From Heliocidaris erythrogramma (lineage: Eukaryota; Echinodermata; Echinoidea; Camarodonta; Echinometridae), in the NCBI GenBank assembly GCA_025617745.1, contig CM046857.1:27188094-27252093 (forward strand): a DNA stretch of 64,000 bases, read 5' to 3'. Made by a program: the position numbers and the translations under genes. Below are positions 1 through 64,000 of this stretch, piece by piece (the stretch's first letter is position 1; every line of letters starts with the position of its first letter). A model generated the notes under the pieces. It had not been told where the DNA came from. It made no database searches and saw only the letters and a list, made by a program, of their open reading frames with translations.

Positions 1-296
1 ACGGGGCCCTGCAAGTCTTCCTGATTGCGACCCCTTTCAAAAAGGGTTAATTGTCCACCTACCGTGCATATTCACCCATCTGATAATCTCTGGGTATGAT
101 GGGAGCTGAGCGGTCATTCGTTACTGTCTTACGAAGCTGAACTTTCCCGAAAGGGTTGCTAGAAGGAAACAGAAAAAAAGGACGATTTTACAAGAAGAAG
201 AGAATCCCCATCTCACAGATGAAACAATGGAGTTTTGAATCCATACTTTTCATATATAAATATTATCATAAATATCAATTATGAAACTATAAATTG

Positions 297-441
297 TACA
301 GTGGAGACTTGTTATAAAGAGCTCCAGTATAACAAGATTCCTGATATAACAAGGGAATTTTGCTGGTCCCAGGTCTTTATGTTCTTTTCTATTTTTACCC
401 TGGTATTCACAGATTCCTTCTTACAGTGAATTTCCACTGTA
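297..441. mobile_element. TA-flanked MITE (CAGTGGA ends)
   Basis: A 141-bp element with CAGTGGAGACTTGTTATAA at one end and TTTCCACTG at the other, each flanked by TA. It is related to the copy at 27807-27993 (shared GAGCTC...TATAACAAG and CAGGTCTT motifs). Probably a pogo/Tigger- or mariner-derived MITE in the 3' flank of gene 1. Confidence 0.75.
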
Positions 442-717
442 ATAAAGAATGTGATTACAAAGAATGTAATGTGTTGCTGTGTAACATGATTGAACTTTGT
501 GTACCATACATGTACACCTAGACATGGTTCAACCATTTTACCATCCACAGACTTGCCAACCCTGAAACCCAAGAAATAGGGACAATGACAAGGCAGAGGC
601 TTGAAAATAGGGACATTTCTGAGTTTCCTATACATTACTACAGACAGATTTTTTCAAAAGTAGGGACACAGTGGTAGAAGTGGCTCTTTCTTTTACCCCA
701 AATTGGGATTGTCCCTG

Positions 718-1151
718 TTAAAGGCCAAGTCCACCTTAACAAAAAGTTGATTTGAATAAATAGAGAAAAATCCAACAAGCATAACACTGAAAATTTCATC
801 AAAATAGGATGTAAAATAAGAAAGTTATGGTATTTTAAAGTTTCGCTTAATTTCGCAAAACAGTTATATGCACATCCTGCTCAGTATGGAAATGAGGGAA
901 CCAGTGACGTCACCCACTCACTATTTCTTTTGTATTTTATTATGTGAAATATAAAATATTTTAATTTCTGCAGATTTCACAATTAGGAAGCTCTCATTGA
1001 ATTGTGTATAGGTTGCAACAATGGCAATTACACATGCTCAGCGAGGAATCAAACCTTGTTTCACATTATAACAAGGAAAAATTAAAATATTTTGTTGGAT
1101 TTTCTCTATTTATTCAAATCAACTTTTTGTTAGGGTGGACTTGGCCTTTAA
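718..1151. mobile_element. TTAA-flanked MITE with about 57-bp terminal inverted repeats
   Basis: Begins AGGCCAAGTCCACCTTAACA and ends with the nearly perfect inverse, each end abutting TTAA. TTAA duplication is typical of piggyBac-type elements, but the family is not proven. A related element is at 15156-15755. Confidence 0.8.
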
Positions 1152-1956
1152 ACAGGGGCAGTTGGCAGGTATGCATCCACAGTCCTGTGATTTATCCACT
1201 ACACCACAATACCTAAACATTCCCAGTAGTTTGGTACAATACCTAGAGTGGCAAGAATTACCTATCTCCTTGTTCTCCATTGTTTGGAGAGGGCACATTG
1301 GTGTTTTCATCAGGCACAGAGAGTTGGATTTGAGAAAGCTGGACATCAGGCTATCATAAACAAATCAAAGAAAAGAATCTTTATTTAAATTGTAAGCACT
1401 CATCATCATCATAATAATAATCAGAACAAAAACTTCTGTGTCAAAAATATCTAGAAAATTATCTCAGTGATGGGCTGTTTGTGGATACTTTAAAAGACAG
1501 ACAATTTTCATGCCAGTTCCACACGAGGCGCTATTTCAATTGCATGATTTCCTGCGCCATTTGAGCCTGCAAAGGCCATGGGCCCTAATGCCAATAATTC
1601 AATGCATTGTTTAAGTAGCTTCGCGAGGCGGAGTGGCACAAAATGATGTGTCTGGAACGCAAACAGCCAAATTTTGGGTGATTATTGTGACCTAAAAGTC
1701 GTAATTTGACATATGTAATGGCAGTATGGGTAATATTAAGCCTAATCAAGGTTACCTGTGTAGTAGACTGAGGTATTTTACTCAATTTATGGCTTATTGA
1801 TATGTTTCTACCTTAATGCAATAAAAGTTTGATTTTCAACAATACGCATTTCACGTTCCAGAAGCATCCTTTCATTGCCACTACATTACATTCATTGTTC
1901 ATTTTGCATTCACTTTCAGTATTAAATCACTCTCCCGTAGCACGTCAAAAACCATG
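1152..1956. other. 3' flank or 3' UTR of gene 1, no further gene seen
   Basis: AT-rich sequence between the read-through stop and the nearest MITE. It may be 3' UTR down to the AATAAA at 1380-1385. No conserved coding frame was recognised. Confidence 0.4.
1380..1385 (-). terminator. Candidate poly(A) signal for gene 1
   Basis: The first minus-strand AATAAA after the TAG stop at 1957, about 570 nt downstream. It would terminate the read-through form of the last exon. Single hexamers are common in AT-rich DNA, so this is weak. Confidence 0.25.
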
Positions 1957-2482
1957 CTAGTCACTGAGGACTCCTACGTCAGCAAAGTGATGCTTTGTGT
2001 GCAACAGGCATTGGACTAGAACTGTCCCCCACCTCAGGGCCGAGTTACAATTTGGGTGAACCACTTCCCAAAGTTTCTTTACCTGGATGGAAGCAGACTG
2101 CTTTTGAGCAAGAGTGGTTGGCACGACGGTGTTTATGAGAAAGGATGAAGTCCCAGTCTGCTGCTGCTGAGGGGAGTTCTTCTCATCCCCCTCTTCCGCT
2201 CCGACAGGCGCGGTCATCAGCAACCCCGAGGGCTTAATAATCCCACCATTCCCCATGCCATTGTTGTTGGAGGAGGACGTGGAGGGGTTGCTGTAAGTGG
2301 GCACTGTCGAGAGATTTGTTGGTATAGCTATGCCTACTTGGGGGAGGGAGAGGGTGGAGGCGGCTGGGCCCATGGTGGTGACGGGGCTCCCGGGACCGGA
2401 GTAGTCCGGGGTGGGGTAGTCACTGCCAAGCGATTGGAGGTTGTCCATACTCGCTGCTACAGCCTTGGTGTTCAAGATGCTA
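1957..2482 (-). CDS. BAIAP2: BAIAP2-like last exon or alternative C-terminal tail
   Basis: Follows exon 12 in phase after a CAGTAG tandem acceptor. It reads [20 protein letters not shown], then a Ser/Thr/Pro-rich tail with poly-Ser, poly-Asn and QQQQ runs, and stops with TAG at 1957-1959. An internal CAG|GTAAAG donor at 2081-2083, after SASIQ, would end the exon in phase 0 at residue 638. The roughly 40 residues beyond it look like read-through sequence. The true last exon could then lie beyond the window's left edge. The upper part is well supported, the lower part poorly. Confidence 0.65.
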
Positions 2483-5400
2483 CTGACAACAAATAAAATA
2501 ATAATTATAACTTTAAGAAAACCTGCTGTATGTATTAGCTCTTAGGTAGCTTAGCAAAACGTCATGGCGCATAAAAACGCAGGGAAAACCCCCCAAAATA
2601 TTAGGACGTAGAATTAGTTTTTACCTCTTTGAACACTTTTAAGCAAAATAATATTAAAACTTAGTTATTCAGATTTGTCTGATTCAAATTTTAGAAGCAC
2701 AGACAAAACTAGCAATTTTCCTCTTTGCGTCTTTCCCCTGTCCTTATGCATCACTGTGTTTCGCCAAGCTACCTTAAATATCCTTATTAAGGACATTATT
2801 CTGAATCATCCATGAAAAAAACAAATATATATTCTATAAAGTAATCCATTCTACAATAGCCAATTTTGTAGCAGGAGCACTTATTGCTTCAATTGTTCAC
2901 TTTGTCTTGTTCCAATGCACAATTATCTGACTATTTCAAGTCAACCGCCATATTTTGATCAGAAGTACCTCAAGTATCCCTGCGGTAAATGTTATTTAAA
3001 TCTTTCTGTGACAACAAATTTACAAACAATTATCAACTAACTTCCAAGAGTCAAAGTTGACTTTGCATTCTTGGTTCCAGTGTTGAAAAGCACATGAATA
3101 AAATTTTCCTTGGTCACAAACTTCAAGATGCAGGTGACTGCTTCTGGCTCACTAAGAAAAACATTAACTCCATGTAATTTAACCTTCCACTGTCATTACA
3201 ATTAGACAGACTCATAGCAATGGAGATGGTTCTATCTTCCAGTGGGACTTCAATGCCAACAGCTACCTGGTGGTTCCTGTATCAAGCCTCAGGAAATGGG
3301 AGAATTTGGTGGCCAATAGGTTAACCTGAATCTTAAACAGAATAAATTTTTGGAAGTATTCGCCAACCATGGCACAAAAAGTGTGAAGTACAATTGCTAA
3401 ACCAATACGTACATAAAAATATTCTGACAAATTCTTTATCAAAGTTTGATCTTGGAACATTCGTAACTCACCTTGTTCCGTTAGTCTGGTGTGAGATATC
3501 AGCCATGGGTTGTGTGTAGGTAATAGGAAACCATCCATTCCTCCTACTCCTATAGTTGTGACCATAGAACCAACCATTGTTTTTAGGTCCTACCAACCCA
3601 ATGATGTCACCCTAAGAAATAAAAAAGATATCAAGGTTAAATAGGTATCAGTATTGGTGATGATGGCGATGATGATGATGATGGTGATGGTGATGATGAT
3701 GGTGATGGTGATGGTGATGATGACGGTGATGGTGATGGTGATGGTGATGGTGATGGTGATGGTGATGGTGATGGTGATGGTGATGGTGATGGTGATGGTG
3801 ATGGTGATGGTGATGGTGATGGTGATGGTGATGGTGATGGTGATGGTGATGGTGATGGTGATGGTGATGGTGATGGTGATGGTGATGGTGATGGTGATGG
3901 TGATGGTGATGGTGATGGTGATGGTGATGGTGATGGTGGTGATGATAATGGTGATGAAAGTGATGATGATGATGGTGATTATGGTAATAATGGTGATGAT
4001 GATGATGATGATGGTAATGATGGTGATGGTGATGATGATGATGATGGTAATGATGGTGATGGTGATGATGATTATGATGATGATGGTGATTATAAGGATG
4101 ATGATGATGATGATGATTACGGTTATGTTGATGATGATGATGAAAAAATTGGGTAACGATGCAGTTATGAAATCCATGGTCATTCTCTAAAGAGGTAGAC
4201 ACTCTGTCAACTATTAAAGCTGAATGACCTTCCCATCATAGCTTTTGCTAATTGCCATATCGTACCAATACATACATGTATAACAAACAGAGAGGGCTAA
4301 CAGAGATTTTAAAAAGGAGAACAAGATCATCAGGGGAGCATTTCATCAAGCGTTTTGTCAGTGATTTTTACCGACAACTGTTATAAGCTACTGAATTCCT
4401 TGCATCTGACTGGCTGAGAGCAAATTTGTCAGTAAAAATCACTGACAAAATGCTTGATGAAACGCTCCCCTGATCACATCTGAGGAAAAAAAACCCAGCA
4501 GCATATGACTACATGGAAGAATAGCTTGCCAAACACCATCTTGCCAAGAGAACCTGCTAACAGAAAAAAGGAAGGGCAGACCAACAAAGACATGGACGAT
4601 AACATCAAACAGTGGACAGGAGTAGCTTTTGAGGTGCTACATGTAACTAGAACAGCTGAAGACACAAAGTTCCGGAGAACCTGTGTCTTAAGATCGATCA
4701 TATTGTCGCCCCATCGCCCTTAGCTATGGGACCCGGATACATGTGGATAGATAGATAGATATTGTATCCGGTTTATCAAACACACCAATTTGTCCTACCT
4801 CACTGAAAGCAAGCTGGTTATCCCCCGATGCTGAATGGGTATAGACGGCCTGAACACGAGGCATCTTCTGATCATTCTCCATCATATCTCCACCCTCTGA
4901 TACCCGACGGATGAATGTTTGACGAGGCATCGTCTGAGATATGGCTACAAAGAAAACAAAAACACAGATAAAAATGACAATACAAAATGTAGCTTAGCTA
5001 AATGTAGTACATTGTAAAGACATGGCTGAAGCACAAAGGTCATATATTTAAATGTTTGTGATTAAAAAAAATAATATTGTCTGTTGAGAAACAGAAGGGC
5101 ATTAAGTGTGTAAAAGAATATGAGTAAATGCCCTTCTTGCTCTCAACAGACGACATGGTCTGATTTACCCAGGGTAGCCTCATCTGTACTAATACTATAC
5201 TTCCTGAAAGGCCTTGCAATCATATAATTCCTCCAGCTTTAGCCTGGCTACCATAAGGCACTCAAGCATTCAAATTTCTTTATACTGGGTACTTTAATAA
5301 TTACGTCACCTGGGTAGGGAGTGCCAAATGTAGATTAATGCTTTGCCAAAGGACATCGGTGTAATTTTACACCATTTATCATTAAACTCTCGTCTTTCTT

Positions 5401-8400
5401 GTTTTGGTAATTATATTCATAAAGCCACTACAAACAATAATATAAATCAATGTATACTTGTATGAATAGATAGATCAAAATTCCTATTCCATACTGTTAT
5501 AACATGTACCATGAAGATGATGATGAGGTGATTTGAGTGATTTGGACTGCCTCCCTGACAGACCCAATGGCATTTGAGTCGGAGGTTGCTGCTGCTGCTG
5601 CGGTTGCGGTTGCTGTTGTTGCTGTTGCTGTGATTGCTGGAGTTGCTGCGGTGGTGACTCCGTCTTTGCCTGGGTCATTGGGGGAATCATCTGCTGCTGG
5701 TTGGTCTGAAAGGGGGGTAGCTGGTGGATCGAGGGGTGCGTGCTGCTCCCTAGCTTCTTGATGTTGGGGAGAGTGGCGCTGTAACTAGAGGTCATGCCGG
5801 TGCTGCTGGGAGGGGGCGGCTGCTGGGGCTCCACATCCACGGAGAGGGGCCGGTCAGAGTCACTGCCAGTTTTGGGGGAGTGAGGCTGTTGGGTGAAAAT
5901 AAAGCCAGAAATCAATTAACTCATATTCTAAGATTCACTGATAGATTCTATACATGAAATATACTGTTTTGTTATAATTTAAGGTATGTATTTGTAATAT
6001 TTTCACGAGCTGATCTGTAATGGGGAACATGAACGGAGGAAATTCTGTAAATGCTTAATAATGCCTGAGTGCCTTTTCAGGAAGTGCACAAATAGCCAGA
6101 GTACTAATAATAGTATTCAGTGTTTGTATTTAATAATAGGTGTTCCTATATCCAACCATTATTATCATCATTATCATCATTTGTTTGGGGGGAGTGAGGC
6201 TGGTTGGGAAAATAATGCTTTTATGATATTTTATTTCCTTGTTACCACAAAAATAACACTATCAGTAACCATTCTTCGTCTAATAATATTTTCCATGGCT
6301 GTATGTGTATATGTTTGTCTGAAAAGTTCAAGATAAAGTTGAGTTCTGATCGTGCGATTACATTTTGAGAGAAATTGTCTCAAAGCAACTGTGAAGTTTT
6401 GGAATCTTCAAAATGATAATAAATTGATCCAATCTCACTGAAAAGCACATGCACCGCAAACACAAATGTGGCATCAATGTTCGGCCCGAAAACTTGTGTG
6501 TTGTCTCATCATATTTCGAATATAATATGAGGGCATTCGGAGAGCAATCCTTTTCAGGGCACACTCCTACTATGATGTTCTTCCAAACTGACATGATAAT
6601 AAAAGGAATGAAAAAGCTCACAAATGAATTTTGCATCTTTCCCAGAACTCAATCTTCTCTTTAAATGAAATAAGATAAAAGAAGGGAGCAACCTTTTCCG
6701 TACATGAAGAGTTAATATAAAGCATTCCATTAGAATCTTCCTAATTACAGGTGCATGTCACAAATCAATATCCATTATCATGACAAATTAACCTCGTTTG
6801 GAGTGAATAATTAGACATGATGAAACAATCAAAGAATCAAAAGTGATTAGGCTAAGCTCCCCTTGGAATAAAATGCTTTCGCCTCTTGATTTATGAGCAT
6901 GGGTTTAGTTTACTGTTGAGAAATGTCTAGCTTTAAACGGAAGGAACCCCCAGATATCAAGTTGGTTTTAATAGAAGCAGACAAATTAGAGAAAGATATC
7001 AGTAAAACTTTGAGCACAATCCATTACAAAATAAGTTATGACCCTTGTAAAAAAGAACCATGGTAATTTGACAGTAATTTGACCAAATTACCATCAAATC
7101 ATGATAATTTGGTCAAATTACCATCAAATCATGATAATTTGGTGAAATTACTGTCAAATTACCATCATGGGTACTATGGTACTTTTTTACAAGGGGAATG
7201 TTTGAAGTTGTAATAGATCAAACACAGATTGACATCTCTGTGATAGATCTTGCAAGGTTCTCTCCCTTTTGCCCAGGACTAAAAAATCATCTATTTTCTT
7301 AGAAGAAAATATGTTACCATACATGTGCCCTCCATGTTTAACTAATCATTGCACATATTACGTTTTTACACAACCCCTGTATCATTGAAACAAATTTATC
7401 TATTCCTTTATCACCAACAAAGAAAATGGAAATTCGTGAAATTTCAGCACAATAGAAATGGGAGACGACCTTGAAAGGTACTCTTGAAAGATCCCCTTTA
7501 ATAGTTTAAACATATCAAGAGCAAAGGCTCGTCCCTCGATCAACCCTACCCCTGCAGAGAGCTGATGAGATAGGAGCATAGCCATGCCAATACCATTCAT
7601 ACATGTATTAGTTTTTTTATATTCTAGACTGAGCTTAGACCCAACCATACTCCACAGTGAATGTACATGTAAAAGGGGTTTCAGTCAAATTTATGTGTAC
7701 CTCCCTATTAAAGGGCTGGTCAGACCTCAACGATAGCAGTAACGATAACAACATTTTCAATTAAAGGTACACCCTAAATTGTGTGTACATGTGAGTATGC
7801 TCATGTATGCAGCGCAGCTTTAGGATGTACCTTTATCATACCCCTTTCAAACCAAGCACTTACCCGCGTAAGTTTAGAGTTATGCGGGGAAAGGTTTGGT
7901 CCGAAAAGGACAAGGGAAAAGTCACCCGCTTAACTTCCCTGAGTAACTTCTCCACCTACCGAGGCGGAGAACTTACGCGGGGGAAGAGAGTTTAAGCGGG
8001 TGAGTGGTTGGTATGAAAGGGTCGGCGGCGAACTTCCCTGGGGGGTGTTTCATAAAGCTGTTCGTAAGTTACGCACGACTTTACGCACGACTGGTGATCA
8101 GTTCTTGTGCTAAATGATTGAGAATATGATTAGTATAGCACCCAAGAACATGTTCCAGTCGTTCGTAAAGTCATTCGTAAACTTTACGAACAGCTTTATG
8201 AAACACCCCCCTGGTGAAATATGTCAACAATCAATTATCACTTCCGGCCGGTCACATTATGATCCCATGTCGCCGCATCGACTTTCATTAAACCCTGTGC
8301 GAAAACACAAACACACGCGCCCTGAATCTGACCTGACTTCAGGCCGCTTGAACGTAGAATTTGTAACCAATGGCAACTTTCCCAGGAAAGTGAGGTCGGT

Positions 8401-8815
8401 CTGAATGGCGCTCCTGTACTTTGCCGCATAACCTAAGTAATTCGTGCTCGTAAACTTTGGAGATTTTCACCGGGGAAGTTAAGCGGGGAAACTGGTTTGA
8501 AAGGGGTATCAGTGAGGTCTGACCTGCACTTTAGGTAGTCTGCAAGCACAGACCCTAATTTGACACTTTATCAGAAAATTGTTGTCTTGAGAGAAGCCTA
8601 ACCAAGCTACCTACTGGGCGTGTCAGGAGCAGCTACAGTACAGGGCCTATGGTAGTCTTACAGTGCAGACACTCTTTTAAGACTGACCAGGGTTTGTGCC
8701 TGCAAACTACAATTCAGGGGGAGGGGACAAACTTATTTCAGTGTGAAAGCCAGGCTATATAAGTCATCTTGGCTGCCTTGATTCCCTTCATCCTGTCTCA
8801 AATGTCTACCTTTCC

Positions 8816-8860
<45 letters not shown>

Positions 8861-11800
8861 AAGGATGCGGGCCATTGCTTCAGACTGCTTTATGAGAAAC
8901 ACCTGCCCTGTGGTCATAAGCTTAATAAGGACCTCCTAATTAATAAGGAGGGGGAAACTTTCTTGACACCCTTTCCTCGTCAACAGCTCGGGGTCATCAG
9001 AGAGGTCATTTGGTTTGACAACTGATTTGATTTCAGCTGGGACTGCACAAAATTTCTCAAAAAGTAACCTTAGGAAAACTTTACTTCTATAGAAACTTTC
9101 GTAACACCCCTGCTTCAACAGATTAAGGGGGATGAAAGAAGAATACATTCATGAAAACTAGGTTCTAGAAACTTCCGTAACCCCCCTGAATCAACAGCTC
9201 AGAGTCATATCAGACAGGTCACCTGGTTTGTCAAATAATTTGAATTCAGATGGGACTAAGCAAGCTTGGGATATAAAATACGTTCATGAAAACTAAAGTG
9301 ACTAGCTTTAATACGAATTGGATTTAATCTCTCAATAACTTCATGTTGGTTCCTGAAAGGTAAGTTCTTGAAAGCATTCTTATCATCCCCTGCATCAACA
9401 GCTCAGGGTCATCAGACCGCTGTAACTGCATTTGTCCTGTGATTTGAATTCAGTTGGGAATAAGGCAAAGTTCATGAAAACTAGAAGCTTTGAATATGTA
9501 ACACCCTTCAATAACAGTTAAGAGTTATCAGACAAGTCAATGGATTTGTAAAATACCTAGAAAACTGCCCTGAGCCCTGTTTCATAAAACTTATTATCAA
9601 TAACAATTAATCTATGACAAATTTGCTCTCAGCCAATCAGATGCAAGTATTTCAGTAGCTTATAACTGTTATTGTAACTTGTCATAGCTATCGAGTTTTA
9701 TGAAACAGGGCCCTGGAAGAATATGAAAAATCAGCTTCCAACAACTAGTCAAGAAAAATGACATAACAGAAAACAAATAATGACTGAAAAATCCTTCCAG
9801 AGGCTTTCCTGACAATCCACAGTGAATGTATAGTATGCAGCCTGAATTACGGCTTTTCAAGTACGAGAACACATATTTATATGTGAAAGCAGAAGTTCCA
9901 AACTAAAAGCTTAAGGTAGAAGCTTTCATTTGTCAACTAGTACAATTTTCTGGGAGCAATGAAGAAAAGTTTTCTGTAAACTATCTTCTATGAAACCATT
10001 TCTAATAAGTTTTTGACTGTTGTCATTTTTTGCAAATATGCCCAAGTGACCTTTAATAGGAGGTACGAGGGTGTGCTTATCTCTACCCACGTTTGTCTGG
10101 ACCGTTTAACTCACACCGTCTCTCATGACGAATCATTATTTCTTCATGCAAGCAAAAAAAGGGGGTATATTGAACAGTAATCAGCATCACAAGTAAATAG
10201 AGTTGGCAAGAGGGTTGATGAAATACAAGACCTTGCCTTAACTTGACGTTCATTAGTGACTCAGCCCATCGCAAACCACATAATCTCTGTTTGTTATCGT
10301 AAATGTCATTCTTCGTCTAATGGGCATTTTTCGAATGTGGCTATGCATTGTCCATTCAAGAATGGTTTTACTCAGTTTCACAAGAACAATGAAACTATTA
10401 GATGTGAGTATTGTCAGTTAAAGGGGGAAAGTTTATCATTTATATAACGTAAGTTTCCAGATAGTTTGACAACAACATTTTTAGGCTCAGTTATCAACAG
10501 GTTGAAGGGTAGTAATTCGACAATTTTTTTATATGATTGTGAAAGTACATGTACTTTAATTGTTTGTTAGCTTGTATCATTATTATTATTATTATTATTA
10601 TAATAAAAGCACAAAAATATCCCTAAAGGTCAGAGAAATTTGAGAACCAAATTTAATGACTTTCCATGACATTCCAGGGCTCATTTTTGCCTTTTCCATG
10701 ACCAGATAAATACCATTTTGGTATTGGTTGCTGCATCCAAGCAGCACACAAATACCATGCAGTGATATACATGTACATGTAAATTATGGGGCAACCTTGC
10801 TAAACATAAGGACCGCTATACTGTGTACATAAGGACCGCTATTCATAAGGAACGCTATTTATGACGTGTTCCTATACCTGAAGGGCCGCTATTCATAAAA
10901 CGGAGAGGGGGTCACTCTTCACAAGTCATAAGGACCATTATTCATAAGGACCGCTATTCATAATGTGAGATGAGGGTCGCTATTCCTAATTCATATTGAG
11001 GGTCATTACTCATAAGGACTACTATTCATAATATGATATCCGGGCCGTTATTCATAAACATGAACAAGAGCCCCAGGGGGCACGACGCTCACCCGAGGTG
11101 GATGAATTCACATCTGGTGCATGTTCTCTCTAGCACCACCAGGAGATATGTTAGAAATTGAAACAACTAGGAGGATGTACATGAGATTATGTTACCCCCA
11201 CAGACCCCCTATAGGCCACCCAGAAAAAATTCATGAACAACTTTCATTTTTCGTCTATAGAGGTATCTCCATACACAATACCAAGTCTGAGCTATTCCTG
11301 GTTCTGGAGAAGAAGATGTTTGAAATTTACATAGCTTTTACAATTGGGGGCCTTCCCCCTGGGCCCCCCTGGGGGCCACATGTACCATTTTAGCAACTTT
11401 GGGTCCCCTACCCCTAAGGATGATTCCTACCAAGTTTGGTTGAATTCCGATCATGGGTTTTGGAGAAGAAGATGAAAATGTAAAAAGTTAACGGACGACG
11501 GACGACGTCCTTAGGCTCAGGTGAGCTAAAAAGGGGCACTATTCATAATTTATATTGGGGGTCACTACTCAAAAGGACCACAATTCATAATAGGGAATGA
11601 GGGTCGCTATTCATTATAGGACAAGAGGGTCGCTATTCATAATATGAAATGAGGGTCCCTATTCATAATAGAAGAGGGTCGCTATTTGTAATACGGAATG
11701 AGGATTTGCTATTCATACAAATTAAATAAGCAAACAATATTATAATAGCATCCTTTTTCTTAGATTATGAATAGCGACCCTCTTTCTGTATTATGAATAG

Positions 11801-14800
11801 CGCCCTTCCTTTTGTATTATGAATAGCGACCCTCTTCTCCTATTATGAACAGCCACCCTCAATCTGTATTATGAATAGTGACCCTCATTTCGTATTATGC
11901 ATAGCGACTCTCTCCTCTTATTATGAATAGTGATCCTTTTTCCGTATAATGAATATCGACCTTCTTTTCGTATTATGAATAGCAGTCCTTATGAATAATG
12001 AGCGTTTTCTCCATTATGAATAGCGGTCCTTGTGTCTAGCGAGCAGACCCCTGAATTATTGCATGTTTGTGGGGCAAGGCTGCCATAGCCACACACGGCC
12101 TACACCCACGATCAATTTCCATGACTTTCCGTGACTTTTTTCATTTTCCATGACTTTCTACGACTATCTATATTTTACCAATTTTCCGTTTTTTACAAAT
12201 AATCCGTCTACATATGGAGGGTAACATCTCACGATCCATGAATAGTAGTACTATTTACGGCAAATGACATCATCCACGAAAAGTGCGTGTTACATTGTGA
12301 CGACATTCATTTGCGGGTATCTATAATTGTTTTAGGCACCGGCGTGTGATGATGTCATCATTACCCATCTGAATAATACATGTAACTCAAAAACTACCAA
12401 CTGTTACCTTGGGAGTAAACAGTTATTACTAGTAGCTTTAATGTAAGTAACTGGGGAGATAAATGTCTTTTTTTAATACTGGAAGCTAAATAGTACCTTT
12501 AATGTCTGTTATGGGGAGTTTTCATGCTAAACTAGTCTCCCTTGACAACATCTACGTTTACACCTGATCTATTGAAGGCTAATGCCTTAGTTTGCAGTCT
12601 ATTCTTGGTGTATAGCTTGACACACATTATACCCCACAAGGTCATGAAAAATAAACTTTAAATGAGAATAAATGAAGCCAAATCCATATGTGAGTCACAA
12701 CACCATACACTGGAAGGAAAAATCAAGATCTGAAAAGGACCAACAAATGTTTTAAACTTTTACCTTTATAGTCAATCATTTGAACTGTGAGGTATGATGT
12801 ATTAGTATGTAAAGCAAACCTTGTGAACAATTTGCTGCAAGAATACACATGTATATGATACACAATTGTTTATATTTAGGTGTATTTATAGTACTGTATG
12901 AATATAATTTGTTACAGAACAGTTAGCAAAAAAGGACATTAAGCCGATAATTGAATGAAAGTATGGGAGTTGCAAATTTGATATCGTACCTCATGTTGGG
13001 GTGATTTCTTAGTTCTCTCCTCATTCTGAGCGAGCAGGATATTGCGTTCATAAAGTCTTCTGGAGTTCCTTAGCTCTACCTGAAGGGGTGTCTCTAGGGG
13101 ACCAGAGAAATCCTGTAAGATAGACAATGAGAAACTCAAATGAGGAAGCGAGACTCATTACCATGCCAAAGATACCCAGGTTGACAGTAATGATCAGTAC
13201 AGGACATGCGATTAAACGGTGAAAGAAATTGTCTAAAAGCTATTCTCATTGGTTGATCATATTGTTACTTAATAAAAAATAATTGTGTATTGTGAGGTTT
13301 GAAATCATCAAAGTGATTCAACAATGACTACTTGTGCATCTGAACCGTGCCAACATTGAAAACCAATGCCTATAAATACTAAATTTACCTACTAAACTTA
13401 AAAATCTTTAACCAATAGCAGTGTCTCTTTTTAGGCACGTTTCATTTTTATTTTGATCTTTATTACATGTATCTTAATTTTTATCTTTTTGATCCAGAAT
13501 GACAAATTATACAAACAAAAAGTGCTAAAATCCCTGAACAATTTTAGCCCATTTCTTTTGCAGTACATCATGCCATTTAGGAATAAGAGCGATATAATGA
13601 AAATAATCAGTGAAGTCTCTAATTTGGCCACACAGAGTGAAATTTATAATCACTATTTTTGTGTAAAAAATTGGCAATTTCTTGTTAATTTTTTATGATT
13701 TTCATTCACATTCGTTCATTTGATATTTTTATATTCTAAACTACAATGCATGAAGGAGTGGAAAATACAACTGATCTTATGAAATTTTATACCAGCTTTT
13801 GCAAACGTTCTCTCCATACAGAATTTCAAGGACTCAATCTACTTCTGCTTGTCATAATCTGGGTTTTGAAGGCTAGTAATCTACTCAAACAATCTAGTGG
13901 ACATCTGTTGGTATTGTTTGCATCACTTAACATTACACTTTCAATTTATACCAGTATTGTTTGATAGTATTATGTGTTGCAGTCTTTCGATCCATCCTTC
14001 ACTTTCCAATAAGCTTGCCTTACATGTATATTCACGTGAATATACACAAATCAACATGCAGAATAAAGTGATAGTCATATTGAAGTATTTGTATTGAGCC
14101 GTAATATACTTTTTGAATTGCAAATGATTCCAACAAGGTTGTTACTTGTTCTATTGTGTATGTATAATGAACTGAAGAGAATACTCACAAAGCTGAGGAT
14201 GTCTTCACATTCTTCAGGGAGCCTGTCTGATTTGTCACATGACTCATTCCACTTGGGAAGGCGATGATGAAGAACACTCTGAGCCTGGAGATAGAGAAAG
14301 ACAGAGAGAGAGCGGGAGAGATAGAGGGAAAGACAGAGAGACAGATAGAGAGACATAGGGAGACAGACATACAGACATGGATACAGAGACAGAATGAGAA
14401 ACACACAGACATGAAGAACATGAAGGAAATGGAAGAAAGGGAGAGTGAGAAAGAGAGAAAGAGAGAGGCAGGAGAAATAGAGACAGAAAACAGAGGCGTA
14501 CATATAATGTATAGAGAGACATAGAGACAGACAGGCAGAAAAGAGGGGGGGGGGGGGAGGCAGAAAAAGAGGGGGGGAGAGAGAGAGAGAGAGAAATACA
14601 GGCAGACAGACAGGCATACAGAGAGAAAAGCAAATTAAGAGAGTCCAAGGATTACAATGAATTTTCACGAACTAATCATAGTAATAGTATAAAATTCTCA
14701 ATTATCTTCCTTGTCAACTTAAATTTTTTGCTCTTTTCATACTTTTTTGTACAGAATTTGAGGTAATATATACATCTACATGTAAGTGGTTCAACTTTAA

Positions 14801-17800
14801 TTTACCAATTCATAAACAAGCCTTAAAACGGAATTCTCTTCTATTCATTTTCAGAATAGACTCTGTAAGCAATCTGTAATTTACAATATTACTGTTAACT
14901 GCTCACTTTAAACGCATACCGGCCAATTGTTTTTACCCGACAGCATTTTCAATTGCCTAGCTTCCTCATTTAAACACCAGTTACAGATAACAGCCCTCAT
15001 TGTGTAGGCTATGTTATCTGAGACATTCTGTAAGGTTCTCCTGGCAACCTACTTCACCTGAGCAAATAAATGATATTTATCTATCACCTGTTCAACTGTC
15101 TCAAGGAATTGAAACCCTAATGGATGTTACAAATGAGAACTCACTTCCAACAGGTTTAAAGGGAAATTCAACTCTGATATGAAGTTGGTCTTTAAAGCAG
15201 GAGAAAAATTAAAGCAAAAGGTGAATGGAAGTTTGAGCAAAACTCGATAAGAAATAAAGTCATTAATTTTCGTAGTTGTAACCAAGCAAACACAAATTAG
15301 CAACTCTGTGACATACATGTATCTTGCGAGCTCCTCTCCCATTTGCTCTGTACAGAAAACGTCAAAGATTTTCATTTTCTTGGTTATTGATAAAGGAATA
15401 GATTTGTTTCCCAGTAGGTTGTGTGTACAAACATATTTTGCAATCTAGGGTGCATGTCTGATTAAATATTTTCTTTAGAGAAAATGGAAAACTATAATTT
15501 TTTTTAGTACAGGGTACAATGGGAGAGGAGCTCGCAAGATATGTCATGTCACAGAGATGCCAATTTGTGCTTGATTGATTACAATCTCAAAAATTCATAA
15601 CTTTCTTATTTCTTATCATATTTTGTTCAAACCTTCACTGATCTGTTTCTTTAATTTCCTATCAGATTTTGCCCAAACTTTCATAGAACATAGTTTCTTT
15701 AATTTTTCTGTTTCTTCTGAAACCAACTTGATATCAGGGTGGACTTTCCTTTTAAAAGGCTGGTCCGACCTGAATGATAACAATGCACCCTCCTTGTGTA
15801 AATGTGTGTACGTATGCATATGTTCACCACCTTAACACATACCAAACACAAAATAGTAGGATGTACATGTACCTTTAGTCATACAGTAAATCTTGTTATT
15901 GTTATCCGTTATCTTTAATGCTATCAGAGAGGCATGACAGGCTGTTTACATTGTAAGTGAAAACTCTTTGAGGGGTGTTCACATGAAGCAAAACTAACGG
16001 TTTGACACATGTTCTAAAATTGAGTTGCTGCAGCGTGAAGCCAGTGTTAATGCAAATCACATTCAACCAATTATCTGATGACTACATTTGCAGTTTAATA
16101 TATGTTTATATCTATTGTACGTAAAGCCAGTTACATGTAATATTTTCATTGTTTTCATTGTTTTGCTATGTACATTGCACACCCATGTATTTTATTTTGT
16201 TGGCAGTGGAAATAAACAAAATAAATGAAATGAGTTTCAATATATTCCAGCCCACTGAAAGTGCATGTTTGATGACAACCAATTCAAGTTGGGGCTATTA
16301 ACGTTTAACCCCCTGGATATGATTGGTTTTCCATATGATATATATTTTCCATACACCAAAGCCAAAGGTTGTCTAGTCTTTGATATTCAACAGGTGAAGA
16401 TTGATGGCAGGTGTGATCAGACATTCAGTCCCACATCTGCTCCGAACTTTATTTCGTCAAAGATATTTATAAGGGAAGAGCTTGTGAAACAATGAATAGA
16501 GCATTTTCGTAATGTATCCAAAGTTTTAACCCTAGCCTAGTGATGAATATTATTATCAGCTGTTACAAAGTATTATATTTAGTAGCCAGAATGCAAATTT
16601 TGAATAGTTGTTGTTACAATGTATGTAGATTAGCTTTAGGGTTAGAGTTAGGGTTAGAGTTAGAGTTAGGGTTAGAGTTAGGGTTAGAATAAGGGTTACA
16701 TCGGGTTAAGTCGCAATCAGATAATACATTAAAGGACAATTAACCCCACGTGATATTCTAGATGCACCTATTGTCTGCTACGTCTTTCCATGGAGGCTGC
16801 CATTTTGTGCATGACACGGATCATTAGGTACCATATGCATTGATAATAGCCTACCTTTACAACAGATACGTCGCTTTGTTCTGATTGTATTACGATTGTT
16901 ATTGGCCATGGGCCTAGATAATTGACGACCCATGAGTTCTAATAGCCATCCTGTAAAGCAGATTCCTCGCTTTGTTTTGGTATTGTTACGATTGTCTCCG
17001 TCCTTGACGTATATTTTTTATGAAGTATATTTTTTATGAACAAATTAAGACCTTTTAAAAAATATATAAAACTAAACTTACATTTCAGAATATGTGACTT
17101 TATCTAATATATATTTGTCCTCTAAAAATCAATTACAAGTTAACGATGAAGGAAATTTTACTTGGGATGAAAAATATGTTCGTGTACACATAAAGTAATG
17201 GCAGCCCCCTTATTATTGCTAGCAGACGATAACTTGGCTGGAAAATAGTGATTTATATCTATATCCTGTGTTTTTACATGAAATTGCATGTATCAAATAA
17301 GAGGCATATACTACACCATTCAAAATAAGCTAATTCATACGCTGAGGTTAATTTCCCTTTAATGTGTAGGCACTCTACACATAAAGTTTCAATTTGTGCA
17401 AAGTGAAGCCTACTACAGTACTACAGAAGTGGCATTTAATATAGTGAAACAAATCTTTAATGGCTCCAAAACTAAAGTACTCATACAGAAAATATACACT
17501 GCTCAGCACTTCTGTAACATATATCCTACATTTATATACTTTTTCTTGCTCATGGTTTTGTTGTGAGCATACTTAACACACAGTATGATGATTTGAGCAA
17601 AGCACATGCTACTAAATGTACTACAGAAGTACAAGCTAAGTTAGCTAACATCGTGAAACAAATCTGTAATGACTCCAAAACTACAGATCAGTACATAAAA
17701 TGCACAGCATACTGTAACATGCGTGTGTATACATTTTCTTGCTCACAGTTTTGTTGTGAGTGCATCACAAAAACATCAATTCTTTTACCAAAATCAGAAC

Positions 17801-20800
17801 GTTCCCCCCCCCCCTTTTGTATTTAGGGTGTGTGTGCCTTTTTGGCCAATCATGTTTTGAAATCTTTATCACTTCTGCCATTTCAAACAAATCTTATGGA
17901 CATACCCATACCTTACAATACATAAATGCGCTACCATGATGAACACATGGCACATTGTGTTCATCTCTAACTAAACCTACATACTTTTATCTCACTCACG
18001 GTTTTTGTTGTCAGCGCAATGAAAAATATTGAGTCTGATACCAAAATCAGAACATTTTTTTCATCATTTCCATTTGTAGTTACGTTCACAGATGGGAGCT
18101 AAACTTTAAGTTTCACTTGTAGTTTCAAAACTTTAAGTTAACTTTTAGTTATCTTGTAGTTTCAGCCCATATGAACGGACTCATGGTTTTGAAACTTTAA
18201 GTTTACTAGTGGTTCTAAAACCACAAGCGAGCTCGTGGTTAAGGGCTTAACCACGAGCAACAGGGGGGTCCTAGTCGAGGTCTTGACCCATGTGAAGGTA
18301 ATAAACTTTAAGTTTCGCAAACTTGTCATTAGGAATGACCTCGCTGTTCATGTTAAATTTCCGGGTCATACCCTTCGCGAGAATTATTAATACAGGATCT
18401 GTATGTGTACTGTACACACATTCGGTAGTATCGACTTCTGGGGTTAACCACGAAGATCGCTCGGCTTGTAGTTTAAGTTCGTTGTTTAGGGTTCATATGA
18501 ACCCTCGTTGCGGATAGCGAGTCGTGGTTTTGTTAACTTAAAGTTTCGCTAACTTAAAGTTTTAAATGAGTCCCGTATGAACGTAGCTTGTGTATGTGAG
18601 TGCCTTTTCGGCCAAGCATGTTTTGAAACTTTTATCGCCTCTGTGATTTCAATTACCAAGAACAGCGACTTTTGCCCTCCTTACTTCCTTGTGTATGGTG
18701 TAGGATTAGAATTCCACACTGTTCCTTAGTTTGTAAAGTTGCATCTAACACATTCTATTTTTGTCAACAATATAACCTGGAGCATAGCCAGGAAACAGCA
18801 GTGCAGTACAAGTAAAATGTTTTAATTTATATTGTAAAGCTTTATGCGAGTCTAAAATGATTAAAGTGTAGTTGTGCATCATCTACATTCTACACAATAA
18901 AAGAAAATAAATGATATTAGTAATAGATAAAGAATTAAAGAAAAGAAGAAAAAAGAAAAAAATTCTGTGTGGGCTAAGCAATCAATTATTAGACCACGCA
19001 TGGTTACTGACAGTGTTATTTTTGTGGCAAGAAGGAAATAAAATTACATAAAAGCAAGGTATGATTGCTAGAAAGGAACACACTGTCTGTTGAGAGCAAG
19101 AAGGGCATACCTTCAATCCATAATTAACACCATTCTGACGAGCACTCGACAAGCAAATAATAGTGAGTTTTCGATTGTGTCGACTTGAACGCCGTCCTAG
19201 ATCTTCCCAGCTACAATGGAATGCTTTGTGTTAGCTGCATACCGCGCTTTGTGCAAGAACGGCTCACGCGTCCACTGGCTTCTCCCTCGTCCACTGGCTT
19301 CTCCCTCGTCCACTAGTCAGATCGAGAACGCGTCAAACGTGGTTTTGCCGTCTTCTCTAAAACGTGAAACTCGCTTCACCCATTGTTAGCTTCATACTGC
19401 ACCTACTTTGTATGCAGTCAACACAAAGCAGTCCATTGTCCCTGGGAGGATATAGGACAGCGTTCTAGTCGACACATCCGAAAACTCCTTAATGTAGTTA
19501 TGAGGCTATGGAAGCGTACAGTGTCTCCTTTTAGTGATAATTTTGATTGTTTTCAGTTTGATCCAGAATGCCTGGAATTACATACATTACATGAACAGAA
19601 GGAGCAAAAATCACATAAAATTTTGAGTCCATTTTCATTCATTGCCGTATGTTGTTCCCCTTCCAGAATAAGAGCAATTCAGTTGTAACTAATCACTGAA
19701 GTCTCTAAAATGGCAATGCGGTGTAAAATATACAATGTATAATCACTATTTTCGTGCCCAGATTGGCAATTTTTCAGTTGAATTTTGCAATTTCCAGTCA
19801 CACCAGTCACATTGGTTCATTTAACAAGCATTTTATTTTATTTCAAAACTATGAAGGAGTGGAAAATAAGAATATCTGTTGCCAATTTGATTTATTTAGA
19901 CCATAAGAAAACTCTGAACTGCTATGGACTAAAGGTACAGCATTTGAGTCTTGTGCACTTGAAATACTTTAGATATACCAGGAGATATTATTTTATAAAT
20001 TTGTGAGTTATAAGTTACAGAAATGTAAAGAGAGCTATATACGCTTATCTTGACTTGACATTTTGCTTTTAAAGGCAGATAACGACATCATACTGTGAGC
20101 TATACAATGTACATGTAGGCCTCATTAGTGAACACAATTGACGTTTACATTAGAAAAGAAAGTATATAGAAAGAGTTTAGTAGACCACCACCCCACCTTG
20201 CTAAAGAAAGCAGCATTGTTTTTGATGAGAGAGCAATACCTTTCCACAAGGTAACAATAGCGTCTCCTCTCCTCCGTCCACGCCTGTAAGAGATGGAAGA
20301 ACAAGAAAGAAAGGAAAAAATATTCATTAACCATTAAAATCAACAAGCAATTAAAATGATCCAAGCATCATCAATTCATAATATATGATTTTACTAATGG
20401 TAGAAAAAGACAGTCAAAATAAAATATGTTCACCTAGTACAGTTGGTAAGCCACTTTCACTATACCCTCATGATGTTAGTAACAATGCAACATTTGGATC
20501 TCAGTGTAAATGGTCCTTTGATGAAAACTACATACATCATGATAAGCGTAACAATTCAGGTATTGTTTAATACTTCATCCAAAGGATAGTCATTAAAAAA
20601 AATAAGAAGATAGAGCAAGTAACATTTTTGCACTTTATGCTCACTCCCATTGCATTACCAAGTGACATTTCAACGATACATATAAAATATCAAAGTCAAT
20701 GCAAAAACAAAAAACCAAACAAAACAAAAAAACACTGTAGACATTAAATTTGAAACAGATTCACAGCTTCGCAGTCTAAAAAGAAGAAATCATGTACTAA

Positions 20801-22408
20801 AGTCGGTATTATTCATTTTTCTTTTTTTTTTTCAATTCAACTTTATATTAAAGTGCAAAATGTATTTGAGCATTATTCTAAATTTCAGGTGAACGATTTA
20901 CATTGTATGTGTTGAAAAAATAGAGTAGCAGCAACAAAAATAAACATGAAGAGCTGAAGAGGACTTATTTAGCCCTCAAAAAGTTATATCGTAGATGGGT
21001 GGAGGCCAACCGACACTAAAAAAAATATGCAGGTACTGTAATAGTATACGTTTTTCAGCCCATAAAGGAATAATTTCTTTGTTTAAGAGCAATTTGTACT
21101 TGTACATGTACATGTACCTTGGGTTTATAACTGCACTATTGAACTTACTGAACAAATAGCAATTCTAATGAGAAGCAAGATTACAATTGATGGTGATTGA
21201 AGAAAAGACTATCATTCTTTGCTAATCACCCCAGATGTATAGTTAGTCACATGTATGATAATACTGCAGACACTTATCAATATTTAATTCCAATTATCTC
21301 ATTGAGCATTAGTAAGAAATTGTCCTATAACACACATCATTTTTCATCAAATGATAAGTGATGTCATCAGGGTGGTCCATAATCTCAAATTCAACCATGT
21401 AAAATCGCAACTGGGAAGAAGTACAGTGTATATTATATTGAGGTGTGTGAAGCGCAAAGTCACATACGGCTGGGGTCCAGTGCCAGTATGAGGGCCCTGG
21501 AAGCTCTGTGATTCTCAGAGGCTCTCTGTCACAATCTCAGCCACATTTTAAAGCATTTTCAAACAAATTTTATGAGTAACATTTCATAAATAATGTTGGT
21601 TGCAAATGATTATTTATGAAATTTTAACCCGACGCTGATTTTCAAGCCTGTAGTTTAAACCTGTCGCTGTTACATGTTAAAACCCATCGTCGACCACCCT
21701 GTTTATTCTTTACATTTCAAGTCAAATAAGTATACAAGAAAATTAACTTCACAACCATGCCAAAATGTTGAACATTACATGTATCTCCAATAATAACAAT
21801 TAGTACACTTGATGACTTTTCTGAAGAGAGTCATAAAAACTACAAAATGGACAATTAACCTATTATCACGAAGAGGGTACCAGGAGATTCAGGCCTATAT
21901 AAAGCAAATAGTAATGAAGAGGTAGCAATGTGCAAAAATAACACACAAAAGGAATACATTGGATACTCCCATATTGATCCATGGATACATGTAGCAAGCT
22001 GCACAATTGAGGAGACAGTCGGAGAAAGGAAGGAGGGAGGAAGAGAAAGAGAAAGAGTGAGAGAGAAAAAAATAAAAGGGGGGATAAAAACAAGGGAAAC
22101 AGAGAGCAACATACATGTATAGAGAATTAGAAATTGAGTGAGAAAGCAGTGAGAGAGATACACAGAGAAAGGGAGACTCAGAGAGACAGAAGGAGAGAAA
22201 GAGAAAGAAAGACATTTAGATAGACTGTGTGAGAAAGCACAGATCTAGGAGGGAGAGAGAGAGAGAGAGAGACTCAGAGAAAGGAGACTCAGAAAGATGG
22301 AGGGAAGGGAAGAGAAAGAAAAAAAGACATACATGTATAGACTGTGTGAGAAAGCATAGGAGAGAGAAAGAGAGAGATCAAGATTGTGTGAGAAAGCACA
22401 GATCTAGG

Positions 22409-22448
<40 letters not shown>

Positions 22449-23889
22449 AACATACAGACTTTACAGAGAATTACAGATTGCGTGTCTGAGAAAGCAGAGA
22501 GAGGGAGGGGGAGCGAGAGATCAAGTGAGAAAGCAGGGGTGGGTGGGGGGTTGAATTTCATCATAAAGTTTTCCCCTTCATATGAATGAAATCACTAAAC
22601 TACAATATTCAATGGCTACTGACTGAATTTGCCTTATTTTGAACAGTTTGATGCACAAATACATTGTACACTATAATCATACAGCCATGGAAAAATTATT
22701 AGACCAAGCATGGTTACTGATAGTGTTATTTTTGTTGTAAGAAGGAAATAAAACTACATAAAAGCAAGGTATAATTGTTGGAATTTGGTATTCATTCAAT
22801 GAAATACAAAGACAAATCATTTCTATAATTTTGTATGCATATTATGGTACCCTTATTACAGAAGCTTGGTCTAATATTTTTTTCCAGGGCTGTATATGCA
22901 CAAGCTACATGTACAACAGTGCACTATTTTTTGTGTGTAAATGATACAATATAATAGTGTTTTTAATATGCACAATTAATATTTTATTAACAGGTTTATC
23001 ATCAGCATACAATCATTCTTGACCTTTAAGTGTAGTAACTGGATACTACTTGGTATGACTTTCTTTGAAATGCATTTTGCACTGATAATGGTTTATGGGG
23101 CTTTAAAGCTCAGGTAATATTTTTGAAAGCTCTTTAGAGGCACATGGGGACATTACAGATATCATTATATTGTTTACAAGAATGGAATATTATACTATTA
23201 TCAAAAATCTAAAAGTATAAAGAAATTCAAATATCTAGTATTGTAATGTTTATACGTTTGTTTCTGTTGCAATTTAAACAAAATTCAAAGCCATATATAC
23301 ATTGTAATCGATGCCCATACCATCAACAATAAGTAAAATATTGCATTACATTTACTAATTGATTTGTTTATATGCATTTAGCACTATGCATCATGGTAAT
23401 ATTACGTTTCAAGTATGGATTGGACGCTCCACAGCAAAAGTAGACCATAAATCAAAGTCTAATTCAATTCCCATGAAACAGGAATCACAACTTGCAATAA
23501 ACAATATAAAAAAGAAGAAAACAGATGCACACAAATGTTACATGTAGCCAAGTAGACCGACAGTGTATTTCCTTAATTCAGGACAGAGAAATTGAAATAC
23601 CCAGAATATCCTTCCTTACATGGCCATGGTCCTTGAGCTTCCTGCATTCAAACCCCATTTTAAAGGTACACAAACTGCTCATTCAATTTTAAAAAGTCAC
23701 AGAGTTAAAAAAAAAAGATTTAGCATTAAATGGAAGAAAGTTTTAAAGAATAAACATTGTAAAGCGCATTGAAGTATTCATATAATGCGTTATATAAATG
23801 TTTTCTATTATTATTATTAGTACGGTCTCACGATGTAGCAAATGTACATGTATGTTTGCTACATATGAGACAACAGATCAAATTCATCT

Positions 23890-23924
<35 letters not shown>

Positions 23925-26900
23925 TGATAGTAACTTCTGTGATCTTGTGTAGAAAATCAGAATTTAGACAAATCTCATAAATGATAAGAAACATAAGAAT
24001 ATGATATTCTGCCACTTTGTCTCAAGTCATGAATGTGACTGTGATATTAACTCTTTCAGTCCCGATGGCACGTATATGTGACAGATAAACTTGTCATTTG
24101 CATTCACCAATTGCTCGTCCACAAGAAAGGTATATATTGGTCAATGTATATCAAAATTTTGAGCATAAATCAAGCATTCTAAATATATGATTATAACTAT
24201 ATGCTGCCATAGAAAATTTCAGAAAAAATTTCAGATTTTTAAAAAGATATTACCTTATTTCAACATTAAACAATAGTAAACAAATGAGAAACCAAAATAT
24301 AACGGACAAAAAAGAAACTCAAATGTAATTTTCAATAATTTTATAAAGTTGGGTAAAGTAATAATGTTTGGTATCATAAGAAATGGCAATAAATTTCCTA
24401 CAAGTTTTGTACACAGTATTTTGTGAAATAATAGATGATTAATGAAGTGCAGACATTTGAAAAGTATGCAGTTCAGAAGTATTTTGAAGAGAGCTAAAAC
24501 CCTTGCACAGTAAGAGTTAAGAGTCAAATTGCTGCACAAGAAATATCATAAGATTCTACTTTCAACCCAATAAACAATTTCCTTGAGCCTATGTCTAATT
24601 GTATGATTATTTTCTTGTTTACACAAGGCTGAAAACCAAAAGTGGGGATCACTGAGAGTTTGAGGAAAATCTGAAAACAAGATACAAAAGTGAAGAATCG
24701 TCAAAGGTTTAATTGATCGAATCAACAACTCAGTGATTTCCACTTTTCCATGTATTGTGAGCACCCTTTATGTTTGTTTAGAACTGAAAATGTAAAAAAA
24801 AATCAATTAGGGGGGTCGAAGGGATAAATGTCGCTCTACTAGTGAGAATGTACTGAAAATAAATGTCAAGTAATATCGATTAAAGGTTCTTCGTCCCTTT
24901 TGCAGCCCTAAATTTCGAAGTTGGATGAGTATGTCATACATTACAAAATAATTATAATTGGAAAATTTGTGCGGATGTGAAAAGGTTGATAATTTGCTTT
25001 AAGGAAGTAAAACTACAATTTTTTAACACTTACATGCGTATATTTTTATATTTTATCTTAAATTTTGTTTACTATATTTTTTGACCATTACTAGTACATG
25101 CACTTGCGTTGATTTCTGAATAACTCCCACTGTGACAAAAGCAAGATTTTCATTTCTTCCAAAGGAGTTACAGATCGTATGACCTTGAAATTTCATAGGC
25201 AGTATCTACAGGATGTCTACTAAACCTGCGAACAATTTCATTGAATTTTGTGTACATGTATATAAAGTGCAAAAAGGAGTGAAGTACGGTACCTTTTAGC
25301 ATGTAAGATTATATAGTTCTTTCAGATCAGATGGGAAGTTGCTTGCAAGGAAAATCAGTTGCCAATGCGTGTTTGATTGATAGCAAAACTTGAAAACATT
25401 TATATCCCCTAACATGAGACTCTCATCAAAACTCTCCCTTATCTGCATTTCATTTTTATGCTTTAACATGCATTTTTGTATTTTGGATGCCAAAAAAGAA
25501 TCCCCCTCTAAATTCTACCTTTAAGTTTAAAGGGCAAGGAATTACTACACCTTAATGACATTTTATGATTGCAAACACTTACTTCTTATCTCCAACCTGT
25601 CAGTGAACTAAGGGCATGCAAACAGAGTTAAGTTCTTTCTTGATTTAATCCCTCAATTGTTCAGTTTTATCAGTGCTTCTAATGTTTTAAAGTAATGACT
25701 CACTCAGTGCCAATTAGATCGATGTAACCATATCATCTGAAGGCTAGCAATTTCCCATGTACACTGTACATAAGTAGGTTTATATATTTAAATTTGTATG
25801 CACAAATTGTTATTTGGAGATACTTTCTATTGATCGAGAACCATTTAAATGCCTTTAAATTTTGTCTTCTACTTGTCTCATTCACACACATCAACTCTCA
25901 TTTAAATACAGATAGGGTTCCAAACCTGACATTCAAGTTCCAATCTGTTATTTGCATTGTCTGAGGGTAAATGGTCAATTACTAAATGAAAACGAACAAT
26001 GGGTGGATACATGATATGCAGAGTATGAATGCTAGAAATTGCCATAACTTGCCAGACGAATCATCATTGACCTTTGACATAATGAACCCAAATCCTGTCA
26101 ATTCACTTGCCCAGACTTCAGAGTTCTTTGAGGTTGGTTCCTATTTAGAACTATGAAAGGGTTTGTGATCATGGTAACTGACTGAATCACACAAACAGAG
26201 AGCTCTCAAAATCAATGAACTCTGTATCGTGGTCTTCAGACAATGTAATGAAAGCCTTCTATGACCCTGTTCTCATTACGAGATTTGAAAGTGGATCGCG
26301 CCATCGCGGGGCGTGCCTGGGAGGTCCACACGCCACGGGTTCACACCTGCAGAGGGTAGCACGATCTACATGTATCTTAGCACTCTCTGCACAGTAAACT
26401 GCAAATAGACTCGCTCTAGATCGGGCTATCACTCGTGGACCACCCCCGAGAGGTGGTCCCGTTTGGGATCGCTGTAGATCACGCCAAAATGACATCGCCG
26501 TGTTCTCACCTTAGAGGTGGCGCGATCTAGCGCACGCTATCCGTTGTAATGGGAATGAGGTCTAATACATGTGGATGACAGTGTAACCCCCATGACTAAG
26601 TCCAATGTTGATTTAGACCTACATGTAAAGGATGACACGAAAAGCCCAACTTCTTAAAAAACTCATGTAAACATAAATGTTGGCCCGAATTCACGAAAGA
26701 GGTTTAATTTAACCCAGTTTAAACCTCCTTAACCCTCTCGTTACCACAAGACTAAAATACTATTCACTTTGTACATAGTGTTGTTGACTTTGGTCCTGAG
26801 AGGCTTAACCCCTTCCATGCCACCAGATTTTTGATAAATTGTCAAAAATGAACTTTCAAGATTTAAATATTAAATTTCAATGAGTTTTTTTCTAGCAAAC

Positions 26901-29900
26901 TAGGCAAACATTTGTTGCATAGGAATAAACATTATATTGAAGGCACAGGTTTCTGTATGAGGAAGAATTTTCAAGTCATTCTGAGCCTAAACGAAATGTT
27001 CAACACTTAAATTTTTGGGCGGGATTTGCCGCCCACGGCATGGTAGGGGTTAAGTGATGCACGCTACAAAATCAAGAAAACATAAACTACATACCCTTGA
27101 AATGCAAGTTAAATCTATTTTTTGCATGAAAACTGGAATCTACTCAGGAATGGGTTCCCTGAGATGGTACCCTGAAATGAGGAAGTCTATGATTATCGCT
27201 GGTGGGCAGAGCAAAGATAGTGGACTTCCTGCAATAAAAGTCTGTGTTGACAATGCACAGAGAGCAATGCACCTCATCATCTCAACTACATTGTGCAGAT
27301 TCATTGCATGTACAAAACCACATATCTGTCAGTGTGTATATTATTGGGCATGGCATAAGTAACCTGCCAGCAGTGGCCAACAATTTCTTTTGATATCTTT
27401 AGAGCAGTTTTGGCTACAATAGCTCACCCAGGATATTAGTTTCTTTCAACATGACTTGCCCATCCAGTGCCTATTGTCATAAAACTTGAAACAAGTATTA
27501 AGCAACTGTCATGTTCTACATGCTTTGCTCAACACCAATTGAATGCAGCAATTCTATACATGTGTTGTCAGCATGCCATAAGTATGAATGTACTGTACAT
27601 GTAAAACATACTGTTCTGTTAATGGGACCTCTTTCCATTTTTATATTGTAAGAGTGACATTTCCTCAAGGAGATTCATTTTTTTCAATGATTTTTACCAT
27701 GTGCAGCTTTTCTTATTGTTTCTAGAGCTCACCTACATGTACTCCCACTGATTTTTTGTCACTGATGTACATATCGATGTATACAAGAGTCACAACTTCA
27801 CATATACAGTGGAAACTCACTATAACGAGGACCTTAATAGTTGGGATCATGAAAATTACCTTGTTATATCAGGAATCGCCTTATATCAGGGTAAATAAAG
27901 AAAAGAACATAAAAGACCTAGGACCAGCAAAACTACCTTGTTATATATCAGGAATCTTGCTATATCAGAGCTCTTTATAACGAGTTTCCACTGTACATTT
28001 GTGGGTGTGCATTAGTGTGGACTGGACTTCAATTTAGGACTACCTGTTAATTGAGTGTAATCCTCCTAATCCTGTGTCATGCCACTGCAGAAGCAAGATT
28101 AACTGCCAATTAATCATTTTAGAGGTCATGAACCTTCCAACCATGGACCAGGATAACCCTAATAAAGCATCCCCTCCCTCCATCTGGACGTCCCAAGATA
28201 TTTGCAATTCCCTGCAGGGGCTTCACCCATATCTAGCATTAGGATATTAAAGGAAAGTACGAATCAGCTGACTCAAGAGGCAACCAGCCTCATTACAGAG
28301 AAACTTTGCTTTCTATTTATACAATGAACCAAATTGCTTTGAAAGAAAGCAGTTCTAGAAATACCACAGCACTTCCCCTACCCCCCCCCCCCCAAAAAAA
28401 AGACACAAAACAAAACAAAAAAAAACAAATACACATCAAAACAAAAATAATAATAAAAATATGAATAAATAATAAATAAATAAATTTTTGAAAAATAAAA
28501 TGAATAGATAAACAAAAATTTGTTAAAATGTAAATCATCAAATAAAAATAAATTATGCAAAATACAGAAGTAAACTGACATGTATACAAGTCAAAATACA
28601 AAATCCTGCGATAAATATCCGATGTTTTCGGGGGATCAAGGCAAGAAAAGAAATACATGGAAGACCACATGATTATCCTTACCTCTCTGAGCCCATTAGA
28701 TCTGAAGTTATGAAGTTGTTTTGTTAAAAGCTGAAGCTCTTCTGCTGTTCTCTGCTCTTTCTCGATGTACTTTTCACTATGATTCTTCTGGGTTTTCTTC
28801 TGCAGTTTCTTCACCTCTGCCCGACATTTCTCCACAGCCTACATGCAAAACAATCAGGTCAGATATCGGTATGTATAAATAATAAGGATAATGTACATGT
28901 AAATAAAGAATATTTCTCCGCCGACAGCAAATAAACCACAGGGTCACAAATTCAAAGTATTACAGAGAAAGTAACAGTATAAAATATGAAGTATGGATGC
29001 ATTTGACATCTACATTTATGGCTACATGTATGAAGATAGATAACGACTAGCCCATGTTTTTCTAGAGGAAGAAAAATGTTGAAACACATAAAAACAAACT
29101 AAGCAATAGTCATAGTTAATGTTTCGATATAGTTTTCTTTCCTCATCCACACCTGCCTCAACACTACCTGAAATATATTCCACCTATCTATATTACTACC
29201 ACCAATCTATGAGGACCACTTTCCTTGCTTCCTTGCAGTCTCAGACTCAGTTGCCTTGGCTTAGGATCTGTATGAATTCATTCATTTCACTGTCAAACCC
29301 AAATCGAAGATGTTTTCTGCCTCATATTTCCATACTTTGATTACTGTATACGCCATATATTTCGCAGTAGTTTTATTTTCGCGAATTTCGAGAATGAGTC
29401 ACAAATTTAACAACACGATAAAATATTGCCAACATATAGTAGTCAGTTGAAATTGTTGTCTCATGGGCAGAAATTCATCACCTCGCTTTATAGCAAAAGT
29501 ACATCATCATTGCTGTTCATAGATTTGAGAATTTCTCCATCACGTATTCAACCACTCGCGAAATAGTCTGGTTTATAGTCCTGTATTCACGAAAAATTTA
29601 TGGCTGAGAAATTTATGGCCATATATTCACCTCTGATTTTGCCTTGTTTTCTGAAAGGTATGTTTTCTGGACCTGTAGCACATTCTTCCATTCCTGTTCC
29701 AGTTTGCCTTCTAAAGGATGTAAAAGCTCTTTCCTCAGTGCATGGACCTGAATGATAGACAACAAGAACAAATAATACATTGAAATAGAGAACATGACCA
29801 AAAAAGTGCCCTTATGCCTTAATCGTTTTCACCTACCACTTTATTTCTAGTTATTTTCTCTTCTAGTCTGATAAAAGTTAAATTTACACCTCATAAATTT

Positions 29901-32900
29901 CTACAGCTTTGATTCTTTTCGAATAACAATCTGTAGCATTCATTACTTGGCCAATTAAGCTCTGTCATAATGATTCATATATTCTTTTTTAACTCTACTT
30001 TGTAATAATTCTGTTATCTTCTGCTGGGTTTTTCCCCTTTATTAGTCGTCGCCTTTTTAAAATTTCTTTTGTCCCATATTTTCAACCAAATTTTCTACAT
30101 TTACATGTATAGAAGAGCGATCCCTACATGATACATGTACATGTACAGTGCGCAAGCAGCCTGTTGTCTCATAATTCGTAAGTCTTTCTCATTTTCAGCA
30201 TGAACATTTTTGCCTGAAGGCTCAAATACATAAATCAGCTCCAAAAAAAATTGGAGAAATCAAATGGAAGAGGATACCTGCATATACCGGTATATGTGTG
30301 CTCAAATCACCACTTGCAAGCTCTACATTCTTTTAAAGAAGTCATTCTAGTACAAAGATACATGTATACTGTATATAATATATTATCTAAAAAACCTAAT
30401 ACTCTCAGAATGATATGGCCAAAGCATTTATTGTCATCTAACACCTTGTAAGATGTAACATTGATAAAGCACACTGCAGTCACATCAGTAAACGTAAGAT
30501 CTCTCTGCAACATGATTCTTCTGCGTATGATAATAGATGTAAACATCCTTCTTATACTATGTACTTACCGTGATTTCCCTCTCGGTTTCTATCTGCCTGT
30601 AAGTCTCTGCAATTTGAAGTAGCGATTGACCTGCATATGATTCGTAGAATGAAAATAAAAATTTTGATTCAAGAAAACATGCATCATTAAAATACTTCTA
30701 GTTCTATGACGATTTTTGTAGTGTTTTTCTCCTCCCACCTTCTTTTTTTTCGGGGGGGGGGGGTGATTCTTTTCCCTTTAACTGATCTCTACTGCAATCC
30801 CAAAGAATCAGAGCTCTTTTTCTCACTTCTTTTGGATGCATTCTCAACTCCCATTCCTATTAAAGAGCCAGCTCAATAATTTTTTCCCCAATTATCTTTC
30901 AAGACCCTCCCACCTTTTCAAGAGACCATCTCCATCAATATAACATGCAGTGTGTACCAGTGTTAAAATTACATTTCTGTTCACAAGAGCTGGTGGGGTA
31001 GAAATCTTATTTTCTGACTGCGCTTTTAAAGTATTTTATTGTTTTTACCAGAATTTTTTTTCTTCAATCTACCAGATCTTCTTTATAGCTTGCGAGAGCT
31101 TCATCGCTCATCACTCCAGTCCTGTGTATTTTATTACTGGTGTGAACATATTTTCAACAATAAAGAATGACAATATACAATGTACATTGTACATAATATA
31201 TATAAAATTCCAAAGCTCAGTAATTGTTAAATGACCAACACATGGTCCACATGCACATATAGATGTACTAAATTATTATTATTATTCTGATATCACTCTA
31301 GTTTCTTAAATTGTCTTCAACATAAAAAATACATAAACAAAATGTCAGAACAATAAAGTAACAAAAAAATAGTACCTTGAGTGATACATTAAAAGTATTC
31401 CACAATTTTCAAATCCATCCAAAAAGTTCAAACCATCTTTTTTGTTCAAAACTTTTTAATTTGCTAAATAAAATTAAATGTAAGATTTACTCGTACTGAG
31501 TTTTATGCAATCCAGGAGCTCTTTTTTTGGTTAGTTTTCATATAAGCTGAATTGCTCTCTACTCCTATTTTAGATGTCTTTTTCCACTGCACATACATGT
31601 ACATGTAGTGTACATTTTCTACAACACACTGTATTAGCTGCACTCTGTCTGAAATATCCCAGAACCCCTTTTGAAGATCCTGTGTCTGGCTTCTTTTTAT
31701 GAGTCAGGACCCCCTAGTTTTTCTCTCAGCACATATTTGAACAAGAAAACTGGTCAGGTTTCCTTCGATACATACAGGGAGGAGGAAAAGGTAGTTTCCT
31801 GTTTTCTGAACGGCTCAATCTGAATCGTTCATGTTTCTCCCTTTGTTACAACCTGCCATACATAATGCAGCATGCACTTGCAGAGTCTTAGCTAATACAA
31901 GCAGCAGGAGTCCCTTACAATGAAATATCAAAAAATGTCTTTACATTGTACCCCTATGAAGCTTTGTTTCATATCGTCTGTTGGGAGACAGAAGGGCATT
32001 AACTCATATTATTTTGTACAGAGTTTAATGCCCTTCTAGCTCCAAACAGACGGTATATATATTCACCCCATTTCAAATTAGTGAAAAAAAAGATAAATTC
32101 AGGTTAAAAGAAATCAGACATGCATGTAAATGCAGAAAGATGCATCTTTTCACCAAAAAATAATTTACAAAAAAAATAACACTCAGGACTTCAAGCAGCA
32201 TTACATGTGTTCTTTATGTGTAATGCCACATAATTTAGTTCACTTCACAATTATAGATATGAAATTTCAGTAAAGTGGTGTCGGGGGGGGGGGGGGGGGG
32301 GATGGAGGGCACTGTTCTAAATACATGTACATGTGCATACATGTAAGAAATGGGTAGAAAAAAACCAAAGAGATAATGTGGATGAGAGACAATGATCTTC
32401 TAGGTTTCTTCCCTCTCTCACTTTTTTTTATTTCTTTCCTTTTTTTTTCCATTCATAAAAAAAAAAATATTTTGATTTATTTATTCAATTTACGTTTATT
32501 ATTATTATTATCATTACCATCATTATTAATTTTTTTAAAAATTATTTTCTTAAATTATTATTTATTTTATTTTATTTATTCATTTATTTTATTCTATTAA
32601 TTTTTTAAATGTATTTATTATTATTATTATTTTTTTTTTTTTGGAGGGGGGGGGGGGGGGGGGGTGTCTCAAATGCCCCTGAAGTTGTCCAATGGTATAG
32701 GCAACTCTGTCTCTTAGAATGACATGTACATCATTGTGTATGTACAGTAGATGTCTGTATCTTGACTGGTCATAAGAATGGGGAGGGCTGGTACATGTAT
32801 TTATAATGTACCCCATTCCCACCCTCTTTGCCCACATTTGATACCCATGGGCAAGAACACAAAGAGGGCTTAACTTTCCACCTTCATTGTATTGATTTGA

Positions 32901-35900
32901 CCTGTGACTTTCACTTTCCATCAAGGAATGAAAACACAGGTATGGGAGTGACAATAGCATAGCATAACAACTGCCACAGGTAGTTTGAATACACTAAAAA
33001 TATCTCCTACGCCTCAAAGTGTATGACTAATGGACTAAATCCATCTTGTAATGAGTTTTCAATTCAAATCTCTTGTTGAGTTAAACTCCAATATGCTACA
33101 TGTACATGTGTACATACAAATACTGTACATGTATGTTGATTTTTTATTCTCTGTTTGATTGCTTGATAAGGCAAAATATCCATGCCAAATAATTTGTTTC
33201 CAAATTTTGTATCCCCTTCCTTTTTTCAGCACACCTCATTTTTAAAAATATTAGATATTTTTTGTTTTTAAATGAAATGAATAAAAATCTGAGGAAATAC
33301 AGGCAATGAGCTGACAAAAATCTTGAATATGATGCGATTTCGCTATAGATGTCGAGCCTCTGTCATGCATGTACATGTACACAACAAAATTAAATAAAAT
33401 TAAGAAAATTTCATTTGAAACTTGAAATTGACCAAATAGCATTTCTGTGCACATTAAAATAAATATCAAATATTAAATAACTTAGAATCCCCTCCTTATT
33501 AGAAAATACTTCATAATGAATGTGTCCTACATGTACATGTACATACTGTTTCTGGGTACCTGTATCTATAGAGATAAAGTTGAGTTCTGGTCATGCAATT
33601 ACATTTTGAAAGAAACTGTCTCAAAGCTATTAGGAAAGGTTTGGCATGTCAACATAAGAATTGGGAGTATACTGTGAGGTTTTGGAATCATTAAATGATA
33701 AAATTTAGGCTTTTTACACTTGCAAAATTTGGCTTTGCCCCGTACTATCGGGGCTAAACGAGGATTTAGCCCCACCGATAGTACGGGACAAAGCTTACCC
33801 ACTTTCTGTTCACATAGCATTTTACCACAGTGGGCTAACTCCAAGATAGTACGGGACTACTTTAGCCCTGGAAAAAAGCAGGGTTAGCCCCCCCCCCCCC
33901 CCCCTTTGGTGGGGCTAAATGTCAAAAGATGGGGATAAGCGCTCTGGCTAGGGAGATACATGTACAATGTACATGTACATGTAGTACGGGACTAAAACTG
34001 CCAATGAGAACAGCAAAAAATATAGTCTGGGTTTAAGGATAGTCCAGCTAGGTTAAGGCTAGTACGGGGTTTTAAAAAATCTAGTGTAAAAAGCCTCTTT
34101 GACCCAATCTCGCTGAAAAACAAATGTATTGCACAAAGAAATGAGAATATGGGACTGCATAAACACATGGCATGAATGTTCGGCCCGAACAGGGCATTTG
34201 ATGAGCAATCCTTTTCAGGGGGCATTTCTACTGATATGATGCTACAATGTATGATGTTCTTCCAAAACTGACATTAAAGGAATAAGAAAGTTCACAAATT
34301 ATTTTTCACCTTTCCCAGAACTCAACCTTCTCGTTAAACACTCATGGCTGTACCACAATGCAGGTGAATTTTCAAACAAATGTACATGTAGTTTTGGGTT
34401 ACAATTTGTTTGATTGAACATTTGATTAGAAAGATGAAAAAAAAGGTGGGGAGGGGAGCATGATACATGTATTGTCTTCCATTATTCAAAACACATACTT
34501 GCAGCTGTTTCTTCTTCAAGGAAAAAAAAAAACAACCTTGAAGCTTACTTTTGCAACACATTCTTGGCCGAGATTTGCCATCCACACAGGAAGGGGTTCA
34601 GGTATTTATGCTAGAAACTAAATGCCATCTACATTGTATTTCTGCAATCCTAATTATCGAAAAGTTTGGGCAGCACAATTTTGCTCTCATTTGTCATTAA
34701 AACAGAAATTATCATCTACATTGTATGTACTGTAGACCTACATGTACACGTACGTTGTACAGGTAAATTAGTATTATGTTCAGTTCAGTTACTACACTCA
34801 ATTCTGTTCTCAACAATTTCAATTTAATTGACCTAATTACAGGTAGTTCCCTTTTAGCATTCAGTGAAACATCTACCCTAATAACAAAAGGAAAGATACA
34901 CCAATGATTGGTGTATAGGCTTTAATATGGCTGACTATAGATTAGCCACAACTTGTCACAAGCATACAATCCATGTACGCATGTATGTAGGCCTATATAA
35001 ATGCATAAAGCAATTCCAATGTATGTTTTAACAATCAATACTGACAAAAAATATGTGAGAAGGGTTCACGCCCAGTGCATGGTATGATATTCATCTTAAG
35101 CATTTGTACAAGTCTATATGTACACGTACAATATGTACTTCACATTTATGATGTATTGCTTTTATCATAATCTATGTTTATGAGTTCTATAAGTCCATGT
35201 AATTGTAAATAAGCAAACAATCATGACATGGAGGTTATCAAATCTAACAAACCATGTTTTATCTCATGAACAAACTGCTTTTTTTCTAGTTCATAAGTAA
35301 GCCTACAATGTAAAATATAATCCATTCAAAATGTAGTTCATTTATAGCACAAGTAGTCATGAAGAAAATCTGAGACTGTGCTTACTGTAAATTAATCAAT
35401 AGAAATTACAGTGTAGATATATCTGTACAATACATTACTATTACTGTTATTATTATCATCATTATTATCATTTTTTATCATTATCATTAACTCTTACAGT
35501 GCCTATGGCATGTACATGTATACATGTGACAGATAGACATTCACCAATTGCTCAACCACAGGAAGGGTATATGGTGGTCAATGTATATCAAAATTTTGAG
35601 CATAAATCAAGCATACAATGTATGCTACCATAGAAAATATCAGAGAAAATTGCAGATTTTTAAAAAGATAATACCTTATTTCAACATTAAACAATAGTAA
35701 ACAAATGAGAAACCAACATATAATGGACCAAATAAACTCAATAATTTCCAATAATTCTTATGCATTTAAAGTTGGGTAAAGTAATAATGTTTGGTATCGT
35801 AAGAAATGATAATAAATTTCTAAAAGTTATGTACACAATATTATATGAAATAATAGATGGTTAATGAAGTGCAGACATTTGAAAAGTAAGCATTGATCAT

Positions 35901-38900
35901 ATTTTGGTCAAATTTTGAAGAGAGCTATTAACCCCTTGGCACAGTTATTATTATTGTTGTGTTGATGTCATCGTTGTTGTTATTATACATGTAATTATCA
36001 TCATTATTATTATTTGTAATAGTCCTGTATGCTTTTATGCACAACATTTCAAAATCACTTAAAAAGGTATGATGTACAGTTAATACATAAATGTACTGGT
36101 CCACATACATGTACATGTACATGTACAATGTATGTACTGTACACTGCTCGTTCTACATGAACAAATGTATATCAACTTGTTGTCATGTCAAGTTGCAAGA
36201 TACTGTACATACATGTATGTCTACTTAAAGATAAAGTTGAGTTCTGGTCATGAGATTGAATTGTGAAAGAAACTGTCTCAAGCAACTAGGAAAGGTTGAT
36301 TATAGAATTGGTGTATGCTGTCCTTGGAATCACCCAAATGATAAGAAATTGACTTAATCCTGCTGAGAGTCACATGCACAGCACACAGAAATGTGTATAT
36401 GGGACTACACAGAAATGTTCAGCCCGAACATACATGTATCGGTTATTTCTTGTCATATTTTGAATGAGAGGTCATTTAAAGAGCAATCCTTTTCAGGGGA
36501 CATTTCTATGATAATCTTCCAAACTAACATAGAAAGAATGAGAAAGCTCATAAATTATTTTTTACCTTTCCCAGAACTCAACCTTCCCTTTAATAACCAT
36601 TTGACTAAAATTCCCTTATTCCCACAGGCATAATACAGGAATGAAGTGGTGGATGGGTTAACATGTTTTTCTCATGCTTGATGTACATGTACATGTACTC
36701 ACCGAGTTGTCTAGAGTCCTTGGTCTCACTCGCTAGTTCTCCAACAGCCACAATGGCATTGAAATAATCCTTAGCTGCCTGTGATACACCTAATATCATC
36801 AAAGAGAGAAATGGAGAATTGATGAAAATTTGAAGAAAACAGTGGAATTGTGTCCTACAGTAAGTTCCTAACAAATCTGACTGATTCTGTAAATGTAACT
36901 GGTTATTAATTTAGTTGACAAAGGATAATTTAAATCTATGTCTCAGTACAAAAATACATGCATATTAGAATAAAAATCAAACCATAAGAGAGCAAAAGTT
37001 CTAGATGCTCAAGTAAGATCAGAATAATGAACTGATCACACTGTAATTTTTAAGAGATTTGTCATGACACTGACATTTTTAATTAATCATTTTTTTTTCA
37101 ATGTTGTCGTTAAAATTACCTGAATTTTCCAGGAACTATCTGAAGTCTCACTTCAAGTTATATTGGTTAATTTTGTTTAATAAGTCAATCATAAAAGTGA
37201 TTTGATTCACTAGGCAGAGTAACATACATGTATTTACTTGAATTTACATGCAATAAAGTTCACCTCACAACAATATTAATTCAAATAATTTTTCTTCACT
37301 TTCTTGATACATGTACATGTAGCTTTAGTGACATAAAACCACAAATCCCAAATAAATGTACTGTACTGTACACACAAAGTACATCTATCATTGATCATCA
37401 ATCGGATTTGATATCTTTAATTAGTATTTCTAATTTTAAAAAAAGATAAATACAAATATTGCAACCAAACTGAAGTAGCAATTGAAGTGGCCACCACTCA
37501 TGAAAGTCTGGATACTGTAATATGTTCAAGTACAGTAACTCTTCAGTGCAAGTTACTATCATTATCATTTTTTTTTAATTTTTTTTTTATTTTTTTTTTT
37601 TTGGGGGGGGGGGGGGAGAGGAGGTAGGGACACACTTTCCTTTCATCTTATTTTTGAAATGGGTTCATAATTAAGCCTTTAATGGAATAATGCTTGTATC
37701 AAGATGAACAATAATACAGGGCATGGCACCAACAAAAGTCTGAGACAAGGATACAACATACTTTTTTGTTTATGGGAGCTATTTTTGCATAAAGTTTGGT
37801 ATTGAGTAAACACTTTCTCTGTTCTCACAGCAATATTTATGTCTTCCATTGTTTTTTTTTTACCAGAGCTCCTTTTCAGTTTACCGGATCTTCTTCTGAG
37901 CTCTCCAGAGCTACATATGTAAATCGCTCACCGCTCTCGTGTAATTTTTTTGTTGTCCGAGACTCATGAGCCTCTCAAATCTCAGTCCAGACCTCCCCCC
38001 TTTTCTAAATTTGTTGACAAGGGGGGCTACATGTATGGTTAGGTTTCATTCTGTACCCCAATGAAAATATGTAAGTATAGATCCCTGAATAAGAAATACA
38101 TTATAGTTACAGGGAAGATGTCTTACAAAATTGTAATTTGTGATTCATCTCAAGTGGTAATTTTTTTTTTTTTTTAATGCGCAAAAAAAGTGAATTGACA
38201 AACACACCACTTAACTCTGTCACTGTATTTGATATATTTTTGATACATATTAAATCAAATGAACACTATTAATAGCAATCACTACACTATACATTTAGTT
38301 CTAAGTACTGGTACTCTTGTATGTTTACTTAAATCATATCACTTCAAAACCTCCTGTTCAATCCAGGCACTTGAATTTCTATTTGTTTTTCTCTTTTCTG
38401 TGTGTTTTATTTTGATACGCCTCTCTTCATAAGTTTTATGTACATACACACAGTGAGCAGGAAATAACTAGATACAGTGAAGAAGGAAAACAAATCTGCT
38501 TTTCCAATTTCCACTTCCTTCCAAGTTTCCTGTTGCCCAAACTTGTACTGCGATAAAAGCAATGTGGACTTTAACAGAGATTCACTGCGGTTAAGGTTTT
38601 AGAAGGATCTTTGATGTAATTGTGATTCAATATACACAGGATGTATAAACATTATCACAGGAATTATCAACATATGTTTTTATAAAACTTAAAAGCAGGA
38701 ATCAACACTAACAGGCACCTGGCCGGCTAGGGACACATGGGCACCCAAAATCTAGGTCCAGACCCCCCAAATTAAAAAAAAAATTGAATGTACATGTAGG
38801 GCTCAATGCATACAGACCTTAAATTTTCTATATGGAACCCCTACAAAAACAGTTCGCGAGGAAGAGCCCTGCTTAAAAAAACATGTTTATGCCATTCTAC

Positions 38901-41900
38901 TTTAACGCCAACAGGATCTTTCTTTATGCTGACTACTTTAGTCTTTAAGTTGAAGCAACTGGGCGAGGTTGATTAGCATAAAGCAAAGGTGTACATGCTT
39001 TAAGGTTTTAGAATCACCAATATGAGAAGAAATTGGCTCAGTCCCACTAGCGTACCCAATGGGGGGGGGGCAAAAGGGCAGACTGCCTCATCCTTGACAA
39101 CTTTTGTCCCCCCCCCCCCCCCCCCCGTTTCTTTTAGAACTGATAACCTCCTTTTTTTGGGGTGGAGGGGGGCTTGTCAGAGAATTATGGAGGAAACCTG
39201 GCCCCATAAATTAAAATCTGGTTACCCCCCCCTCCCCCACTGAGCGACTTTAGGAGGGCTGGCGAAAAAAAAAAATCCTCACTAACCCCCCCCCCCCCCC
39301 CCCCAACTTCTGAGCGACTTTTGAAGGGCTGGCGAGTTCAGAAGAAAATATGAATCTCCCTCCCAGCAGTTTCCGCTAATCATTTCCTTATTATTCTCCT
39401 TTTCACCCTAGCTTTATGATTTTCATCCCCTCTAAAATGCGTATCTTAAGCCTTTTTCTCCACTTTTATAGACCGTATGCAACTAATTGCAGGTCTGGAG
39501 TACATACTCTATTAGGTAGCTTAAAGCAAAACAGAGTGGCACAAAAGGATGCATCCGGATTGCAAACAGCAAAATTGTGCCTTTTTAACTTGATAGTGGT
39601 GAAATAAAAGTTATAATTTCATGTACATGTATGTCATGACAGTTTTACTAATATCAGGCCTTAGAAAGGTAGCAGAAATATTTTAAACCAGTCTAGGGCT
39701 AGATGTTTCCCCCCCCCCCCCCCCCAACTGAGCTAGGCCCTAACAAAATAACACTAATCTACATGTACCCTCAGAAAACTACAAATTCATTGATATAAAA
39801 TCCTGACATGTAATAGGATTATCATCAAAACAAAACAAAACAAAATAAAAGAAATCATGATAGCAGCATATTGGACAGAAAAACAACCTTGACAACATGT
39901 AAGAAAATTATATCAGAACCGATTGGCATGTAAGATTATACTCTACAGCAAGTCATGTTACTATTCTTAGAAACGAAAAAAAACACACAATTTAACGGAA
40001 TACAGTAAATAGAAGAAAAACCTCAATGAAATAAAGGTAAATTTATTATATTCTTCAAAAATTGTATGTATCTTGTTACTTACTCTACTGAAAGAAATGT
40101 TATCATTTAGAAAAAAAAACAGACAAAGAAAAACACAGATGACAACAAAAGCAGCATGTTGAATACAAAATACATGTACATGTACCTAATTTTTGTACCA
40201 CCAGATTGGGGAGGGGGGGGGGGGTGGGGGGGCAGGATCTAGAATCACATGATGCACAATTTTTGAATATCATACGTCCAATAATCAAAGAAAAAATATG
40301 AATCAGAATAGGAACAAAACAGGACAAATAAACATATATTTTATAGAAGAGTTCATTGTAAATTAACAGTGCGTCCCAGAAAAAAGTTTACACTTGGAAA
40401 AAGTCTCCCCCACATACACATACATGTATGTAAATGTTTCAAAATATTTTCATACCTGTGGGTAGCTTAGGGTCTACATGTATGACACCTAAATATAAAC
40501 CACTATTTTTACGCTTTGATTTTGCACCACTTCACAATAGTGGCTTTTGCTCAATCGAGCATAAAATATTGTGAGATCTATTGTTGTCATCTGATAGTTC
40601 TAAGAGACCCTAAAGCTATCCACAGGTATGAACATTTCCTGAAAATATTTGAAATATTTACATGTAACTGGGACATGCAGTTAGTGATTTTCATATCATT
40701 TTATTTCATCCCTATTTCACTACATGGAAGTGTAATAAAAGGATAACAACAGAAATATTGTGGAGTACAATAATGAGTTGTAAAGGCAAAGGACTTTTAA
40801 TAGTGGCATGTTGTTTCAGATCTGGTGTGAATAAGATGTTAAAAGGCTTTATACTGTCAGTGTTTCCATTAATGATTATTTAAATCATTGGGAAATTTAT
40901 ATGTATATTTCATCTTTAGGTTGAGTACATTTGATTGGAAATCCCAACACAATTACACTTAGAAAAATTGCATATGAACTGAGTTTGAGACACTTACTAA
41001 TCTTTAATACTGTAAAGATACACGCATTGCACAAATGAAAGAGTAAAATACATGTTGTTTTAGATAGTATTTGAAATTTAGTTGAGATACATGTACTTCC
41101 CATGGCCAAGCTTGGGTATCTATAGATATTACCACAATACAAACAAGTCATTCCCTGGAATAATCCCTTCCTGGTTTTAATGCATAGTACATGTACATGT
41201 ACTTGTACACCTCAGAATAATATTAAACCCCTTTTGACAACCTACATGTACCAGCATAACCTGTCCTTTATTAGTTGGTCATTTAAGGTCATAGAATAAT
41301 CCTTCCTTAGAATTAATTGAAATAGTATCTAGAACTTTGAAAAATAATGTTCTCAGGGTTCTTTTACATGTAGTCTTCAGACTTCTTCAATGCTGTGCTT
41401 CTGCTTGCACAGGCCTTGATGGAGGAGTACAGAATCTTCACACCAATCCCTTTTGTATTATAATGTTCAACTAGATATTTCGTCATTGTTAACTTCACTG
41501 AAGTCCATACATGAATAATCCAGACAGGTCTTGATTAATAGGGAGTTACGAGTTGTACAGTATAATACAAAGCTCTGCTCACCGAGATACTGTACTTTGA
41601 TGTCTATACTTATTTAATATTAATGTATCTAATATTATTTTACGCATCCACATTTCTTCATCATGGATGGACTGTTATTTGTCGTGTCAGAACTTTTGTT
41701 AACATTCATCATCATCATCATCCATGCTATGATAAATAATCTTCCAGCGACTTTAATTTCAATAGTGTTGCACTGGTGGCAGCAGTGGGATTCTAATTTT
41801 TCCTCCTCTCGTGGTGTTTCCTGTCTTTTCTCTACCTTTCACTCTCCACACAGATGCATCTGACTTTACCATTGGGGCCATCCTCACACAGCGCAGTGTG

Positions 41901-43599
41901 GCACAGAATGCATTGCCTACATGTATGCAAGTCATGTGCCCACCAGTCCTAAACGGAATTGGTCTACTTATGATCGGGAGTTTGGAGCAATTGTGTTGGC
42001 TGTGTGACATTTTCTCCTTTACATTCTTTAATAGCTCGAGATCACATCACTATCATTACCAATCACGATCTTTCAGTGACTAAAAGGTTTTAAGAGTGTT
42101 ACACTAGAAATACACAGTACTTACTTTGTAAGGCTTTCTCATAAGTTCTGCCCAGAGTAACAAGATTCCGTAATTCAGGGTTGAAGCTTTCTATCGTATG
42201 CTGTAAATAAAAAAAAAATAAACATATTGGTATTCTATGCAGTATTCCCATAAAAGTGCATGTACCTAATATTATTAATATTTCATAAGAAAAAAAAAAA
42301 TTCTTTTTCTTTTTTTAACCCTTTCAGTTTCAGGATAGGAATTATTTAAGGGCTAAATTGATCACATTTGATTTTCAAATCCGCAACAATATTTTTCTTT
42401 TAGTGCTACATGTACATGTACATGTAAGGTGTAATGTCTTTGAAAACAATATACATGGTTAGAAATATTGTTAAAAAGTTGAAAAAATTGCCAATTTGAC
42501 AAAAAAACAATGATTTTGAACTTCTCAATGTGTTGCCAATTTTAAGGATTTTAAAGCTTATTCTAGTTTTTAAAATTGCTAGCATAAAACGCAATACATG
42601 ATCATGCAACAAAAATGGACACAATGGCGGCTGCGTGCGACGGCGCGCGATACAACCACAATTGAAACTATACGTCGCCGATCGCGCGCGCCGTCGCACG
42701 CTGCCGCCATTTTATATCTGCATGACAAGAGGAGGCATGGATACACAAACACTGGTCAGTTCTCAGAAATTTTTTGTAAAAATATGTACCATCAAAAAGA
42801 CATACTAATACAAAACGTTTCCCTAGGAGGAAACGCTGTGGGGAAGGGACTGTTGGTCGCGGGAGTTATCAGAAAAGTGTTATTTCAGGGCATTTTCATG
42901 TCCTGCTAACCTGTGTTTTTTTACACTCACGAAGCTAATCCTGGCTACACACAACCCCATCCTAGCTCTAGAGTCTAGTCTACTCTAGTAGTAGTATAAA
43001 TGTTAAAAAATAAAGTTAGACCTAGATCTACATGTAACTTAGAAAGTTAGAGTTAAGTTAGACCCTACTTAATCATTACATTTGTCTTGCCTCTTGGACT
43101 TGGTCGACTGTATAAAAAAAAAAACTGTAGGCCTAGGCCTATCATTCAAATTACAAATGCGTACCGTAGTCGTACTCGAGGATCTAACTTTAATTACGGT
43201 ACAGAATTATCATGATTATTGCAATCCTATCACATCTTCATATCTAGAGTACCATAGTAAAAGAAAATTGAAATGAAACGAGAAACGACAAACGACCCTA
43301 TCTGGGTGGGATGCTGCGAAGCTAATTTCTGACCTGGACGCGTGCAATAGTAAACACAAAATACAACAACAATAGTCGAGACATTCGGACACCTGCCACA
43401 CCTTCCAGAGTCGAGTCGAGTCGAGGCTCGGCACGGCAGGCCTTCATGCTTCCACCCGCCCTCCAGACTAACTGTGTGGCTCAAAAGACAAAACGAAGCA
43501 AACATTTTCTATCTGATCACAGATATTCCGTACATTTCGATTGATTCTTACCCTGTAGACATTTTCTGTCATCCTATGAAGCTGATCTCCCGTCGCCAT
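1957..43599 (-). CDS. BAIAP2: BAIAP2/IRSp53-family IMD-SH3 adaptor (13 exons)
   Basis: The family links Rac/Cdc42 signalling to actin regulators and bends membrane outward through its inverse-BAR (IMD) domain at the plasma membrane. Thirteen exons join with consistent phase: 43552-43599, 42125-42200, 36703-36789, 30569-30630, 29631-29747, 28683-28838, 20197-20283, 14189-14284, 12990-13112, 5510-5885, 4799-4944, 3472-3611 and 1957-2482, giving about 679 residues. The IMD spans about residues 1-245 and includes [18 protein letters not shown], a basic KKLQKKTQK patch and [14 protein letters not shown] Gln/Pro-rich linker covers about 285-410, an SH3 domain about 437-496 ([28 protein letters not shown]), and a Ser/Thr/Pro tail follows. 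The start has A at -3 and G at +4, with an in-frame TAG three codons upstream. Human BAIAP2 is somewhat shorter, with the same IMD-linker-SH3 order. The C-terminus is uncertain: the terminal WH2-like segment known in some relatives was not found. BAIAP2 versus BAIAP2L1/2 cannot be settled; it is probably the single pre-duplication ortholog. Confidence 0.9.
3472..3611 (-). CDS. BAIAP2: BAIAP2-like exon 12 (second half of SH3)
   Basis: Encodes [20 protein letters not shown] and then [12 protein letters not shown], the typical end of an SH3 domain with the conserved Trp-Phe and GWFP-x-x-Y elements. The acceptor is TTCTTAG and the donor GTGAGT. A 0.5-kb hexanucleotide array lies only about 40 bases upstream of its acceptor. 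Confidence 0.92.
3654..4140. repeat. GGTGAT/GATGAT microsatellite, about 0.49 kb
   Basis: A near-perfect GGTGAT hexanucleotide array from about 3725 to 3940, flanked by degenerate GATGATGGT sequence. It lies in intron 11 of gene 1 just upstream of the SH3 exon acceptor. All frames stay open merely because the repeat lacks stop codons, so it is not a gene. Confidence 0.97.
4331..4472. mobile_element. Hairpin MITE C, copy 1 (CAGGGGAGCATTTCATCAAG)
   Basis: About 142 bp with inverse ends CAGGGGAGCATTTCATCAAG and CTTGATGAAACGCTCCCCTG. It shares the core TTATAAGCTACTGAA and GCTGAGAGCAAATTTGTCA with copies at 9573-9713 and 56219-56358. Confidence 0.85.
4500..4762 (+). mobile_element. 5'-truncated non-LTR retrotransposon tail
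   Basis: An open frame reads [20 protein letters not shown], then [12 protein letters not shown], then SIILSPHRP and a stop. This is the C-terminal tail seen in many endonuclease/reverse-transcriptase LINEs (typically GRP-x-x-TW-x-DNI-x-x-WTG). A TAGATAGATAGATA tail follows at about 4748-4761, as expected for a LINE 3' end. Only the tail survives. Confidence 0.75.
4799..4944 (-). CDS. BAIAP2: BAIAP2-like exon 11 (first half of SH3)
   Basis: Uses the TTTGTAG acceptor, which leaves the two bases needed to complete the alanine codon split with exon 10. It encodes [18 protein letters not shown] and then [20 protein letters not shown], the start of the SH3 fold. A CAG ten bases further in is out of phase with exon 10. 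The donor is GTAGGA, phase 0. Confidence 0.88.
5078..5154. mobile_element. 77-bp hairpin MITE D, copy 1 (GTCTGTTGAGA)
   Basis: Inverse ends TGTCTGTTGAGAAACAGAAG and CTTGCTCTCAACAGACGA flank AGGGCATT/AATGCCCTT. A second full copy is at 31975-32053 and a half copy at 19083-19110. Confidence 0.82.
5510..5885 (-). CDS. BAIAP2: BAIAP2-like exon 10 (Gln/Pro-rich linker)
   Basis: The longest internal exon, 376 nt. It starts [15 protein letters not shown], has a PPPP run, and a glutamine-rich tract at about residues 364-384 that mixes CAG and CAA codons, then a HHHLH run near the end. Such regions are usually disordered and bind SH3 or WW partners. The acceptor is CCAACAG and the donor GTACAT. It ends in phase 1. 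Confidence 0.82.
6329..6664. mobile_element. MITE E, copy 1 (GATAAAGTTGAGTTCTG)
   Basis: About 335 bp. The left end is AGATAAAGTTGAGTTCTG and the right end CAGAACTCAATCTTCTCTTTAA. The core has TTCGGCCCGAA and GAGCAATCCTTTTCAGGG, also found at 33573-34335 and 36225-36593. Confidence 0.85.
6930..7440. mobile_element. Diverged relative of the 15156-15755 element, interrupted
   Basis: Shares GATATCAAGTTGG, TTTGAGCA, the GTAGTTGTAA-like block and CTCTGTGA...CTTGC with 15156-15755. It is split by a separate MITE at 7042-7195. The boundaries are approximate. Confidence 0.6.
7042..7195. mobile_element. 154-bp MITE with CCCTTGTAAAAAAG ends
   Basis: Inverse ends CCCTTGTAAAAAAGAACCAT and GGTACTTTTTTACAAGGG. 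The centre has two tandem copies of a 30-bp unit containing ATGATAATTTGGTCAAATTA. It is inserted inside another element (6930-7440). Confidence 0.8.
8040..8211. mobile_element. Palindromic MITE, copy 1 (GGGGTGTTTCATAAAGC)
   Basis: About 172 bp, foldable along most of its length, with ends GGGGTGTTTCATAAAGCTG and CAGCTTTATGAAACACCCC. Its middle, GATCAGTTCTTGTGCTAAAT, is shared in inverse orientation with the copy at 59349-59517. Confidence 0.85.
8813..8858. repeat. CT dinucleotide repeat
   Basis: An uninterrupted run of CT of about 40 bases within intron 9 of gene 1. Confidence 0.95.
9573..9713. mobile_element. Hairpin MITE C, copy 2 (GCCCTGTTTCATAAAAC)
   Basis: Ends GAGCCCTGTTTCATAAAAC and GTTTTATGAAACAGGGCCC, with the shared core TTTGCTCTCAGCCAATCAGA. 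It is related to 4331-4472 and 56219-56358. Confidence 0.85.
10800..12045. repeat. Fold-back array of an ATTATGAATAGCG motif
   Basis: About 25 degenerate copies of a 20-30 base unit. Copies read GGTCGCTATTCATAA in 10800-11060 and 11530-11715, then the reverse complement TTATGAATAGCGACCCTC in 11765-12045. The two halves could form a long imperfect hairpin. A different element interrupts the left half at about 11066-11531. Confidence 0.85.
11066..11531. mobile_element. Element interrupting the fold-back array
   Basis: Begins near AAGAGCCCCAGGGGGCACGA, has GCTCACCCGAGG near the left end, and ends ACGGACGACGGACGACG...CTCAGGTGAGCT. GCTCACC and GGTGAGC are inverse. Such ends are common in marine invertebrate repeats; the family was not identified. 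Confidence 0.65.
12990..13112 (-). CDS. BAIAP2: BAIAP2-like exon 9 (linker)
   Basis: Encodes 41 residues, polar and charged, beginning [21 protein letters not shown] recognise no counterpart in human BAIAP2. Splice sites (CTTACAG and GTACGA) and phase 0 on both sides support it as a real exon, possibly an optional one. Confidence 0.75.
13490..13760. repeat. Dispersed repeat, copy 1
   Basis: Shares GATCCAGAATG, GAATAAGAGC, CAGTGAAGTCTCTAA and AATCACTATTTTTGTG in order with 19557-19860. A diverged direct copy of unknown family. Confidence 0.6.
14189..14284 (-). CDS. BAIAP2: BAIAP2-like exon 8 (IMD end)
   Basis: Encodes 32 residues including [17 protein letters not shown], corresponding to the human KLPLWQQACADPSKIPE end of the IMD. 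The acceptor is TCTCCAG, followed in the intron by a 0.3-kb GA-rich simple repeat. The donor is GTGAGT. Confidence 0.9.
14283..14602. repeat. GA-rich simple repeat
   Basis: Imperfect GAGAGA/GACAGA tract with a run of about 14 G. It lies directly upstream, in gene 1's direction, of the exon 8 acceptor, so it forms a very long pyrimidine tract on the transcript. Confidence 0.9.
15156..15755. mobile_element. TTAA-flanked inverted-repeat element, about 0.6 kb
   Basis: The left end, TTAA-AGGGAAATTCAACTCTGATA, and the right end, inverse of AAGGAAAGTCCACCCTGATA, both meet TTAA. Internal GAAGTTGG/CCAACTT repeats and a GCGAGCTCCTCTCCCAT block in both orientations make it largely foldable. Confidence 0.75.
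16636..16698. repeat. Telomere-like TTAGGG/TTAGAG tract
   Basis: About ten tandem units mixing GGGTTA and GAGTTA over 63 bases. This is the vertebrate and echinoderm telomere motif with variants, far from any visible chromosome end. Confidence 0.85.
17390..17770. repeat. Degenerate tandem duplication, about 200-bp unit
   Basis: Two copies share TACTACAGAAGT, GTGAAACAAATCT, AATG-x-CTCCAAAACTA and TTTTCTTGCTCA-x-x-GTTTTGTTGTGAG. A partial third echo is near 17990-18020 (CTCACGGTTTTTGTTGTCAG). Confidence 0.65.
18079..18597. mobile_element. Inverted-repeat element with AAACTTTAAGTT motifs
   Basis: The left end, GTTACGTTCACAGATGGGAG then CTAAACTTTAAGTT, is mirrored by AACTTAAAGTTTTAAATGAG then TCCCGTATGAACGTAGC. 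The AACTTTAAGTT motif recurs throughout and GTGGTT/AACCAC alternate inside. Confidence 0.7.
18985..19080. mobile_element. Partial Tc1/mariner-type MITE
   Basis: ATTATTAGACCACGCATGGT onward is about 90% alike to 22697-22790 through AAAAGCAAGGTATGATTG. The 3' end is missing. Confidence 0.7.
19083..19110. mobile_element. Half copy of hairpin MITE D
   Basis: TGTCTGTTGAGAGCAAGAAG followed by GGCAT matches one arm of the 5078-5154 element. The other arm is absent, so it is a broken copy. Confidence 0.6.
19557..19860. repeat. Dispersed repeat, copy 2
   Basis: Collinear with 13490-13760: GATCCAGAATG, GAATAAGAGCAATTC, CACTGAAGTCTCTAA, AATCACTATTTTCGTG, and an ACTATGAAGGAGTGGAAAAT block at its end. 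Confidence 0.6.
20197..20283 (-). CDS. BAIAP2: BAIAP2-like exon 7 (IMD)
   Basis: Encodes 29 residues, [20 protein letters not shown] onward, nearly matching human ALTEERRRFCFLVEKQC. This is the family's diagnostic block. The acceptor is CTTACAG and the donor GTGGGG is weaker than its neighbours. Phase 0. Confidence 0.95.
21368..21701. mobile_element. TIR element with CAGGGTGGTC ends
   Basis: CAGGGTGGTC at 21368-21377 is mirrored by GACCACCCTG at 21692-21701, a 334-bp unit without a coding frame. Beyond the terminal ten bases the arms are dissimilar. Confidence 0.6.
22015..22515. repeat. GA-rich tract with GTGAGAAAGCA units
   Basis: GAGAGA simple repeat in which GTGTGAGAAAGCACAGATCT recurs at least three times at irregular spacing, making a loose minisatellite. 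Confidence 0.85.
22680..22894. mobile_element. TA-flanked MITE (CAGCCATGGAAAAA)
   Basis: A 211-bp element: TA-CAGCCATGGAAAAATTATT at the left, and the inverse of CAGCCCTGGAAAAAAATATT and TA at the right. TAGACCAAGC occurs next to both ends. Tc1/mariner style. Confidence 0.82.
23884..23923. repeat. ATT trinucleotide repeat
   Basis: An ATTATT run within intron 6. Similar shorter runs occur near 10580, 32495, 35440 and 36000. Confidence 0.9.
24048..24520. mobile_element. TTAA-ended MITE, copy 1 (TTAACTCTTTCAGTCCC)
   Basis: Ends TTAACTCTTTCAGT and the inverse TTAACTCTTACTGTG. It is about 85% alike, in the same orientation, to 35487-35945, including CAATGTATATCAAAATTTTG and ATTTCAACATTAAACAATAG. 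Confidence 0.8.
26258..26566. mobile_element. GC-rich inverted-repeat element
   Basis: GACCCTGTTCTCATTAC at the left and GTAATGGGAATGAGGTC at the right are inverse. The interior is far richer in CpG than its surroundings and repeats GATCGCGCCA-like motifs. The boundaries are approximate. Confidence 0.6.
26805..27053. mobile_element. TTAA-ended MITE (TTAACCCCTTCCATGCC)
   Basis: Begins TTAACCCCTTCCATGCC and ends GGCATGGTAGGGGTTAA, a 249-bp unit. Similar end style to the 24048 and 35487 elements. Confidence 0.8.
27805..27995. mobile_element. TA-flanked MITE (CAGTGGAAACTC ends)
   Basis: A 187-bp element with CAGTGGAAACTC-x-x-TATAACGAG repeated in inverse at the far end, bounded by TA. It lies in intron 6 of gene 1. 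The internal TTGTTATATCAGGAATC is also palindromic. Confidence 0.82.
28683..28838 (-). CDS. BAIAP2: BAIAP2-like exon 6 (IMD basic patch)
   Basis: Encodes 52 residues with [16 protein letters not shown], the lysine-rich stretch that contacts acidic membrane lipids in this family (human KCQAELKKLRKKSQG). The acceptor is CATGTAG and the donor GTAAGG. Phase 0. Confidence 0.93.
29631..29747 (-). CDS. BAIAP2: BAIAP2-like exon 5 (IMD)
   Basis: Encodes 39 residues from [17 protein letters not shown] to SENKAKSE, the IMD helix corresponding to human ELLTQLEQKVELD. The acceptor is CATTCAG and the donor GTGAAT. Phase 0 at both ends. Confidence 0.92.
30569..30630 (-). CDS. BAIAP2: BAIAP2-like exon 4 (IMD)
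   Basis: Encodes [20 protein letters not shown], an IMD helix corresponding to the human LFQMAEVHRQIQ segment. The acceptor is TATGCAG and the donor GTAAGT. Its 62 nt restore phase 0. Confidence 0.9.
31975..32053. mobile_element. 79-bp hairpin MITE D, copy 2
   Basis: Ends CGTCTGTTGGGAGACAGAAG and its inverse CTAGCTCCAAACAGACG, with AGGGCATT and AATGCCCTT inside. It is homologous to 5078-5154. Confidence 0.82.
32283..32301. repeat. Poly-G tract (about 19)
   Basis: Uninterrupted G run, one of roughly twenty G or C tracts of ten or more in this window. Confidence 0.95.
33573..34335. mobile_element. MITE E, copy 2, split by a nested insertion
   Basis: The same ends and core as 6329-6664 (GATAAAGTTGAGTTCTGG, TTCGGCCCGAA, CAGAACTCAACCTTCTCG), but a 390-bp element at 33707-34096 interrupts it between AAATTT and CTTTGACCCAATCTCGC. 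Confidence 0.85.
33707..34096. mobile_element. Nested element with perfect 14-bp inverted repeats
   Basis: Begins AGGCTTTTTACACT and ends AGTGTAAAAAGCCT. Internally TAGTACGGG recurs several times in both orientations, including a hairpin at about 33738-33790, and there is a long C tract. It contains no coding frame. Confidence 0.8.
35487..35945. mobile_element. TTAA-ended MITE, copy 2
   Basis: The direct-orientation copy of 24048-24520. It starts TTAACTCTTACAGTGCC and ends near TTAACCCCTTGGCACAG. Confidence 0.8.
36225..36593. mobile_element. MITE E, copy 3, TTAA-flanked
   Basis: The clearest copy of the family: TTAA then AGATAAAGTTGAGTTCTGG, ending CCAGAACTCAACCTTCCCTT and TTAA. It lies about 110 bases below exon 3 of gene 1. 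Confidence 0.85.
36703..36789 (-). CDS. BAIAP2: BAIAP2-like exon 3 (IMD)
   Basis: Encodes [19 protein letters not shown], matching the human AAKGYFDALVKMGELASES region. The acceptor is ATATTAG and the donor GTGAGT. Its 87 nt keep phase 1, so the glycine at the next junction is split. Confidence 0.92.
39120..39300. repeat. Dispersed repeat, copy 1 (TTTCTTTTAGAACTGAT)
   Basis: Shares TTTCTTTTAGAACTGAT, GTTAGAGAATTATG-x-AGGAAA-like, CCCCATAAA and GGAGGGCTGG-x-GAAAAAA in order with 48995-49150. Confidence 0.75.
41811..42083 (+). mobile_element. Decayed Ty3/Gypsy-type RNase H fragment
   Basis: One frame reads [18 protein letters not shown], the signature of the RNase H domain in Gypsy-type pol (L-x-TDAS-x-x-GIGAVL). 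After a frameshift come [14 protein letters not shown] (usual Y-x-x-x-EKE-x-LA-x-V) and then [14 protein letters not shown] (usual F-x-x-x-TDH-x-x-L), with a stop between. No reverse transcriptase, integrase or LTR is adjacent, so it is an isolated fragment. Confidence 0.8.
42125..42200 (-). CDS. BAIAP2: BAIAP2-like exon 2 (IMD)
   Basis: Encodes [20 protein letters not shown] and onward, the first IMD helix and the most conserved block of the family. The acceptor is TTTACAG and the donor GTAAGT. Its 76 nt leave phase 1. A decayed retrotransposon RNase H fragment ends about 40 bases below its donor. Confidence 0.93.
42590..42912 (+). repeat. Dispersed repeat, copy 1, with GC-rich palindrome
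   Basis: Contains a palindrome at 42623-42711 (AATGGCGGCTGCGTGCGACG and its inverse), then GACAAGAGGAGGCATGGATA and a tail ending GGGCATTTTCATGTCCTGCT. An inverse copy is at 54105-54425. Confidence 0.85.
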
Positions 43600-43760
43600 G
43601 TTTATCTAGGTAGTAGGTAGTAGGGGTCGATTCTAACTGAAAATACAGTAAAGACTTGTTTCCGCCGGCCAAGGGCGATGGAAAGGCACCTTTATTTGTT
43701 ATCCCAATGTCCTCGACTCGCGCTATCTCTCTGAGCTGCGCTGCGTGTACACAGCGAGCC
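43270..43760 (-). promoter_or_regulatory. CpG-rich putative promoter of gene 1
   Basis: The DNA around the first coding exon is noticeably richer in G+C and CpG (TCGAGTCGAGTCGAGG, GACGCGTG, CTCGACTCGCG) than the surrounding AT-rich sequence. This fits a TATA-less 5' end. The transcription start cannot be placed from sequence alone. Confidence 0.35.
43552..43599 (-). CDS. BAIAP2: BAIAP2-like exon 1 (start of IMD)
   Basis: Sixteen codons from the ATG to MTENVYR, matching the N-terminal start of IMD domains. It ends in a GTAAGA donor in phase 0. An in-frame TAG lies at 43606-43608, and the ATG context is strong (A at -3, G at +4). Confidence 0.88.
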
Positions 43761-44550
43761 TACATGTAGCTAGAGCCTCGGCCTACAAATGTACAGTGAC
43801 TTGACTGTCACAGAGTTACATTACAGAGCGCACATTCAGAGATGACATACAGTGGCAGTTTTAGTAGTAGCACGCACACAAGCACAAGTTCTTCGCATAG
43901 GGTTCATTGGGTTCATCGCTATACCGTTTGGCAAATATTTTTCACTGATCGAAGTTTCGTTTTGGTCATCTGTAACCTATTTTCCAATCTTCCTCTGTAT
44001 TTATGATGAGAAATTTGTTTTCGCCAACCCTTCCAAAAGTCGCCCAGTGTGTGTGTATGTGTGTGTGTTTGTGTACCAATAGAGCTATACTTGTGTGACT
44101 AATTGGACTGTCAAACACAATAGATGCCTTTATTCTGTTGGGCTTGTGTGGCTTTTTTGCTGCTTGTGTGGCTATTTGAACAATAGAGAGAACAAAGGGA
44201 AAGACACACAAGTATGTGTGTGTGTCTGTTTAGCAGTATGTCCGAGGACATTTTCGGACAGAGAACAAAAAAAAAATCATGACAACAATGGTCCTCGGAA
44301 GCCGGACAATAGTCCTCGAACGTCGAACAATGAATTTGTGCTTTATTCCGTCGACTGTCCGAGGACGAGGAACAATAGAGGAACAATACTTGTCCTCGGA
44401 AGTAAAGCCATGCAAACCTGCATGTGTGTGTGTGTGTGGGTGTGTGTGTGGGTGTGTGTGTCAGGACCGTAGCCAGGGTTTCTAAAGGGGTGGGTCGTTT
44501 TTGGCAAAAGTGGACCTTTTTGTCATAATCAAGCAAGGGGTCCGGGGGGG

Positions 44551-44865
44551 CCCCGGGGGCCACTCAGATATATGGGTGTACACATGCGTGTCCATGGGTT
44601 TTCAAAATACCCCCTAAACAGGTTTTATACTTGGATGAAAAAAGACCCCTAAACGAGGATTTTTGCGCGGTTTTTCATCATCCAACCCCCTATACAGGTT
44701 TGACTTCGGTCAGATTAGTCAAAAGCACACCTTTATGTTAAAAATCAGCGTTTTTGGACCCCTTAACGCGTGGTCCACCCATCCACCTGAAAAAAGGACC
44801 CCTTTTACGCGTTTTCTTGGACGCGCATGTGTACACCCATAGGCCCTATCTGAGCGGCCCCCGGG
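44551..44865. mobile_element. Fold-back element, about 40-bp inverted repeats
   Basis: The left arm, CCCCGGGGGCCACTCAGATA then TGGGTGTACACATGCG, is mirrored by CGCATGTGTACACCCA then TCTGAGCGGCCCCCGGG. The interior has several near repeats of CCCCTAAACAGG and GGACCCCTT. It is inserted in another repeat (GTAGCCAGGG...). Confidence 0.8.
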
Positions 44866-46525
44866 CCAGGGGCATGCTTCCCCCGGAAATTTTTTTTTAA
44901 TCTAGATGCTTTCTGCTGCAATTTAAGGACTCCCGAGGGGAAATTAAGGGGTTGTGACTTGTGAATGATGATTACGGTGCTCTCCCCGCGCTGCCGCTCC
45001 GGAACTATGACCACCGCTTTTTAAAATCTACTTATTACTTTTTCCACAATGTTGGCAACACTGCACCTCACTACACCAGCTTTGATGCTGCACATCGTGT
45101 GGGTAATTCTGGTAACAAAGATTAAAGGTGTGTGTGTGGTTTTTTTTCTTCATGAAAAAGCGGACCTCAGCCCAAGAAGGGGGGGGGGGGGGGTTGCCGA
45201 CCCCTCCGACCTCCCTCTGGCTACGGGCCTGTGTGTGGGTGTTGGGGGGGGGGGGGGGGTCTACGCGGGTTTAGGCTGGGAAGTGGTAGTATAGGAGTGA
45301 ATTGGTAAGTATATAGGGGTATATGTGGGTAGGGAAGGGTCCTCGTCGTTTTTTTAAATAACAGATTCCGTAGAATTTTGTTCACTTTGTTTGGATATAC
45401 ATCATCACACTAATAATGTTTAAATCTTATATAATCATGTATGGAATAATTTCAATTCAGTTATATATTTGGAAACGTACTTTCATTAGTTTGTTTTTAC
45501 ATTCCAGTGGAAGAATATTTTGCATGATAATTATATGATAAAGTATTTCATTTGTTCATTTTGGTAAAACATTCAAGAGAATAATTATGTTGATCGTATA
45601 ATTTGTATCATGGAATCATTAAATGGTTTGCAGCAGACCCTGACTATTAATTGATTAACAGTATCTATATAATAGAGACTATGAACACTATGTGATTTTG
45701 TATACGAGTAATAAGTTATACCGTCCAGCTGTTTCCAACTGATTAGAATTACATGTATTTCAGCTGCTCCCTGCCCTCAGTAGTCCACACTGACATTAGT
45801 CAAATCAAGGAGTTATATCACAACTCCTTGGTCAAATCTCACCCTGTATTTCTTGAAATAACAAAACAAAATCATATCTGGTGGTTCCTAGGTTGTGCAT
45901 ATATGTTCATGATCATGATAATTTCAAGTTCTATTTGGGGTTTTGTGCATTTGAGACTCGTCTCCTTTCGTTTCCATTTTGGGGGGAGGGGTGCATCCGT
46001 TTGATTATGGCGTTTTTAAATACAAATACCATAATATCCATTTCCGATTATATGTAAATAAAACTCTTGACTCTAAACTCCAATGAAACAACCAATCAGT
46101 CTTGATTTTGATACTCGGTGATTTCATTGTAAAATATATCTTAATAGTTTTAATATTGCCAAGAAGCCATGAACAACTTTATTTTCAGAAGATGACGTGT
46201 CACTTCCATCTAGCCTTTAATAATTGCCCTTTCCAAGTAGGAAAAGTGCCCCATTTTAATTCTGATAAGTGCCCCTTTTAATATATATGCCATTTTCCTC
46301 TTCTCGTGTCCCTTTCACCTCTTATAAGTGTAGATTTCCCCCTCTGATAAGTGCCCTTTCCTCTCCTGATAAGTGCCCCCTTTTACTATATATTTCCCAG
46401 TTTCTTACAAAACGAGCTGCATCTATATATAGCTTAAAAGAATCGGTGCTTCTTTTATAATATTAACAGGTATATACTGCAACTACAATGTGAAGCAGTG
46501 GCCAGTTGGAGGCAAGAGAGGCACC

Positions 46526-46769
46526 GCGATGCCCATTGGCGGATCCAGGGGCACTTCCCACCCGTGCCCCCCCCCCTCCCCATTTTGGAAGAATAGTATG
46601 CATTTTGACCATAGACGATCCGCCATTTTCTCTATTGTGCCCCCTTTTAGAATGAAGACCTTTTTTTATTTTTTGTTTTTTTGCTTTTGAAGGTCTGGCG
46701 AAATTTTTTTTTTGTCGACACCCCCCTTTTTTTTTACTCAATCCTGGATCCGCCCCTGGCGATGCCCAT
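46526..46769. mobile_element. Element flanked by an 11-bp direct repeat
   Basis: GCGATGCCCAT occurs at 46526-46536 and 46759-46769. Between them is a unit starting TGGCGGATCCAGGGGC and ending TCCTGGATCCGCCCCTG, its near inverse. The 11-bp match looks like a target-site duplication. Confidence 0.8.
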
Positions 46770-46780
46770 CCCGCCTCACT

Positions 46781-46966
46781 GGGCGTTGTGGCGTGCGCCT
46801 GTAATCCAGCTACCAGTGGAAGTTATAAACTGATTCAGCGGACCCAGGTTCGAGACTGAGTCACGTCTTTCGGATGGTGACGTTAAAGGTCGGTCCCAGA
46901 CGTAAATAATCATACCTGATTGATACACGTCTGTAAAAACCCAATTACACACACACACACACACAT
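46781..46966 (+). mobile_element. SINE-like unit with 7SL-like head
   Basis: GGGCGTTGTGGCGTGCGCCT then GTAATCCAGCTACC resembles the 5' end of 7SL RNA. GGTTCGAGACT at 46848-46858 fits a pol III box B. A core, CTTTCGGATGGTGACGTTAA, recalls a conserved core I associate with widespread animal SINEs. A CA-repeat tail ends it. No flanking duplication was confirmed. Confidence 0.65.
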
Positions 46967-47224
46967 CAAGCAAAGGATTTTTCATGCCGCTCGCTCGAAT
47001 GCACCCAAAATTTACACTAAGTATAATTAAGGGCAATATTTTATGAAATTTCTCTTATAGTAATGAAAACAAGCAGATCGCATAAAATATGTTGATATCG
47101 ATGTAATCCTAAAGAAATAACGATAGGGTTAATATACGAATTATGAGATCATTGGACAGGGTCCCCCAATATTAATTTGATGTTGTCATTTTCTTTGTAT
47201 CGCTGTAAATAATGCACAACCCAA

Positions 47225-48490
47225 GCTTGTTAGAACGTTGATTAAAATTTTTAATCTTGTTGGTTAAAATTTTAATCAACCGAGGGTTACCAGGTGAACC
47301 ACACATTTGTAGGTTAAAACTTTAATCAACGGCCTGTTGATTAAAGTTTAACCTGTGGTTGATTAAAAGTTTTAATCATTTGTTGGTTAATCGTATTTTG
47401 CTCAACGTTGGTTAAATTGGTGTTGATTAAACTAAAACATATTGTTGGTTAAATGTTTAACCATTTGTTGGTTAGTTTTATTTTGTTGGTTAAATGTTTA
47501 ACCATTTGTTGGTTAATCATATTTTGCTCAACATTGGTTAAAATGGTGTTGATTAAACTTAAACAAATTGTTGGTTAGATTTATTTGATGAGAAACTCCC
47601 CGGAGAAACTCTTTTCATATCTGTAATTGTTGTCTAGCTAGCCTTATAACGAAATAGATCTACTCAGTGATCTACTTTCAGCGGTTTGGTAAGTTCGACC
47701 TTCTCAGACCTGGACTAGACTTGACTAAGGCAGGCCCACCGGTAGACTACGCCTACGCCTACATTGGTGCTTATATCTTTTTCTCAAAAAACTGTTCTAG
47801 TTTCAGTGTTTGTCATATTGCCCTGTCCGCGAAATATGGACATGCGCGAAGTTGAACACACCGCCATACCGCCGGCGTCGCCTCCTCGCTGCCATAGGCG
47901 CAGTCAGTAAATCTACCGGTGCGCCTGGCTTAGCCAGGTCTAGTCCAGATCGAGCAGGTCGAACTTGCTCCCAAGCCGTTTAAATTAGAAAGAAAGAGCA
48001 CACTGCAGATCTATGTCTTCCCAAGATTAAGCTGGACAACAATCACATATATGAATAATAGTTTCTCACCTTCAAACACGCCGACAAACTCTTTGAAAGT
48101 CCCCACTCATTCAGCGACTTGAATGACAATGCCTTCCATTTTTATCGCAAACAATTTCTGTGATAGATTTGTGCGCAGCGAATTTGTTCCAAATCCATAT
48201 GCGCATGCGCTGTTCGGTCACGCGATTGGTATTTTAATCAACTTTGATCAAACTTTTAACCAACAAAAAGATAAAGTGTCTTAACAGTTAGCACTATCAG
48301 TTTGGCGGGAAAGCAGAGAACACTGTTTTTAATCAATGTTGGTTACAAAGTAACCAACAAGAATAAAAACAATAATTTTAATCAACAATATTTTTAACCC
48401 ACGCAAGATTAAAAGTCATTTTTAACCAACATTCATTTTATAACCAATGTTGAGCGATTTTTAATCAACATTTTTTTAATCCGTAGTTTT
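47225..48490. mobile_element. Fold-back element built of GTTGGTTAAA motifs
   Basis: The left arm (47225-47580) packs about fifteen GTTGGTTAAA/GTTGATTAAA units, some in inverse. The right arm (48232-48490) carries mainly the inverse (TTTAACCAAC, TTTAATCAAC). The middle includes another inverted-repeat unit at 47680-47981. Confidence 0.75.
47680..47981. mobile_element. Inverted-repeat element nested in the fold-back
   Basis: GCGGTTTGGTAAGTTCGACC and CAGACCTGGACTAGAC on the left are mirrored by GTCTAGTCCAGATCGAGCAG and GTCGAACTTGCTCCCAAGCC on the right. The interior is CpG-rich. Confidence 0.7.
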
Positions 48491-48994
48491 TTAATACATG
48501 TTTTAACAGTGAAGGATTTCAGCATTGAAAAAAAAACAGTCCCAAAATTTTTGCTCGCTCGCTCATAATTATACAAAGCTGCGAATAGGGAAGCTGAATC
48601 AGTGTCCAGAAGCACAATAGAAATGAAAAAGGTAATGCTTGACATGACTATAGGGTTGTACCAATGTAATAAAATTGTCACCCTTTTCGCTTTATGCTCA
48701 CCCCTTTTTGCGGTTCCCCCCAAAGGTGCAAAGTTTTGGCGCCCCTCCCCACATCCTGGAAAATGGATGGATACACCGTACTGAAAATTTGTATATAGGC
48801 CTAATGATGACGGCTTCAGTGAGGCTACAGAAATAAACTGTATAGCTTAGAATATCGGTAACTATCTGAAAATGACATGTAAAAAGAGAGGCTTGTAATA
48901 TAAACTCGCTAAGAAAAGAGGGTGGCTTAATGATGTATTTTTTCGCATGAGACATGGTGGTTGCGGTGGAGGGATGCAGTCTACATCACCAACA

Positions 48995-49150
48995 TACCCA
49001 AAGCTTTCTTTTAGAACTGATTTTTTTTTTTTGCTTGTTAGAGAATTATGAAGGAAAAATTGGACCCCATAAAATCTGGTAACTCCCCCCACTAAACTAC
49101 TTTTGGAGGGCTGGTGAAAAAATAATTTCTCGCTAACTTTTTTTTTCTTT
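48995..49150. repeat. Dispersed repeat, copy 2 (TTTCTTTTAGAACTGAT)
   Basis: Same-orientation copy of 39120-39300, with a poly-T run in place of its G-rich segment. Confidence 0.75.
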
Positions 49151-49849
49151 CAATAATCTTTATTAAGAAAAAAAATAGAATTTTTTATGAGTAACACTGC
49201 CCCCGCCCCCTCCACAAAATTATTTGTTATTGTTGCATGAGCGTGACGTTTGCTGTGGGGAGGGGATCATAGAACATGCCCCTAACCGGAGCCAAAAGAA
49301 AATCAGGGTAAAAGGGGAAAAATATAGTAACGTTAATTTAGACTGAGGGGGAACTAATATCCTATGGGCCCATGGGACATGGGTCCGACATGGGGAACGC
49401 ACCCCTCGACCAAACCTAATCTGACATACTTTTACTACGCAATGGCAGAACAAAAAGCAAATATTCACAAGTTTGTGCCCAGGTTTCCCCCTACGAAATT
49501 TCAATTGAAGGTGTCAGTCGGCTTTTCCAAAAACATCTGATTTGTGTCAAAAGCCTTTCAACGTTTGCTGCAGACTACATTGTTGTTGGCTTAAAAGCAG
49601 GCAATCTTTCTGTATATTTTCTTCAATCTACGCGAATCGACCCCGTACGTTAAACGCGTTCGCGATCGCTATACTGTATACGCGTACGCAAGATACGTCG
49701 TTGGCATTGATTTCGATTGTAGATAGCTAAGCTAGCTAGCTCGACTTCTGTCGATGTCGATGTATATATGTCATAATAAGTTCTGTGTGCATATCTCTGA
49801 ATCATTCTGTACAATTATTCTGCTATAGATCAGGAAAGATTAGTGGAAA

Positions 49850-49912
49850 ATGCAGGACACATACAAGAGGAGATACATATCGCTTAAGAGGAAATGTGAT
49901 TCACTGGAATTG
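49850..49912 (+). CDS. TFPT: TFPT-like exon 1 (start, coiled coil)
   Basis: Twenty-one codons, MQDTYKRRYISLKRKCDSLE and one Leu, ending in a GTAAGA donor in phase 0. An in-frame TAG sits three codons before the ATG. It was chosen because its YKRRY-x-x-LKRK motif is what should precede SNERVLNRL in TFPT relatives. The 6.1-kb gap to exon 2 is its weak point. Confidence 0.78.
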
Positions 49913-52900
49913 GTAAGAAAGAAAAAAGTACCGTACCGGTATTGGCGCAGCTGCAACTTGGACTAGTCCACTCCCGGGTACATTTCTGTAAAATAGTTGG
50001 TATTTTCTGTCGCATGTACTAAAGGTATGGGGGGGGGGGGAAATAAGATAAATATTTTAAATACTTGCTTTCAAATTCAGCCCTTAAAAATCTCACTCCT
50101 ACCTCAAATGGCCGTTAGGAAGAACTTTTGATATTTACAGCAAAATCCAAAGTCAAAATCTTGTCCAAAACCGGAGAAATCCCCGCCGATTTGTTTCGCG
50201 ATCGCGTATTGTTTACAAACTGCCGATGTCTTAGACTAAAATCGGCCAATATAATTTTTGTCCACGAAGAAACTCGGGATCGCAAGGGCACATCGATCTT
50301 TACGATCGCGCACACAGAAAATCGGAACTTTTCCGTGTACGCCATAGGGACCGAATTTTTGAGGACAAAACTCTTTTGGGGAGATGTCAGCGCCCGCGGC
50401 GACCAGGAAATGTACACAATGACTCCGATAGCTCGTTTCGCGAGAATCAACAGTAAATTGCGGATTTCATTTTTGTAAATATCTTTTCCAACATTGGTGA
50501 GTTGAATTTATTGTATTTCTTGGATATTTTGGGGTCGGTTTTTGAAAATTAAATGCCGATTTTGAGTGAATATTGGTGACTTTTGTGCAGTGGTGTTTTA
50601 AAAAGATGAGGTGTATGACTGCCTACATTATACACACGAAGTATAGGAATGTACCTATGAGTGGACTAGGCCTAGAAATTTTTAATTCAAGTTGCTTAAC
50701 TTACGACGTAGGGGTCTACCACTAGGCCTACATATTTTTCTACATGTGGGACTGCAGTAAAGTAGATTTTCGACAGTTTTGTCAACCAATGAAATACCGG
50801 TAGTCCAGTATAAACCTAGGCCTATGTCAATGAGAATTTTAATGACATGCATGCCTGATGGTATGTGTATGAAAATGTCGAAAATTCAATTTACAGGCAA
50901 ACCCGGAGTCGGAGAATAGGGGACCAGACGTAGCCAGGATTGGCTTCATCATTTGTTCATGAGACATGCATGACATGAGTGTAAAAAAAAAAAATTGGCT
51001 AGGGTAGCGCGCCCGGTATTCGGTCAGTTAAGAAGAAATCGCCGCTGATATGAATACCTATCTTTTTAAATTGACAATCTACCATCAAAAGAACCGCAAA
51101 ATTGTCCTTTAAATGCTTATCAAAATAATTTAAAACATGGAAACTTACCCCCAAAAATATCGCCGACAGAAGAAGGAGAAGTTTTCCGCCCAGTATTCGG
51201 TCACGCCGCCCACAATTCGGTCACGCGATAGTGCGCTGCATCTCGGGAGAATGATTTAACCATTTTTGTAATATTTCTGTGTTTTTAGGCTTTTTCTGTG
51301 GCTTCTATATATTCATACTTAAATGTATGAGATTTTTTATCCATTAAAATCCACAAATCGAAGATCTACAGTCAGAAATAATGAACTAAAAGTATTTCTA
51401 AAAAGAGCAAAGTGCGTTCGTAAAGCGCAAAGCGCGTCGGCGAAGCGCAAAGCGTCTTTATCGACAAGTTGCACACAAAGCGCATTGGCGCAAGGCACTC
51501 AATGTTGCCTGACCGAATACTGGAAGAGCGCCAGCTCACTGGCAGGGGTGAGGTATATATTCTCTTGCTTGTCGCTTAGATCGCCGCGATAGAGGAAAGA
51601 CCCGGAAGCTCCTCTTCACACACATACTAAATTCATTGCACCTGCACACATAGTTATTTCACTGTAGGCGTCTACATATGGCCATGCGTGTTAACTCACG
51701 CGCTAACGGAACCCGGAAGTGCGGAAACTTGGGTAACACTGACCAGTTTCGAGGGTATTTGGAGATCTTTTCCAGGGCGTCCGACCTGAATTGCTTTCAA
51801 CATTAAAGGTACCTCGTTCATGTGTTTGTTATGTGCAGGTTTCGAGCCTCAAAAGTTATTCATGAGTTCTTCACAGCTATTCAAACAGCTGCGTGACCGA
51901 ATTCTGGAATATGACCGAATACCGGGCGCGCGACCCTAGGCCTATAAAAAGCCTATAAATAATATATAGGTATGTGTAATGAAAATTTCAAATTGATTAA
52001 TTCTTGACAAATTTGGTATCAACAGAAAGGTCTAGAAAAGAGAAATGCAGTAGTTTTTGAATTATTCAAATTGGATGGATATTTAAGAAATTAGGGCATT
52101 TTACAAATCGCAAAACACTGGTTTTTTTGGTCGCGGGAATTGTATGATGGGGGGACCTAAAGCTACGCACTTTGTTTTCAGCAGCTAAAAGGTCACAGAA
52201 ATCACTGGCTTGTCACCAATTTCATTCCATATCCTGATTCTGGATATTCTAAAGTTGATTTGTGGAGAAAATTACGATGGGTGAATGTCAATAATGCACG
52301 AGTCAGGTCGATATCAATGCCGATGTCAAATTTTGTTCTTAAAAATGAAGGGGTCCTAAAGCTACGCACATGCAATAAATGAATGCAAATTGATATTGAA
52401 TTTGACTGTGTGTATCGCGTGTGTGTTTTAGCCTGATTTGAACGCGTTGCATTGCGCGTGTATGTGATTTGTATGGTGCGTAGCTTTAGGACCTGCGTAG
52501 CTTTAGGACCCCTTGCCATACAGTAATTCAATACGGCAAATAAAAATGTGACCAATATACATCCCAACCGACCTTAAAAATTACCTAACTTCCTTAATTT
52601 TCATCCTATCCTGAAAAGTTTGGTACCCCTGGAAAACATGAATTTGTCAACAAAAACAGAACAGCATTTCACGAACACACTTCCTACATGTATTTCTGAT
52701 AATTACCACTCATAGTTACATTCCTATACTTCGTGTGTAGAATGTAGGCAGTCATACACCTCAACTTTTTAAAACACCACTGCACAAAAGTCAACAACAT
52801 TCACTCAAAATGGGCATTTAATTTTCAAAAACCAACCCCAAAATATCCAAGAAATACAATAAATTCAACTCACCGATGTTGGAAAAGATATTTCCAAAAA

Positions 52901-55900
52901 TGAAATCCGTAATTTACTGTTGATTCTCGCGAAACGAGCTATCGGAGTCATTGTGTACATTTCCTGGTCGCCGCTGACATCTCCCCAAAAGATTTTTGTC
53001 CTTAAAAATTCGGTCCCTATGGCGTACACGGAAAAGTCCCGATTTTCTGTGAGCGCGATCGTAAAGATCGATGTGCGCTTGCGATCCCGAGTTTCTTCGT
53101 GGACAAAAAGTTTATTGGCCGATTTTAGTCTAAGACATTTGCAGTATGTAAACAACACGCGATCGCGAAACAAATCGGCGGGGATTTCTCCGGTTTTGGA
53201 CAAGATTTTGACTTTGGATTTTGCTGAAAATATCAAAAGTTCTTCCTAACGGCCATTTGAGGTAGGAGTGAGATTTTTAAGGGCTGAATTTGAAAGCAAG
53301 TATTTAAAATATTTATCTTATTTTTCCCCCATACCTTTAGTACATGCGACAGAAAATACCAACTATTTTACAGTAATGTAGCCATGAGTGATAATTACCT
53401 TAATATGGTATATTGCCATAATATTTTGATGAAGAAAAACAATTGTCTATTAATGAAATTTAGCATCGAAATCTCATCACTTTTGTATATCGATCGTCAA
53501 AATTCACATGCTAACGCCAACGGGTTAACCCATGGATCTCCGCCGCCGCTGCCGGCGGAAGCCGACGTTGCTTCACGGTGGAGCTCCTGGGTGAGCTAAC
53601 GTGTATACATACTAGTTCTGACATGGAAAATTGCGCAAAGTAAAAAAAGTATTTCGCAACTATAAATTTACATTAAACTTTCATAATGTGTTAAGTATTC
53701 ATGAAAATGAATTTGTAAATAATTGAAATCAATTAAATCACTTACCTTCATGAAAAATAATGATGATTATGATGACCCAAAATTATCAGGGTAGTTCAGG
53801 CCAATGTGAAACAACGTCTGGAAATCCTTTTGACAAAATTTTTTTTTCACACACTAGTTTGTGGTCTCAGCTCTTCGTTGATACCCTCTTTGTGCACATT
53901 GACATGCAAATACGAGCACAGCGAAAGCTTTTGTCAGGGTACCCCTCACAGCATAACCCGAAAGCTGGTAGAAAACGGAAACACAGTTTTGGGACCACTT
54001 TCGCGATGCAAGCGCACCGGGCATTTCACATACCTACTATATATACGCCTTTGACATCACGAAGGCAGGCGTTCATCCCCAGCAATCAAATTGCGCACGG
54101 GTTAGCAGGACATGAAAATGCCCTGAAATCACACTTTTCTGATAACTTCCGCGACCGACAGGCCCTTCCCCACAGCGTTTTCTCCTAAAGTCCTAGGGCA
54201 ATGTTTGGAATTAGAATCTCTTAGTTTTAGATATTACGTATATCTACCAAAAAATCCCCAAAAAGATCATAAGAAATTTCAGAGAACTCACCAGTGTTTG
54301 TGTATCCATGCCTCCTCTTGTCATGCAGATATACAATGGCGGCTGCGTGCGACGGCGCACGCTGTTGGTGACGTATAGTTTCAATTATGGTTGTATCGCG
54401 CGCCGTTGCACACTTACTCTTTAGAGTATCTGGAATAATATGAAATTAATCATTAGTGGAATATTATTAAAATGATTAGGCTTGATAAAATCTGAGCCGT
54501 CTGGCCTTACATGCTGTCAGTGTATATATAATATTGTGTAAAAATGAAGCCCATGGTAGTCGCACCCACGGACGCTAGATGGCGCTATCGCGCAAGTACA
54601 CGGATTGTCAATGCGTGATTCGGCCCGCTATCCATGCACACACTTCCGATACCGCTTCCGATACCACAGGCATAGGCGATTGAATCTGAGATTTTTTCTT
54701 TCTGTGATTGGTCCCCCTATGTTTATCAATGACATATTTTGCATGTCTGTGTGTTCATCGACCGGGGATGCCCTTTGCATCCCACCAAACCCAGGATTTT
54801 TTTCCCTGAAGGAGCTAAGAAGTGGCGGTATGTATGCAATTTTAGGCATTTTTATCGCTACTTACCTTGTTCTTGTATAGTTTGAGTGGTTGATTTAGTG
54901 AAATGTGTCAGAATCTTTGTATTTTATGGCAGTTGAGTTTGTTATCTATCGATGTGAGAGGCATAGAAATGGGCTTGTCATGCAGTTAGCCCTTCGATTT
55001 TGGGTTTTGACTATCGATAGTACATGCCTAACATAGCAACGAATATTTGAGCCATCTTTGTGATAATTGGAATATTAAGCATTATTTTAAGGCATGATTT
55101 GTGACTGTGAGTGCTGTTTTTATTTTTTTGTGGGAGTGACTACCCACAGGGAAATGCCAGACTCATTTTCCCCCATTGACTCAGTGTTAGACTAGAAGCG
55201 TATGGCCATACGCTTTCGTAAATGGGAGTATTCAGTCACAGATCTTAATAATAGCATTATATATTTGAAAACCTTTCTATACTTGGCTGTTTATTAAATC
55301 CTTTTGAACATCATTATACAAGACAGATATCAAAATTCAACAATTTATTAAACCAAGCCTCCACAAAGTCACCAAATGCCTTTAAAGAAATTCTTGTTAA
55401 ATTTTAGGTCATATCTTACATGTACATGTTCATGTAGGTGTGCAGACATGCAGACACAGGCTCCCCATCATACTCTGGATAAGTATTTCTCAGATATCTG
55501 TGTGTTCGTGGATTATTCTCATCTCAGACCACTGAGACTAACAACGAGACTAAGATAAGAGACGTCTAGCTGTTACAAATTGGAGAACATTACATTGAGC
55601 AATCCTGAATGGAGACTAACAATCACATTGACAGTCAACATAATTTCTGTAGGGCTGCCTGGAAATTGCCTCCATCGTGGATCGTGGTAAAACTTAAAGT
55701 GATTGCGCAATAATATATCCCTCTATAGTGCAGGAATGCCCTAGAGACTAGACAATATTATATACATGTTCGAACATATGACAAACATGACGAACAACTA
55801 CCACCCTACAACCCCATTAGAGCACATACCAAACAATACGCAGGCACTCATAATTTCCATCTACCATCACCAAGTGGAACCACCTGAGTGACAGCATCGT

Positions 55901-58900
55901 GAACTCATCATTTACCAGCACATTCAGAAAGGCCATGCTTGGTGTGACTGATAGGACTCTCTTAGCACTCCCGCGCCCTCTCAATCCATTTTTATGTCAG
56001 AGATTTATAGAATTTTTATTTGTTTTGTTTTGTATTTTTTCGTTTCTCAACTCCCTTTCAGAGTAATGAAAGAGTTCTGAACAGACTGTGCCATGTCAAG
56101 AAATATATTCACAAGCTTTCTAGAGAAAGAAGGTAAGTGGTACAGATTATTCCTCCAATTGTGACCCTGCTACATCTTTGTTGAAAAGAATCCTGGAGCA
56201 GTTGTTGATGGAGATTACAGGGGGGCGTTTCATCAAGTGTCTTGTCAGTGATTTTACTAACAAATTTGCTCTCAGCCAATCAGATGCAAGGATTTTCAGT
56301 AGCTTATAACAGTAGCTTATAACTTGTCACTGATGACAAGTTTTATGAAACAGGGCCCAGGTACATGTACATGTGGAATCACCATCAAGGTGTTTTAAAT
56401 TAGTAGATGTGATTTGGAAATTTGACTGGTGGAGATGAGGTCAACAATTTTTCTATTGTTTAAATTTTCATAATATTTGTTCAGTATGGATGATTCTTTC
56501 CAAAACATTGTTTATTGAGTATTGATTATTCACCTTATGTTTGGTTGTATAGATCTATTTAAATTGTAAGGTGAAACCAGCATCCTTTTTTTTCCTTCTT
56601 AATAATTGTTAATTTGTTTATAACAAAAACATTTTTACTTTCGTTCTTTTTCTAATTCTCCGCTTTGTTTGTTCTTTATAGGGGACTTGCAAAGAAGCTG
56701 ACAGAACTTGGAGATGAATTCAAGAAGAGTGATCTGACTGTTCCTCTTGAGGTAAATTCATTCATGATATCTTCATTTTGCTTCTGGGACCCTACCCTTT
56801 TATGATATTTTACCTCTAGACAACTACATTGTACCCCCAGACAACTGGCCTCTTGGATAATTACTTCCCCACTTAGAAAAAAATAATGAAACCCTGTCAT
56901 ACCACTACCTAGGAGCTAAAGACATTTGGCAGTAATTGTCTGTCAGGTAGTTGTGTCCGTAATTTTCCTAGTAAGGAACTTGTCTGAGATTGGTGATTGT
57001 CCAGAGGTAGTTATCAGTAGGGAAATTGTCCTTTTTTGGGGGGGGGGGGGTGGGGGCAGCATTCACAGAATCTTCAAATTTGTGTGCACAATATGTAGAT
57101 GGTATGAACAATTGATTTATAGTAAAATATTGATAAAAGAGAAAGATTGAAATGACTTTTTCTTTTAAACCATAATTTATATAGATCTGTAAATTTGACT
57201 GGGGCTATTTTGGTATCATTTGCCAGTCGCCAACCCTGTCTTTAACAATTATGTTATGGCTGTACAGGATGAACTGCCTGGTGCTATGACGGGAGCATCA
57301 GAGAGCCCATCTTCAAGTGGACCAGCCATAGGAGAAAACATGGGAGGCTTCAGTCCATTCATCCAAGGGGGACCTGTCAAAAGTGAGGAGACGGTCTCCT
57401 CGCAGGAACAGCCGCAACCCATCGTGGTCCAAGTCAAATCTGGCCGGAAGAAGCGTTCTAGAGATGTTGGCAAGCCAGAGAGAGAAAAAGGTAATGTATT
57501 ACATGTATACCATCAGGTTGCTATGTGAACACATTGCAACATTTCTGGCCAGTATCATGCCATCATAAAAGAATTTTTATGCCTCCGCCCACCGTAGGTG
57601 GTGCCGGAGGCATTATGTTTTCGGGTCGTCCGTCCCCTTTTCGTTCTCGCGATAACTTCAAAACCGTTTGGCGGATCAGTTTGTAACTTGGCCCATGTAT
57701 GCATATGGGAGGGACGATGAACTGATTAGATTTTGGGGTCTCAAGGTCAAAGGTCAAAGGTCATAGAAGTCATTATATACATAAAAATGGTTCGTTCTCG
57801 CGATAACTTCAAAACTGTTTGGCGGATCAGTTTGTAACTGGGCCCATGTATGCATATGGGAGGGACGATGAACTGATTAGATTTTGGGGTCTCAAGGTCA
57901 AAGGTCATAGAGGTCATTATATACATAAAAATGGTTCGTTCTCGCGATAACTTCAAAACTGTTTGGCCCATGTATGCATATGGGAGGGACGATGAACTGA
58001 TTAGATTTTGGGGTCTCAAGGTCAAAGGTCAAAGCTCAGAGGTGTCATTATGTACATAAAAATGGTTCGTTCTTGTGATAACTTAGGAACCGTTTGGCGG
58101 ATCAACTTCTAACTTGGCCCATGTATTCTTATGAGAGGAACGATGAACTGATTAGATTTTAGGGTTTCAAGGTCAAAAGTCAGAGGCGTCATTATGTACA
58201 TAAAAATGGTTCGTTCTTGCAATAACTTCAGTTGTTTGACAGATCAACCTCCAACTTGGCCACGTATGCATATGTGAGGGACGATGAACTGATTAGATTT
58301 TAGGGGATCTCAAGGTCAAAGTTCAAAGGTCATAGAGGTCATTATATACATAAAAATGGTTCGTGATGTATGGAGTCTAGGCCTACCTATTTTAGAAATT
58401 TCAAGGGGACAGTAGTCTATTTGCTATAAAATAAAATTTCCTTGGTGTATCTGATGATTGTAAGTCATCAATGGTAATTAAGTTTTTTATTTGACAATAA
58501 AATGAAATAAATTTTCTGTCTCCTGTGCTTTTGAATTGAAAAGATTTGTAATTTTGATGGCGAATCCTTTTTAAAGTGTACATGTATGCCATACATTGCC
58601 AATCTGGTGATGGCGGAGACATAAATTCCGACCGCGCGTGGTCGGAGATTCATCTAGTTCTTTATGTGATTTGTATATGTATAAAGGCAGTAAGGGGTTA
58701 TAAATTGTTGAAAGAGGTAGTTTTCTTAGGGAGTCGTCGTCGTCTGGAGGAAAGGTGGGAGAAGTATTTAGCCACGGATTAGTAACACCACAGAGAGAGG
58801 GAGAGAGAGAAATGAAGGGGGAAGGGGAGAGAGAGAAAGAGCGAGAGAAAGCGGGGGGGGGGGGGGGGAGAAAATGTGTGAAACTCTTCCTGGAGGCTCC

Positions 58901-61676
58901 TTATAAAGTCTTTTGACATCACTTACATGTATAATCAATGATTCATCCTCCTGGCAGATCCCAACGCCCCCAAAAAGCCTGCCAATGCCTTCCTCATGTA
59001 CTGTCAACAGGAGAGACAGAAGGTACAGGATGGTGAAGGCAACGGTATCTACTCTGCAGACCTGAGCCATCAAGATCTTACCAGACAACTTGCTAAGCAG
59101 TGGAAGTTCCTCAGTGAGGAGGAAAAGAAGGTGAGTGAGATGGATAGATAGATATATACAGTTGGGCCCAAAAGTTTACGTATACATGGTAGAAAAACAA
59201 TATACAATTTTACAACTTCACTCATTCCTGCAAACTTCTCTCCTCTTTAGGACAGAAAAGTTTGGTCTCTGCTTAATGTGTATGTAGAGTGAAACCTGTG
59301 TATAAAGACCGTGCAAGGGAGACAAGAAAAGTGGTCTTTATGACCAGTGGGGTGTTTCATAAAGCTGTTCGTAAAGTTACGAATGACTTTACGAACGACT
59401 GGAACATGTTCTTGGGTGCTACACTAATCAGATTCTCAATCATTTAGCACAAGAACTGATCACCTGTCATTCATAAAGTCGTGCGTAACTTACGAAAAGC
59501 TTTATGAAACACCCCCCAGGAGGTCTTTCTCTAGTTCCTTTAATGTGCATTTCAATAAGAAACTCCTAATACCCCGACTCCTAATAGGAATGATTTAAAG
59601 TTGGGAAAATGTGAGGTAAATTGTTTTTCTTCCAGTTGGATGTAAACCTTTGGACCCAACTGTAGATAGTCTGTAGACTAATTGATACATGTAGATAGAC
59701 AGAAATACAGGTAGACTGAAAGAAGTGAGCCATCAACACCTTACCAGACTGCTGGCTTGGCAGTGGAAGTTCTTTGATTAGGCTGAATGGAAATAACCTG
59801 GATAGATAGATAGATATTGCATAGCAATGTAGAAAGACTGATAGTCTCCTATTATACCAGTTACATTCTCCACCTTGCATCAAGAACAAAAAAATTATAA
59901 CACATTGGAATAACCAAACAAACAAGCATGTGTAAGAATACCATTGTAACCTCTGCCAAAATGTCTGTTTCATTAACTGGATAATTAATTGTTATACCCC
60001 CGCCAAACGAAGTTTGAACGGGGTATATAGGAATCAGTCAACGGTTGGGCGGTCGGTCGGTCGGTCTGTTGCAAATCTTGCGGATCGAACTACGTCCTCA
60101 GTTTTTGACCAAAGCTCATGAAATTTGGTACACACATTGGTCTTGGTGGGAAGATGTGCAAGACATATTTTTCTGATGAGTTGGAATCTGCGTTGCCGTG
60201 GTAACGGCATATTTATGGCAGAAAATCAAGGAAACACCTTGCGGATCGAACTACTTACTCAGTTTTTGACCGAAAGTCATGAAATGTGGTACACACATTG
60301 GTCTTAGTGGGAAGATGTGCAAAACATATTTTTCGGATGAGTGGGAATCTGCGTTGCCATGGTAACGGCATATTTATGGCAGAAAATCAAGGAAACACCT
60401 TGCAGATCAAACTACTTCCTCAGTTTTCGACCAAAAGTCAAGAAAGGCTGTTGTCACGGGGTGGGGGTATTAATCATCATCTTCAGTGATATTTCTAGTT
60501 GTATATATCTCTTCTCTGTCTATTTCTCTTTGTCATTAGCATTACTACCTGATGTATGAAAAGGAGAAAGATCGATACGACAAGGCAGTCAAGAAGTATG
60601 CCAAGGGAGCTGGAAGCGACAAAAAGAAAACCGCTCGGGATAATGGAAATGATGGCGATTCGGAGACGATAGACGTGGTGAAAATGGGCCAGGAGAAGGA
60701 CTGGAGGCCAAAAGATTTCCAAGGGGAAAAGATTACCTTAAAGACATCCCACAGCAATGAAGATCAAACCATTGATGTGGAGAAGGATGAGTTTGAGTTC
60801 ACTGATCCTCCAGGCATAGCGGAAGAACCCAAGATTTGCCTGGAGAAGATTGATAAGAGCAAGCTCTTTGACAAAGCCAGGCTGTTTGGATTACCTAGTT
60901 TGGACTCACAAGAACAAGAGAGCAGAGGAAATAAAGCAGAGGCAGGCGGGAAGCATCTTAAAGATCTCTTCGCAAAGACAGAAATAAGGCCATTACCAAG
61001 GTCACCGAGAACAGACTTCAAAGGACCGGCCATTCTGGAGATTGCAACTGGTCGCAAATCTGCTTCACCGACCATCTTGAGTCACGCAGCTCCCAAGATG
61101 TTACCAGAAGCTCCAATAAGACCGTCTATGGATCTGAGCATCAAGGAACTCGTTGGTGCGAGACCAAGCACCTTCGAGGTCAGAAACCCTGCAATGATGG
61201 AGCTGAAGAGTAAGGCTGAGGAGAGAACGGTGCTGGCATCGGCTCTGCGGAATAAACCAATGTTTGACATGAAGATGCGATCAAGCGCAGATTACACCAA
61301 GCACAAACCCATCATAGATGTTACAGGGCCATCTGGTGATGCCTCAGACCCATGGGGTATGGTGTCCTCAGAGGCTAAAAGCAAGTTAACTGTTGAGATG
61401 AGAAATAGGGTCGGTGCTGATCAGGATAAACCTAAGACCTTGATAGACTCTAACCCCAGGGCCTTTGTAGATTCAAAGACCAACCCTCTGAGTGAATTGA
61501 GGAACAAGACTGTTGCTGTCTCAGAGACTGCCAAGTCTGCTCCTTCCTTAGAATCTAAGGTCAGGGGATCACCTGAAACCATGAGGAGGTTGTCTTTGGA
61601 CAACAAGAGAGCAGTGGTAGAGCTTAAGAAAATCCCAGTGGATCCTTCTGATGATCCCTATCATTTTGATGATTAA
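49850..61676 (+). CDS. TFPT: TFPT (INO80F)-like protein with Nhp10-type HMG box (6 exons)
   Basis: Probable DNA-binding subunit of the INO80 chromatin remodeller, acting in the nucleus. Exons 49850-49912, 56062-56132, 56682-56751, 57268-57490, 58958-59130 and 60540-61676 join in phase to 578 residues. Residues 5-65 form a basic coiled coil (YKRRYISLKRKC, SNERVLNRLCHVKK, RERRGLAKKL) followed by GDEFKKSDLTVPLEDE. From memory this aligns with human TFPT, which has VNERVLNRLHQV and GDDYRASQFTIVLEDE. A basic GRKKRSRD patch precedes an HMG box at about 143-225 (DPNAPKKPANAFLMYC, QLAKQWKFLSEEEKKHYYLM). The box resembles yeast Nhp10 (DPNMPKRPTNAYLLYC) more than HMGB proteins. A long charged, low-complexity tail ends in DDPYHFDD. 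Human TFPT is about 250 residues and lacks the HMG box. The start has A at -3 and an in-frame TAG three codons upstream. A different HMG-box family with a chance coiled-coil match is the less likely alternative. Confidence 0.87.
50999..51939. mobile_element. Nested element with 28-bp inverted repeats
   Basis: CTAGGGTAGCGCGCCCGGTA then TTCGGTCA is mirrored by TGACCGAATACCGGGCGCGC then GACCCTAG. GACCGAAT or ATTCGGTC occurs six times across the unit, three near each end. It sits in the centre of the 3.4-kb palindrome. Confidence 0.82.
52149..52503. mobile_element. Small element with CCTAAAGCTACGCA repeats
   Basis: GGACCTAAAGCTACGCAC at 52151 and GGTCCTAAAGCTACGCAC at 52349 are mirrored by GCGTAGCTTTAGGACC at 52467 and 52485. 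This makes a doubly nested inverted-repeat structure inside the larger palindrome. Confidence 0.75.
54105..54425 (-). repeat. Dispersed repeat, copy 2 (inverse)
   Basis: The reverse complement of 42590-42912: AGGACATGAAAATGCCCTGA first, then TATCCATGCCTCCTCTTGTC, then AATGGCGGCTGCGTGCGACG. It lies in intron 1 of gene 2. Confidence 0.85.
55800..55990 (+). mobile_element. LINE C-terminal fragment
   Basis: One frame reads FPSTITKWNHLSDSIVNSSF then TSTFRKAMLGV. This fits the F-P-R-T-I-x-x-W-N-x-L-P-x-x-I-V tail found after the reverse transcriptase in CR1/L2/Jockey-type LINEs. An upstream stop in the same frame shows decay. Confidence 0.7.
56062..56132 (+). CDS. TFPT: TFPT-like exon 2 (NERVLNRL coiled coil)
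   Basis: Encodes SNERVLNRLCHVKKYIHKLS and then RER. This is the signature block shared with human TFPT. The acceptor is CTTTCAG and the donor GTAAGT. Its 71 nt leave phase 2. Confidence 0.92.
56219..56358. mobile_element. Hairpin MITE C, copy 3
   Basis: Begins CAGGGGGGCGTTTCATCAAG, ends TTTTATGAAACAGGGCCC, and carries the core TTTGCTCTCAGCCAATCAGA. It is in intron 2 of gene 2, 86 bases after the exon 2 donor. Confidence 0.85.
56682..56751 (+). CDS. TFPT: TFPT-like exon 3
   Basis: Encodes RGLAKKLTELGDEFKKSDLT and then VPLE, the end of the coiled coil and the conserved GD-x(5)-S-x-T motif. The acceptor is TTTATAG and the donor GTAAAT. Its 70 nt complete phase 0. Confidence 0.92.
57268..57490 (+). 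CDS. TFPT: TFPT-like exon 4 (linker, basic patch)
   Basis: Encodes DELPGAMTGASESPSSSGPA, a Ser/Pro/Gln-rich linker and then VQVKSGRKKRSRDVGKPERE. The basic patch corresponds to GRKRRR in human TFPT and could be a nuclear localisation signal. The acceptor is TGTACAG and the donor GTAATG. Ends in phase 1. Confidence 0.9.
57491..58957 (+). other. Intron 4 of gene 2 (1.5 kb)
   Basis: Almost filled by the tandem-repeat element at 57572-58625, followed by GA-rich sequence and a G tract at about 58853-58868. No exon was seen. Confidence 0.65.
57572..58625. mobile_element. TIR element carrying five tandem 145-bp units
   Basis: TTTATGCCTCCGCCC at the left and GGCGGAGACATAAAT at the right are near inverse. 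Inside, units start with TTCGTTCTCGCGATAACTTC at about 57642, 57792, 57937, 58067 and 58211, each with ACGATGAACTGATTAGATTT and AAGGTCAAAGGTCA. The repeated frames are a by-product of the repeat. Confidence 0.85.
58958..59130 (+). CDS. TFPT: TFPT-like exon 5 (first two-thirds of HMG box)
   Basis: Encodes 58 residues from DPNAPKKPANAFLMYC to WKFLSEEEKK, helices 1 and 2 of an HMG box. The acceptor is TGGCAG and the donor GTGAGT. A decayed partial copy of this exon lies about 0.66 kb downstream in the next intron. Confidence 0.95.
59015..59155 (+). repeat. Source copy of a duplicated exon-intron segment
   Basis: This part of exon 5 and its donor side, ending in the GATAGATAGATA run, is the intact partner of the decayed copy at about 59700-59815. 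It is entered so that the duplication can be read as a pair. Confidence 0.7.
59159..59662. mobile_element. Tc1/mariner-type nonautonomous element
   Basis: Ends CAGTTGGGCCCAAAAGTTTAC and its inverse CAGTTGGGTCCAAAGGTTTAC, flanked by TA on both sides. This is the terminus style of Tc1/mariner transposons. It has no transposase frame, holds a second MITE at 59349-59517, and separates exon 5 from its decayed copy. Confidence 0.8.
59349..59517. mobile_element. Palindromic MITE, copy 2 (GGGGTGTTTCATAAAGC)
   Basis: A hairpin element of about 169 bp with ends GGGGTGTTTCATAAAGCTG and the inverse. It is nearly the reverse complement of the copy at 8040-8211 and is inserted inside the TA-flanked element at 59159-59662. 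Confidence 0.85.
59700..59815 (+). pseudogene. Decayed partial copy of the HMG-box exon
   Basis: From 59728 it reads SHQHLTRLLAWQWKFFD and then TAG at 59779-59781. It parallels SHQDLTRQLAKQWKFLSEEE of the real exon. Nucleotide similarity continues past the exon end through the donor region into the shared GATAGATAGATA run, so genomic DNA was duplicated and not an mRNA copy. The donor GT has been lost (AATAACCTGG), so it should not be spliced in. Confidence 0.8.
59995..60460. repeat. Tandem repeat, about 160-bp unit, with hairpin head
   Basis: A hairpin head, ATACCCCCGCCAAACG...CGGGGTAT, and a GGTCGGTCGGTCGGTC run precede two and a half units. The units start with GCGGATCGAACTAC at 60083 and 60241, degenerate at 60403, and contain CATGAAATTTGGTACACACA and CGTTGCC-x-TGGTAACGGCA. 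Confidence 0.85.
60540..61676 (+). CDS. TFPT: TFPT-like exon 6 (HMG helix 3 and long tail)
   Basis: Starts HYYLMYEKEKDRYDKAVKKY, completing the HMG box, then runs 350 residues of charged low-complexity sequence to a TAA. The tail has a recurring Arg-Asn motif near residues 415, 436, 498 and 521 (EVRNPAM, ALRNKPM, VEMRNRV, SELRNKT), Ser/Pro sites (PRSPR, SASPT), and an acidic end DDPYHFDD. I recognise no domain in the tail. Confidence 0.93.
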   Translation, partial: HYYLMYEKEKDRYDKAVKKYAKGAGSDKKKTARDNGNDGDSETIDVVKMGQEKDWRPKDFQGEKITLKTSHSNEDQTIDVEKDEFEFTDPPGIAEEPKICLEKIDKSKLFDKARLFGLPSLDSQEQESRGNKAEAGGKHLKDLFAKTEIRPLPRSPRTDFKGPAILEIATGRKSASPTILSHAAPKMLPEAPIRPSMDLSIKELVGARPSTFEVRNPAMMELKSKAEERTVLASALRNKPMFDMKMRSSADYTKHKPIIDVTGPSGDASDPWGMVSSEAKSKLTVEMRNRVGADQDKPKTLIDSNPRAFVDSKTNPLSELRNKTVAVSETAKSAPSLESKVRGSPETMRRLSLDNKRAVVELKKIPVDPSDDPYHFDD

Positions 61677-62181
61677 TTCCTTCTGTGCCACTAAATTGTG
61701 AACAATCAAGTTTCAAATTTTTAAATTTGGCTTTAGATATCTTGTATGGGAACAAGCTTCTCATTGTACATTTGTATGTACCTGTTTATATACCTCATGA
61801 CAAAAAGAAATGGAAATTTTTCATCCAGATATATGTAGAACATTGATTTAAGTTGGATTTGCTCCCTTGGTACAGAAGTGGTTACATCTCAGGACTCTTC
61901 TTATGTAAAAAGTTTACCTTATCATATACATGTACATCTACTGTGTAACATATTGCATTTTACATTAATTATAGTAAGCCCTAGAAAAGACAATATTATA
62001 TAGTGTGAAATATTCTTGGTTGATCTTCATGGATGTGGGGATTTCTTTTTTTCATCAGAGATGAAAATATTGTTTGAGACATGGAAACTTTCATAAAACA
62101 TATTGGTTCTGTACTTAAATGTATGGTGAAACAATTTTACTGCGGAAAGGGGGAGGGGGATTTTGTATTACATGTAAAATG

Positions 62182-62975
62182 TACAGTTAACCTCGCTTAA
62201 GTCGACGTCGCATGTGTCGAATAGTCACTCAAGTCGATGAAAATAAAAAGTCCCAATTTATCCTCAAAGACGTACGTGTGTTAATCCTTTGTACAAGTCG
62301 ATTATTGTAGGTCTAATACTCGCCTAAATCGATCAAATTGTCAGAACAATACCATGAAAAAACATTAAATTTATACCGCGCAAGTCGAACTAGACGGCGA
62401 TGTGAAATCAATCATTGTCGAAACTGCCACACGCCGATTTTGTTTACAAAATTTGCTGGTGCGATCTCCATGCCCTCTCTCGTGCACTCTCTTGCGCTCT
62501 CATGTCAAAAACAAAATGTCACGTGTTAAGCCATGTTTGTACGGCCGGCCGGACGTTGGTACCTGCATGCACTGCATGCAGTTTTATTGCCTTCGCGGCC
62601 ATGTGCATATAAATGGATGTAAGGGAGGATTTAATACATTGAAATTAATCACTGGACGTGTCTGGTTTTATTCTTTATTGTCCAACTTGTAACAGGAGTG
62701 TGAAGTAATATACTGGGTACATGAAAGGTACAGAACATGTATGCATATTTTCTTGATGTCGGCACAATATAAATTATGGTACATTATGTGATGAGAACTC
62801 CCAATTGATCAAACCGCCGGGCCGCTGGCCACAGTCCGCACCGCGGCGTCCCGTGTTATGTATACACATGTAAGTCGGATTTTCTTCCACTTCCACAAGT
62901 CGAAAATCGCCTACAGTGTAAGTCGACGCATTTCATTCAGTCTTGTCATGATCGACTTTGGTGAGGTTGACTGTA
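62182..62975. mobile_element. pogo/Tigger-like nonautonomous element
   Basis: CAGTTAACCTCGCTTAAGTC at the left and the inverse of CAGTCAACCTCACCAAAGTC at the right, each next to TA. CAGT-x-x-ACCTCG ends and TA duplication are typical of pogo/Tigger transposons. AAGTCGA recurs inside. No transposase frame remains. Confidence 0.8.
62242..62247 (+). terminator. First canonical poly(A) hexamer after gene 2
   Basis: AATAAA in the pogo/Tigger-like element, 566 nt after the stop codon. It could end the transcript, but a variant signal further upstream is equally possible. Confidence 0.25.
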
Positions 62976-63185
62976 CATAAATCTACATGCTCAATATGAT
63001 ACAGTGTAAGAACCATGACTGAAAAATCGGACTCTGTTTACAGTTACTAAATTTGTGGTCTTGCTTTGAATGAAATTTATGCATACATTACTATCTTGAA
63101 ATTCTATTTTGTGTTTATGTGTCTCAAGATTTATCTATGGGAATACATGTACACGCAATGTACATGTAGCATCAAAATACTATTA

Positions 63186-63271
63186 GTTACCCCCTGCTTC
63201 ACGAAATACGGGAAATATGGCACCAGAGTGTGGATATTTCCCGTATTTCGTGAGAACAAGCAGGGGGTTAC
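63186..63271. mobile_element. 86-bp hairpin (GTTACCCCCTGCTTCACGAA)
   Basis: GTTACCCCCTGCTTCACGAA then ATACGGGAAATAT is followed by the inverse ATATTTCCCGTATTTCGTGA and CAGGGGGTTAC. A nearly perfect stem of about 35 bp, either a tiny MITE or a structured site. Confidence 0.75.
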
Positions 63272-64000
63272 GATTTTATCATTTTATGTGTAGATCTACA
63301 GGCATTCTGTAGTGAGCTTCACTGCCGGAAAATTTTCAAAACTGACATCATCATAGTCCTCACTGTCTTCTAAGTATACCCAGAGGGCCGGGCTGCCTTT
63401 GCATTGGCTTTTATTGTATGTTTGGGCGTTCTGGTAACTTTCTTCTCGTTGATTTCTTCCCGCGAGTGATGTTGAAATCGCTGGCTGTCAGCCATGTTGT
63501 CTGCATGCAAAAAGATCAAGCGCATGCATGCGCACAGCGCAGCTAGCTGTGGTGATAACATCCTCACGGAATATGGGAAATATTCTGGGATGGATTTAGT
63601 GCATGCGCACAAATATCAACAACAATGCAAAAAATATAAACAACAGCGACATATGACCTCATTCACAGGATACGGGAAATATTCGGTGGATGGTCTGTAT
63701 TTGTGACCGAGTACACGGGTAAACAGGATTTTTGGCAAAGACATGATTGACCAATGAGATTACAGAATTCATGATCACTAAAAGATAAAAACTCATGTAC
63801 ACCATGTACGTGTAGTTAAAAGGTTGTAAATGCTTGTTGCCATTATATTTCTATGATTACCATAATTTAATTTTGATTATCTTTATTTATAAACCACCCC
63901 CCCCCCCCCCCCCACCCCTCCCCTGACAACTTTACACTTCAACTAAAAATAAATGGACAGTTGCATAATTATGATAAACATACTGTTCATTTTACAACAA

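What the first reader, a model, noticed from the sequence alone, without database searches (positions are those of the whole stretch)
49850..61676. One protein joins a TFPT coiled coil to an Nhp10-type HMG box
Exons 1-4 match animal TFPT (SNERVLNRLCHV, GDEFKKSDLTVPLEDE, basic GRKKRSR), and exons 5-6 encode an HMG box with Nhp10-style features (DPNAPKKPANAFLMYC, DLTRQLAKQWKFL, YYLMYEKEKDRY). TFPT and Nhp10 are both INO80 subunits but are usually treated as unrelated, animal-specific and fungal-specific respectively. This gene suggests they are one family and that the vertebrate protein lost the HMG box. The comparison uses remembered human and yeast sequences.
Basis: partly seen in the sequence, partly recalled or inferred. 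Interest (0 to 1): 0.88.

Follow-up and report, generated by a model that had tools for sequence, protein, structure and literature searches.

The report
Sea urchin TFPT with HMG box
A sea urchin gene encodes one protein that joins the part shared with vertebrate TFPT to a DNA-binding HMG box like that of yeast Nhp10, which suggests that two parts of the INO80 chromatin machine thought to be unrelated may be one ancient subunit.

Summary
Confirmed: one six-exon plus-strand gene (49850-61676, GT-AG introns, phases 0,2,0,1,0) encodes 578 aa with Pfam INO80F at residues 5-51 (43.5 bits, cut-off 25.1) and an HMG box at 147-220. The join is real: sea urchin, sea star, crinoid and sea cucumber proteins share it. 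The N-terminus is orthologous to fish TFPT (E down to 7e-9), with three shared intron positions and phases and a 58-residue helix in the Asterias and Sardina models. Of 83 hits in a TFPT-directed search, 82 carry INO80F, none an HMG box. The box scores higher with Nhp10, recalled sequence, than with any single-box PDB chain (54.9 against 41.7 bits; ultrafast bootstrap 81). But the Nhp10 coil matches Pfam INO80F only below cut-off (21.4-23.1 bits), and an echinoderm-fish profile does not see it. So: TFPT orthologue with HMG box, firm; common origin with Nhp10, likely; loss in vertebrates, plausible, not polarised. Passages read call the Nhp10 module yeast- or species-specific.

The parts
49850..49912 (+). 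Exon 1: start codon and first 21 residues (MQDTYKRRYISLKRKCDSLEL), start of the INO80F helix; phase 0 donor
   Evidence: in-frame TAG nine bases before the ATG (sequence printed); S. purpuratus P0001 starts at the same Met
56062..56132 (+). Exon 2: core of the INO80F/TFPT coil (SNERVLNRLCHVKKYIHKLSRER-R); phase 2 donor
   Evidence: same intron positions as fish TFPT
56682..56751 (+). Exon 3: end of the INO80F coil and the conserved GDEFKKSDLTVPLE; phase 0 donor
57268..57490 (+). Exon 4: DE plus low-complexity linker and basic stretch SGRKKRSRDVGKPEREK; phase 1 donor
58958..59130 (+). Exon 5: HMG box helices 1 and 2 and start of helix 3 (DPNAPKKPANAFLMYC...EEEKK)
   Evidence: helices by alignment with the Asterias model
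60540..60599 (+). Start of exon 6: HMG box helix 3 (HYYLMYEKEKDRYDKAVKKY)
60600..61676 (+). Rest of exon 6: low-complexity C-terminal tail and stop codon
61653..61673 (+). C-terminal motif DPYHFDD, conserved as DPYxFD in echinoderm relatives

Best explanation
The gene is the echinoderm orthologue of TFPT (INO80 subunit F) and carries a DNA-binding HMG box of the Nhp10 type behind the coil. The N-terminal helix of about 58 residues most likely docks the protein into the N-terminal module of the INO80 remodeller, as TFPT is thought to do in vertebrates and Nhp10 does in yeast. The HMG box, tethered by a basic flexible linker, most likely grips extranucleosomal DNA, raises nucleosome affinity and feeds the linker-length sensor, as reported for the Nhp10 HMG box. 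The simplest history is an opisthokont subunit 'coil + HMG box', seen today as Nhp10 in yeast and as this protein in echinoderms, from which the line to fishes (vertebrates) lost the exons after the basic linker. Shown here: one gene, both domains, TFPT orthology, conservation in four echinoderm classes. Inferred: membership in INO80, DNA binding, common origin with Nhp10, direction of the change.
For: Gene model, 578 aa. Pfam INO80F and HMG_box above cut-off. Both domains precomputed for 7 of the 9 family members and for both Apostichopus proteins. Window residues 1-75 against 7 fish TFPT sequences chosen: 31.6-53.4 bits, E 0.055 to 7.3e-9 for a database of 5.8 billion. Intron positions and phases before (V/S)NE, inside ERR and after LE agree with those read from fish retained-intron isoforms. 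Helix of 58 residues in the Asterias and Sardina models. Window box: recalled Nhp10 54.9 bits, best single-box PDB chain 41.7. Echinoderm box profile: Nhp10 60.2, HMGB1 B box 51.9-52.0, NHP6A 47.9, TOX 39.4. YYxxY in 7 of 7 echinoderm boxes and Nhp10, 0 of 12 other boxes. Split {7 echinoderm + Nhp10 | 12 others} has ultrafast bootstrap 81. Nhp10 N-terminus matches INO80F at 23.1 bits, 0 of 9 reversed or shuffled controls do. Nhp10 box mutations lower nucleosome affinity and alter spacing (PMC8163753, passages).
Against: A profile from echinoderm and fish coils alone gives Nhp10 1.4 bits; 1102 of 5000 plain shuffles and 1234 of 4977 scored heptad shuffles do as well; the single window sequence gives 0.2 bits. 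The Pfam match of Nhp10 stays below the gathering score. An AP2+HMG protein of unnamed source (P0010) ties with Nhp10 against the box profile (60.1), though not with the window box (42.7). Chains with two or three HMG boxes reach higher summed scores (up to 56.4, 79.8, P0011 77.1). The bootstrap of 81 is moderate. No chordate other than fishes, no other invertebrate phylum and no database fungal Nhp10 was sampled. In yeast the box's part in DNA sensing is minor beside the Arp8 module, and the module is dispensable for sliding (PMC12624141, passages). I found no interaction data for the echinoderm protein.
Confidence: 0.68

Rival explanations
1. Independent fusion: the gene is TFPT, but an echinoderm ancestor gained an HMG box from another HMG gene; Nhp10 in fungi is a separate coil + HMG protein, and the likeness of the two boxes is convergence or chance.
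For: The coil of Nhp10 is not found by an echinoderm-fish profile; the box tree is only moderately supported (81); P0010 scores like Nhp10 against the box profile.
Against: The window box is 13 bits closer to Nhp10 than to any single-box PDB chain; the order coil - basic linker - box is the same; Pfam INO80F picks out the Nhp10 coil, below its cut-off, at the N-terminus, and the weak echinoderm-fish match falls in the same register; both TFPT and Nhp10 are INO80 subunits (PMC3275488, passage).
Confidence: 0.22
2. A generic coiled-coil HMG protein that only resembles TFPT and is no INO80 subunit in echinoderms.
For: No interaction data; weak matches of the same helix to INO80E and other coils.
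Against: INO80F is matched 18 bits above its cut-off; conservation with fish TFPT runs past the Pfam domain to LED; three shared intron positions with fish TFPT.
Confidence: 0.07
3. Two neighbouring genes, or an annotation chimera, read as one.
For: Large introns (6.1 kb between exons 1 and 2) with many repeats.
Against: All junctions are in phase; both domains sit in one protein model in four echinoderm classes; P0003 (595 aa) and P0006 (317 aa) come from contigs of only 2072 and 1904 bases, too short for such introns.
Confidence: 0.02

Closest known systems
TFPT / INO80F (Amida, FB1), vertebrate INO80 subunit; Pfam PF24245
   Same: INO80F coil, conserved stretch up to LED, basic KKKR stretch, intron positions, modelled 58-residue helix
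   Different: Fish TFPT (169-241 aa) ends after the basic linker: no HMG box in 83 of 83 hits, no DPYxFD tail in the six fish sequences aligned
Nhp10, yeast INO80 subunit (recalled sequence)
   Same: N-terminal coil, basic linker, one HMG box with NAxLxYC and YYxxY
   Different: Coil match below the INO80F cut-off; shorter loop between HMG helices 1 and 2; no long tail
S. pombe C28F2.11, listed as a predicted Nhp10 orthologue (PMC2614481, table passage)
   Same: The crinoid relative P0009 bears the source name 'HMG box-containing protein C28F2.11-like'
   Different: Sequence not examined here
HMGB1/2, NHP6A, SSRP1, TOX HMG boxes
   Same: HMG fold and, in most, a DPNAPK-like start
   Different: Lower single-box scores; S instead of N in the first helix; no YYxxY

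Membership tests
TFPT / INO80F | INO80F domain (PF24245) above its gathering score | tested here: met
   43.5 bits against 25.1
TFPT / INO80F | Sequence match to vertebrate TFPT beyond the Pfam domain | tested here: met
   Residues 4-72 align with P0018 60-128, 46.2 bits
TFPT / INO80F | Shared intron positions and phases | tested here: met
   Three of three in the coil region; fish positions inferred from read-through isoforms P0091, P0097, P0098, P0099, not from fish genomic DNA
TFPT / INO80F | Subunit of INO80 | not testable with these tools
   Needs purification
Nhp10 | Single HMG box behind an N-terminal coil | tested here: met
   helices in the Asterias relative
Nhp10 | HMG box nearest to Nhp10 among HMG families | tested here: inconclusive
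   Best single-box score and shared residues, but recalled Nhp10 and bootstrap 81; P0010 ties in one test
Nhp10 | Coil homologous to the Nhp10 coil | tested here: inconclusive
   Pfam 21.4-23.1 bits, below 25.1; echinoderm-fish profile 1.4 bits
Nhp10 | Binds the Ino80 N-terminus and DNA | not testable with these tools
   Experiment
HMGB / TOX | HMG box nearest to HMGB or TOX | tested here: not met
   Single boxes: HMGB1 B 51.9-52.0, TOX 39.4 against recalled Nhp10 60.2 bits

The most novel reading that the evidence does not exclude
TFPT and Nhp10 are one subunit. The N-terminal module of INO80, described as yeast- or species-specific, has a common opisthokont core of coil + HMG box; the vertebrate line removed its DNA grip by losing the last exons, so that DNA sensing there must have moved to other subunits. 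Echinoderms keep the ancestral form in an animal.
Probability: 0.6. Interest if true: 0.75.

Novelty: new variant of a known kind. Interest (0 to 1): 0.62.

Why it matters
A review table lists Nhp10 and Amida (another name of TFPT, recalled) as unique to yeast and human INO80 (PMC6770637, table passage), papers call the Nhp10 module yeast- or species-specific (passages), and one orthology survey places Tfpt in mammals, amphibians and fishes (PMC9252792, passage). An animal TFPT with an Nhp10-type box would link the two complexes part by part, predict where TFPT sits on human INO80, and allow a direct test of what the HMG box adds to spacing and DNA-length sensing.

Tried and rejected
The alignment search with the HMG box cut out (A2) was meant to reach vertebrates and fungi; its 7 hits are echinoderm relatives or fragments like them, probably because words from the linker filled the candidate list (it missed P0008, whose N-terminus was in the alignment). 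The last protein search used a query that held a hybrid fragment of my own design to widen its reach; it returned fish TFPT, and its E-values are flattered by the design, so the homology claim rests, which used the window's own residues 1-75. An echinoderm-fish profile against the Nhp10 coil failed. The structure search added only 'HMG fold' (78 matches with E up to 10, none with E up to 0.001, for a model of mean pLDDT 60). Gene-order support was not found: the neighbours recognised among six ORFs scanned are an IMD-domain gene and a reverse-transcriptase remnant. The idea of two adjacent genes was rejected on phases and relatives.

Dropped rows: P0098 (retained intron) was left out of the coil profile. 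P0001 and P0003 boxes, in the profile A3, were left out of the tree. Of the 83 hits, nine were read and seven were scored. Of the 12 hits, nine are family members (P0005 is an exon-6 fragment without a precomputed domain; P0002 starts inside the coil and has the HMG box only) and three (P0010-P0012) are other HMG proteins. Of ten control sequences printed, nine were scanned.

Full report
1. The gene. Reading the window and splicing by script gives six exons on the + strand, 49850-49912, 56062-56132, 56682-56751, 57268-57490, 58958-59130 and 60540-61676. All introns are GT-AG, the phases are 0, 2, 0, 1, 0, and the product has 578 residues. A TAG lies in frame nine bases before the ATG (letters printed), and the S. 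purpuratus protein starts at the same methionine.

2. Two known domains in one protein. Pfam finds INO80F (PF24245) at residues 5-51 with 43.5 bits (cut-off 25.1, E 3.4e-11) and an HMG box at 147-220 with 50.1 bits (cut-off 25.4, E 3.9e-13). The box ends in exon 6, which then encodes a tail of some 350 low-complexity residues ending in DPYHFDD.

3. The join is old and real. The protein search gave 12 hits. Nine belong to the family, 7 of them with both domains precomputed: S. purpuratus LOC115918167 (85% identity over the full length), Diadema antillarum, Asterias rubens, Antedon mediterranea, Anneissia japonica, and two of unnamed source (P0003, P0006). Of the other two, Lytechinus pictus (81%) has a model that starts inside the coil, and P0005 is a fragment. 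By class (Apostichopus looked up, the rest from general knowledge) these are sea urchins, sea stars, crinoids and sea cucumbers; brittle stars were not seen. P0003 and P0006 come from contigs of 2072 and 1904 bases, far shorter than the 11.8 kb gene, as expected of spliced transcripts; the tool does not say what the source 'lgn' is. The window itself is probably from a sea urchin near, but not identical to, Strongylocentrotus and Lytechinus (inference from 85% and 81% identity).

4. Exons 1-4 are TFPT. Residues 1-75 of the window protein, as a single query, match seven fish TFPT sequences taken with 31.6 to 53.4 bits (E 0.055 to 7.3e-9 for 5.8 billion sequences; the weakest is P0098, which has a retained intron). 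The match runs past the Pfam domain to the LED stretch. Fish isoforms that read through introns (P0091, P0097, P0098, P0099) place introns before the V of VNEKIL (phase 0), inside the second R of ERR (phase 2) and after LLE (phase 0); the urchin introns 1, 2 and 3 lie at the same aligned places with the same phases. This is my inference from protein models, not from fish genomic DNA. AlphaFold models of the Asterias protein and of Sardina TFPT both show one long helix of 58 residues (5-62 and 52-109), most of it with block mean pLDDT of 90 or more, in models whose overall mean pLDDT is only 60 and 64. The window protein itself was not modelled.

5. Fish TFPT has no box. In one search, 83 of 138 candidates scored; 82 of 83 carry INO80F and 0 of 83 an HMG box; the named species are ray-finned fishes as far as I recognise them. 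The query held a designed fragment and a length window of roughly 164-521 aa, so this is no survey of all animals or of all vertebrates. Fish TFPT ends shortly after a basic stretch (KKKRHR) that aligns with the urchin basic stretch just before the box.

6. The HMG box. The fold is as expected (helices 168-188, 199-212, 215-243 in the Asterias model; the 50 PDB matches shown of 78 are HMG boxes). Against solved structures the window box scores best, among chains with a single box, with HMGB1 (41.7 bits), then SSRP1 39.7, NHP6A 35.1, TOX 29.4; chains with two boxes reach up to 56.4 in sum, 39.4 for the better box (60 of 81 matches shown). With a profile of nine echinoderm boxes Nhp10 scores 60.2 (best domain), HMGB1 box B 51.9-52.0, NHP6A 47.9 and TOX 39.4; an AP2+HMG protein of unnamed source ties with Nhp10 in this test (60.1) but not with the window box (42.7). 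YYxxY in the third helix occurs in 7 of 7 echinoderm boxes and in Nhp10 and in 0 of 12 other boxes; N in the first helix occurs in the same eight and in 2 of 12 others (SOX2, P0010). In a tree of 20 boxes the split of seven echinoderm boxes plus Nhp10 from the other 12 has ultrafast bootstrap 81, the echinoderm boxes alone 69; seven of the 12 are recalled sequences.

7. The coil and Nhp10. Pfam INO80F matches the recalled Nhp10 at residues 7-45 with 21.4 bits (whole protein, E 2.6e-4) or 23.1 bits (N-terminus alone, E 7.9e-5), just below the cut-off of 25.1; none of nine controls (one reversed, seven heptad-shuffled, one shuffled) matched. Against this, a profile of 12 echinoderm and fish coils gives 1.4 bits, and 1102 of 5000 plain shuffles and 1234 of 4977 scored heptad shuffles do as well; the window coil alone gives 0.2 bits. 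The seed of the Pfam model is not visible here; it may contain fungal sequences, in which case its curators have already drawn the two together. The coil link is therefore suggestive only.

8. How it probably works. In yeast the Nhp10 module is bound to the Ino80 N-terminus at the distal side of the linker DNA footprint (PMC8163841, passages). Point mutations in the Nhp10 HMG box mimic loss of the whole module, lower nucleosome affinity and change spacing behaviour, but its part is minor beside the Arp8 module (PMC8163753, passages), it has no major role in reading DNA shape, and the module is dispensable for sliding (PMC12624141, passages). By analogy the echinoderm protein would dock by its helix and hold linker DNA by its box. 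That is inference; I found no interaction data. The C. thermophilum complex was expressed with proteins called HMG, FHA, ZnF, Iec3 and Ies1 (PMC9733932, passage), and human INO80 has MCRS1, an FHA protein (recalled); the pairing HMG-TFPT and FHA-MCRS1 would fit. A precedent for an unrecognised counterpart is YY1 and Ies4.

9. What is in print. Passages call the Nhp10 module yeast-specific (PMC12624141) or species-specific, a table lists Nhp10 and Amida as unique subunits (PMC6770637), and Tfpt orthogroups are reported in mammals, amphibians and fishes (PMC9252792). Nine searches of the open-licence library were made. Three papers were listed as holding Nhp10 together with TFPT or Amida: two list the names in tables without relating them, and in the third 'amida' is 'amidated'. 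I saw passages of nine papers in all; the other papers were seen as listings only, among them the nine that hold TFPT, INO80 and HMG. Nothing seen states that TFPT and Nhp10 are related or that an animal TFPT has an HMG box; most subscription papers are not held, so this is weak evidence of absence.

10. Verdict. Observation confirmed. TFPT orthologue with an HMG box: about 0.95. Common origin with Nhp10: about 0.65-0.7. Loss in vertebrates: about 0.6. The finding is a new variant of a known subunit that bridges two complexes described as different.

Noticed in passing
window 59726-59817: Decayed partial copy of the end of exon 5 and its donor side (59063-59155) lies in intron 5 (local alignment score 67, best of 500 shuffles 28), with a stop in the old frame (read by eye).
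   Followed up: partly
window 49969-53390: Intron 1 holds a fold-back element with arms of about 690 bases in three pieces, 94-96% complementary; by eye a smaller element with its own inverted ends (about 51010-51940) sits inside it.
   Followed up: partly
window 61653-61673: C-terminal DPYxFD motif kept in the echinoderm proteins seen whole, absent from the six fish TFPT sequences aligned and from recalled Nhp10; purpose unknown.
   Followed up: partly
window 28320-28838 and 36608-36910, minus strand: Exon pieces of an IMD (I-BAR, IRSp53/MIM-type) gene; the first match is below the Pfam cut-off, the second above it.
   Followed up: no
window 41766-42080, plus strand: Remnant of a reverse-transcriptase RNase H domain.
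   Followed up: no
window 57686-58364 and 60077-60445: Tandem arrays (units 275 and 161 bases) in introns 4 and 5.
   Followed up: no
window 49850-56132: The TFPT helix also matches Pfam INO80E weakly (15.9 bits, cut-off 27.8), as does the Asterias protein (15.3 bits): INO80E and INO80F may be related coils.
   Followed up: no
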